From: Rhodospirillaceae bacterium
GTDB lineage: Bacteria; Pseudomonadota; Gammaproteobacteria; Steroidobacterales; Rariloculaceae
Assembly: GCA_024638465.1 (NCBI GenBank)
Contig: JAHEKF010000004.1
Location: 1-43,167, forward strand
DNA: 43,167 bases
Direction of reading: 5' to 3'
How positions within the stretch are numbered: the stretch's first letter is position 1; the number at the start of each line of letters is the position of its first letter. The position numbers and the translations under genes are program-made. The notes under the pieces were generated by a model that made no database searches, was not told where the DNA came from, and saw only the letters and a list, made by a program, of their open reading frames with translations. Below are positions 1-43,167 of the stretch, in pieces.

Positions 1-648
1 ATCGCGGACCAGTTGTCCGCCGCCTTCGTAGACAGTCGTCGCGTCGATACCGGCGGCCGCCAGCGCGGCCGAATTCGCGAAGCCACGACGATAATTCTGC
101 TGAATGTAGACGGGGATATCCGGTAGCAGCGCGTCGAGTTCTGCGCGAGTGAATACCGCGCTGTCATCGGCAAACTGAGAAAAGTTCCAGCCGCCGACGA
201 CACCAACCCATTCGCCCTCGGGCAGGATTGCGGCACGCTCTGCGAGGATAGCCAGCGCTTGCTCGCGCGATTTGATCCCGTCCCAGCGCACATGCCGATA
301 CCAGTCACGACTCGCGCGAACGAAATGCATGTGATTGTCGATCAGGCCGGGCACCACCGTTTGACCGCCGAGGTCCGTGACTTCCGTATCCGCACTCGCG
401 AGGCCGAGAATGTCGTCGCTGTTGCCGACCGCAAGAACACGATCTCCTTCTATTGCGATCGCTTCCACGATACTGAACCCGGAATCGGCGGTCAGGATCT
501 GCCCGTTCGTCAGGATCCAGTCCGCACCGGCTTGTGTCTCGGCTGCGGGTGGCGCAGCAGGCGGCTGTGCATTCGGCTCCGGCGCATTGCATGCAGCAAT
601 GAACAGCCCGACCCCGATAATGCCCATAGCGTTTCGTATCGCGCGCAC
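1..648 (-). CDS. Amidohydrolase family lipoprotein (YtcJ-like), 3' end outside window
   Basis: Partial: the first 216 codons are present and the gene runs off the left edge. It begins with GTG at 648, chosen because an AGGAG lies 7 bases upstream (around 655-660); the next ATG, at 627, is too far from it. The N-terminus is a short hydrophobic segment ending in a lipobox (I-A-A-C), so a secreted lipoprotein is inferred. After a Pro/Ala linker comes the start of a metal-dependent hydrolase fold: an N-terminal beta-sandwich, then V-P-G-L-I-D-N-H-M-H-F, whose H-x-H is the metal-binding pair of the amidohydrolase superfamily. The following W-x-G and G-G-W-N segments resemble YtcJ/Amidohydro_3 proteins. 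The substrate cannot be told. The YciI-like gene ends 14 bases upstream, so the two are probably co-transcribed. Confidence 0.85.
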   Translation of the reverse strand, partial: MRAIRNAMGIIGVGLFIAACNAPEPNAQPPAAPPAAETQAGADWILTNGQILTADSGFSIVEAIAIEGDRVLAVGNSDDILGLASADTEVTDLGGQTVVPGLIDNHMHFVRASRDWYRHVRWDGIKSREQALAILAERAAILPEGEWVGVVGGWNFSQFADDSAVFTRAELDALLPDIPVYIQQNYRRGFANSAALAAAGIDATTVYEGGGQLVRD

Positions 649-662
649 AGAATGTCTCCTAT

Positions 663-1055
663 CTAAAGTATTTCGTAACTGCGCTTCGAATGGCTCAGCT
701 TGATGGTCATCGAGCCCTCGCACAGAAGCCATGGCCGAACTTCGCAGACTCGCGCGCCTGACGCATGCATTGGATCTTCAGCGGCGATCGCCTTGGCCGC
801 TTCGAGATTCTCCGCGCGAATGATCACCATTCCTTCGCCGCGCCACTCCTGTTCATCATCGGTCCAGAAAGGCCCTGCCCCGAACATGATGCCGCGCTTC
901 TCCAGCGAGATCTGAAACGCGAGGTGTTCATCCAGCATCTCCATGACGGGGCCGAGGCCGTCAGCCGGTCGCGTGAAGACCGCGTAGAGTTGCTTGCGAA
1001 GCATGCCCTCGCAGGCGTTGCGGACATCCTGAGCCTGAATCTTCGGTTCTGACAC
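663..1055 (-). CDS. YciI family protein
   Basis: 130-residue protein of the YciI/YCII (dimeric alpha-beta barrel) superfamily. The recognisable part is the second half: a 'GMVIIRAENLEAAKAIAAEDP' type strand-helix, then M-H-x-S-G and an R-P-W strand near the end, as in many small YCII proteins. The start is GTG at 1055, preceded by a good GGGGAG about 8 bases upstream. Members are poorly characterised; some act on small aromatic or chlorinated compounds, but nothing here fixes a reaction. It lies upstream of, and is probably co-transcribed with, the amidohydrolase lipoprotein, and is divergent from the DUF2946-like gene at 1188. Confidence 0.8.
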   Translation of the reverse strand: MSEPKIQAQDVRNACEGMLRKQLYAVFTRPADGLGPVMEMLDEHLAFQISLEKRGIMFGAGPFWTDDEQEWRGEGMVIIRAENLEAAKAIAAEDPMHASGARVCEVRPWLLCEGSMTIKLSHSKRSYEIL

Positions 1056-1187
1056 GATTTTGCTCCCCTTGCGATCGAGCGTGTTGGCCGTAAGATTACC
1101 TCAACCCGTTGACCGGAAGCCGGAAACGGCTGACGGATTCGAAGCGACAACAACGAGCCGAACCTCTGATCCACGCATTGGTCTGAG

Positions 1188-1592
1188 ATGAACATGCAGC
1201 AGGCAGCACTAACGAAAGCCAAATCCGCGCTACTGGCGCTCGGTCTGCTGGCGTTCGCTTGTCGTTTCGCGATACCGCCCGGGTATATGCCCGCGCCGCT
1301 GCACGAGGGCGGACCGATCGTCTTCTGTCCAGCGGGCCTGCCATCCGGATTCGGCGAGAATGCCGGGCACGATCACGATGGCGACCACAGCCCGGGCAGC
1401 GAAGACTCCGCCTGGGAGCACTGTCCCCTGGGCGCATTGTTCGACGCGGACTCGGTTACGACCGAGATCGTCCTGGCGCTACCGACGCGACAGCTGCATA
1501 CGCGTTCGGCGTTCGCGGCGGATCGGCTCGTCTCGATCACGCGCGCCCCGTTTCAGGCCCGCGCACCCCCGGTACTCGACTTAATCGTCTAG
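1188..1592 (+). CDS. DUF2946-like small membrane/secreted protein
   Basis: 134 residues. An N-terminal hydrophobic segment (about residues 12-26) is followed by the C-R-F-A-I-P-P-G-Y-M-P pattern and a cysteine in a V-F-C-P context. A His/Asp-rich stretch (about residues 60-68) and another Cys-Pro (W-E-H-C-P-L-G) follow. This organisation is that of the DUF2946 family, small exported proteins often encoded next to TonB receptors or copper-handling genes. The His/Cys spacing suggests metal contact, which is inference. The start may be ATG 1188 or the ATG two codons later. It lies 75 bases upstream of a Met/His-rich outer-membrane protein in the same orientation and is probably in one operon with it. 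Confidence 0.65.
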   Translation: MNMQQAALTKAKSALLALGLLAFACRFAIPPGYMPAPLHEGGPIVFCPAGLPSGFGENAGHDHDGDHSPGSEDSAWEHCPLGALFDADSVTTEIVLALPTRQLHTRSAFAADRLVSITRAPFQARAPPVLDLIV

Positions 1593-1667
1593 CTAGATCT
1601 CTCCATCGACGCGATCGCTGCCGCGATTGCGTCGCTGCTGTCGATAGTCGAATACAGGGAAATCATC

Positions 1668-2729
1668 ATGTTGATTCGTTGGGGCCTGGCGACTCTGTCG
1701 CTTTCCGGGCTAATTTCTATCGCTTCTGCGCAGACGCATACCCATGTCCGTGCGGATGACCACGCGCCGATCGGCGTTATGGCCGATCATTACCATGAGG
1801 CGGGCGAGTTCATGTTCTCCTACCGCTATATGTCGATGTCCATGCAGGGCAATCTCGACGGCGGTACCGCTCTGGCGCCCGCTACGATCGCGACAACCAT
1901 TCCGAACCGCTTCTTCGGAAGACCCATGCAACCGCCCACGTTGCGCGTCGTCCCGACCGAGATGACGATGGCAATGCAGATGCTTGGGCTCATGTACGCG
2001 CCGTCGGACAGTGTCACCCTCATGGCGATGTTGAATCATGTCGATAAGGAAATGGACCACGTCACGTTTCAGGGCCCGGCAGGAACGACCGAGCTCGGCA
2101 GATTCACTACACGTGCATCGGGACTGGGCGACGCGTCCGTCTCGGCATTGATCCGCGTAACGGAATCTGAATCTTCGCGCCTGCACCTGACGATCGGCAT
2201 CTCCATACCGACAGGAGATACCGATGCAGCAGGAACCGTGCTCGCGCCAACCGGGATGCAACCGACGCTGCGTTTGCCTTATCCGATGCAACTGGGTTCC
2301 GGCAGCTACGACGTTCTCGCGGGCCTTACCTACTCTCGTTTCCATGGCGACTGGAGCTGGGGCAGCCAGTGGCGCAGTTCAATCCGGACCGGCGACAACG
2401 ACGAAGGCTATACCTTTGGCGATGAGCATCGACTAACGGCCTGGTACAGCCGCGTAATCGGCGAAGGCTGGAGCTGGTCGACGAGACTCGAGTACTACGA
2501 CCGCGACAATGTCGACGGAATCGATGCCGCGATCGTCGCGCCCGTGCAGACAGCCGATCCGCTGAATCAGGCCGCGACACGCTTCGATGCCGGGCTCGGA
2601 CTCAACTGGGCGAGCGACTCGGGGCACCGCGTTGCGCTGGAAATGCTGATCCCGCTCGAACAGGATCTCGCCGGGCCGCAGCTCGAGACGGACCGACAGC
2701 TGACGCTCGGTTACCAGTACTCGTTCTGA
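1668..2729 (+). CDS. Met/His-rich outer-membrane 'transporter' family protein
   Basis: 353 residues: a cleavable signal peptide (about 1-21, ending S-A-Q), then alternating amphipathic strands ending in a terminal phenylalanine (Y-Q-Y-S-F), typical of an outer-membrane beta-barrel. The mature N-terminus has the pattern H-A-P-I-G-V-M-x-D-H followed by F-M-F-S-Y-R-Y-M with many Met residues, then G-L-M-Y-A-P-S-D-x-V-T-L-M-A-M. I recognise this as the transporter/phenol-degradation MetA-like family that often sits in copper-response operons. The start ATG 1668 has an AGGGA about 7 bases upstream. The partner gene upstream (His-rich DUF2946-like) supports a copper or metal role, but no metal transport has been shown for this sequence. 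A strong hairpin follows the stop. Confidence 0.75.
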   Translation: MLIRWGLATLSLSGLISIASAQTHTHVRADDHAPIGVMADHYHEAGEFMFSYRYMSMSMQGNLDGGTALAPATIATTIPNRFFGRPMQPPTLRVVPTEMTMAMQMLGLMYAPSDSVTLMAMLNHVDKEMDHVTFQGPAGTTELGRFTTRASGLGDASVSALIRVTESESSRLHLTIGISIPTGDTDAAGTVLAPTGMQPTLRLPYPMQLGSGSYDVLAGLTYSRFHGDWSWGSQWRSSIRTGDNDEGYTFGDEHRLTAWYSRVIGEGWSWSTRLEYYDRDNVDGIDAAIVAPVQTADPLNQAATRFDAGLGLNWASDSGHRVALEMLIPLEQDLAGPQLETDRQLTLGYQYSF

Positions 2730-2731
2730 CC

Positions 2732-2776
2732 GCCCTCCCCCGATGTCGGTCACAACGGTGACCGACGCGGGAGGGC
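2732..2776. terminator. Strong stem-loop after the outer-membrane gene
   Basis: An inner 9-bp perfect stem, GTCGGTCAC (2745-2753) pairing with GTGACCGAC (2758-2766) around an AACG loop, is flanked by an outer 8-bp stem, GCCCTCCC (2732-2739) with GGGAGGGC (2769-2776). It starts two bases after the stop of the barrel gene. There is no U-tract, so a factor-independent terminator is only possible. It also forms the edge of the repeat block at 2742-2900. Confidence 0.5.
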
Positions 2777-2900
2777 CCGGATCGTGCGTCGAGCGTCGTA
2801 AACGAGGAGCGTGCCATGGACGGCCTGACGCGGCGAGGACACGATTCGAGCCGAGACAGGACGTCGAGGCGACATCAAGTGAGAGGAAGCTATCCGGGTC
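2742..2900 (-). repeat. Dispersed intergenic repeat, copy 1 (inverted relative to 18630-18790)
   Basis: The reverse complement of this stretch aligns with 18630-18790 on the plus strand. The core (2759-2884 against 18646-18773) is about 85% identical by eye, including the shared strings CTCGAATCGTGTCCTCG and GTCCATGGCACGCTCCTCG. Both copies are in intergenic DNA. No conserved reading frame is apparent, so this is a noncoding repeat. The rest of the gap (2901-2947) shows no recognisable feature. Confidence 0.8.
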
Positions 2901-2947
2901 CGAGCATCTGCTACCGTGGCCAGGCGCGGCTGAAGCCGCTCGTGTCG

Positions 2948-3265
2948 CTAGTATGGGGGGACGACAGTGACGGTCAGACCGTCGAGCTCGTCGGTCATCG
3001 AGATCTGACAGGTGAGCCGGCTGGTCTGGTTGCGCTCGTTAGCGGAATCGAGCATGGCGTCTTCCAGTCCATCCATCGGCGGCAGCTTCGGCAGCCACGC
3101 AGGATCGACGTGAGCATGACAGGTCGCGCAGGAGCACGCGCCCCCGCACTCGGCCTCGATGCCTGCGATGCCGTTCATGGTCGCACCCTCCATGACGGAG
3201 TAGCCGACAGGGACGTCAATCTCCTCGCGCGTACCGTCGGGCTGCACGTAGACAACGATAGGCAT
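2948..3265 (-). CDS. 2Fe-2S ferredoxin (adrenodoxin/P450-redoxin type)
   Basis: 105 residues from the ATG at 3265. A longer in-frame start exists, but this one matches the family N-terminus. The cluster ligands are seen as C40-x5-C46-x2-C49 and C86, in E-C-G-G-A-C-S-C-A-T-C-H and S-R-L-T-C-Q-I contexts, with a non-ligand Cys at 44. The acidic H-V-D-P-A-W-x-P-x-L-P region is typical of vertebrate-type bacterial ferredoxins that feed electrons to cytochrome P450s, Rieske oxygenases or Fe-S assembly. No P450 or reductase is in the window. It lies 72 bases downstream of the SDR gene on the same strand and may be co-transcribed. The partner is unknown. Confidence 0.92.
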   Translation of the reverse strand: MPIVVYVQPDGTREEIDVPVGYSVMEGATMNGIAGIEAECGGACSCATCHAHVDPAWLPKLPPMDGLEDAMLDSANERNQTSRLTCQISMTDELDGLTVTVVPPY

Positions 3266-3337
3266 AGTTCTTCCAGGATGCGGTCGGACGGTCGACCGGC
3301 TGCGCAGTATGCCCGCGACCCGGACGGCCGGCAACAG

Positions 3338-4162
3338 CTACCAGGGGATCACCGAGCCGTCGTAATTCCGCGGCCGCCCGTCATAACTTTCGTCGAGCCC
3401 GGCGATGACGTCAGCGATCCCTGCTGCGGCTTCGGCTGGCGTCTTTGCCTGGGCAACCAGGCCGGGTCGCGCGACAGAGAGCATGTCGGTCGCGACGATG
3501 CCGGGCGCGATCAGCGCAACGATGATTCCATCTTCTGAAACCTCGGCTCTGATCTGACGCATGGCTTTATTGAGTGCAGCTTTGCTGGTGCCATAAATAA
3601 TTCCGCCGCCCGGCCGGCCTTCTCTCGAAACGACACCTGCACCGCTCGTGATCGAGACGATCTTGCGCTGATCGCTCGCTGCCACATGATCCGCGAAGGC
3701 CTCGGCCAGTTTCATCGGCGCGAATACATTGACCGCCATGACCTGTTCGAATGTCGCCGAACTCAGCGATCCCCAGCTTTGCGACTCGATATCGCCGTAA
3801 ACACCGGCGTTGTTGATGAGTATGTCGATCGGGGTACCGCGATAGGCATCTGCAAGCTCCGCAATACGCGCTTCGTCGGTAACGTCGAGTTGCTCGATGA
3901 AGAGATGTTCGTAATTTCCGCCGAGGCTCGTCAACTCCGTCGCGCGGGCGGGCGTACGAACCGCCGCGAGTACGTTGTATCCCTCGCCGAGGTAATGCGT
4001 GGTCAGAGCCAATCCGATGCCGCGGTTGGCGCCCGTCACGAGCACCGTCGGTCGGTCGGGGTCGATCCCCGGCCGGTCCTGGGCGGTACCCGTGCCGCTC
4101 AGACTGGGCAGCAGAAGCGTGGCAGCGACGATCAGGCTCAACCGCGCAGAATCTCGATTCAT
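3338..4162 (-). CDS. SDR family oxidoreductase with N-terminal signal peptide
   Basis: 274 residues. A classical short-chain dehydrogenase core is visible: cofactor motif T-G-A-N-R-G-I-G (43-50), N-N-A-G (117-120), catalytic serine around 173, and the Y-G-T-S-K signature giving Tyr190 and Lys194. The core is close to SDRs acting on small carbonyl compounds. Unusually, it is preceded by about 28 residues that look like a cleavable signal peptide (hydrophobic I-V-A-A-T-L-L-L, then A-Q). That would place an NAD(P)-dependent fold outside the cytoplasm or tethered to the membrane. The start is supported by GGAG seven bases upstream of ATG 4162. It is divergent from the GntR regulator, and the two FadR-type operators in that gap could control it. 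Confidence 0.9.
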   Translation of the reverse strand: MNRDSARLSLIVAATLLLPSLSGTGTAQDRPGIDPDRPTVLVTGANRGIGLALTTHYLGEGYNVLAAVRTPARATELTSLGGNYEHLFIEQLDVTDEARIAELADAYRGTPIDILINNAGVYGDIESQSWGSLSSATFEQVMAVNVFAPMKLAEAFADHVAASDQRKIVSITSGAGVVSREGRPGGGIIYGTSKAALNKAMRQIRAEVSEDGIIVALIAPGIVATDMLSVARPGLVAQAKTPAEAAAGIADVIAGLDESYDGRPRNYDGSVIPW

Positions 4163-4279
4163 TGGCGTCTCCGGATGAAACAGGCTGACACTCGGGCGAG
4201 CTTACCCGATTGGGCCCGCCGGCGGCACGCCCGAGCGGATGACGCCGAGCCTGGCGGAAAGCGCGGCGCCATGCTACAT

Positions 4280-4305
4280 TTGGTAAGACCAATCTGGTAG
4301 GACCA
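4280..4305 (+). promoter_or_regulatory. Tandem FadR/PdhR-type operators
   Basis: Two palindromes of the form TGGT-N3-ACCA occur side by side: TTGGTAAGACCAA (4280-4292) and TGGTAGGACCA (4295-4305). This is the half-site arrangement known for FadR-subfamily GntR regulators such as PdhR and LldR. The second site overlaps the probable Shine-Dalgarno (TAGGA) and ends one base before the ATG at 4307. A bound repressor would therefore block ribosome or polymerase access. Autoregulation and control of the divergent SDR gene are inferences. Confidence 0.8.
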
Positions 4306-4306
4306 A

Positions 4307-5041
4307 ATGGCTTCGACGACGCCCTCGAAAACGCATGAAGTCTCGTCCGTACTTCGCGACGAGATTCTGCGCGGTCAGTATCGGCCCGGCGAGCGGCTGC
4401 CGTCCGAACGCGATCTGTCCAGCCGCTTCGAGACCAGCCGCGGCACGGTGCGCGAGGCCCTGAAGGCGCTCGAGCAGCTCGGCATCGCGACGATTCAGCC
4501 AGGTGGCGCGCGCGTCGTGCCGATTGAAGAGTGTAATCTCAACGTACTCGGCCCCCTGCTCGATATCGGCGACTATCCCGACCCTGCATTGATCGATCAG
4601 GCACTGGAGGCGGGCAGCCTTCTCGTCGGCTTCGCGGTACGGAAAGCGCTCGAATCCGACGCCGATGCGACCATCGCTGCTGCGCGCGAGATTACCGAGG
4701 AGATGTTGACGGCCGAAGAACACCGGATACAGGCGCTAAGAGGGCTGCCGCGACTCATACGGCTTTTCGTACAGGCCGGCAACCACCTCGTGCTGCGACT
4801 CATCATGAACGGCCTTCGAGGACAGGTCATAGAAAGATTGCAGGCCACCGGCTTTCCTCCACCGATCGACCCGCGCGCGCTTCGGGATAGCGCCCGGAAA
4901 CTCGACGCCTCGCTCGAAGCGCGCGATACGGAATCGGTAGCCGCAGAAATGCAAAATCTACTGGCCCTTCACCGGAGAGCAGTAGCGCAACTTTACGCAA
5001 CTTTACAAAGCGGAGACTCGCAGGCAATAGCGCAAGCCTAG
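4307..5041 (+). CDS. FadR-subfamily GntR transcriptional regulator
   Basis: 244 residues. An N-terminal winged helix (about 10-75) carries the GntR hallmark R-P-G-E-R-L-P-S-E-R-D-L-S, then S-R-G-T-V-R-E-A-L-K-A-L-E and a wing with Q-P-G-G-A-R-V. The C-terminal all-helical FCD-type domain (about 90-235) includes an A-G-N-H-L-V-L segment that usually lies by the ligand pocket. The ligand is unknown; family members sense organic or fatty acids. Its own start region carries two tandem operators of the right type. The RND efflux pair begins 88 bases downstream in the same direction, so it is a good candidate for the pump's local repressor. Confidence 0.92.
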   Translation: MASTTPSKTHEVSSVLRDEILRGQYRPGERLPSERDLSSRFETSRGTVREALKALEQLGIATIQPGGARVVPIEECNLNVLGPLLDIGDYPDPALIDQALEAGSLLVGFAVRKALESDADATIAAAREITEEMLTAEEHRIQALRGLPRLIRLFVQAGNHLVLRLIMNGLRGQVIERLQATGFPPPIDPRALRDSARKLDASLEARDTESVAAEMQNLLALHRRAVAQLYATLQSGDSQAIAQA

Positions 5042-5129
5042 ACTACGCGACATCCGCGATGACCTCACGACGCGCGCATGCAGAGCAGGATCCTGACATC
5101 AACCAGACAGACTCGCGAGCAACACTGAA

Positions 5130-6302
5130 ATGAATTTAAAAGTCGTAGCACCCGTCGTTGTCGTAGGTTGCGCCATTGCCGGTGCGACGCTGATCGTGAT
5201 GACATCGGCGCGACTTCAGCCGTCGCAACCGGACCCGGTGGCGCCGACCGTACGGGTACTCAAGGCGGAGCCGCAGGTAGTCGTCATGACGGTCAGTGCG
5301 CAGGGCACGGTCGCACCACGCACGGAGACGGCACTGGTCCCCGAAGTGTCGGGCAACGTCGTCTGGATCTCTCCGAATCTCGTCGCGGGAGGCTACTTCG
5401 AGGCGGGAGAGCCACTGCTTCGCATCGACAACCGCGACTATGTTGCCGCCGTCGAGCGCGCCCGCGCCAGCGTCAACCGGAGCGCGGCTGAACAGGAATT
5501 TGCCGCGTTCGAGTTGCAACGGCTCGAAGAACTCGAATCACGTCAGCTCATCAGCCGCTCGGACGTCGAAGCCGGCATGCGCGCCGCGAGAGTTGCCGAC
5601 GCGACGCTCGATGATGCGCGCGTCGCTCTCGAGCAGGCAGAACGTGACCTTGCAAGAACCGAGATCGTCGCACCGTTTGTCGGCTTCGTTCGCAACGAGC
5701 AGACCGATGTCGGCCAGTTCATCAGTCGTGGCGCTTCGATAGCGAATATTTATGCTGCCGATTACGTCGAAGTTCGTCTGCCGATTGCGGACCAGCAGCT
5801 CGCGTATCTCGACCTTCCGCTGACCCAGCGCGGCGAACTCGACGATACGACCGCTCCGACGGTCACGCTGTCGGCCAATTTTGCCGGCGACAACTACGAG
5901 TGGTCCGGGCGAATAGTTCGCACCGAGGCAGAAATCGACTCCCGCAGCCGTATGATTCAGGCCGTCGCTCGTGTCAGTGCCGATGAGCTGACGGGCTCCG
6001 GACCCGAAGGCGTTCCGCCTCCTGTGGGGCTGTTCGTTAACGCCGAGATCACCGGCCGATCGGCCGATGACATCGTGGTAATACCCCGGTCCGCGATTCG
6101 CAACGCGAATCAGGTTCTCATCGTCGACGCCGACAATCGGCTGCGTTACCGCACCGTCGAGCTGCTACGCGTGTACCGTGAAGATGCCTTCATCAGCGCA
6201 GGCGTCGAAAAAGGCGAGCAGATCTGCGTTTCGCCGCTGCAGGTCGTGGTCGACGGCATGCTCGTCCAGCCATTATTCAAGCTCGAGGAGGCGCGCCTCT
6301 GA
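5130..6302 (+). CDS. RND efflux periplasmic adaptor (membrane fusion protein)
   Basis: 390 residues. An N-terminal signal/anchor helix (about 6-27) is followed by a beta-barrel segment, a lipoyl/hairpin region with a coiled coil (about 105-170, E-R-A-R-A-S-V-N...), and the returning lipoyl half with A-P-F-x-G-F-V-R at about 180. Then come the beta-barrel and membrane-proximal domains (I-P-R-S-A-I-R near 325). This is the HlyD/AcrA-type adaptor that links an inner-membrane RND pump to an outer-membrane channel. Its stop codon overlaps the pump's start (TGATG at 6300-6304), so the two are translationally coupled. No outer-membrane factor is in the window; a TolC-like channel elsewhere must be used. 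Confidence 0.93.
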   Translation: MNLKVVAPVVVVGCAIAGATLIVMTSARLQPSQPDPVAPTVRVLKAEPQVVVMTVSAQGTVAPRTETALVPEVSGNVVWISPNLVAGGYFEAGEPLLRIDNRDYVAAVERARASVNRSAAEQEFAAFELQRLEELESRQLISRSDVEAGMRAARVADATLDDARVALEQAERDLARTEIVAPFVGFVRNEQTDVGQFISRGASIANIYAADYVEVRLPIADQQLAYLDLPLTQRGELDDTTAPTVTLSANFAGDNYEWSGRIVRTEAEIDSRSRMIQAVARVSADELTGSGPEGVPPPVGLFVNAEITGRSADDIVVIPRSAIRNANQVLIVDADNRLRYRTVELLRVYREDAFISAGVEKGEQICVSPLQVVVDGMLVQPLFKLEEARL

Positions 6303-9300
6303 TGCAGCGAATCATCGCCTGGTTCGTCTACAACCCCGTCGCCGCGAATCTGCTCATGGCCGTGCTCGTTGTGGGCGGATTGCTGTCGCTCTCGAATCTG
6401 CGCCAGGAAGAATTCCCCGAGATCGACTTAGGCATCGTCCAGGTCACAGTCCCTTATCTGGGAGCCGCGCCCGAGGAGTCGGAGCTCGGCGTTTGCATTC
6501 GCATCGAGGAAGCACTCGAGGGCGTCCCGAGTATCTACCGCATGACCGCCGTGGCTAACGAAGGCAACTGTGCGGTCACTATCGAGCTGAATACCAATGC
6601 GAACGATGTCGAGGCGCTCAACGACATCAAGAGCCGTGTCGACGCGATCTCTACTTTTCCTGCCGAGACGGAGCGGCCCATCGTCTCATTGGCGACCTCG
6701 AGAAACGAAGGTCTGGAAATCGCGATCGCGGGCGATGCTGACGAGCGGACGCTGAAGACCCTCGCGCTCGACATGCGCGAAGAACTCGCAGCCATGGAGG
6801 GCATTTCGCAAGTCGAGATCGCTTACGTGCGCGCGGATGAGATATCGATCGAAGTTTCGGAGCAGACTCTGCGGCGATACGGCCTGACGCTGGATCAGAT
6901 AGCGACGGCCGTACGCCGATCCTCGCTCGATCTTCCAGGCGGAACGATCCGCGCCGGCGGCGGCGAAATACTCGTGCGCACGAAAGGCCAGGCTTATACC
7001 GGAGCGGAATTCGAAGACATTGTTGTCTTGTCACGGAGCGACGGCACAACGATTCGCCTGGGCGAAATCGCTACGATAATCGATGGCCTGGAGGAGGGAG
7101 ACCTGAGCGTTCGCTTCAACGGCAAACCTGCAGCGATGGTCTTCGTCTACCAGGTCGGCACCGAAGATATCATCGATATCCGCGACAAAGTCCGCGCTTA
7201 CGTGGAAGAAGCAAGAACGCGCGTGCCCGAAGGCATCGAGCTGACGATCTGGCAGGACGAATCCGAGCAACTGGAGGCGCGGATCAATATTCTTCTTGCT
7301 ACAGCAGCCGGGGGCCTCGTACTCGTGCTGTTACTGCTCTCACTGCCGCTGCAGTTTCGTCTCGCCATGTGGGTGGCGGCAGGCATACCGATCGCGATGC
7401 TCGGGACGATTGCGCTGTTCGCGCCTTTCGGGATCACGCTGACGTCGATGTCGGTCATCGCCTTCATTCTCGTGCTCGGCATCGTCGTCGACGATGCGAT
7501 TGTCGTCGGTGAACGCGTTTATGCGCACGAGCGGCACGCGGAAGATCAACTCTCAGCCGCCGTCGATGGAACGTCGGAGGTCGCCGTTCCGGTAATTTTC
7601 GGCGTGTTGACGACGATGGCGGCTTTCATCCCCGTGACATTCATGCCAGGCCGCATCGGCTCACTGTTCGCAGTCATGGGTTACATCGTCGTCATATGCC
7701 TGTTTTTCAGCATTATCGAATCGCAGCTCATCCTGCCCTCGCATCTCGCACATCGGCGAATCAAACCCAAAGACGGCAAACCGAACGCATTCGTCGCGCG
7801 CTGGAAACGATTTCAGGAGAGGCTCGCGTCGGGAATCGAGGAGTTTGCGGAGCATCGCTATGGCGAGGCGCTGAGTCACGTTCTGGAGTGGCGCTATCTC
7901 GCCTTCTCGGTCGGCGTCGGAATACTCGTGTTGGCGCTCGCGCTCGTGCTCAGCGGTCGCATTACCGTCCAGTTCCTTCCTGCGATCTCCGGCGATCGGG
8001 TCGTCGCGCGACTCACGATGCCCGAAGGCATTCCGGTGGAGGAGACAATGGCTGCGGCGAGCCGCGTCGAACTCGCCGTCGAAGCGCTCAAGGCGGAACT
8101 GGAGGAAGAGCGTCCGGGGCAGTCAGGCATTATCCAGCACACTCTGACGACGATCGGTCAGGGCGTAACAAGTGGCGGCGGGCCTGGCAGCGGTGCCCGC
8201 TTTGTGACGCCCGTGAGTCATCGAGCCGACGTTGCGATCGCACTGCTGCCGGCGGCCGAACGGAACGACATCGCATCCGAAAGCATCGCGGAGCGATGGC
8301 GCGAGCTCACTGGTGCAATACCCGACGCGGTAGAACTGACCTTTTCCGCGAGTCAGCTGTCGGCCGGAGACGCGATCTCCGTGCGGTTACGCGGCAGAGA
8401 CGTCGACGACCTCGCAGCGGCCGCCGCCGAGTTGCGCGCCGAGCTCGCTCGTTTCGATGGTGTCGCCGACATCTCCGACACGTTTCGTTCGGGCAAGCAG
8501 GAGGTTCAGCTGGCGCTTCGGCCTGAGGCTGAGCATCTGGGCCTGACGCTCAACGATCTGGCACGCCAGACGCGGCAGGCGTTTTTCGGCGAGGAAGCGC
8601 AACGCGTGCAGCGCGGTACGGAAGACGTTCGGGTCATGGTTCGCTATCCGCTGGCAGAGCGCCGATCGCTCGGCGATCTCGAAGACATGCGCATTCGGAC
8701 GCCGGACGGGACGGAAGTCCCGTTCTCGGCTGCCGCAGAATTTACACTCGGTCAGGGCTATTCAACGATTCGCCGCATCGATCGCCAGCGCGTCGTTACC
8801 GTCAGAGCTGACGTCAACCGCGGCGTCACGACGCCGGAAGCCGTGATCCGGACCCTCTCTGCCGAGACGCTTCCCGCTATCGTCGCGAACTATCGCGGCG
8901 TAACGTACTCGTTTACGGGCGAGCAGGAAGAACGTGCCGAATCGTTCGGCGGCCTTACCGAACTGTTCCCGCTTGCGCTTCTCGTCATGTTTGCCGTGCT
9001 CGCGATACCGCTTCGGTCCTATTTTCAGCCGCTAATTATCATGAGCGTCATACCCTTCGGTGCCGTCGGCGCTATCGTCGGCCATATCGTGATGGGCTGG
9101 CCGCTCGTGCTCACGTCGATACTCGGAATGATCGCGCTGTCGGGCGTGGTCGTGAACTCCAGCCTCGTGCTGGTCGACTACATCAATCGTCAGCGTCGTG
9201 CCGGCGTCCCGGTCCTCGACGCGGTGCGGCGCGCGGGAGTCGTTCGATTCCGGCCGATCCTGCTCACCTCGATGACAACGTTCGCAGGGCTGATGCCGCT

Positions 9301-9511
9301 CATGGTTGTCGATAATCCTTCGACGGCATTTATCGTTCCAATGGCCATCTCGCTCGGCTGGGGCGTGGTGTTCGCGACCGCGATCACGTTGTTTCTGGTC
9401 CCCAGCCTGTTCCTGATTCTCGAGGATCTCCATCCTGCGAAGGAATTCACGAACAAAAACAGTCAATCGGCGCCGAACGGATCAGTTCGAGCGGAAATGC
9501 CGCAAACTTAA
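6302..9511 (+). CDS. RND family efflux transporter permease
   Basis: 1069 residues, the usual size for an AcrB-type (HAE1) pump. It has a single N-terminal helix, a large periplasmic loop, TM2-6 with the conserved double aspartate in V-L-G-I-V-V-D-D-A-I-V-V-G-E (about residues 395-408, the proton relay), a second large loop and TM7-12 ending near residue 1050. The related C-terminal half shows F-G-A-V-G-A-I-V-G-H and G-I-x-A-L-S-G-V-V-V-N-S. It forms a trimer that exports substrates with the adaptor encoded upstream. The sequence class is closer to generic drug/solvent pumps than to heavy-metal CusA types. No specificity can be given. Confidence 0.95.
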   Translation: MQRIIAWFVYNPVAANLLMAVLVVGGLLSLSNLRQEEFPEIDLGIVQVTVPYLGAAPEESELGVCIRIEEALEGVPSIYRMTAVANEGNCAVTIELNTNANDVEALNDIKSRVDAISTFPAETERPIVSLATSRNEGLEIAIAGDADERTLKTLALDMREELAAMEGISQVEIAYVRADEISIEVSEQTLRRYGLTLDQIATAVRRSSLDLPGGTIRAGGGEILVRTKGQAYTGAEFEDIVVLSRSDGTTIRLGEIATIIDGLEEGDLSVRFNGKPAAMVFVYQVGTEDIIDIRDKVRAYVEEARTRVPEGIELTIWQDESEQLEARINILLATAAGGLVLVLLLLSLPLQFRLAMWVAAGIPIAMLGTIALFAPFGITLTSMSVIAFILVLGIVVDDAIVVGERVYAHERHAEDQLSAAVDGTSEVAVPVIFGVLTTMAAFIPVTFMPGRIGSLFAVMGYIVVICLFFSIIESQLILPSHLAHRRIKPKDGKPNAFVARWKRFQERLASGIEEFAEHRYGEALSHVLEWRYLAFSVGVGILVLALALVLSGRITVQFLPAISGDRVVARLTMPEGIPVEETMAAASRVELAVEALKAELEEERPGQSGIIQHTLTTIGQGVTSGGGPGSGARFVTPVSHRADVAIALLPAAERNDIASESIAERWRELTGAIPDAVELTFSASQLSAGDAISVRLRGRDVDDLAAAAAELRAELARFDGVADISDTFRSGKQEVQLALRPEAEHLGLTLNDLARQTRQAFFGEEAQRVQRGTEDVRVMVRYPLAERRSLGDLEDMRIRTPDGTEVPFSAAAEFTLGQGYSTIRRIDRQRVVTVRADVNRGVTTPEAVIRTLSAETLPAIVANYRGVTYSFTGEQEERAESFGGLTELFPLALLVMFAVLAIPLRSYFQPLIIMSVIPFGAVGAIVGHIVMGWPLVLTSILGMIALSGVVVNSSLVLVDYINRQRRAGVPVLDAVRRAGVVRFRPILLTSMTTFAGLMPLMVVDNPSTAFIVPMAISLGWGVVFATAITLFLVPSLFLILEDLHPAKEFTNKNSQSAPNGSVRAEMPQT

Positions 9512-9573
9512 GATTTCCAAAGATTAACCTTCCCGGGCGTACCCCAGCCGCGTTTTCCGGAGCGCTTTCGGGC

Positions 9574-9579
9574 TAGAAT
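9574..9579 (+). promoter_or_regulatory. Putative -10 element for the RRM gene
   Basis: TAGAAT sits about 90 bases upstream of the RNA-binding-protein start, within a 157-base gap after the RND pump. The -35 region is weak (T-rich CGTTTTCC around 9551-9558). It would give a 5' UTR of roughly 80 bases that contains a run of Gs (9619-9625). Confidence 0.35.
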
Positions 9580-9668
9580 ACTGCTGAATTTGAATGTACC
9601 GCTTTCACTGGAGCATTGGGGGGGAGGCACCCGATCATCCTGGGCGGTTCTGTAGCTCAGGAGAGATC

Positions 9669-9938
9669 ATGGGAAAGAGACTTTACGTCGGCAATTTGCC
9701 GTACTCGGTTAGCGAACAGGATTTGAACGAGAAGTTCGGCGCGTTTGGCACGGTCGAATCAGCCAGCCTCATCACGGATCGCGATACGGGCCGCAGCAAG
9801 GGCTTCGGTTTCGTCGAGATGTCGACGGACAGCGAAGCCCAGGCCGCTATCGAGCAGCTCAACGGTACCGACTACGATGGCCGTCCGGTTACGGTCAACG
9901 AAGCCAAGCCGATGAAGAAGCGCGAGAATCGCTGGTAA
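9669..9938 (+). CDS. RRM-domain RNA-binding protein
   Basis: 89 residues, one RNA recognition motif and little else. RNP2 is L-Y-V-G-N-L (5-10) and RNP1 is K-G-F-G-F-V-E-M (44-51). A short basic C-terminus (K-K-R-E-N-R-W) follows. The start at 9669 is set by a GGAGAG about 5 bases upstream and matches the usual M-x-x-x-L-Y-V-G-N-L beginning; the in-frame ATG at 9594 is not favoured. Bacterial glycine-poor RRM proteins of this size bind single-stranded RNA and are often cold-inducible, which fits a cold shock gene and typA in the same window. Its RNA targets are unknown. Confidence 0.93.
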   Translation: MGKRLYVGNLPYSVSEQDLNEKFGAFGTVESASLITDRDTGRSKGFGFVEMSTDSEAQAAIEQLNGTDYDGRPVTVNEAKPMKKRENRW

Positions 9939-9979
9939 AGCGAAAGCCCGGTCGAAAGACCACTTCACCGCGAAAATAG

Positions 9980-9985
9980 TATAAA
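9980..9985 (+). promoter_or_regulatory. Putative -10 element for typA
   Basis: TATAAA lies 65 bases upstream of the typA start in the 112-base gap after the RRM gene. No good -35 is visible at the right distance. GC-rich complementary stretches (9986-10020) follow and could fold in the leader. Confidence 0.3.
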
Positions 9986-10050
9986 GTCGCGCATCCGCGC
10001 GGCCATCTGGCTGTGCGCGTACCTTTCCACTCAAACTCTGCGCAACCGCC

Positions 10051-11874
10051 ATGCTCCTCCAGGACCGCCTCCGCAACATTGCGATCATCGCTCATGTCGA
10101 TCACGGCAAAACGACACTCGTCGATACGCTGCTGCGGCAGTCCGGCACGGTAGACGCACGCGTCGATCTTCCGGAGCGTGCACTCGACTCGAACGATCTG
10201 GAACGCGAACGCGGCATCACGATACTGTCGAAGAACACGGCGATAGGCTGGAAAGACTGGCGCATCAACATTGTCGATACGCCTGGGCACGCCGACTTCG
10301 GCGGCGAAGTCGAACGAGTCCTCTCCATGGTCGACAGCGTGCTGCTGCTCGTCGACGCGGTCGAGGGACCGATGCCGCAAACGCGGTTCGTTACCCAAAA
10401 AGCTTTTGCCAGAGGCTTCACGCCCCTTGTCGTCATCAATAAGATCGATCGCGACGGAGCACGCCCCGACTGGGTACTCGACCAGACGTTCGAGCTCTTT
10501 GATCGGCTCGGCGCGAGCGACGAGCAACTCGATTTTCCGGTCATCTACGCGTCCGCCCTCGCAGGGTACGCGAGCACCGATCCGGCAGTTAAAGGCGAAG
10601 ATACCCAGGCACTATTCGACGCCATCGTGGAGCACGTTCCACCACCATCGGTCGACGCCGATGGGCCGTTACAGCTGCAGGTATCCAGCCTCGACTATGA
10701 CGCTTATGTCGGCGTACTCGGTATCGGCCGAATTACGCGCGGCACAGCCAGGGTTGGCAGCCAGATCGAAATCGTTAATCCCGACGGCGACTCTCGCCCG
10801 GGCAAGCTGCTGGAGCTTTTCGGATTCGAGGGCCTGAAGCGTCATCGCGTCGAAGAAGCGGGCGCCGGAGATATCGTCGTATTCAGTGGCATCGAAGACC
10901 TGAAGATCTCCGAAACGATATGCGACCGCGGACATCCGGATCCCATGCCCGCATTGCTCGTTGACGAACCGACTATCAGCATGACCTTCCAGGTCAATAA
11001 GTCACCGTTCGCCGGCCGCGAAGGCAAGTACCTGACGAGCAGGCAAATAGGCGAACGCCTGCAACAGGAACTCAAGCACAACGTCGCCCTCAGGGTGGAA
11101 GAAACGCCGGATCCGGACAAATTTCGCGTTTCCGGTCGCGGCGAGCTTCATCTGTCGGTGCTGATCGAGACCATGCGGCGAGAGAATTACGAGTTGGCCG
11201 TGTCGCGGCCCGAAGTCATTCTGCGAGAAATCGACGGCGTAATCTGCGAGCCCTGGGAACAGCTGACCGTCGATTTCGAGGAAGACTACCAGGGCGCCGT
11301 CATGAGCCGTCTCGCCGGACGCAAAGGGGAATTACAGACGATGCTTCCGGATGGACGCGGCCGGGTCCGGCTCGACTACCGGATTCCGGCGCGTGGGCTC
11401 ATCGGTTTTCGAACTGAGTATTTAACGGCGACAGCAGGTACCGGACTGCTTTACCACGTCTTCGATCGCTACGACGAACGCGCGCCTGGCGAAGTAGGGC
11501 AGCGTAATAATGGAGCGATGGTCTCGATGACGCCGGGGAAGGCGCTCGCATACTCTTTGTTCAACTTGCAGGAACGCGGCTCACTACTGATCGGTCATGG
11601 CGAAGAAGTTTACGAGGGCATGATTGTCGGCATTAACAACCGCAACAATGATCTCCCCGTCAACCCGACGAAGGGCAAGCAGCTAACAAATATCCGCGCG
11701 GCCGGATCTGACGAAAACATCGTTCTGACGCCGCCACTGCGATTCTCCCTCGAAGAAGCGCTCGAGTTCATTGACGACGACGAGCTCGTCGAAGTAACAC
11801 CTTCGGGTATCAGGCTGCGCAAGAAGCTCTTAAGCGAGGGCGAACGTCGTCGTGACGCCCGTCAACGGGCGTGA
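10051..11874 (+). CDS. typA: Ribosome-associated translational GTPase TypA/BipA
   Basis: 607 residues, full length. The translation-factor GTPase domain shows G1 A-H-V-D-H-G-K-T (14-21), the switch segment E-R-G-I-T, G3 D-T-P-G-H (76-80) and G4 N-K-I-D (130-133). Domain II, the EF-G-like domains III and V, and the TypA-specific C-terminal domain ([11 protein letters not shown] and N-x-R-A-A-G-S-D-E) follow. BipA binds the ribosome at the EF-G site and assists 50S assembly, especially at low temperature. No clear Shine-Dalgarno precedes ATG 10051, but the start matches the family N-terminus. The gene ends 25 bases from the convergent BNR lipoprotein gene. Confidence 0.97.
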
Positions 11875-11899
11875 CTCGACACCGATGGCCCGCGACTAG

Positions 11900-13168
11900 C
11901 TAACGGTCCAGTTCGGCAACCGCTGTCCTGACCGTCCCTGCTCCGTCGAAATCCGTCCAGGCGAGTACCAGCCGACCATCCACCACGATCATCTGCGGAA
12001 AATCTGCGGGCCGGCCGATATCGATATTCGCCACCGTCTGCGTTTCGCCAGGCAAGCCGTCCTCCGAGACACGGCGTACCGCCAGCGCGATGCCTTCGTC
12101 CGCGCTTCGCAGCCACGAAATGACCGCGTCACCGGATTCCGACAATACGACGTCTACATGACCGAAACTTCCGGCCGAATCGATGTCGATCGGATCACCG
12201 AAACTACGTCCGCCGTCAACGGATCGAGCAAGTCGAACGAAAGGCGCGTTGTCGGCTGCCGTAAACCATGCGACGACAACGTCGTCTCCGGAGGCTGCGA
12301 TGACCGGACCATTAATCGGGCAGGCCTCGATCACCCAATTGTCTGTACCGACAGCGACCGGCGTCTGCCATTCGCCTTCCTCGAGCCGCCTGACAACGAT
12401 ATCGCGTCGTTCTTCGACGGTTCGGTCGCGATAGGTGACGACCGGACCATCGTCCGACTGTGCTACGTCCGGAAGGCAGCAATCACAGGCCATCTCGTCG
12501 ATTCCGACAGCCTCGAGCCGATCCCCCGACGCATTGAATCGCGCGTAACGGAGACTCGTCCCAAGTTTATTTCCGTCGGGATCTTCGTATAAGTAAACGT
12601 CGTCAACGAGATAGTTACGACCGTCGAGCCACACCGCGCCGACACCGTCGCGATCGGGAAACAGCGTGACGAAGCCATGCTCGGATTCCGTACCGTCCTG
12701 ATGCAGCAGGCTCGGTGGCGTCCAGCTCACACCGCCATCTTCCGAGAACGCCACGAAAATCTCGTACGCGAAATAGCTCTCGGGCTGGTAACGCAACCAA
12801 TGCGCCGCCCAGAAATTTTCGGAGACGGGGACAACCGAAGGTGTATCCGCCCAGTTGATGAACCAGTCGTCACCGGACGCAACGGTTCGTGGCTCGCGCC
12901 AGGCATCGTTATCGAGTTGCGCAAAGCGCAGTGCGTAGTCGTCTCCAGCAGGTTCGAGCCAACTCAGCAAACCGCTGCCATCCTGCGCTGTCACGAGGCG
13001 CGGCTGCGCTGCACCATCTCCCGCGGGTCCCTCGATCTCGGAGAAGCTTAATGGGCCCGGTGGTTCGCGCTCACAACCGGCCGCCAATAACATCGCAAGC
13101 GTCATCGCGGCGACGGCCCCGTAACGCAGTTCCTTCACTCCGGCTCGCTTGAATTGCATCGAAATCAT
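11900..13168 (-). CDS. BNR/sialidase-fold lipoprotein with Cys-rich motif
   Basis: 422 residues. The N-terminal hydrophobic stretch ends in the lipobox L-A-A-G-C (Cys32), so a lipoprotein facing the periplasm or surface is likely. Repeated blades follow with Asp-box motifs such as S-E-D-G-G-V-S-W-T and S-V-D-G-G-R-S-F-G, indicating a six-bladed sialidase-like beta-propeller. A conspicuous A-C-D-C-C-L-P segment (around residue 230) and a later A-C-P-I-N-G-P are conserved features of this family as I know it, and may bind a metal. It is not a proven sialidase. The ATG at 13168 overlaps the TGA of the upstream cupin gene (ATGA), so translation is coupled. Confidence 0.8.
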   Translation of the reverse strand: MISMQFKRAGVKELRYGAVAAMTLAMLLAAGCEREPPGPLSFSEIEGPAGDGAAQPRLVTAQDGSGLLSWLEPAGDDYALRFAQLDNDAWREPRTVASGDDWFINWADTPSVVPVSENFWAAHWLRYQPESYFAYEIFVAFSEDGGVSWTPPSLLHQDGTESEHGFVTLFPDRDGVGAVWLDGRNYLVDDVYLYEDPDGNKLGTSLRYARFNASGDRLEAVGIDEMACDCCLPDVAQSDDGPVVTYRDRTVEERRDIVVRRLEEGEWQTPVAVGTDNWVIEACPINGPVIAASGDDVVVAWFTAADNAPFVRLARSVDGGRSFGDPIDIDSAGSFGHVDVVLSESGDAVISWLRSADEGIALAVRRVSEDGLPGETQTVANIDIGRPADFPQMIVVDGRLVLAWTDFDGAGTVRTAVAELDR

Positions 13169-13560
13169 CGCTGTCCAGGACCGTGAATTTCATACCAGAC
13201 AGTATCGGTGAGCGCTTCAAAATTGTGCGGCGCCCACGCAGGAATCACCATGATGTCGCCGGGATTCAGCACATACTCGATCGTACCGACGTAACCGGAC
13301 GCCTGACCCGACTCGAGATAGATAAATTGTTCGTCGGCGTGATTGTGATCCGGCGTCAGTGCGCCAGCATCGAGCTCGATACGCGTAAACGACACGGTGT
13401 CACCGCGTACCGCTCTAATGGTGATGCCGTCGCGGACATCGCGCGCTTCCACGGTATCCCAGTTCTCGATACGGCCTTCCGGCGCAGCAACCTGTGCGAT
13501 CGCGACGATCGAGCATGCCGATGCAGCAAGCAGACCACCGATGATCGAAATTTGGTGCAT
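13165..13560 (-). CDS. Exported cupin-domain protein
   Basis: 131 residues from ATG 13560. That start is chosen because a GGGAG lies five bases before it (13566-13570); the in-frame ATG at 13572 sits upstream of that site. A signal peptide (about 1-22, ending A-I-A-Q) precedes a single cupin barrel. Motif 1 is H-N-H-A-D-E-Q-F-I-Y with the metal-binding His/Glu set; motif 2 is P-A-W-A-P-H-N-F-E-A with the last His. This is a small periplasmic metal-binding beta-barrel of unknown activity. It overlaps the start of the BNR lipoprotein gene by four bases, so the two probably act together. Confidence 0.85.
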   Translation of the reverse strand: MHQISIIGGLLAASACSIVAIAQVAAPEGRIENWDTVEARDVRDGITIRAVRGDTVSFTRIELDAGALTPDHNHADEQFIYLESGQASGYVGTIEYVLNPGDIMVIPAWAPHNFEALTDTVWYEIHGPGQR

Positions 13561-13628
13561 TTTCACTCCCATCAGAACGAACGATTATCCAGTATATGAA
13601 AATAGTAACGCAGTAACGATTTGGCACG

Positions 13629-15023
13629 TCAGCCGATATCGGGATGCATATCGTGCCACCCGGTTGATTGTTCGAATGCTCTTGCGAAACGCAGGACTTC
13701 GCCATCCTCGAACAGGCTCCCGGTCAGCATCAGCCCCACGGGCAGGCCGGCCTCGGTAAAGCCGCAGGGAATCGAAATAGACGGCTGACCGGTGAAGTTA
13801 AAGATACAGGTGTTTTTACGCCGCTCGACATCATGGTCGCGCGGTTGTTCGGCGATCGGGGCAGCCGCCACGTTCGATGTCGGCGTCGCCAGCACGTCGC
13901 AATCGTCCAGGACCGCTTCAACGCTGTCGCGAAAACCTGCGCGAAAACTCTGCGCCGCCTCATAGTCGGCTTCGGACCACTTCGTCACTTTGCCAAACCG
14001 CTGCCGAAACGCGTCACTGAATGCATCGGGATCGCCTTCGATCGCTGCTCCGTTCGAAGTTCCGATCTCGGAGAAGGTAACGTCGGCCTGTTGATAGGCT
14101 TTCTCGGCGTCCGCGAGATTGACGTCGATGACATGAGCCCCGAGCCTGGAGAACTGCTCGATGGCGCGCGATACAATCTCGACGACCTCGGGTTCGCCGC
14201 CGGAGAAGAAGAACTCTCGCGGCACGCCGACGGTCGTGCCGTCGAGCCCGCGGCTCATCGACATCGTGTAGTCGGGCATATCGCGATCGACGGATCTCGG
14301 ATCGCGGCTATCGTAGCCCTGGATTGCTGCCAATACCGCAGCTGCGTCGCTGACCGTACGCGTGAGCGGGCCGACATGATCCATCGACGGCACGAGCGGC
14401 ATTACGCCGGCAAGACTAACCAGGCCATAGCTCGGCTTTAGCCCGACGATACCGCAGCACTGCGCGGGTTGCCGGACAGAGCAGCCCGTATCCGAACCAA
14501 TAGCGGCGTAGGCCATCCCAGCCGCCACCGCGACCGCGGACCCGCCGCTCGAGCCGCCCGGGTGATGATCGAGTTTCCACGGATTGGCGATGGCGCCATA
14601 CCACGGATTGATCGATGTGGAGCCGAACGCGAGCTCATGCAGACCGGTTTTGCCTAGCAGTACCGCGCCCGCATCCTTGAGTTTTGCCACCGTGGTCGAG
14701 TCGTGATCCGGTATCCAGTTCTCGTAGTACTTGCTGCCGCCGGTCGTCAGAACACCGGCCGTCGCGAACAGATCCTTTATCGCGATCGGAATGCCGTGTA
14801 ACGGCCCCCGGTCCCTGCCTTCTGCGAGCTCGGCATCGGCGCGTTCCGCCTGTTGCAACGCAAGCTCCGCGGTCACTGTGATAAACGCATTGAGTCTGGA
14901 ATCCAGCGTCTCGATGCGCCCGAGCATGAGCCTGGTCAGGTCAGCTGACGAAATCGCTCGGGCACGCAACAGCGCGCCGGCCTCGAGAAGTGAGGCGAAT
15001 TCGAGCCGCTTCGTCACACTCAT
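13629..15023 (-). CDS. Amidase signature family hydrolase
   Basis: 464 residues, the family size. The Ser-cisSer-Lys triad can be placed: Lys83 in I-A-I-K-D-L, the cis-serine in P-G-G-S-S-G-G-S (about 156-162) and the nucleophile Ser182 in G-S-D-T-G-C-S-V-R-Q-P-A. The usual glycine before the nucleophile is a cysteine here, and a C-C pair follows (189-190), which is unusual but leaves the triad intact. The C-terminus has the P-S-I-S-I-P-C-G-F-x-x-x-G-L-P-V-G-L signature. It resembles GatA, but no gatB or gatC is near, so a stand-alone amidase is more likely. Divergent from asmA with 139 bases between. Confidence 0.9.
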   Translation of the reverse strand: MSVTKRLEFASLLEAGALLRARAISSADLTRLMLGRIETLDSRLNAFITVTAELALQQAERADAELAEGRDRGPLHGIPIAIKDLFATAGVLTTGGSKYYENWIPDHDSTTVAKLKDAGAVLLGKTGLHELAFGSTSINPWYGAIANPWKLDHHPGGSSGGSAVAVAAGMAYAAIGSDTGCSVRQPAQCCGIVGLKPSYGLVSLAGVMPLVPSMDHVGPLTRTVSDAAAVLAAIQGYDSRDPRSVDRDMPDYTMSMSRGLDGTTVGVPREFFFSGGEPEVVEIVSRAIEQFSRLGAHVIDVNLADAEKAYQQADVTFSEIGTSNGAAIEGDPDAFSDAFRQRFGKVTKWSEADYEAAQSFRAGFRDSVEAVLDDCDVLATPTSNVAAAPIAEQPRDHDVERRKNTCIFNFTGQPSISIPCGFTEAGLPVGLMLTGSLFEDGEVLRFARAFEQSTGWHDMHPDIG

Positions 15024-15162
15024 TCAGGTTTTCGCCGGGCAACGCATATGAAGGTTGCAGTCTACCCTCTGTGGCGTGATCATGGTCGCGTATTACAGGG
15101 AACCTTGGCGCCGGTTTAGGGGCCAAACTAAGGATCGGAGCGACTGAGACGTCACGCACACG

Positions 15163-18024
15163 ATGAAAACCCTATTTAAGTTCCTTGGGTTCACGACTTC
15201 GGTACTCGTCCTTCTGGCGATTGCCGCCGCAGTCTACATAGGCTGGCTGTTCGACCCGAACGACTACAAGGATTACCTCGAAGCAACCGTCGAATCCCGG
15301 ACGGGGCGCGACTTCGTTATCGAAGACGACCTGTCGCTGAGCTTCTTCCCGCTGGGCGTCGAGACTGGCGGGCTGACTCTGGGCAACGCAACCGGTTTCG
15401 GCGAGGAGCCTTTCGCCACAGCAGACAGGGCCGTGTTGCGTGTCAAATTGCTGCCGTTGCTCAGGCGTCGAATCGAGCTCGGAAACCTCGAGATCGATGG
15501 ATTGCGGCTGAATCTGGCTCGCGACGCAGATACGGCCGGCAACTGGGAGGACCTGCTTGCCGGATCAGGCGAGACGCAAACCGCGCCAGCCGCCGCTCCC
15601 GGAGGCGGCCGCCTCGTGCAGGACCTCACGGTCGAGGGCATCGAGATCACTGACGGGCTGATCTTCTGGCGCGAGGATACGACCGACGTCCGTTATATCG
15701 TCTCCGAGCTGAACGTCGAGACCGGTCCGATTCTTATCGGCCAACCCGTCAGGACGGACATGAGTTTCGAACTCGTCGGTGTGGATCCACAATTTACCGC
15801 GCAGCTGACGACCGCGGGCACGGTCCTCATAAATCCTTCGAGCTCACTCTATCTTGCTGAGGATCTGAGCGTCGGCTTTTATGTCGAGGACGGCCGCCAT
15901 GAAGAACGCGCCGCCGGACGCATCGAGTCGACAATCAGTCTGGCTACCGACGAGATGCTTGTGACACTCGGCGACTCGCAGGTCGAGGCATCGCTGCGCG
16001 AGCCGCCTTTCGGGCCGGCGGCGCTACAGGTCGGCGCGACATGGTCGAACGGGACGGTGGACCTGCGCAGCGGCGCCGTTACGATTGCCGGATTGAACAC
16101 CAATACGAACGGCGTTATCGCGAACTGGGAGGTTTCGGGCAGTAATTTGCTCGAGGTCCCGGCTTTCGAAGGCCGTGTCGAAGTTGCCGACGAGTCGTTG
16201 CGCGCAGCGATCGACCTGCTCGGCCTACCGGTCGACGATACGACAACTACCGATGTGCTGGGAGGCTTTGATTTCAGCACGGCGTTCAGCGTTCGGCCGA
16301 CCGAACGCGCTTTTAACCTGTCGAATATCTCTGCCGATGCCCTGGGACTGGAGCTGAGTGGAGATTTCTCCCTCGATGAAAACGGCGATGGCTCCGGGCA
16401 GGTCAGTGTACCGAGATTCGATCCGCGTGAACTGCTGGCGCTGTTTCCTCAGGAGTCCTTTCGCGGCGTACAGGTTGAAAACGTCGACGCAATCGCTTTC
16501 GCGGCGGAATTCGATCTCGATGGCGAGCGACAGCAGGCAATCGTCCGCAACGTCCATGCCGAGCTGGTGGATGTGACGCTCGCTGGTAATTTTGACTATT
16601 ACAGAGCAGAGCGGCGCGTCGAGGGAGTGATCGAAACGAGTGACATCGACCCGGCACTCGTCGATCAGGTGTTGCCGGACTTGCTTCCGCCCGCGCTTCC
16701 ACCCGAACGGCTGGGAACGCTTCGCATCACGTCCGGATTCGCATTCGACACCGTTACCGACGAACTCAGCCTTACGAACCTCGACGCGAACGCGATCGGT
16801 CTGCATGCGACCGGTGATCTCGCTGTCAGCGAACTGCTGGCGGAAGCACCGCGCTGGACCGGCGAATTGCACATCGATCGCTTCAATCCTCGCGATCTGT
16901 TCGCTCGCTTCGACGTACCGCCGCAGTCCAACTCCGATCCATCCGTGTTTGGCAGCGCCGTCGTCGATGCGCGGCTCGATATCACATCCGAACGCGGTAT
17001 CTTCGACGGAATCCGGCTGCAACTGGACGACAGCACGATCACGGGCAACCTGACCGTCGATAATTTCAGCAGCCCTGAGTACGACTTCGATCTGGCGATC
17101 GACCGTCTGGATGTCGATCGTTACCTGCCACCCGAAACTGACGTCGCGCCTTCCGCAACCACTGCCGGCGAACGTGTCATCGAGCTGCCCACCGAGGCGA
17201 TGCACGCGCTCGCGATGAACGGCGCTGTAGCCGTCGGTCGTCTCCGAATCGGCGGCCTCGATCTCGCTGCGGTGGCGACCGAACTCACCGTTGGCGAAGG
17301 ATTGGGGATCATCGATTCGGCGCGAGCGGAACTTTACGGTGGCGATTTCCAGGGTGGCGTTCGGCTCGACGCGCGCGGCGGCATACCGGAACTGTCGCTG
17401 GATGGCACAGCCGTCAGCTTGCAGCTCGATCCCCTGCTCGAGGCGATTCGCGATGAGTCGAATCTCAGCGGCACCGGCAACTTCGAGATCTCGCTGAGCG
17501 GTATCGGCGCCACCTTCAGCGACGTTCTCGCAGCGACGGCAGGGCGCGTTGATTTCTCGCTTCGCGACGGCGTCGTGCGCGGCTTCAACCTCGGTCATGG
17601 ACTTTGCGACATCTACAACACGGCCCGACAAGTGCCCCGGCCGGCCGCATCGAACGAACCGTACACGATATACGAACTGCTGCGCGGCAGCGCCGTCGTC
17701 ACGGACGGGATTGCGCGCACCGGCGACCTGCAGGGCTCGACCTCGTTTATGGACGTCAACGGCGGCGGTCAGCTCGACCTGACGAACCAGGACATCAATT
17801 TCGACCTCGTCGCAACAATCACGGATCGCATTCCGATCGACCGCTGCGGGACGATGGAATCGCTCGTCGGCGATTCGCTGCCCCTCCGTCTGACGGGCAA
17901 CCTCGCGGCGCCGGTGGTTCGACCGGACTTCCAGGAAATCATCCGTAACCGCGCAAGAGAGTCGCTGGAACAACGATTTCAGCAGCGTCTGGGCGAGGAA
18001 TTACGCGATTTGATCTCGAATTGA
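15163..18024 (+). CDS. AsmA family protein
   Basis: 953 residues. One N-terminal transmembrane helix (about 5-30) is followed by the AsmA N-terminal motif (D-P-N-D-Y-K-D-Y-L-E, then V-E-S-R-T-G-R-D-F). A very long repetitive beta-strand region leads to the conserved AsmA C-terminal domain (about 780-930: G-T-G-N-F-E-I-S-L, then F-N-L-G-H-G-L and D-L-V-A-T-I). AsmA-like proteins are periplasm-spanning, anchored in the inner membrane, and thought to move phospholipids to the outer membrane. The start ATG 15163 is the first in frame with the helix; the ribosome site is weak. Confidence 0.9.
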   Translation: MKTLFKFLGFTTSVLVLLAIAAAVYIGWLFDPNDYKDYLEATVESRTGRDFVIEDDLSLSFFPLGVETGGLTLGNATGFGEEPFATADRAVLRVKLLPLLRRRIELGNLEIDGLRLNLARDADTAGNWEDLLAGSGETQTAPAAAPGGGRLVQDLTVEGIEITDGLIFWREDTTDVRYIVSELNVETGPILIGQPVRTDMSFELVGVDPQFTAQLTTAGTVLINPSSSLYLAEDLSVGFYVEDGRHEERAAGRIESTISLATDEMLVTLGDSQVEASLREPPFGPAALQVGATWSNGTVDLRSGAVTIAGLNTNTNGVIANWEVSGSNLLEVPAFEGRVEVADESLRAAIDLLGLPVDDTTTTDVLGGFDFSTAFSVRPTERAFNLSNISADALGLELSGDFSLDENGDGSGQVSVPRFDPRELLALFPQESFRGVQVENVDAIAFAAEFDLDGERQQAIVRNVHAELVDVTLAGNFDYYRAERRVEGVIETSDIDPALVDQVLPDLLPPALPPERLGTLRITSGFAFDTVTDELSLTNLDANAIGLHATGDLAVSELLAEAPRWTGELHIDRFNPRDLFARFDVPPQSNSDPSVFGSAVVDARLDITSERGIFDGIRLQLDDSTITGNLTVDNFSSPEYDFDLAIDRLDVDRYLPPETDVAPSATTAGERVIELPTEAMHALAMNGAVAVGRLRIGGLDLAAVATELTVGEGLGIIDSARAELYGGDFQGGVRLDARGGIPELSLDGTAVSLQLDPLLEAIRDESNLSGTGNFEISLSGIGATFSDVLAATAGRVDFSLRDGVVRGFNLGHGLCDIYNTARQVPRPAASNEPYTIYELLRGSAVVTDGIARTGDLQGSTSFMDVNGGGQLDLTNQDINFDLVATITDRIPIDRCGTMESLVGDSLPLRLTGNLAAPVVRPDFQEIIRNRARESLEQRFQQRLGEELRDLISN

Positions 18025-18068
18025 CGCCGGACGACCGCTTCCGGGCCTTCGATTAACCCTGCTTAACG

Positions 18069-18096
18069 TTGCAAATAACGCCCCCGGGCCTATATT
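18069..18096 (+). promoter_or_regulatory. Promoter of the cold shock gene
   Basis: TTGCAA (18069-18074), 16 bases, then TATATT (18091-18096) make a credible sigma-70 promoter. Transcription would begin near 18103, giving a 5' UTR of about 160 bases before the csp ATG. That is close to the length of the regulatory leader of E. coli cspA. Confidence 0.6.
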
Positions 18097-18102
18097 TAAC
18101 AG

Positions 18103-18264
18103 ATCAGTACCGCGGCCCCGCAATTCGGCGAGGTCTGTGGGGCTGTGAGAAGTTCGTATTGCACGATAGTTGGTCATTTCAGAAGTCCCTTCGGTATCTC
18201 CTGCAAATCCCCTTCCGTTTCTGCAATTGAACGCAAGTTGTTAATTTTGTTAGAGGTTGATTAG
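18103..18264 (+). promoter_or_regulatory. Long 5' UTR of the csp gene
   Basis: About 160 noncoding bases precede the csp start. They include a stem-loop with arms 18115-18122 and 18136-18143 (GCCCCGCA with TGTGGGGC, one G-U pair), an AU-rich 3' half and a GAGGT ribosome site just before the ATG. By analogy with cspA, this leader may act as an RNA thermosensor. The analogy rests on length and position only; I do not see a definite cold-box sequence. Confidence 0.45.
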
Positions 18265-18471
18265 ATGATCACAGGTACCGTCAAGTGGTTCAATAAAACC
18301 AAAGGCTTCGGATTCGTTTCTCCTGAGGACGGCGGCAAAGATATCTTTGTCCATATTTCAGCGGTAGAAGCGAGCGGGCTGGATACCCTGCACGAAGATC
18401 AGGTCGTAAATATGGAAACGGAAGTCAGCCCGAAAGGGCCTCAGGCGACGAAAATCGTCATTCCTGACTAA
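18265..18471 (+). CDS. CspA-family cold shock protein
   Basis: 68 residues, a single cold-shock (OB-fold) domain. RNP1 is K-G-F-G-F-V, RNP2 is D-I-F-V-H, and the start is G-T-V-K-W-F-N. It binds single-stranded RNA and DNA and melts mRNA structure. ATG 18265 has a GAGGT nine bases upstream. A long leader and a strong terminator bracket it, so it is a monocistronic unit. Which Csp paralogue it is cannot be told from one copy. Confidence 0.97.
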   Translation: MITGTVKWFNKTKGFGFVSPEDGGKDIFVHISAVEASGLDTLHEDQVVNMETEVSPKGPQATKIVIPD

Positions 18472-18497
18472 CCGCAGAACTACTGACCGAGTTCATG

Positions 18498-18526
18498 AAC
18501 CCCGCGCTCGTCGCGGGGTTTTTTTT
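18498..18526 (+). terminator. Rho-independent terminator of csp
   Basis: A 9-bp perfect stem, AACCCCGCG (18498-18506) with CGCGGGGTT (18512-18520), around a five-base loop, followed by a run of Ts to 18526. It lies 27 bases after the csp stop. Confidence 0.95.
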
Positions 18527-18629
18527 GCCCCCGCCTCTTGCCGCGTTCACTCTGACGGTTAGCAGCGTCGCAGAGGGCCGGTTTACGGAGTCCCAAGGGG
18601 CCGGTCGCAACTGCGTCGCAGTTAGGGTC

Positions 18630-18790
18630 GGGCCCGGAGAGTCCGTCTCACTTAATCTCGGCTCGACGTCCGTGTCTCGCCTCGAATCGTGTCCTCGTCG
18701 CTCAACTGCCGTCCATGGCACGCTCCTCGTCTACGACGCTCGACGGACACTCCGGGCCCTCCTTTGTCGGTCAGCGCAGTGGTCAACGTC
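18630..18790 (+). repeat. Dispersed intergenic repeat, copy 2
   Basis: This block matches the reverse complement of 2742-2900, best over 18646-18773. Shared strings include CTCGAATCGTGTCCTCG and GTCCATGGCACGCTCCTCG, and the GGGCCCTCC...GTCGGTCA edge. The hairpin that is perfect in copy 1 is degenerate here. Confidence 0.8.
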
Positions 18791-18925
18791 GCGGTGGCGG
18801 CGAGGTCGGGCGCCCGTATCCGTCACCGCGATGACGAACGCTGCGGTGGCCGTGAGCGTCGGCTCCGGCGTCTGTCACCGGCGTGCCTAACGCCGCGGTG
18901 ACCGAACGCGGGCGGGTGTGACAGT
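18785..18925 (+). repeat. 52-bp degenerate tandem repeats (2.7 units)
   Basis: Units start at 18785, 18837 and 18889, each with AACG(C/T)(C/T)GCGGTG. The first two are complete and align over their length, sharing GGTGGC-G-GAG-GTCGG and a GTCACCG motif; the third decays after about 35 bases. The period is exactly 52, not a multiple of three, which argues against coding. Confidence 0.7.
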
Positions 18926-19138
18926 GCATCCGACCCGGAGCCTCTGGCACTAGTAGTCATTCGAGCGTGGTGGGTGCGGCCGAGGGGAGGATGGACTGTC
19001 GCGACCGGCCCTTGGGACTGAGGTAGGCAGCTTTTGCGCCAACGGACAGTCCGGGCCCGCCCGTAGCCGCTACCTGGCCGCGACCGGCCCGTCGAGACTC
19101 GGCTAACCGCCCTGTGGAGTCCGGCTAATCCGTTCGCG

Positions 19139-19540
19139 TCACTGGCCGGATTGCTGCTGATAGATGCGCGCCGCGGCCAGATCATAGGTCGGGTAGAACT
19201 CGGTCTGATAGGCGCCCCAGGCACCCCGCTCGATAGCCACGTTCACCATGCGCAGGCGGTTCGGCGGCACCCGCAAAACGATGACTTGCCCGATTCCCAT
19301 GAAGACGTAGTGATCGACGATTTCGACACCCTCGGGCGGGAAAATCTCGTTCAGCCGGTTCTGTGTGGCGATTTCATTGATCTGCGCGATATTCATCGTC
19401 TGATCGTGCTTGAGGTAAACCGTCAGCAGGAAGGCTTCTTCGTCCTCCAGCAACGGGCCGGTCATCGGTCCGTCCTGAGCCAGGCTCAGCGAACCGAGCA
19501 CCATGATGAGTGCGGCGGCGACAAGTTTGGTTTTTTTCAT
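19139..19540 (-). CDS. Conserved exported protein of unknown function
   Basis: 133 residues with a signal peptide (about 1-21, ending S-L-A-Q). The mature part has V-Y-L-K-H-D-Q-T-M-N, F-P-P-E-G-V-E-I-V-D, a V-F-M-G-I-G-Q-V-I-V-L-R-V-P-P strand and a C-terminal E-R-G-A-W-G-A-Y-x-T-E-F-Y-P-T-Y-D. I recognise the pattern as a recurrent uncharacterised family but no function is known to me. The overall look (strand, helix, G-I-G-Q strand) is that of a small alpha-beta barrel like GYD/YciI folds; this is inference. ATG 19540 has GAGGAG nine bases upstream. Divergent from the ECF sigma factor. Confidence 0.85.
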   Translation of the reverse strand: MKKTKLVAAALIMVLGSLSLAQDGPMTGPLLEDEEAFLLTVYLKHDQTMNIAQINEIATQNRLNEIFPPEGVEIVDHYVFMGIGQVIVLRVPPNRLRMVNVAIERGAWGAYQTEFYPTYDLAAARIYQQQSGQ

Positions 19541-19672
19541 AATGGCGGGCTCCTCGTTAAAAGCTTTGTTTTCTCCGCCCGGGATAAGGGCGCAACGGCA
19601 GGAACTCTATCATCTATCGCGCCGAACCAAGCGCCATGCCTGGGTCTGGACTCTGTCTAAACGCCAATCTCC

Positions 19673-19678
19673 TATAAT
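19673..19678 (+). promoter_or_regulatory. Putative -10 of the sigma/FecR/receptor operon
   Basis: A consensus TATAAT lies 74 bases upstream of the sigma-factor ATG in the 212-base divergent gap. No good -35 is at 16-18 bases, so strength is uncertain. The rest of the gap shows no repeat or clear operator. Confidence 0.4.
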
Positions 19679-19752
19679 GGCCGACAGAAATCGCGCATCT
19701 CGCGAAGGATTTCTCAGCGAGCCACGTCTCTGTATCGAGGGAGCCGCTGTCT

Positions 19753-20382
19753 ATGAATATTGTTCACACTGATCGTGCGATCGCCAAAAAGCTTCTCAGC
19801 GGAGATGAGGCGGTATTTCGTGAAATATTCGACAGCTATTTCCCGCGCCTCTACCGTTTTGCACTCGTACGAGTTGACGGCAATGCCGCCGAGGCACAGG
19901 AGATGGTGCAACAGACTTTCTGCAAAGCCTTTGAGCGCCTCGAGACCTATCGCGGCGAGGCGTCGCTGTATGGATGGATGTGCCAGATCTGCCGTAACAC
20001 GATCACGGACATGGGACGGCGCAAGCAGCGCGAGCTCAAGAGGATGCCGCTGCTCGAAGACGATAAGACGATCCAGGGAATACTCGAGTCGCTAGCAGCA
20101 CCGGTATCGGACGAGCCCGACCACTACGCCTGGCGAGCAGACCTGACACGGCTGATTCAAGCGACGCTCGACAACCTGCCAGCCCATTACGGCGACGTAC
20201 TGGAGTGGAAATACGTCGACGGCCTGACCGTCAAGGAAATCGCGGAACAACTCGGCGTCGGCGCGAAAGCAGCCGAATCGATGCTGACTCGGGCCCGCGC
20301 TGCATTCAGAGAAGCTATCGCCACTATCACGGGCTCTGCGGATATTCTGCCGCGCCCAACAGAAAGTCCCGTCAAAGGGTAA
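19753..20382 (+). CDS. ECF-type RNA polymerase sigma factor
   Basis: 209 residues. Region 2 (about 25-95) has F-D-S-Y-F-P-R-L-Y-R-F-A, A-E-A-Q-E-M-V-Q-Q-T-F-C-K-A-F and the W-M-C-Q-I-C-R-N segment. Region 4 (about 135-190) has L-P-A-H-Y-G-D-V-L-E-W-K-Y-V-D-G-L-T-V-K-E-I-A-E-Q-L-G and the A-A-E-S-M-L-T-R-A-R recognition helix. No regions 1 or 3, as expected for the ECF group. A GAGGGAG lies about nine bases before ATG 19753. Only four bases separate its stop from the FecR-like gene, so it is presumably held and released by that regulator. Its target promoters are not evident. Confidence 0.93.
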   Translation: MNIVHTDRAIAKKLLSGDEAVFREIFDSYFPRLYRFALVRVDGNAAEAQEMVQQTFCKAFERLETYRGEASLYGWMCQICRNTITDMGRRKQRELKRMPLLEDDKTIQGILESLAAPVSDEPDHYAWRADLTRLIQATLDNLPAHYGDVLEWKYVDGLTVKEIAEQLGVGAKAAESMLTRARAAFREAIATITGSADILPRPTESPVKG

Positions 20383-20386
20383 CGCA

Positions 20387-21421
20387 ATGCATCAAGACAA
20401 CACAGACGACAGCCGCGAAGCAGCCGATGATCGCGGTCGCGACGTTCTCGGCGAACTGATCCAGGTCGCAGGACGCCGCCCGTCCCCATCGTCCGATCAC
20501 TACGAACAGACACTCGCGGCGGCGCATGCCGTCTGGCAGCAAAAAGTGCGCGCAACCCGACAGCGTCAGCGTGTCGTAGCGGTTGCAGCTTCCATCGCGA
20601 TCGTGGCGATGGGGATCGGCGCCGTGTTGCGCCTGCTGCCGGATACCCCGCTGCCGCCAATTGCGTCTGCGGCCGTCATACAGGGTGACGTAGCCGTGTT
20701 TTCGCCGGAGAGCGGAACCTGGGCACCGGTTACCGAAACGGGATCAGAACTCGGCGCCGGCGACCGCCTGCGGACTGACAGCGAAGGCCGCGCCGCGTTC
20801 AGGCTCGGTGATCAGATCTCCGTGCGCATCGATTCTGCCAGCGAATTGATGTTCACTTCGGAATCGGAACTCGAGCTGATTGCCGGTGCCGTTTACGTCG
20901 ACTCCGGAGCGGGCAACCGGGCCGGTTCGCTGGAGATCGCGACATCTCACGGTATTGTTCAGGATATCGGTACGCAGTTCGAAGTCGCAACGATGGACGA
21001 CGGCTTGCGAGTCCGGGTCCGCGAAGGTCTGGTGCAACTCTATCAGGCGGAGCAGGAACTCGCGTTCGAGGGCCGCGCGGGTCAGGAGTTTCGCGTCGAT
21101 CCGGTCGGAACGATCCGCCAGAACAGCTTCTCGCCTTACGATCCGGCGTGGAGCTGGGCAGAGGCTTTGGCGGGGTCGCCGAACGTCGAGGGCATGCCGG
21201 TACTCGAATTCCTCAACTGGGTTGCCCGCGAAACCGGACGAGAGATTCAATTCGAAGGCAGAAACGTCCAGCTTGCAGCCGGCAGCGCGATTCTGCACGG
21301 AAACGCGCAGAATCTGACGCCGATGGAGGCGCTCGAGGTCATGCTGTCAACGACGAACTTCGTCTACAGCCTCGACACGAGCGGAGCGATCATCATCAGC
21401 CGGCGAAGCATCACCCGCTAG
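20387..21421 (+). CDS. FecR-like transmembrane anti-sigma regulator
   Basis: 344 residues. A cytoplasmic N-terminus of about 60 residues leads to one transmembrane helix (about 63-84). A periplasmic FecR domain follows (about 110-215: V-F-S-P-E-S-G-T-W, G-D-R-L-R-T-D-S-E-G-R-A-A-F-R-L-G, then T-S-H-G-I-V-Q-D-I-G-T-Q-F-E-V). The last 80 residues (G-M-P-V-L-E-F-L-N-W-V-A-R-E-T-G-R, L-T-P-M-E-A-L-E-V-M-L) look like an STN/secretin-type module. In the Fec paradigm such a protein binds the sigma factor in the cytoplasm and the receptor's signalling domain in the periplasm. AAGGG precedes ATG 20387. A 29-base gap leads to the receptor gene. Confidence 0.9.
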   Translation: MHQDNTDDSREAADDRGRDVLGELIQVAGRRPSPSSDHYEQTLAAAHAVWQQKVRATRQRQRVVAVAASIAIVAMGIGAVLRLLPDTPLPPIASAAVIQGDVAVFSPESGTWAPVTETGSELGAGDRLRTDSEGRAAFRLGDQISVRIDSASELMFTSESELELIAGAVYVDSGAGNRAGSLEIATSHGIVQDIGTQFEVATMDDGLRVRVREGLVQLYQAEQELAFEGRAGQEFRVDPVGTIRQNSFSPYDPAWSWAEALAGSPNVEGMPVLEFLNWVARETGREIQFEGRNVQLAAGSAILHGNAQNLTPMEALEVMLSTTNFVYSLDTSGAIIISRRSITR

Positions 21422-21450
21422 GTAGAAAATAGAGGACGGAGGCGTACTGC

Positions 21451-24042
21451 TTGAGCGAAGTCGCACCGCATCATTCGCAATACCGCGACGACCGCGGCCA
21501 CCCCATCGGCGTCGTCGGCCTGGTTGTGCTCGTGATTCTTGCATTGCTCTCGGCACCCATCCGCTCGCTCGCTCAAGTGACCGAACTCGAAGGTCTGTCA
21601 ATCCTGGACGCCCTCACGGTTCTCGAAGCCGAGGGATTGCAGTTGATCTACAGCTCCGATCTGGTGCAGCCCTGGATGAGCATTCGCGAACCACGTGAAG
21701 CTCAGGATCCGGCGCAGGCGCTACGCGATTTGCTGACACCGTTCGGGCTAACGACGCAACCCGGGCCAAGCGGGTCGTTGCTGATTGTCCGTGCCGAGAT
21801 CGCTGCCGAAACTCCACTTCAAACCGGCAGTTTGTTCGGCATCGTCAATGAACGCAGCCGGCAGCGCCCGGTCGCAGGTGCAACGGTCACGGTGACGGAA
21901 GCCGGCCGCAGTACCACAACGGACTCGGAAGGCCGGTTCCTGTTTACCGATCTGGATCTCGGCGATTACCGCGTGCTCGTAACTCATCCGGTCTTCGAAC
22001 AGACGACCGCGGATGCGATCGAAGTCGCGGCTCGACAGACGACGATGACGACCTTCGAGATGGGCGTCGCGCAACCTGGTGCGCTCGAAGAGATCGTTGT
22101 CGCAGCCAGTCAGTACCAATTGACCCGATCCGTCAGTGCATCGCATTCACTGCTTACCAGCGAAGACATCGAGTTCCTGCCGGATTTCGGAGACGACGCG
22201 CTAAGAGCCGTTAGCCGCCTTCCCGGAACCACAAGCAACGGCGTGAGCGCACGATCCAATGTCCGCGGTGGTGAAGTTGGCGAGACACTCGTTCGTTTCG
22301 ACAGCCTGAGACTGTACGAGCCGTTTCATTTGAAGGAATTCCAGAGCATCTTCAGTACGGTCGATCCGCGCGTCATCAACTCGATGAACATCTATACCGG
22401 CGGCTTTCCCGCCGCATTCGGCGATCGAATGAGTAGTGTTATCGACGTGGCATCGTTAAACGCGCCAGAAGAACCCTACACAGAAGTCGCTCTGAGTTTT
22501 TTCAACTCTTCGGTACTGAATGCCGGCTCGTTCAATGATGGTGCCGGCGAATGGGTTGCCTCAGTACGAAGAAGCAATCTCGATATTCTCTACGAAAATT
22601 TCAGCGACCAGGCGGGTCAGCCACGCTACCTGGATGCCTTCGCAAAATTCTCCTATGCCGTTGACGATTCGCTGCGCATCACAGGCAACTATCTGTTTTT
22701 CGCAGATGACACGACGCTCGAAGATCTCGATCTTTCTCGCGCGGCTACTGCGGAGGGCGAAGATCGATACCTCTGGCTTCGACTGGACCATACGCCCGGA
22801 CCTGCGTTTTCCGGTGCCACCCTTATCGCTCAATCGAAATTCTCGAACGACAGGAGCGGCTTCACGAACGAGCCTGGCGTCAGCACGGGTTCGCTCGATT
22901 ACCACAGTTCCTTCGCGATCGACTCGATACAGAGTGACTGGACCTGGGCGCCAGACGACACCCTGTTTTTTCAGTTCGGTGGCAGCCTGAGCCACGTCGA
23001 AGGACGGTATTCCTATCGCGACGAAGTCAGCTTCGATCTGCTGTTCAACGTCCCCGGAGCGGCGACGGAGACACAACGAACGAGAGACATCCAAGTTTCA
23101 CCCGAGGGCAACCAGTATTCCTTGTACGCCAGCGCACGCTACAGCCCGACGCCCGATTTCGCTGCGGATTTCGGGCTGCGCTGGGACAAACAAACGCTCG
23201 ATCCCGCGGAGACGGATACGCTCGGACCGCGGCTGGGGTTTCGCTATCGGCTTGCCGATCGAACCTACCTGCGCGGTAGCTGGGGACGTTTCTACCAGTC
23301 CCAGGGCATCAACGAGTTGCAGGTCAATGATGGCGTACAGCAGTTCTTTCGACCGCAGCGTTCGGATCACACGGTCATCGGAATCGAGCACGATTTCCCT
23401 CGCGGCCTCAACTTGCGCATCGAAGCCTACGATAAATACATGCGATCTTTGCGCCCGCGGTACGAGAATCTTCTGAATACACTGATACTGCTACCCGAGC
23501 TGAAGCCCGATCGAGTTCGCATCGATCCTTCGACGGCGCGAGCGCGCGGAGTGGAAATCACGCTCAGTCAACAGCTGAATCAGCCACTGACGTGGTGGTT
23601 CGGCTACAGCAACGCCTGGGTCGAAGATGAGATCGATGGCGTCGAGGTGTTGAGGAGCTGGGACCAGACCCACGCGGTGAGCGCCGGTATGGTATGGGAC
23701 ACGCCGAAATGGAATCTGAGTCTGGCATTCGTTCACCGTACGGGTTGGCCGACCACGCCGGTCTCGCTGGCCCCTTCCAGCGGCGGTGTGCCGCTGGTGG
23801 CGACGTCGGGCAGAAACACCGCGCGACTCGGCGACTACAGATCCCTGGATTTTCGGGTGACGCGTAAACTGGACGTTAAGGGCACATCACTGAATCTGTT
23901 CTTTGAACTCACGAATGCGACAGGCAGAAACAACACCTGCTGCGTCGAATACGAAATCGAGGAAGAGAGCAGCCTGTTCGAAACGAAACACCTCGACTAC
24001 CTGCCCCTGATTCCCTCGGCAGGCTTCGTCTGGAGGTTCTAA
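21451..24042 (+). CDS. TonB-dependent receptor with N-terminal STN signalling domain
   Basis: 863 residues starting at TTG 21451, supported by a GGAGG eight bases upstream. Order: hydrophobic export signal (about 20-41), STN domain (about 45-115: I-L-D-A-L-T-V-L-E-A-E-G-L-Q-L-I-Y-S-S-D-L), carboxypeptidase-regulatory-like domain (about 128-205), plug (about 215-330: R-A-V-S-R-L-P-G-T, N-V-R-G-G-E-V-G-E-T) and a beta-barrel ending in aromatic F (W-R-F). It imports a substrate across the outer membrane with TonB energy and can pass a signal inward through STN to FecR. The substrate is unknown; no iron, heme or sugar gene is adjacent. It is followed by two novel lipoprotein genes in the same direction. 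Confidence 0.92.
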   Translation: MSEVAPHHSQYRDDRGHPIGVVGLVVLVILALLSAPIRSLAQVTELEGLSILDALTVLEAEGLQLIYSSDLVQPWMSIREPREAQDPAQALRDLLTPFGLTTQPGPSGSLLIVRAEIAAETPLQTGSLFGIVNERSRQRPVAGATVTVTEAGRSTTTDSEGRFLFTDLDLGDYRVLVTHPVFEQTTADAIEVAARQTTMTTFEMGVAQPGALEEIVVAASQYQLTRSVSASHSLLTSEDIEFLPDFGDDALRAVSRLPGTTSNGVSARSNVRGGEVGETLVRFDSLRLYEPFHLKEFQSIFSTVDPRVINSMNIYTGGFPAAFGDRMSSVIDVASLNAPEEPYTEVALSFFNSSVLNAGSFNDGAGEWVASVRRSNLDILYENFSDQAGQPRYLDAFAKFSYAVDDSLRITGNYLFFADDTTLEDLDLSRAATAEGEDRYLWLRLDHTPGPAFSGATLIAQSKFSNDRSGFTNEPGVSTGSLDYHSSFAIDSIQSDWTWAPDDTLFFQFGGSLSHVEGRYSYRDEVSFDLLFNVPGAATETQRTRDIQVSPEGNQYSLYASARYSPTPDFAADFGLRWDKQTLDPAETDTLGPRLGFRYRLADRTYLRGSWGRFYQSQGINELQVNDGVQQFFRPQRSDHTVIGIEHDFPRGLNLRIEAYDKYMRSLRPRYENLLNTLILLPELKPDRVRIDPSTARARGVEITLSQQLNQPLTWWFGYSNAWVEDEIDGVEVLRSWDQTHAVSAGMVWDTPKWNLSLAFVHRTGWPTTPVSLAPSSGGVPLVATSGRNTARLGDYRSLDFRVTRKLDVKGTSLNLFFELTNATGRNNTCCVEYEIEEESSLFETKHLDYLPLIPSAGFVWRF

Positions 24043-24102
24043 AAGAAGGATTTCTATCTGATCCGTCGTCACCAGGACACAGGATCATCAGGGAGTCCAA
24101 CA

Positions 24103-25080
24103 ATGAACCCAAAGCCACTCCGGCGGAATCTACAGTTGTGTTCCGCGCTCGTTCTGGTCGCTTGCTCCGGCAGCGCAGCTGCACAGGATTTCGGCTGCAC
24201 AGCCAGCGCGCGCCTGATGCGTTTCGCCTGTTCGAGCGATCTCAGAGACAGTTTTTATACACAAACGGCGCAGTGTCAGGACAGTGCGAATTTCGATGAA
24301 GCCTGCGTAGAGGATGCGCGAGCCGAACTCGACGAAGGCGAAGAAGAATGCAGCGACGTCTTCGAAGCGCGGCTCGATCTCTGCGACGCGCTGGACGACG
24401 CCACCCACGAACCGCCGTTCGGTCCTGCATTCGCATCGAACTTCGTGGACCCGACGGAAATCGGCTCCACCGTCACACCGAATCCGTGGTTTCCGCTGGT
24501 TCCTGGCAATCGCTGGACCTACGATGCCGGCGACGAACTGATCGTGGTCGAAGTGCGGAACCAGACGAAACTGATTCAGGGAATCAACTGCCTTGTAGTG
24601 ACGGACATCGTTTCCGAAGACGGCCAGCTGGTCGAAGACACGGACGACTGGTTCGCGCAGGACGTCGACGGCAACGTCTGGTACTGCGGCGAGATCGCCG
24701 AGAACTATGAACTGTTCGAGGGCGACGATCCCGAAACCGCTGAATTCGTCGACATCGAAGGATCGTGGAAGTCCGGAAGAGACCGCGCCAAAGCCGGGAT
24801 GCTGCTTCCTTTCGAACCGCTGCCCGGGACGATTATTCGACAGGAGGTTCGCTATGGCGACGCCGAGGATGTCATCGAAATCGAGAGCGTTACCGCAACG
24901 GAGAGCGCTCCCGGCGGCGCTTGCAGCGAGACGTGCCTTCGAACCCGCGATTTCACGCCGCTGGATCCGGAGGTCGAGGAAAACAAATTTTACGCGCCGG
25001 GTATCGGTTTGATCGTCGAAATCGATTCCGAGACCGGCGAACGCGTCGAACTCGTGGAGTTCGCAGGAGTCGGATCATGA
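24103..25080 (+). CDS. Ten-cysteine lipoprotein of unknown function, short form
   Basis: 325 residues. The signal ends in a good lipobox, L-V-A-C (Cys21), followed by S-G-S; a signal peptidase I site (A-A-A-Q) is also possible. The mature part has cysteines at 32, 43, 58, 68, 83, 94, 163, 195, 274 and 278. The first six lie in an acidic helical region rich in D-E-G-E-E-E-C. Then comes P-N-P-W-F-P-L-V-P-G-N-R-W-T-Y, a beta-rich domain (D-D-W-F-A-Q-D-V-D-G-N-V-W-Y-C-G-E) and Y-A-P-G-I-G-L-I-V-E near the end. No enzyme motif is recognised. All ten cysteines and most of the sequence recur in the next gene, whose ATG overlaps this TGA (ATGA, 25077-25080). GGGAG precedes ATG 24103. Confidence 0.88.
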   Translation: MNPKPLRRNLQLCSALVLVACSGSAAAQDFGCTASARLMRFACSSDLRDSFYTQTAQCQDSANFDEACVEDARAELDEGEEECSDVFEARLDLCDALDDATHEPPFGPAFASNFVDPTEIGSTVTPNPWFPLVPGNRWTYDAGDELIVVEVRNQTKLIQGINCLVVTDIVSEDGQLVEDTDDWFAQDVDGNVWYCGEIAENYELFEGDDPETAEFVDIEGSWKSGRDRAKAGMLLPFEPLPGTIIRQEVRYGDAEDVIEIESVTATESAPGGACSETCLRTRDFTPLDPEVEENKFYAPGIGLIVEIDSETGERVELVEFAGVGS

Positions 25081-26891
25081 ACAATCCAATGTCCCCCCGA
25101 CGCAAGAGCCCGCTGCTGTTTGCTTCAATCGCTCTCGGCATAGCGGTCGCGGTAGCGATCGCCGGATGCGGAGGCAGCAACAACACGCCACGACCGAGTG
25201 GCCCGAACACCGGCCAGCCGGCGCAGCCCGTCAATATCGAGGGCATCGTGTCGGACGGTCCGGTCGCGGGCGGCACGCTGTTCGTCTTCAGCCGCGACCG
25301 GATCCTGGCCGCTCTGGCAGCGGCGACCGAAAGCACTGATCGGCGCGCAGCGTTGATAGCCGCAGGACCGATAGCGACACTTACGAGAGACTCAGGCGAC
25401 GAAGGCCGCTACTCGATGAGCGTCCCCGGCGAGCATGCCGCTACGTTCGTGTTCGTGGTATTCGACAGCAACGGCGCAGAAGACATGGCGTTCCACGACA
25501 CGCCACCTAATCTCGAGGCGGTCGTCGTCCTGGGTTTTGCCGGTACCACACAACGTGTGAACGTCAGTTTGCATACAACGCTGATTGCCCAGCAGGTGCG
25601 TGCACAGCTCGATCCGGATGGTGACGGCACACCTATCCTGCAAAGCGCCCTTCAGGCCGTCGCGCAGACTGCGCAGACGTCGGTACTCGGCGCCCTTGGA
25701 GAAGACGATCAGGGCCGGCCGCTCTATCCGGGCGGCGCAAGCCCGGTATCGGCAGATGACGACAGCATGATCGACCGGGCGTCCGGCGTCATCGGACTGC
25801 TCATCAGGATGCTCGCGTCTGTTAATGGCATCACGCTGGATCAAGCCGTGGCTGCGCTCGCGGCAGATGCCGGTGATGGAGCCATCGACGGGGTCATCCC
25901 GGCGAATCTCGGGGCGATGGGCGATCTCGCTGCGCATGCAGCCGCCGCGCACGATTTTCGCGCTCGCGGGCGCAGAGACAACCTCGACGTCAATGCCGTC
26001 GGTCCCTGTTCCTCAGCGGCCGTGTCGATGGCGCGCGCCTGTGCAGTCGACCTGATCGACAACGCCTTCGAGCAGCGCGCTTTCTGCGCGGATACAGCCG
26101 ACGATGGAGAACGCGGCGATTGTCTTGCAGAGGTCGACGGCGAGCTCGAAGAAAGCGAAGAAGAGTGCGATGCGATTTTCGAAGCCAGACTGGATCTCTG
26201 CAGCTCGCTTGGAGATGCCGCGCACGATCCAGCGTTCGGTCCGATGTTCATGTCGAACTTCGTCAATCCCCGCAACATCGGAGGAATCGTTCCACCGAAC
26301 CCCTGGTTCCCACTCGTCGTGGGAAATCGCTGGACTTACGAAGGCGACGGAGAAACGATCGTCGTCGAGGTCCGGGACGAGGTGAAACTGATTGACGGCA
26401 TTCCCTGTATCGTCGTCAACGACATCGTGACCGAAGACGGCGTACTGATCGAGGATACGGACGACTGGTACGCACAGGATCTCGACGGCAACGTCTGGTA
26501 TTGCGGCGAGATCGCGTTGAACTACGAATCCTTCGATGGCGACGATCCCGAGGAGCCCGAACTCGTCGATATCGACGGTTCATGGAAGGCCGGGCGCGAC
26601 GGTGCTGAACCCGGCGTGCTGCTGCCATTCGCGCCGGTCCCCGGCGATGTGATTCGGCAGGAAGTTCTCTACGGAGAGGCCGAGGACGCGGTCGAGATCG
26701 ACAGCATCACCGCAACGGAAACCGCCCCGGGCGGCGGCTGTGCCGGTGACTGCCTCAAGACGACGGACTTTACCCCGCTCGAGCCCGATACGCTCGAAAG
26801 CAAGTACTACGCGCCCGGCCTGGGATTGATCGTCGAAGTCGATGAAGAAACCGGCGACCGCGTCGAACTCATGCTTTTCGAATCCGGCTAA
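25077..26891 (+). CDS. Ten-cysteine lipoprotein, long form with extra N-terminal domain
   Basis: 604 residues. The lipobox is I-A-G-C (Cys31), followed by a Pro/Asn/Gly linker. Residues 53-170 begin V-N-I-E-G-I-V-S-D-G-P-V-A-G-G and look like an Ig/CNA-type strand domain. A helical Ala-rich part follows to about 300. From residue 311 to the end the protein is a full paralogue of the preceding gene: its cysteines at 311, 322, 337, 349, 364, 375, 444, 476, 555 and 559 match all ten there, and the N-P-W-F-P-L-V-x-G-N-R-W-T-Y block is kept. Being downstream of the TonB receptor, the pair could be surface substrate-binding partners; that is inference. The start overlaps the previous stop by four bases. 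Confidence 0.88.
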   Translation: MNNPMSPRRKSPLLFASIALGIAVAVAIAGCGGSNNTPRPSGPNTGQPAQPVNIEGIVSDGPVAGGTLFVFSRDRILAALAAATESTDRRAALIAAGPIATLTRDSGDEGRYSMSVPGEHAATFVFVVFDSNGAEDMAFHDTPPNLEAVVVLGFAGTTQRVNVSLHTTLIAQQVRAQLDPDGDGTPILQSALQAVAQTAQTSVLGALGEDDQGRPLYPGGASPVSADDDSMIDRASGVIGLLIRMLASVNGITLDQAVAALAADAGDGAIDGVIPANLGAMGDLAAHAAAAHDFRARGRRDNLDVNAVGPCSSAAVSMARACAVDLIDNAFEQRAFCADTADDGERGDCLAEVDGELEESEEECDAIFEARLDLCSSLGDAAHDPAFGPMFMSNFVNPRNIGGIVPPNPWFPLVVGNRWTYEGDGETIVVEVRDEVKLIDGIPCIVVNDIVTEDGVLIEDTDDWYAQDLDGNVWYCGEIALNYESFDGDDPEEPELVDIDGSWKAGRDGAEPGVLLPFAPVPGDVIRQEVLYGEAEDAVEIDSITATETAPGGGCAGDCLKTTDFTPLEPDTLESKYYAPGLGLIVEVDEETGDRVELMLFESG

Positions 26892-26906
26892 CCTCGAAGG
26901 GCCAGC

Positions 26907-26935
26907 CCGCCGGCGAAGGATCTTACCGCCGGCGG
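26907..26935 (+). terminator. Hairpin after the lipoprotein operon
   Basis: CCGCCGGC (26907-26914) pairs with GCCGGCGG (26928-26935) over a 13-base loop, 15 bases after the stop of the long lipoprotein. No T-tract follows, so termination is uncertain. Confidence 0.45.
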
Positions 26936-26951
26936 ACGTCTCCTGGTCAGT

Positions 26952-27680
26952 ATGAAAGTATTCGTCATCAGTTTGCTCCGATCCGAAGCGCGACGCACCC
27001 ATGTCGATCGACAGCTCAGCGCACAGAGCGTCGATTACCGGTTCTTCGACGCACTTGACGGCAAAGCCGGCTACAAGATCAGCTTCGATAGCTTCGATTC
27101 GACACAATTTATCCTCAGGACCGGAAGGCTCGCCACGCCCGGAGAGATCGGCTGCTTCGCGAGTCACCGGCAACTCTGGCGTCACTGCATGGATCTCGAT
27201 GAACCTGTCCTGATAATGGAGGACGATTTCGATCTGACAGCCGGGTTCTCCTCCGCCGTCACGGAAGCGCGTGCGCTGATCGGGCGCTACGGCTATCTTC
27301 GACTGCAGACCGAGTCGCGCGGCAAGCGCGTCAAACATTCTCAAGCCGGCGATTTTGGCGTGCATTTCTATACGAAGGTGCCTCACGGAGCGGCTGCTTA
27401 CTGCATCAGCCCGAACGTCGCCCGCGCACTCCACCTTTCGAGCGCGATATTGAACGCGCCCGTGGATGTGTTTATCAAAAGCGTCTGGGAGCACCGTCAA
27501 CCGCTGTTCGGCTTATTGCCCTACACGGTACAACCGAATTGGATGGCTCGGCACTCGACGATCGGAGCAAGAGACAAACTGCGGAAGGATCTGCCTCTTC
27601 GCTCCGCCCGCGTCGTCGAGAAGGCCCGCGATCTGACGAGACGGGCACTTTTTAATCGCGGAGCGTTTCTGCGACTATAG
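26952..27680 (+). CDS. Glycosyltransferase family 25 (LPS biosynthesis type)
   Basis: 242 residues. GT25 landmarks are the N-terminal V-F-V-I-S-L-x-R-S-E-A-R-R, the G-E-I-G-C-F-A-S-H-R-x-L-W block (64-76) and the I-M-E-D-D metal/nucleotide motif (88-92). Family members add galactose or related sugars to lipopolysaccharide core or O-chain. No signal peptide, so cytoplasmic, as expected. It is followed within 50 bases by a DUF4159 gene on the same strand, and LPS-related genes lie at 28857-30992 on the other strand. Confidence 0.9.
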   Translation: MKVFVISLLRSEARRTHVDRQLSAQSVDYRFFDALDGKAGYKISFDSFDSTQFILRTGRLATPGEIGCFASHRQLWRHCMDLDEPVLIMEDDFDLTAGFSSAVTEARALIGRYGYLRLQTESRGKRVKHSQAGDFGVHFYTKVPHGAAAYCISPNVARALHLSSAILNAPVDVFIKSVWEHRQPLFGLLPYTVQPNWMARHSTIGARDKLRKDLPLRSARVVEKARDLTRRALFNRGAFLRL

Positions 27681-27714
27681 GCGGGCATTGGCGATCGCGG
27701 CGCAGGCGATTCCT

Positions 27715-27720
27715 TATAAT
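27715..27720 (+). promoter_or_regulatory. TATAAT immediately before the DUF4159 start
   Basis: A consensus -10 hexamer ends six bases before ATG 27727, so transcription would start at or near the initiation codon and give a leaderless mRNA. The only -35-like string (TTGGCG, 27688-27693) is 21 bases away, too far for a standard promoter. Confidence 0.3.
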
Positions 27721-27726
27721 GGACGG

Positions 27727-28542
27727 ATGCGCCTGCCCACCGACCTTTCCGAGAAGTCTTCCGCGCGAGTTGTCTGGCTGCTCACCGTCGCGCTCGCGGT
27801 GCTGGTCGCGCCGGCGACGATTGTCGCGCAAGGCTCAAATCCGGTAGCCGGCCCCGAAGCCGAGTTCCATATGGCGCGGCTGATTTACGATCAGATCGGC
27901 GGTCGCGGTCGAGGCTTTGGTGGCCGTGGTCTCGGCTGGTATGCGATTGATTATCCCGCGGCGGAATACCATCTGACACGCGGTCTCCGCCGCTTGACGA
28001 GACTCGACGTCGCGGAAGACAGCATCCATATACGCAGCCTCGACGACAGAATCTTCGATTATCCGTGGCTGTTCGTGCAGCAGGTCGGCAACTGGCGGCT
28101 GACGGCTGCGGAAGGCGCGATGCTAAGGGAGTACGTACTACGCGGCGGCTTTATGGTCGTGGACGACTTCCATGGTGTGTACGACTGGGCGGTTTTCGTA
28201 GATTCGATACGACTCGTCTTCCCCGACCAGCCGATCATCGACATCCCCGACGACGATACTCTGTTGCATGTGCTTTACGACCTCGACCAGCGTACGCAGA
28301 TACCCGGCCGACGCCATCTTTATTGCGACCCGCGCGGCGAGACAACGGTGCAGCTTCCGGGAGGACCGCCGCGCTGGCGCGGCATCTACGATGACAACGG
28401 CCGGCTGTTGGTGGCGATCAACTACAACATGGATATGGGCGATGCCTGGGAGCATGCCGACGATCCCTGCTACCCGGAGCCGATGACGGCACTGGCGTAC
28501 CGGTTCGGTATCAACTATGTCATCTATGCAATGACACATTGA
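27727..28542 (+). CDS. DUF4159 domain protein, exported
   Basis: 271 residues from ATG 27727; a TTG at 27688 is an alternative. A signal peptide (about residues 12-35, ending I-V-A-Q) is followed by F-H-M-A-R-L-I-Y, a Gly/Arg-rich loop and a DUF4159 core: D-Y-P-A-A-E-Y-H-L-T-R-G-L-R-R-L-T, then D-Y-P-W-L-F-V-Q-Q-V-G-N-W, E-G-A-M-L-R-E-Y-V-L-R-G-G-F-M-V-V-D-D-F-H-G and N-Y-N-M-D-M-G-D-A-W-E. The fold resembles class I glutamine amidotransferase-like ThuA proteins without clear catalysis; activity is unknown. It usually travels with MoxR/DUF58 genes, but none is here. A 22-base gap leads to a small membrane protein. Confidence 0.82.
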   Translation: MRLPTDLSEKSSARVVWLLTVALAVLVAPATIVAQGSNPVAGPEAEFHMARLIYDQIGGRGRGFGGRGLGWYAIDYPAAEYHLTRGLRRLTRLDVAEDSIHIRSLDDRIFDYPWLFVQQVGNWRLTAAEGAMLREYVLRGGFMVVDDFHGVYDWAVFVDSIRLVFPDQPIIDIPDDDTLLHVLYDLDQRTQIPGRRHLYCDPRGETTVQLPGGPPRWRGIYDDNGRLLVAINYNMDMGDAWEHADDPCYPEPMTALAYRFGINYVIYAMTH

Positions 28543-28564
28543 CGTGTTCCCTGTCGCTGACGCT

Positions 28565-28828
28565 ATGAACGACATCCCGCTGTTCTGGATCGCGATCGCG
28601 ATTGTCGCCACCCTGTTCTTTATCGCGCGCCGCAGGCGCAGATCTGCTGGCTCCGGATCCGGGCCGCATCTCGCCGTCAACGTCAACAAGGACCTGCTGA
28701 AAGCCTGCCACGGCGATCGCGCGATGGCCGAGCGCCTGATCAATCTCGAACTGGAGAAGCGCCCGGACCTTTCACCGACGGGCGCTGCGCTCATGGCGCT
28801 TTCGCGCCTGCGCGAAGATAAACGCTAA
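28565..28828 (+). CDS. Small single-pass membrane protein
   Basis: 87 residues from ATG 28565; a GTG at 28544 would add seven. One N-terminal helix (about 4-20) is followed by a basic R-R-R-R-R-S stretch, giving an inside-positive orientation. The rest is a helical cytoplasmic domain (L-L-K-A-C-H-G-D-R-A-M-A-E-R-L-I-N-L-E, then S-P-T-G-A-A-L-M-A-L). No known family is recognised. It follows the DUF4159 gene in the same direction and is probably co-transcribed. Convergent with the Kdo hydroxylase gene. Confidence 0.65.
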   Translation: MNDIPLFWIAIAIVATLFFIARRRRRSAGSGSGPHLAVNVNKDLLKACHGDRAMAERLINLELEKRPDLSPTGAALMALSRLREDKR

Positions 28829-28856
28829 GGTCTTCGCGGTGATTCCGCAGCGGCAG

Positions 28857-29786
28857 CTAGACCCGTGCTTCGCTCGCGGCAGCGAGGATATTGAACGGCG
28901 CATGTTCCGGTAAGCGGCAATTTTCGAGCGGAACCAGAACGGTGGTTGTCAACGCGTATTGACCGGATACGACCGAGTGACTGATTCCGTCCGTGAAAAC
29001 CATCCACGACGAGAGCGGCGGGAAGCGAATCTCGCGATAGCCGCTCTGGTCCCCGCGAAATTCGAGCGACTCCTTCATGTAATTGTGAATCCGCCGCATC
29101 GCGCGATCATAAGGACTCGAGTCGACAACTTTCGCCAGAGGGTAAACTTTGCTCAGACCGCCAACGAATCCGCTGAAGCAATGATCCAGAACGCCTTTCT
29201 TAACGGTAATTCGCTCTCCATTCCCACGTGCAGCGTCCGGAAACGCCGCGTGCGCCTCGAATAAACTGCGGAAGCTGCCTTTCGTTCCCCAGACACGGTC
29301 CCTGTCCGGATGCAGATTCACGAAGAAACGCAGGATGCGATTGCCGTTCGTCGCACCGTAGGCACCCGCGTCAATGTGAACGATCTCGCTGCTCGCGCGT
29401 GGATGAAGACCGCGACCTCCCTCCTCGATGCCGCGGAAACTGCTGGTTCCGAGAGTCCACCCTGGCGCAAGATTCGGCAACTGTCGCGTCAGGAATTCAC
29501 CGACCCTGGAACGATGGTCGCGCAGAATGTCCGTTACTCGGGACGTTATTTCGGGTGACGCATCGAAACCCGGAACCGAGTCGGATTCGGGGTGATAGCT
29601 GATATTTTTCAGCTTCGCCTGGTCGGGAAGCTCGCTCCGCAGGAAATCACAGTCAGCTTCGGTCGGAAGCTCTATCGGGCAGCGTTCGAAAAATACGACG
29701 TCGCTCGATTCCAGCGCAGTCTCTATCTGCGCCGACGTCGCGTCGTCGAATTTATTTAGCGCATAGGCTTGCGGCATCTTCGTCAT
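28857..29786 (-). CDS. kdoO: Kdo hydroxylase (Fe(II)/2-oxoglutarate dioxygenase)
   Basis: 309 residues. The dioxygenase iron ligands can be placed as His137-x-Asp139 (I-V-H-I-D-A-G) and the distal His270 (G-I-S-H-S-V-V-S-G). The stretch R-G-L-H-P-R-A-S-S-E before the H-x-D and the N-G-N-R-I-L-R-F-F-V-N-L block are as I know them from KdoO, which hydroxylates C3 of Kdo in lipopolysaccharide to give Ko, using O2 and 2-oxoglutarate. It sits next to a heptosyltransferase gene on the same strand (48 bases apart), which fits an inner-core LPS role. M1 or M4 could be the true start. Confidence 0.88.
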   Translation of the reverse strand: MTKMPQAYALNKFDDATSAQIETALESSDVVFFERCPIELPTEADCDFLRSELPDQAKLKNISYHPESDSVPGFDASPEITSRVTDILRDHRSRVGEFLTRQLPNLAPGWTLGTSSFRGIEEGGRGLHPRASSEIVHIDAGAYGATNGNRILRFFVNLHPDRDRVWGTKGSFRSLFEAHAAFPDAARGNGERITVKKGVLDHCFSGFVGGLSKVYPLAKVVDSSPYDRAMRRIHNYMKESLEFRGDQSGYREIRFPPLSSWMVFTDGISHSVVSGQYALTTTVLVPLENCRLPEHAPFNILAAASEARV

Positions 29787-29834
29787 CTCTCGTTCGCCGA
29801 TTCGTCCCGCCGAACAAAAACCCTATCAGAAACA

Positions 29835-30992
29835 CTATGATACCAAGCCCCGGGTCGCGCCAGGGCTTCGGTTTACCGCAACGCCGGCACGCTCGAATGC
29901 CGCGCGGAGCTTGGGGTACACGTCGTCGACGGTAATCATGTTCATTGCGTCCGGGTTGCGTACCCTGCGTCCCCAGCGAATCTCGTCCACGGTCTTTCCG
30001 AGCTCCCTGCGCACGGCATCAGGATAGCGGTCGACGACGAGATCCTGGCTGAAGTAAGGGCCGGTGCGATGCCGGTTAGAGGTCGCATACAGACCGACTA
30101 CAGGCGTCCCGACCGCCGTTGCCATATGCGCCGGCCCCGAATCCGGGCACAAGACGACTGACGCTCGCTCGAGCACGGCAACGAGCTGTTTCAGGGATGT
30201 CTGACCGATGAGATTCAGTACTTCGCACTCCGTGCGTTCGGCGATACCGCGGCCATAGTCTCTCTCCAGTTCCGTGGGTCCACCCGTCAGGACGATCGTA
30301 GCGCCGAATACCTTCGCCGCATGGTCCGCGATCTCGGCATAACGGTCGACGCTCCAGTTGCGGAAGTTGCGGAAACGCTGGCCCGTACAAGGGCTGATCA
30401 CGAGCACCGCATCGCGATCTCCGATGGTCCTTGCAGCGTACTCACGGTCCGCAGGCCGCAGTGGAAGATCCCAGCGAACTTCGCCACGTTCCACACCAAC
30501 CGCCGCAGCGAATTCGAACAGCCCATCCATGACATGTTGCTGCGGTGTCGAAGGCAGATGATTTCGGCAGAACAGCCATTGATAGTCCCGCCCCCTCGCT
30601 CGATCGAACCCCAGTGTGGTTTTCGCCGAAACGAAAAGGCTGACAAGATTCGCACGCATCGACGCGTGCATATGCAGCAACAGATCAAAGCGCCGGCCCG
30701 CGAGTTCCCGGCGCACATCGAGATACGCGTTACGCTTTCTCGATTTATCGAACACGACAAACTCGACACCGTCGAGTCCTTCGAGCAGTCCATACTCCAT
30801 CTTGCCGATGATCCACGTCAGTTTCGTATCGGGCCATGCGTCCTGGAGCGCGCGCACTACGGGGACCGTGTGACAGGTGTCGCCGATGGCCGAGAGTCTG
30901 ACAATACAGACCTCTCCGGGTGGGTCGTCGAAGGAAGGCAGCACGATTCGGTGGCTCAGGAAGTCTGAAAGTGAGCCCGGATGATAGCCCAC
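29835..30992 (-). CDS. Glycosyltransferase family 9 (heptosyltransferase-like)
   Basis: 385 residues from GTG 30992; a slightly later start is possible since the family begins near I-V-R-L-S-A-I-G-D (29-37). GT-B fold: the N-terminal part has L-T-W-I-I-G and L-L-L-H-M-H-A-S-M-R, the C-terminal part has V-L-T-G-G-P-T-E-L-E, the P-D-S-G-P-A-H-M-A-T-A-V-G-T-P-V-V-G-L-Y donor motif and H-R-T-G-P-Y. It transfers ADP-heptose to the LPS inner core (WaaC/WaaF/WaaQ class); which linkage cannot be told. It lies upstream of kdoO on the same strand, probably one operon, and is divergent from the penicillin-acylase gene. Confidence 0.9.
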   Translation of the reverse strand: MGYHPGSLSDFLSHRIVLPSFDDPPGEVCIVRLSAIGDTCHTVPVVRALQDAWPDTKLTWIIGKMEYGLLEGLDGVEFVVFDKSRKRNAYLDVRRELAGRRFDLLLHMHASMRANLVSLFVSAKTTLGFDRARGRDYQWLFCRNHLPSTPQQHVMDGLFEFAAAVGVERGEVRWDLPLRPADREYAARTIGDRDAVLVISPCTGQRFRNFRNWSVDRYAEIADHAAKVFGATIVLTGGPTELERDYGRGIAERTECEVLNLIGQTSLKQLVAVLERASVVLCPDSGPAHMATAVGTPVVGLYATSNRHRTGPYFSQDLVVDRYPDAVRRELGKTVDEIRWGRRVRNPDAMNMITVDDVYPKLRAAFERAGVAVNRSPGATRGLVS

Positions 30993-31075
30993 GGCCTGAA
31001 ACAGCTAAAGATTCCGCGGCGGCTGGAGGCGAACATCCAGTTGGTCTAGGATTGGTCGCGAGTCCTCTTGCCCCT

Positions 31076-33442
31076 ATGAAGCTCTTAGCGACTATCTTTG
31101 CCGCTGTTGCGATCTGCATCGTATCGATAACCTATCTCACCGTACGCGGTAGTCTTCCCGCGCTCGACGGGACGCTGTCGATTCCGGGGCTGGCGGCGCA
31201 AGTCATTGTCGACCGGGACGATCTCGGTGTGCCCACGGTACGCGGCAGCAGTCGTACCGATGTTGCACGCGCGACCGGCTTCCTGCACGCACAGGATCGC
31301 TTCTTCCAGATGGACCTCATGCGCCGTCTCGCCGCGGGCGAACTGTCAGAACTCGTCGGCGGAAACGCGATCAACCTCGATCGTGAGCGGCGCCAACATC
31401 GGCTCCGGGCCGCGGCCCGGAATCGCATCGAACTTCTAAGCGATCGCGAGCGCGAGATACTCGTCGCCTACTCCGAAGGAGTGAACGCCGGATTGCTCGA
31501 ACTCAGTGTCGCGCCATTCGAGTACATCCTGCTGCGCGCACGCGTGCAACCGTGGCAGCCGGAAGACACGATGCTCGTCAATTTCGCGATGTATTTTCAG
31601 CTCAACGATTCGGACGCCAGTCGCGACGCTGCGTACGCCATGCTTCACGACGGCCTGCCGCCCGCGTTGCGAGAATTCGTTCTCAACGAAGGCACCGAAT
31701 GGGATGCGCCGCTGATCGGTAGCCCGCTCCCCGTGCCGCCGCCTCCGGAGCCCGGCGTATGCGACCTTCGAAACAGTCGGACGCGCCACTTCGTTCAATC
31801 TGTCGAGCTGCCGCTGGCGCCCCTTGAACGCGTTGCCGGCAGCAATGCGTGGGCCATAGGGCCAGCGCGAAGTTCAACTTCTCACGCAATGGTCGCCAAT
31901 GACATGCACCTCGATCTGAGCGTCCCCAACATCTGGTATCGAATGCGTCTGATCGTCGAAGACGACGCCGGAATTGCGCTCGATATCACCGGCATCACGC
32001 TGCCTGGCGCACCGCCGATAGTCGCCGGCAGCAATGGCCGCATCGCATGGGGTTTTACCAACAGTCGCGGCGACTGGTCAGATCTCGTCAACGTCGAACC
32101 GGATCCGGACAACCCTGATGCGTATCTCACGCCAGATGGATACCGCCTGTTCGATATTCAAACGGAAGTCATAGACGTTCGCGGCGCACCATCGGTCGCG
32201 GTCGATATTCGATCTACGGTCTGGGGCCCGGTCGTCGGGCACGATGGGGAGGGCGGACTCAGAGCGCTGCACTGGCTGGCGCATGAACCCGAAGCTTCAA
32301 ACCTGAAGATCATGGATTTCGAGGACGCCGGCAGCGTCCATGAAGCCATCCGCATCGCGCACACGGTCGGCTCACCGCCGCAGAACATCGTGCTCGCGGA
32401 CCGCGACGGCAATATCGCCTGGACAATCATGGGGCGAATCCCGCGGCGAAGCGGTTACGATCTGCGACTGCCGGCAGCCTGGACGGAACCGGGCACAGGC
32501 TGGCAAGGCTGGCTGCGCTCGGATGAGTATCCCGTCGTCCTGAACCCGGAAAGCGGTGTCGTCTGGAGCGCAAACGCTCGCGTCGTGGATGGCGAAGCAC
32601 TGTCGCTGATCGGATCGCATGGATATGACCTCGGAGCACGGGCGCAACAGATACGAGATCGCTTGTTGGACCTCGAAAGCGCGACGATCGCAGACATGCT
32701 CGCGATTCAGCTGGACGACCGTGCCTTGCTCCTCGAACGCTGGCGTGCCCTGCTCCTCGAGGTACTCGGGTCTACCGCCGTCGCCGGTGATCCGCTGCGC
32801 GCGGGGTTACGTCGCGAAGTCGCGCGCTGGAACGGCAGGGCCGATCCCGAAACGGCAGGCTATCGACTCGTCCGTGAGTTTCGCGAACTCGTGAGCGACG
32901 ACCTCCTCTCGGGCATCGTCTCCGGCTGCGGCGATTTCCCCGACCCCGTAACACTGCAACGCCGTGAACAATCCGAAGGTCCCGTGTGGCGCCTCGTCAG
33001 CGAAAGACCCGCGAATCTGCTCCCGCCGTCGTTCGACTCCTGGAACGCGTTCTTCCTGTACGCCGCCGACCGAACCGCAGCGAGCTGCGGGACGACAACG
33101 CCCGAGAACTGCACCTGGGGAGATCGCAACCAGGTCGAGATCGCCCATCCGCTGGCGGACACGCTACCGGCCTTGTCGCCCTGGCTGACGGTCCACAGCG
33201 GCGCACTTCCCGGCGGCGAGCACACGCCGCGGGTGCAAAGCCGCGATCACGGCGCTTCGGAACGCTTCGCAGTGTCGCCCGGCGACGAAGACAACGGCTA
33301 TTTCCACATGCCGGCCGGACAGAGCGGACATCCGCTGTCGCCGTTCTATCGCGCCGGACATGAGGCCTGGGTGGAAGGCCGGGCGCAAGCCTTCCTTCCC
33401 GGCGACAGTGAACACCGTCTGACGCTGCTGCCCGCGCGTTGA
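31076..33442 (+). CDS. Penicillin acylase family protein (Ntn hydrolase)
   Basis: 788 residues from ATG 31076, chosen because it opens an export signal/anchor (about 4-24, I-F-A-A-V-A-I-C-I-V). The alpha chain has V-D-R-D-D-L-G-V-P-T-V-R-G and F-L-H-A-Q-D-R-F-F-Q-M-D-L-M-R-R, typical of the family. Autocleavage and catalysis would use Ser256 in G-S-N-A-W-A-I-G, which begins the beta chain. Such enzymes cleave the amide of penicillins, glutaryl-cephalosporin or N-acyl-homoserine lactones; substrate cannot be assigned from sequence. A hydrophilic C-terminus ends at 33442, convergent with the M23 peptidase ten bases away. No clear ribosome site. Confidence 0.92.
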   Translation: MKLLATIFAAVAICIVSITYLTVRGSLPALDGTLSIPGLAAQVIVDRDDLGVPTVRGSSRTDVARATGFLHAQDRFFQMDLMRRLAAGELSELVGGNAINLDRERRQHRLRAAARNRIELLSDREREILVAYSEGVNAGLLELSVAPFEYILLRARVQPWQPEDTMLVNFAMYFQLNDSDASRDAAYAMLHDGLPPALREFVLNEGTEWDAPLIGSPLPVPPPPEPGVCDLRNSRTRHFVQSVELPLAPLERVAGSNAWAIGPARSSTSHAMVANDMHLDLSVPNIWYRMRLIVEDDAGIALDITGITLPGAPPIVAGSNGRIAWGFTNSRGDWSDLVNVEPDPDNPDAYLTPDGYRLFDIQTEVIDVRGAPSVAVDIRSTVWGPVVGHDGEGGLRALHWLAHEPEASNLKIMDFEDAGSVHEAIRIAHTVGSPPQNIVLADRDGNIAWTIMGRIPRRSGYDLRLPAAWTEPGTGWQGWLRSDEYPVVLNPESGVVWSANARVVDGEALSLIGSHGYDLGARAQQIRDRLLDLESATIADMLAIQLDDRALLLERWRALLLEVLGSTAVAGDPLRAGLRREVARWNGRADPETAGYRLVREFRELVSDDLLSGIVSGCGDFPDPVTLQRREQSEGPVWRLVSERPANLLPPSFDSWNAFFLYAADRTAASCGTTTPENCTWGDRNQVEIAHPLADTLPALSPWLTVHSGALPGGEHTPRVQSRDHGASERFAVSPGDEDNGYFHMPAGQSGHPLSPFYRAGHEAWVEGRAQAFLPGDSEHRLTLLPAR

Positions 33443-33452
33443 CGACAGCGGG

Positions 33453-34268
33453 CTATCGGCCTTCGACCGCGAGCGGCTCAAGCTCGAGCAGTGCGAACGG
33501 GTCGACGCGTGCGTCGAGAATCCGCACGCCCCAATGCAGATGCGGCCCGGTCACGCGCCCGGTCGCGCCCGCAAGTCCGATGACCTGCCCCTGTTCGACC
33601 ATTTCACCAGGCTCGACGAGCATCTCCGACAGATGCAGATAGGTCGTGTAGACGCCCAGCCCGTGATCGATGAATACCGCATTCCCGCTAAAAAACAGAT
33701 TCTTGGCGAGTACAACCCGCCCCGAGTTCGCGGCCAGAATCTCGGTTCCGGTCGTCGCGCGAAGATCCGCACCCGAATGTGGCGAACGCGGTTGACCGTT
33801 GAAAATCCTGCGATGACCGAAGTTCCGCCCACCTGTCGTGCCCGGAATCGGCACCTCGAACGCGCTCGTCCAGAAAGCTTCAGGCGTCAATGTCGAGTAG
33901 ATCGCGCCGATCTCCTGCGACTCCATCGCAGCGCGGTCCTGATTCTCGGGGCTGAGCTCGACGTAACCGGGAGCAACAGTGAGCTCGGTCGTCGGATACT
34001 CCTTGCCCTGAACGGCGACGGTATCGGTGTGCGCGGCTTCGCGACCGTTTTCGAATCGCCGCACGATCTCGAGCGGATACTCACCGGCGCCGGTATCGAG
34101 GTCGACTCCGATGACCGTGGCCCAACGCTCACCGACCCGAACGTAGGGAATCTCCCGATCGTCCCAACTGGCGGTCACCGCCATCAATCCGGGTTCGTGC
34201 GCTTGCGAGAGCTGTAACGCATGCCCCTGAACGACGGTCAGGGTCGCGAGCATCGCCAAAGAGAGCAT
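33453..34268 (-). CDS. M23 family metallopeptidase
   Basis: 271 residues with an N-terminal signal (about 1-17) and a beta-rich domain before the peptidase. The zinc motifs are H164-S-G-A-D168 and H243-L-H245-W-G, as in LytM/M23 endopeptidases that cut peptidoglycan cross-links; all ligands are present, so it should be active. The Y-x-x-Y-L-H-L-S segment between them is also conserved. GGAG lies seven bases upstream of ATG 34268 and an in-frame stop precedes it, fixing the start. It lies downstream of the MFS-PlsC gene on the same strand, 87 bases away. Confidence 0.93.
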   Translation of the reverse strand: MLSLAMLATLTVVQGHALQLSQAHEPGLMAVTASWDDREIPYVRVGERWATVIGVDLDTGAGEYPLEIVRRFENGREAAHTDTVAVQGKEYPTTELTVAPGYVELSPENQDRAAMESQEIGAIYSTLTPEAFWTSAFEVPIPGTTGGRNFGHRRIFNGQPRSPHSGADLRATTGTEILAANSGRVVLAKNLFFSGNAVFIDHGLGVYTTYLHLSEMLVEPGEMVEQGQVIGLAGATGRVTGPHLHWGVRILDARVDPFALLELEPLAVEGR

Positions 34269-34355
34269 AACCGGACTCCATCACATCAGTCCGGCTAGTG
34301 TAAGGGACTGGCTCGCCGCTGCAATGCATCCGCTTGCCTGGGCGTTGCGCGCGTG

Positions 34356-36254
34356 TCAGCCCGGCCCGTAGATCGACTCCGCCTCAGCGAGCAACTCCGC
34401 GACATCGTCGCGAAGCGAATCCGCGGAGACCTCTTCGGGTTCTACCGGCTGGCCAACGAGCAGGGAAATCTTCGCCCAAAGCAGCCACGGAAAATTACGC
34501 AACGAACGGCCGGGTCCGCGGGCGAACACGCTGTCGGCCAGACCGCCGAGCGCGATCGGAATGACGGGAACGGGATTGCGCGCCACGATGCGCTCGATCC
34601 CGGAGCGAAAATCGCCCATCGTGCCGTCGCTCGTTATACGCCCCTCGGGAAAGATGCAAAGCAGCTGCTCCTGATCGAGACACTCGCCAATCAGCTCGAA
34701 AGCCCGTTCCAGTAAGGCCGGATCTTCCTTTTTACCGGCTATGGGAATCGCGCCTGCCGCACGAAACACGAAACTCAATACCGGGATCTCGAAGATCTTG
34801 TAGTACATGACGAATCGCACCGGACGCCGCACGCAACCGGCGACAACAAGCGCATCGACGAAACTCACGTGGTTACAAACGAGGACTGCGGATCCGCGTT
34901 CGGGGATTCGTTCGAGACCGAGTTTTCGAATTCGATAGATCGTGTGGACCAGTATCCAGACGATGAATCGCATCAGGAACTCTGGCACGAGTGTATAGAT
35001 ATAGATCGCGACGAGACCGTTGAGAACGGCCGTCAGCAGCAGCAGTTCCTCGATGCCGAGACCGACAGAGAATGCAGCGATCGCAACGACGGCCGACAAC
35101 AGCATGAACAGCGCGTTGATCACATTGTTGCCCGCGATGATGCGGGACCGATGGCTCGGTTCGCTGCGCTGCTGTACGAGTGCGTAAAGCGGAACGATGT
35201 AGAAACCGCCGAACAGACCGATCAGCACGACGTCCAGTAGTACTCGAACACTGCCTGATGAAAGGACGAACGCCGCGGCCCCGAGCAATTCGCCAGAACG
35301 CTCCGCCGGCACTGCGAAATAGAGATCGACTCCGAACAACGTGAGCCCTATCGATCCGAAAGGCACGAGACCGAGCTCGACCATGCGCCCCGACAGCCGC
35401 TCGCATAGCAGCGATCCCATCCCGACGCCGACCGAAAACAGGGTGAGCAGGAGCGTTACGACCTGCTCGTTTCCACCGAGCGAGACGCGCGTGAAGTTAG
35501 GGATCTGTGCGAGGTAAATTGCACCGAAAAACCAGAACCAGGAAATGCCGATAACCGACAGGAACACCGTTCGGCTGCGGCGCGTGAACTCGATAATCCG
35601 CCAGGTCTCGGTCAGAGGATTCCAGTTGATCTCCAGATCGGAATCGACGATCGGAACCTGCGGTACGAACCGGCTGATCCAGTACCCGAGAACTGCGACG
35701 GCTATGACCATCGCACCCACCGCAACCGTGCCGCTCTCTCCAATCCCGATCAGCACGCCACCAAGGGCGGTTCCGAGCAGAATGGCCAGGAAAGTACCCA
35801 TGCCGACGAGTCCGTTTCCGCCGATCAGCTCTTTGTCGCTCAACAGCTGGGGGATGACGCCGTATTTCACGGGACCGAAAAGCGCCGACTGCGTACCGAG
35901 CAGGAACAGTACGCCAAGCAGCACCGCAGTGTTCTGGTAGTAGAGGCCGAAAGCTGCAAGAACCATAATCGCAATCTCGGCCAGCTTGATACGCCGGACA
36001 AGACCCGATTTCTCATACTTGTCGGCGAACTGCCCCGCGGTCGCTGAGAACAGGAAGAAAGGCAGTATGAAAATGCCGGCGGCAAGGTTGATCAGTGTAT
36101 CCGTGCCAATCGAGCCCAGGCGCGACACTTCGAACGCGATGAGAATCAGCAGCGCGTTCTTATAGACGTTGTCATTGAAGGCGCCGAAAAACTGGGTAAG
36201 AAAAAACGGCCCGAAGCGGCGCTGGCGGAGCAAGTTAAACTGGCTGTCACGCAT
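34356..36254 (-). CDS. MFS transporter - 1-acylglycerol-3-phosphate acyltransferase fusion
   Basis: 632 residues from ATG 36254 (a GTG seven codons earlier is possible). The first about 410 residues are a 12-helix MFS transporter (F-F-L-T-Q-F-F-G-A-F-N-D-N-V-Y-K, as in LplT). The last about 200 are a PlsC domain: H-V-S-F-V-D (H-x4-D, about 462-467) and F-P-E-G-R-I-T. LplT flips lysophospholipid inward and Aas re-acylates it, so a single chain may move and acylate lysophospholipid. The C-terminal acyl-ACP synthetase of full Aas proteins is absent; an acyl donor must be made elsewhere. Divergent from the NHL protein. Confidence 0.9.
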   Translation of the reverse strand: MRDSQFNLLRQRRFGPFFLTQFFGAFNDNVYKNALLILIAFEVSRLGSIGTDTLINLAAGIFILPFFLFSATAGQFADKYEKSGLVRRIKLAEIAIMVLAAFGLYYQNTAVLLGVLFLLGTQSALFGPVKYGVIPQLLSDKELIGGNGLVGMGTFLAILLGTALGGVLIGIGESGTVAVGAMVIAVAVLGYWISRFVPQVPIVDSDLEINWNPLTETWRIIEFTRRSRTVFLSVIGISWFWFFGAIYLAQIPNFTRVSLGGNEQVVTLLLTLFSVGVGMGSLLCERLSGRMVELGLVPFGSIGLTLFGVDLYFAVPAERSGELLGAAAFVLSSGSVRVLLDVVLIGLFGGFYIVPLYALVQQRSEPSHRSRIIAGNNVINALFMLLSAVVAIAAFSVGLGIEELLLLTAVLNGLVAIYIYTLVPEFLMRFIVWILVHTIYRIRKLGLERIPERGSAVLVCNHVSFVDALVVAGCVRRPVRFVMYYKIFEIPVLSFVFRAAGAIPIAGKKEDPALLERAFELIGECLDQEQLLCIFPEGRITSDGTMGDFRSGIERIVARNPVPVIPIALGGLADSVFARGPGRSLRNFPWLLWAKISLLVGQPVEPEEVSADSLRDDVAELLAEAESIYGPG

Positions 36255-36324
36255 GCAATTGACCGATCCTGACACCGGGGACTAGACTCGGTCTCATTCC
36301 AACAACAGCCTCAGGGGAAGCATC

Positions 36325-37611
36325 ATGAGCGGAACATCCGGAATTCGCGTCGCTCTCGCAGCAGGTACGGCCATTGTGACATTGTTGCTCGCGCCGTTCG
36401 CCTCCGCGCAGGACGTGCCGCGCTATCTCTACGATCCGACCTGGCCGAAGGAGCTGCCGAACAACTGGAAAAACGGCGGGATCATGGGTATTGCGATCGA
36501 CAGCAACGACGACGTCTGGGTGTACAACCGGCCCAACGACCTCACGTCCATCGAACTCAGCGCCGAGACCGATCCGCCGATCGCGGAATGCTGCGCGCGG
36601 CCGCCCTCGATGATCCATTTCGACAAGAACGGTAACGTGATCAACTGGTTCGATGCACCGCAGGGTCACGGCATGGACGTCGACAGCGAAGGCTATGCCT
36701 ACCTCGGTCAGGACACGGTGAGAAAATACGATACGCGTACGGGCGAAGTCGTCGCTGAGATCGCGCGCGTGCCGGAGCGCGAGAACGGCGCGCCCGTCGG
36801 CCTGCAGCCCTGGCCTCCCGAGCGCGCGCCCGGCATGGGCGGACGCGGCCCCGTCTTCGGCTTCCTCGGAGAGTTCCGCCCGCCGCCCGATCCGGCCGCC
36901 CAGGCTGCCGCAGCCGCAAGAGTCGCCGCCTTCCGCGAAAAGTATCCGCCCGAGACGCCGATGATCGTGGGCAACCTCGAGGAGATCCGCATCGTCGAGG
37001 ACGACAACGAGATCTACGTCGCCGACAACTATCTTGGCGGTCGCGTCCTCGTCTTCGACATGGACACGCTCGAGTTCAAACGCGGATGGGGCGCATACGG
37101 CAAACCGCTCGCGGAGATCAGCACCGACGACGCCGACCACGACTACACGCCGAACGGGCCGATGCCGCCGGATTTCGCCGGTCATCTCACGTTGAACGTG
37201 TCCAACGACGGTCTCGTCTACGCAGCCGACCGAAATGCGAACCGAATTCACGTGACGACCAAGGACGGTCAGTTCCTGAATGAGTTCGTCGTTGCGCCGG
37301 GCACCGGTGCCGGCGGTTCGACGGGTGGCGTCGCGTTTTCGCACGATCCCGAGCAGCGATATCTGATCATTTCGAGCCTGACCAACAACCGCATCTGGTG
37401 GCTGAATCGGGACGACGGCACGATCGTGACCGAATACGGCCGCATGGGCGATAACGGTGGCCAGTTCTTCGGCCTGCACATGATCGCGGTTGACTCGAGA
37501 GGCTATATCTATACGGGCGAGGTTTTTTCGGGCCAGCGCGTCCAGCGTTTCGTTCCGGTCGACAGCCCGCGCGGCCGCTTGCTGCAACAAGTCGCCGAGA
37601 TTCAGGAGTAG
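36325..37611 (+). CDS. Exported NHL-repeat beta-propeller protein
   Basis: 428 residues with a clear signal peptide (about 1-28, ending A-S-A-Q). The mature protein has repeating NHL blades: I-A-I-D-S-N-D-D-V-W-V-Y-N-R-P, G-H-G-M-D-V-D-S-E-G-Y-A-Y, E-I-Y-V-A-D-N-Y-L-G-G-R-V-L-V-F-D and a last G-L-H-M-I-A-V-D-S-R-G-Y-I-Y-T-G-E. A Cys pair (E-C-C-A-R) near residue 90 and a Pro/Gly/Ala-rich insert (about 165-205) interrupt the blades. The family includes peptidylglycine-lyase-like proteins but no catalytic set is evident. A GGGGAAG lies before ATG 36325. Confidence 0.85.
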   Translation: MSGTSGIRVALAAGTAIVTLLLAPFASAQDVPRYLYDPTWPKELPNNWKNGGIMGIAIDSNDDVWVYNRPNDLTSIELSAETDPPIAECCARPPSMIHFDKNGNVINWFDAPQGHGMDVDSEGYAYLGQDTVRKYDTRTGEVVAEIARVPERENGAPVGLQPWPPERAPGMGGRGPVFGFLGEFRPPPDPAAQAAAAARVAAFREKYPPETPMIVGNLEEIRIVEDDNEIYVADNYLGGRVLVFDMDTLEFKRGWGAYGKPLAEISTDDADHDYTPNGPMPPDFAGHLTLNVSNDGLVYAADRNANRIHVTTKDGQFLNEFVVAPGTGAGGSTGGVAFSHDPEQRYLIISSLTNNRIWWLNRDDGTIVTEYGRMGDNGGQFFGLHMIAVDSRGYIYTGEVFSGQRVQRFVPVDSPRGRLLQQVAEIQE

Positions 37612-37619
37612 GCGTTGTG

Positions 37620-37641
37620 CGGAGGGGTGAAAGCCCCTCCG
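37620..37641. terminator. Perfect 8-bp hairpin between convergent genes
   Basis: CGGAGGGG (37620-37627) pairs exactly with CCCCTCCG (37634-37641) around the loop TGAAAG. It lies in the 52-base gap between the NHL gene and the YeeE/YedE gene, where transcripts meet. There is no long T-run, so it may act on both strands weakly. Confidence 0.6.
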
Positions 37642-37663
37642 TTCGAAAGCGATCCAATCCCGA

Positions 37664-38824
37664 TCAGTTCGCCATCCCGAACCACGGACGCATACGCGTA
37701 CCGATTGCGCTGCCGGCGAATGCAGCGACGAGCCAGAGCCAGCCGTGCAGGCTCGATGACGACACACCGCTGAAGAATGCACCGATGTTGCAGCCGTAAG
37801 CGATGCGCGCGCCGTATCCGAGCAGAATCCCGCCCACGACCGCCGCGAGCAACGAGCGCGCAGGAACCCGCCAGGTCGGCGAGTAGCGTCCCGCAAGCCC
37901 GGCCGCGATGAGTGCGCCCAGGATAATGCCGAAATTCATCACTGAAGTGATGTTCGCGAAGACACTGCCTTCGAGGGCAGCCGCATTCGCGGGGGACTGC
38001 CAGTAGCCCCAGGACGCGACGTCGACTCCGAGACCCGCGACGATCTTGGAGCCCCAAAGCGCGAAGCCCGAGGTGACACCCCACGGCCGGCCCGCAAGCA
38101 CGAGCGTCGCGATATTGACGGCAGCGAGTCCGACCGCTCCGGCGACGAGCGGCCACGGACCGGTGAGCCAGGCGCCCGTCCCGGCTGACGAGGAGATGCT
38201 GCCGACAACGCCGTTGCGACGCCGCTCGAATCGCAGCGATCCGACCCAGATGACGATGAGCAGCAGCGCCGTCGTCGAGACCGCGCCAGCAAGCCCGAAT
38301 TCCCCGAGCAGCGACACGGGTTCCAGTCCTGGCGCCTGCTCCCAGGACGGCCGGTGCAATGCGCCGAGAACCGATCCCGCAACGAATGCCGCGAGTGTTG
38401 CGAGCATGCGCACGCTACCGCCGCCGACCGTGAACAGCGTGCCCGAGGCACACCCGCCGCCGAGCTGCATGCCGATACCGAACACGAATGCGCCTACGAT
38501 GACAGAGAGTCCGAGCGGCCGATTGGACGGACGGAGCTCCATCCCGAGGAACTCGCCACCGGCCAGAAGCGGGAGGAATACCGCCGCGGTCACCGCGAGC
38601 ATGACGACCTGCGCGCGTACGCCGGAACTGTCGCCGTGAACCGATAGTTTGCGCCACGCGGAAGTAAAGCCGAACGCCGCGTGATAAAGAACCAGACCTG
38701 CACCGAGTCCGACGGCGAACAACGCGGCCTGCCGCCAGCCGAACACGTTGATCAGATGACCGGCAATGATCGCGCTCAGCGCCGCGCCGATCGTAACGGT
38801 ACGTAGGTTCATTTTCGAAGTGTT
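37664..38824 (-). CDS. YeeE/YedE family membrane transporter
   Basis: About 386-387 residues; the start is the ATG at 38825-38827, with AGGG seven bases upstream (an ORF extends further, but this start fits the first helix). Roughly ten hydrophobic helices. The paired family signatures are G-G-G-C-A-S-G-T-L-F-T-V-G-G-G-S in the first half and I-A-Y-G-C-N-I-G-A-F-F-S-G in the second, each with a cysteine that in the characterised YeeE line relays thiosulfate through the membrane. No sulfurtransferase or TusA gene is adjacent, so substrate (thiosulfate or another sulfur compound) is inferred from family. Convergent with the NHL gene. Confidence 0.9.
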   Translation of the reverse strand, partial: NTSKMNLRTVTIGAALSAIIAGHLINVFGWRQAALFAVGLGAGLVLYHAAFGFTSAWRKLSVHGDSSGVRAQVVMLAVTAAVFLPLLAGGEFLGMELRPSNRPLGLSVIVGAFVFGIGMQLGGGCASGTLFTVGGGSVRMLATLAAFVAGSVLGALHRPSWEQAPGLEPVSLLGEFGLAGAVSTTALLLIVIWVGSLRFERRRNGVVGSISSSAGTGAWLTGPWPLVAGAVGLAAVNIATLVLAGRPWGVTSGFALWGSKIVAGLGVDVASWGYWQSPANAAALEGSVFANITSVMNFGIILGALIAAGLAGRYSPTWRVPARSLLAAVVGGILLGYGARIAYGCNIGAFFSGVSSSSLHGWLWLVAAFAGSAIGTRMRPWFGMAN

Positions 38825-38959
38825 CATAAGGGCGCCCTGCGCTGTTATTTTTCTCTTCTGCGCCCGCAGTATCGCCCACGCGCCGGGAGCGCTCAAACGT
38901 ACTCCGGCTCGAGCACCTCAAATCGGCGCTGATTCGGCTGTTACGCTAAGATCGAGCGC

Positions 38960-39202
38960 ATGATTCCCGGCCCCATCGTCGAGTTCTTCAGCGCTCATCA
39001 GGACCTGCTCTGGCTCACGACCCTGGTACTCGATCTGTCGCTGACCTTGTTGATGTACCGGCTGTTCGGCCGGATCGGACTGATCGCGGCCTTCGATACG
39101 CCTTTCAGCTACTGGGCCCGAACCTGCGACGTGCCGGGCGTTCTGTCCGATCAGTCGCGATCCACGGCCGGCGCGACCGAGCCCGGCTACTCGACCCGGT
39201 AA
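38960..39202 (+). pseudogene. Possible truncated VUT (queuosine precursor transporter-like) gene
   Basis: 80-codon frame. Residues 1-45 look like the first transmembrane helix of VUT/YhhQ-type transporters: L-W-L-T-T-L-V-L-D-L-S-L-T-L-L-M-Y-R-L-F-G-R-I-G-L-I-A-A. The following 35 residues (P-F-S-Y-W-A-R-T-C-D-V-P) have no membrane character and do not continue the family, and I find no continuation in another frame before the convergent cupin gene. A truncated remnant is the likeliest reading; a real small membrane protein cannot be excluded. Divergent from the YeeE/YedE gene. Confidence 0.4.
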
Positions 39203-39221
39203 GGCGACCGACGACGCCGCG

Positions 39222-39707
39222 TTATCGCGGAAACTCGAACGTCACGATGAGCAGGGACGGGTCGAACGCCGTGACCTGATGCGGGACGTTCTCGGGGATC
39301 ATCAGAAAATCGCCCGCGGATACGCGATGCACCGTACCGCCTTCGATCCGCCTGACGGTCTCGCCGTTCTCCATCGTCTCTACGATTCGGCCGTCGGTCG
39401 TGATCGCGCCGCTGCCTTCGACGATGGCCCAGAGTTCGGCTTCGTTCGTATGCGACGCGGCGCGCTGCGGCGGCGTGCGTCGATCGACCGCGAGCCGATA
39501 CGCGATCCCGGTCGTGGTGTTCACATCCTCGCGTTCCAGCACCGTCGTGTTGGCGTAGGCCACGCTCGTATCGAGTTCGGCCGCGCGCGCCGCCACATCT
39601 TCGGCAGAAAGCAGTAGCGCGCGGGTGACTCCCTCGGCGCCTTCCTGAGCCGCGGCCGGAACGGAAACGAGCAGCAGGACCGCGGAAAGTGTCGTCGTTG
39701 TTTTCAT
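39222..39707 (-). CDS. Exported cupin-domain protein
   Basis: 161 residues with a signal peptide (about 1-20, ending A-A-A-Q). The cupin core holds H-T-N-E-A-E-L-W-A-I-V-E-G-S-G (metal His/Glu set), a G-G-T-V-H-R-V-S-A-G-D-F-L-M-I-P and P-E-N-V-P-H-Q-V-T-A-F (last His). A GGGGGAG six bases before ATG 39707 fixes the start. It is encoded 27 bases downstream of the SMP-30-like gene on the same strand, so both likely act in one periplasmic pathway. Distinct from the cupin at 13165. Confidence 0.87.
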   Translation of the reverse strand: MKTTTTLSAVLLLVSVPAAAQEGAEGVTRALLLSAEDVAARAAELDTSVAYANTTVLEREDVNTTTGIAYRLAVDRRTPPQRAASHTNEAELWAIVEGSGAITTDGRIVETMENGETVRRIEGGTVHRVSAGDFLMIPENVPHQVTAFDPSLLIVTFEFPR

Positions 39708-39734
39708 GGATTACTCCCCCGTTCTTCTATTGGT

Positions 39735-40775
39735 TTATTTGGCCCGTCCTGTCAGTCCGGAAGCGAGCATGTCGATCTTGTACAGAGATCCCGCTCCGGC
39801 GACAAAAAGCGTCTGTCTGTCTGGACCGCCGAAAGCGACGTTCTGGCAATCTCGCGGCAGGCAGCGAACGGGAATGATGCCGAGATGTTCCGCTTCGGCG
39901 CTCAGGACCTCGATCCCGCCGCCGGTCGAAACATAGAGCCGGTCGCCGCTATCGACGGCCAGCCCGTCTGCGAATGTCTTGACGCCGCCGAGACCGTTGT
40001 CGCGATTGCTTCTGCCTAGCAATGTGCCGAACTCGCGCCGGTTCTCGACGAGTCCGTCCGGCCGAATGTCCCAGGCAATGATGTGATCGCCATTGGAATC
40101 GCTGATGTAAAGCACGGTCTCGTCGCGGTTGAGCTGTATGCCGTTCGGGCGAATCATCTGATCCTCGATGCGAACAGCGTCGCCGCCCGGAGGAATGTAA
40201 TACACCGCGGCCGGCAGACGCGGCCCCAACGGCTCGCCGCCATAGCGTTCCACCAGTTCCTGTTGTTGTCCCGCAGTAAGACCGGGATCGGTAAAGTAAA
40301 CGCCGCCGGTCCTGGCAACGATCAGATCGTTTGGACGGCTGAACGGCATTCCGTCGTACTCGTCCGCGAGCACGGCCTCGGCCTCGGGCGGATAGATCAC
40401 ACCAATCCGTGTCGAACCGTCCCAGGCCTGCGCGGAAATCAGATGACCGTCGGGGTGTTGGGTGATGCCGTGCGACTCGTTGGACTCTGCGACCAGCACC
40501 GTGACTTCGTTGGTTTCGGTGTCGAGGCTGTGAATCCGGAGCCCGTCCGGTTCCGCGAACAGCAGCCGGCCATCCATCAATCCGATCGGATCGTCGAGCC
40601 CGTTGTAGCCTGTCAGGATGCGGACGATTTCCGCACCTTCCTCGACGACCCCGGGAATCCCGGTCGCGGTACCCACGACGACGGGCGCATAGCCTTGCTG
40701 TGCGCTGGCGACGACCGCGAACGCCTGCGAGATCAGTACGCTCAAAATAACGCCGACTGCCTTTGCTGTTTTCAT
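39735..40775 (-). CDS. SMP-30/gluconolactonase-like exported protein
   Basis: 346 residues, signal peptide about 1-26 (V-V-A-S-A-Q). Six-bladed propeller of the SMP-30/LRE type: an E-P-D-G-L-R-I-H start, F-S-R-P-N-D-L-I-V-A-R-T-G-G-V-Y-F-T-D-P, R-P-N-G-I-Q-L-N-R-D-E-T-V-L-Y-I-S-D-S, and F-A-D-G-L-A-V-D-S-G-D-R-L-Y-V-S-T near the end. The N and D of R-P-N-D/R-P-N-G and the late D-G-L are the usual metal-site residues, so lactone hydrolysis is likely, though the lactone is unknown. The ATG at 40775 has a distant GGAG. Cupin gene follows. Confidence 0.88.
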   Translation of the reverse strand: MKTAKAVGVILSVLISQAFAVVASAQQGYAPVVVGTATGIPGVVEEGAEIVRILTGYNGLDDPIGLMDGRLLFAEPDGLRIHSLDTETNEVTVLVAESNESHGITQHPDGHLISAQAWDGSTRIGVIYPPEAEAVLADEYDGMPFSRPNDLIVARTGGVYFTDPGLTAGQQQELVERYGGEPLGPRLPAAVYYIPPGGDAVRIEDQMIRPNGIQLNRDETVLYISDSNGDHIIAWDIRPDGLVENRREFGTLLGRSNRDNGLGGVKTFADGLAVDSGDRLYVSTGGGIEVLSAEAEHLGIIPVRCLPRDCQNVAFGGPDRQTLFVAGAGSLYKIDMLASGLTGRAK

Positions 40776-40851
40776 GTCAATCGTTACTCCATTAGTCGAT
40801 GTACTACAGTTGCCGAAGCGGACGTGAAGCGTAGCACGCGGCCATATTTCT

Positions 40852-40875
40852 GCGACGCGACTCGCTGTGCGTCGC
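40852..40875 (-). other. Stem-loop downstream of the CBS gene
   Basis: GCGACGC (40852-40858) pairs with GCGTCGC (40869-40875) over a 10-base loop, just beyond the CBS stop on the minus strand. No T-tract, so termination is uncertain. The rest of the 105-base gap to the SMP-30 gene shows no firm promoter. Confidence 0.4.
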
Positions 40876-40880
40876 TCCGA

Positions 40881-41309
40881 TCATCGGGTGAGATAACTCT
40901 CCAGCTGATCGATCAGTGCTTCCTGATCCTTGATTACGGCCTTTACGAGGTCACCGATCGACACCACGCCAAGGACGGCCGAGCCTTCGAGCACCGGAAG
41001 ATGGCGAACGTATTTGTCGGTCATTATCGACAGTCCTTCCTGAACGGTAGCGTCGGGCGAGATCGTGAGCACGGGAGAACTCATGACTGTACTCACCGGC
41101 GTATCCTCCGACCTGAGTCCCTGCAGGATCACCTTGCGGGTGTAATCACGTTCGGAAACGAAACCGACAAGCTCATCGTCTTTCAGCACGATCAGGGCTC
41201 CGACGTTGCGCTCGGCCATGCGGCGGATGGCGTCCAGTACGGATTCGTCCGGAGACGCCGACCAGATGATCGTGCCCTTGTCTTTCAGAATGTCGCGAAT
41301 GCTGTGCAT
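40881..41309 (-). CDS. CBS-domain protein
   Basis: 142 residues, two CBS motifs in tandem and nothing else. The first runs to about residue 62 (V-L-D-A-I-R-R-M-A-E-R-N-V-G-A-L-I-V, then D-E-L-V-G-F-V-S-E-R-D-Y-T-R-K), the second from about 74 (T-V-Q-E-G-L-S-I-M-T, R-H-L-P-V-L-E-G, L-G-V-V-S-I-G-D-L-V-K). Such stand-alone pairs bind adenine nucleotides and regulate partner proteins. No partner is fused. AAGGA precedes ATG 41309. It is downstream of rnfC on the same strand, with 82 bases between. Confidence 0.93.
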   Translation of the reverse strand: MHSIRDILKDKGTIIWSASPDESVLDAIRRMAERNVGALIVLKDDELVGFVSERDYTRKVILQGLRSEDTPVSTVMSSPVLTISPDATVQEGLSIMTDKYVRHLPVLEGSAVLGVVSIGDLVKAVIKDQEALIDQLESYLTR

Positions 41310-41391
41310 AACGTTCCTTCTTATTCTAGCCGTGTCTTCGCAACGCGCGCTCGCCGTTAACCACAGATCGTGCCATGAATCCTGCGTCCGA

Positions 41392-42984
41392 TCACGCCTC
41401 GACCGGCTCCGGCAATCGGTTCAGACGCGCGATTACGTCCGTCACCGCTGCCAGACGATGCTGTATCGCCTGCTGCTCGTTTCCTGCGACAACGCGGGTT
41501 CCATGTGTCGTTTCCCAGCGCTGTATTCGTTCACGTCTTAGCTCCTCACGCGAATCGATCCACTGCTTGCGGGCTTCGAAACTCAACGCCTTCACGAAGC
41601 GCTGCTTCTCCGTACGGAAGCTCTCGGTGAGCGGAATGTGGCTCGGACAGACGACGTCACAGCACCCACATTCGATGCAATCGAAAAGGCCGAACTGGTC
41701 CAGAGAGCTAGACCGGTCCTGCCCGGCCAACCGGAACAGTTCCTGCGGCTGCAGATACGCCGGGCATACGGCTGCACAGTCGCCGCAGCGAATGCACGGC
41801 TGCACATCTTCAGCTTCGGGTAGCTCCTGCTCGGTAGCGGCAACGATACAGTTCGTCGAGCGCGTGACGGGGACGACGTCGCTTTCAAGCGGAATCCCCA
41901 TCATGCTGCCGCCCATGATCAGCTTAACTACCGGTGCGTTGTAGCCTCCGCATGCCGTCACGACATCCGCTACCCGCGTACCGAAGCGAACTTCCAGATT
42001 GCGTTGACGCAGCACACCAGTACCGGTGACGGTGGTGATTCGGCTAATCAATGGTTCCCCTGTTTGCAGGAAACGGCAAAGCGCAACTGCGGTGCCTACG
42101 TTTTGACAGAGATAGCCGATGTCAGTCGGACGGACCAGCGAAGGCACCTGGTTCCCGGTCAGTATCTCGATCAGCTGCCGTTCGCCCCCGGCAGGATAGA
42201 CGACCGGGACGACGACCAGAGACAGACGGTCCGCGGCCCCGAGAGCCCCGATTTCCCGTTCAAGAGCCTCATGAGCTTCGGGTTTATCGGCCTCGATCGC
42301 GACCACTCCGGCCTCCGCGCCCGTCAGTTCCACCAACACGAGTGCCCCCGCTATCACTTCACGCGGTGAAGTGCGCATCAACATGTCGTCGCAACTGATG
42401 TAAGGCTCGCACTCGACCCCGTTAATGACCACCAGGCGTGTGGCCCGACGCCAGGTCGCGGCCAGTTTGACGCCGGCCGGAAACACGGCGCCGCCGAGAC
42501 CTGCCAGGCCCGCCCGCGACATCGCCATGGCCAGTGCGTCGGGCGTATCCCACTGACTCAGATCGGGGGGCTCCAGCCCGGACCAGGGCTCATCGTCGCC
42601 GTCGACCTCGAGCATGGCGCACAGAGCCTGCCGACGCCGCGCCTCGCCCACTGGGTGAGTCTCCAGTGAACGGATAACGCCGGAGGTACTTGCATGCGTC
42701 CATGTCGCGAGGGGACCGCCGCCACTGACGAGTGGCTGTCCGCGCAACACACGCTGCCCGCTCCGCACCTCAGGTCGGATACTCTGCGCCGACAGACCGC
42801 TCTCCAGCGGCAGTACGATTTCGTTCGGCAGGGGTGCGGACTCGAGCGGCGCGCTCGTGCTCGAACGCTTGTGCGCGCGCAGCACGACGCCGCGCCCGCG
42901 AGAGACGCGGCCCTCGATGACACCCATGTCGAGAACGGCGCTGCTCTCGACAGTCGGCGTCCGGGGTGTCTCCTCGCTATCCAT
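41392..42984 (-). CDS. rnfC: RnfC/RsxC-type electron transport complex subunit
   Basis: 530 residues. Near the N-terminus, L-P-N-E-I-V-L-P-L begins a barrel-sandwich part (about 50-110). The NADH/FMN-binding segment has G-L-A-G-L-G-G-A-V-F-P-A-G-V-K and V-I-N-G-V-E-C-E-P-Y-I-S (about 165-200). Two 4Fe-4S motifs follow, C-I-R-C-G-D-C-A-A-V-C-P (about 395) and C-I-E-C-G-C-C-D-V-V-C-P (about 435). In the Rnf/Rsx complex it passes electrons between NADH, ferredoxin and the membrane. The usual G-I-H-P-P start is replaced by a diverged sequence (G-R-G-V-V-L-R-A-H-K). No other rnf gene is visible downstream; the upstream side is cut by the window. Confidence 0.9.
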   Translation of the reverse strand: MDSEETPRTPTVESSAVLDMGVIEGRVSRGRGVVLRAHKRSSTSAPLESAPLPNEIVLPLESGLSAQSIRPEVRSGQRVLRGQPLVSGGGPLATWTHASTSGVIRSLETHPVGEARRRQALCAMLEVDGDDEPWSGLEPPDLSQWDTPDALAMAMSRAGLAGLGGAVFPAGVKLAATWRRATRLVVINGVECEPYISCDDMLMRTSPREVIAGALVLVELTGAEAGVVAIEADKPEAHEALEREIGALGAADRLSLVVVPVVYPAGGERQLIEILTGNQVPSLVRPTDIGYLCQNVGTAVALCRFLQTGEPLISRITTVTGTGVLRQRNLEVRFGTRVADVVTACGGYNAPVVKLIMGGSMMGIPLESDVVPVTRSTNCIVAATEQELPEAEDVQPCIRCGDCAAVCPAYLQPQELFRLAGQDRSSSLDQFGLFDCIECGCCDVVCPSHIPLTESFRTEKQRFVKALSFEARKQWIDSREELRRERIQRWETTHGTRVVAGNEQQAIQHRLAAVTDVIARLNRLPEPVEA

Positions 42985-43122
42985 GGCTCAATCCCGAAGT
43001 CGGCACCGCTACCTCGCCACGATCCGGGCATGCGCTTCTTCTTCCGGCGCAGCCTGGAATACGCCGGAGCTCTGCCCTGCTACTTCGGTCAGTTTCAGGA
43101 CGAAAGCAGCCATCTGCCAGGG

Positions 43123-43167
43123 TCATTCGTAGCTTTCGACATCGCTCAAGGGAAGCTTGCCTCTCAC
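43123..43167 (-). CDS. 3' end of an unidentified gene
   Basis: Fourteen codons (ending L-S-D-V-E-S-Y-E) and a TGA at 43123-43125; the rest lies beyond the window. In an rnf operon this position could be rnfB or another subunit, but the residues visible do not show it. Confidence 0.35.
   Translation of the reverse strand: MRGKLPLSDVESYE

Follow-up and report, generated by a model that had tools for sequence, protein, structure and literature searches.

Predicted autoregulated cell-surface signalling locus with secreted-protein and glycosyltransferase genes among its putative targets

Most of what is known of cell-surface signalling comes from iron uptake. In the window, i.e. the whole stretch of 43,167 nucleotides that was analysed, the genes of an ECF sigma factor, a FecR-type anti-sigma factor and a TonB-dependent receptor were followed by two further genes, lipA and lipB, and the locus raised the question of what such a relay controls. 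Because a predicted promoter element preceded genes of secreted proteins of unknown function and of enzymes that add sugars to the cell surface, the probable role of the relay was concluded to be a remodelling of the outer envelope and not the import of iron.

Locus layout and the signalling relay

The five genes were found in one direction with junctions of 4, 29, 60 and -4 bases, in order, and the gaps agreed exactly with the preliminary description (Table 1). That description had closed the locus at position 26891. A third predicted promoter element was found at 26915 in front of a GT25 gene, hence the locus extended further. As read from the sequence, it was probably composed of three transcription units and not one. 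The DUF4159 gene was possibly carried on the same transcript as GT25. It was dropped as a conserved partner because no relative was found at the other loci compared, and its membership in the system was uncertain. Just past these two genes, a Kdo hydroxylase and a heptosyltransferase were encoded on the opposite strand, as would suit an LPS-core context. A GT25 relative also adjoined the sigma gene in another locus (L024).

Table 1. Features of the locus, with positions in the window; the promoter elements are predictions
Feature	Position	Strand	Basis
Predicted promoter element GAAGGATTT-N12-CGTCT, sigma operon	19704..19729	+	Exact match; ends 23 bp before sigma ATG
ECF sigma factor	19753..20382	+	Pfam Sigma70_r2, r4_2 and ECF; NCBIfam sigma70-ECF above cut-off
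FecR-type membrane anti-sigma factor	20387..21421	+	Pfam FecR 2e-14, STN 0.02; one transmembrane segment
TonB-dependent receptor	21451..24042	+	Pfam; AF2 and Foldseek, top matches FpvA/FoxA with signalling domain
Predicted promoter element GAAGGATTT-N13-CGTCA, lipA-lipB	24045..24071	+	Exact match; between receptor stop codon and lipA
lipA, secreted protein: six-Cys helical domain and beta domain (lipCore)	24103..25080	+	37-row family alignment
lipB, lipoprotein	25077..26891	+	Invariant lipobox Cys; AF2 pLDDT 90.8; 63% identity to lipA, C-terminal half
Predicted promoter element GAAGGATCT-N13-CGTCT, GT25	26915..26941	+	One mismatch
GT25, glycosyltransferase family 25 (LPS-biosynthesis type)	26952..27680	+	Pfam PF01755 E 1e-28
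DUF4159 protein	27688..28542	+	Pfam 1e-38; starts 7 bp after GT25

The first three products had been described as an ECF sigma factor, a FecR-like anti-sigma factor and a TonB-dependent receptor, and each of them was matched by Pfam accordingly. The FecR protein consisted of an N-terminal cytoplasmic part, a single transmembrane segment (residues ~63-84), the FecR domain and an STN-like C-terminus. The latter gave a weak Pfam match to STN (E 0.02), and the profile of the FecR family matched the PupR periplasmic domain (6ovk_R, E 2e-9). In the receptor, Pfam recognized the barrel (E 2e-19) and CarboxypepD_reg, with Plug below the threshold.

The receptor had also been said to carry an STN domain. 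Pfam detected none in any of 10 family members, whereas the comparison of folds favored it. The top Foldseek matches of the AF2 model, the pLDDT of which was only 63, were full-length FpvA and FoxA structures including the signalling domain, and the model was aligned over ~900 columns to structures with this domain versus ~720 columns to those without it. The predicted fold therefore supports an N-terminal STN-like signalling domain at residues ~45-118, followed by CarboxypepD_reg at 128-204, the plug and the barrel. On the Pfam domains, the fold match to FpvA and FoxA and the profile match to PupR, the relay was assigned by prediction to the Fec/Pup kind.

The architecture, together with best structural matches that are iron receptors, would also suit an ordinary relay for iron or siderophore uptake with accidental passengers as neighbours. 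Such an explanation was scarcely credible, as no Fur-box-like site was found before the sigma gene and no transport genes were found. Moreover, the linkage to the neighbours was repeated in different gene orders, and a promoter element was shared.

Promoter element and predicted regulon

The bipartite element GAAGGATTT-N12/13-CGTC[AT] was recognized on inspection of the sequences ahead of the family's sigma genes, and it was present before 35 of the 38 genes. A search of 34 genomes returned 29 exact sites, and 0 were obtained with a reversed-pattern control. Exact sites lacking a clear target gene were seen in G008 (C35), G020, G036, G086 and G210.

The regulon was then sought by pattern searches in the 3.26-Mb host genome. 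Only three exact sites were found, namely those of the sigma operon (19704) and of lipA-lipB (24045) and one on contig C94, which was located 9 bp before the ATG of a second GT25 gene. Sites with one mismatch each preceded the GT25 gene of the window, a GT4 gene (C89) and the gene of a secreted protein (C128). The element thus occupied a promoter position at the sigma-fecR-receptor operon, at lipA-lipB, at both GT25 genes, at GT4 and at the secreted-protein gene. Taken singly, each of the three non-exact sites could be a matter of chance, and one-mismatch sites also occurred inside genes. Sites with two mismatches (79 in total versus 46 in the reversed control) were mostly intragenic and were not counted.

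Similar arrangements were predicted in other genomes. A GT2 gene was positioned between the receptor and lip genes in G010 and G013, and in G010 the GT2 and lip genes each had an element of their own, while in G013 one stood before the GT2 gene; a GT25-like start with the element was also present (G010 C94). In G066 the element stood before two tandem lip genes and a secreted protein related to that of C128, and another relative of the latter had the element in G082. This secreted family was also found near lip genes in L023, L029, L032 and L056. The glycosyltransferase targets varied by genome (GT25, GT4 or GT2), and the glycan theme was drawn from few cases.

An element matching in at least 12 of 15 bases was recorded before 14 of 24 lip genes linked to the relay and before 11 of 51 unlinked ones, compared with 16 of 745 other genes, some of which are themselves likely true targets (Fisher 9e-16 and 2e-7, respectively). 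About four fifths of the unlinked lip genes had no good element. None of 12 lipB genes was preceded by it, as would be expected if lipA-lipB formed one transcript. The Fisher values, here and below, overstate the independence of related sequences, and some of the loci compared had also supplied the sigma promoters from which the consensus was derived.

Two variants of the element, GAAGG and GACCG, were observed depending on the lineage. The lip promoter carried the variant of the sigma promoter of its own genome in 22 of 24 classable pairs (Fisher 7e-5), and in 10 of 11 when the sigma and lip genes were unlinked (0.024). Both disagreements came from G233, in which a second sigma gene carried the matching variant. 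Shared ancestry weakens these probabilities, but the agreement in trans would not be easily explained by it.

The lip proteins and their linkage to the relay

Searches of Pfam, NCBIfam and PDB sequences gave no relative of either protein, save a sub-threshold NCBIfam match to the signal region of lipB, and the two could rightly be called novel. They were paralogues, 63% identical over the C-terminal ~290 residues, and the common region was made up of a six-Cys helical domain followed by lipCore. The predicted structure of lipB comprised a beta-sandwich (52-160), a helical region, the six-Cys helical domain and lipCore (418-602). The nearest solved structure to the lip fold was 4fvs, an uncharacterised Parabacteroides lipoprotein, and a weaker resemblance was obtained to DUF1849/EipB (E 0.02). 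The two had been introduced as twin lipoproteins. This was right for lipB, the lipobox Cys of which was invariant in 7 of 7 relatives, but not for lipA, since its relatives had ordinary leaders of the signal-peptidase-I type without a lipobox Cys and the window copy alone read LVAC.

Genome contigs and 396 genomes of the same order served as sources of lipA relatives. A complete or partial sigma/FecR/receptor trio was located within a few kb in 22 of 72 loci, some of which were cut by contig ends and retained a partial trio only (L055, L075, L083). The lip gene followed the receptor gene, preceded the sigma gene or was divergent from the latter. As the linkage recurred in several gene orders, the association was not due to chance. 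Within the order, it was observed in 18 of the 59 lip-bearing genomes, the chance expectation being ~0.6% per genome if two receptors per genome are assumed. A receptor of the family was present in 180 of the 396 genomes and lip in 59, thus lip was an optional member of the system.

In the lip tree the linkage was scattered, with at least 9 changes forced. A clade of 14 lip genes occurred in other contexts, including two-component or EptA/DgkA genes; EptA-DgkA adjoined lip in L030, L080 and L081, and a response regulator or histidine kinase did so in L026, L038, L045, L047 and L077. The SDF transporter, response regulator/histidine kinase and EAL neighbours of lip were lineage-specific.

The preliminary description had regarded the genes as one system, an idea to be given up if homologues lay mostly away from TonB receptors or if the transcripts were separate. 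The system was sustained by a linkage to the triplet far above chance and by the common promoter element, which was also present before distant lip genes. Most homologues outside this lineage did lie away from such receptors, and lipA had a predicted promoter of its own; the shared element would nevertheless keep the genes in one regulon.

It had further been suggested that the lip proteins bind the substrate or sense it. In that case, lipA and lipB would assist the receptor at the surface or in the periplasm in a SusD-like or TbpB-like role, capturing the substrate for an uptake system in which the partner is made on demand. The position of lip next to the receptor, its co-regulation by the predicted element and the lipoprotein nature of lipB are consistent with this, and the modelled beta domain was open-barrel-like and could hold a ligand. 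Such a role was distinctly unlikely, however, as the relatives of lipA were not lipoproteins, many genomes had lip far from any family receptor and far more genomes had the receptor than lip. Furthermore, the element was common to glycosyltransferases, and neither an inner-membrane transporter nor a hydrolase was present in the putative regulon. A strict receptor partner was rejected as the main reading, as the linkage comes and goes. A gene that is often divergent or unlinked from the receptor, and shared with two-component systems and EptA/DgkA in related families, is more readily understood as a regulated output than as a subunit of the receptor.

The same neighbours could also indicate an output of envelope stress, where lip would be a general periplasmic protein of envelope maintenance (EipB/DUF1849-like) hung on different sensors by lineage, here on the receptor relay. 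The EptA-DgkA and two-component genes beside lip, the weak fold similarity to DUF1849 and the LPS-type glycosyltransferases of the putative regulon favor this possibility, although the best solved match was the uncharacterised 4fvs and that to EipB was weak. It was considered possible but rather doubtful. It is compatible with the signalling switch proposed below and does not exclude it.

Proposed mechanism and comparison with known systems

We proposed that the locus encodes an autoregulated cell-surface signalling switch with lip and glycosyltransferase outputs. This explanation was probable as a whole; its regulatory part was highly probable, and envelope remodelling as the output was held tentatively, at slightly less than an even chance. 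In Fec/Pup biology, a ligand acts through the signalling domain of the receptor on FecR, resulting in the release of the sigma factor (PMC9249621, PMC7186176). By analogy, the presence of a ligand on the present receptor would be signalled through the STN-like domain of the receptor to the STN-like C-terminus of FecR. Processing or rearrangement of FecR would free the sigma factor to transcribe its own operon and the targets. To judge by these targets, the outer envelope would then be altered by secreted lipA and membrane-bound lipB, and the glycosyltransferases would alter the surface glycan or the LPS core.

Separate predicted promoters, the frequent absence of lip or its distance from the receptor and its use with other regulators indicate that lipA and lipB are most likely what the switch produces and do not serve as its sensor. 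The putative targets suggest that the function is probably the remodelling of the envelope or the LPS core. In a bolder version, somewhat unlikely in full, the relay would sense an outer-membrane cue (a glycan, a bacteriocin, a phage or a neighbour's product), rewrite the LPS core or surface glycan and release a new secreted family, and would be conserved across an order of gammaproteobacteria from the environment.

The promoter element provides a direct, testable target list for such a relay in uncultured gammaproteobacteria, and a regulatory context was assigned to two secreted families unmatched by Pfam, namely the lipCore and sec153-like families. For the locus, three transcripts with defined coordinates are now predicted, along with glycosyltransferase targets elsewhere in the genome. 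If true, cell-surface signalling would here be employed to remodel the surface itself.

Roles outside iron have already been reported for FecIRA-like systems (PMC12772443), and no description of a cell-surface signalling system controlling LPS glycosyltransferases was found in the open-access library searched. With the Fec, Pup and Fpv systems, the present relay shares the ECF sigma factor, the FecR protein with one transmembrane segment and an STN-like C-terminus and the predicted receptor fold, whereas it differs in having no iron genes or Fur-box-like site and in its putative targets, which are secreted proteins and glycosyltransferases. Autoregulation is absent from fecIR of E. coli, where FecI acts on a single promoter (PMC9249621); the present sigma operon, in contrast, has the predicted element of its own sigma factor.

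The SusC/SusD systems of Bacteroidota (sigma-FecR-SusCD) are similar in the sigma/anti-sigma pair, the CarboxypepD_reg receptor and the neighbouring lipoprotein. They differ in that no Pfam match to SusD was obtained for lipA or lipB and that the receptor scored 18.8 bits against the NCBIfam SusC/RagA model, far below the cut-off of 368. EipB (DUF1849), an envelope-integrity factor (PMC10787603) with a periplasmic spiral beta-barrel, is likewise a secreted beta-rich protein of weakly similar fold, yet it is unrelated in sequence by Pfam, and lipA and lipB have the additional six-Cys helical domain.

The PUMA3 system of Pseudomonas aeruginosa (VreA-VreI-VreR) is a non-iron cell-surface signalling system that controls secreted or exported products (PMC2729926), and the present relay resembles it in its putative non-iron use. 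VreA has no beta-barrel and the targets are Hxc type II secretion and tps genes, whereas here a complete receptor is combined with other targets.

Secreted proteins with the predicted promoter element

A second family of secreted proteins without a Pfam match, sec153-like, was recognized, and the predicted promoter element of the sigma factor was common to its members in three genera (table). The lip genes were located close to, or fused with, sec153-like genes in loci L023, L029, L032 and L056; in L023 an extended lipB reading frame (8810-12118) was apparently fused to a sec153-like domain. An STN-like region and HEAT repeats were combined in one protein (L166:5772-6734), encoded immediately 3' of the secreted-protein gene of contig C128.

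Features of the window and the collected loci
Feature	Location	Strand	Remark
Small secreted protein, 133 aa	window 19139-19540	-	divergent from sigma gene
sec153-like, with element	L166:4960-5769
sec153-like, with element	L153:1710-2561
sec153-like, with element	L154:543-1388	-
Kdo hydroxylase and family-9 heptosyltransferase	window 28857-30992	-

Genes beside the sigma factor and lipA

The 133-aa protein had no Pfam match and no relatives among the collected loci. Genome G014 (contig C245, L150/L159) contained a second relay of the family, in which sigma and a gene for a TlpA-like redoxin diverge; exact elements pointed in both directions. A single lipA relative was adjoined by EptA phosphoethanolamine transferase and DgkA in L030, L080 and L081, the L030 EptA being preceded by an element-like site (13/15 positions).

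GT25 starts and neighbourhood

Both GT25 genes of the window's genome started only ~9-10 bp past the predicted element (window 26952; L130:1536), implying that, provided the predicted starts are correct, their transcripts would be very short-leadered or leaderless. The Kdo hydroxylase and heptosyltransferase genes came next after GT25-DUF4159, in convergent orientation, which suggests an LPS-core setting for this region.
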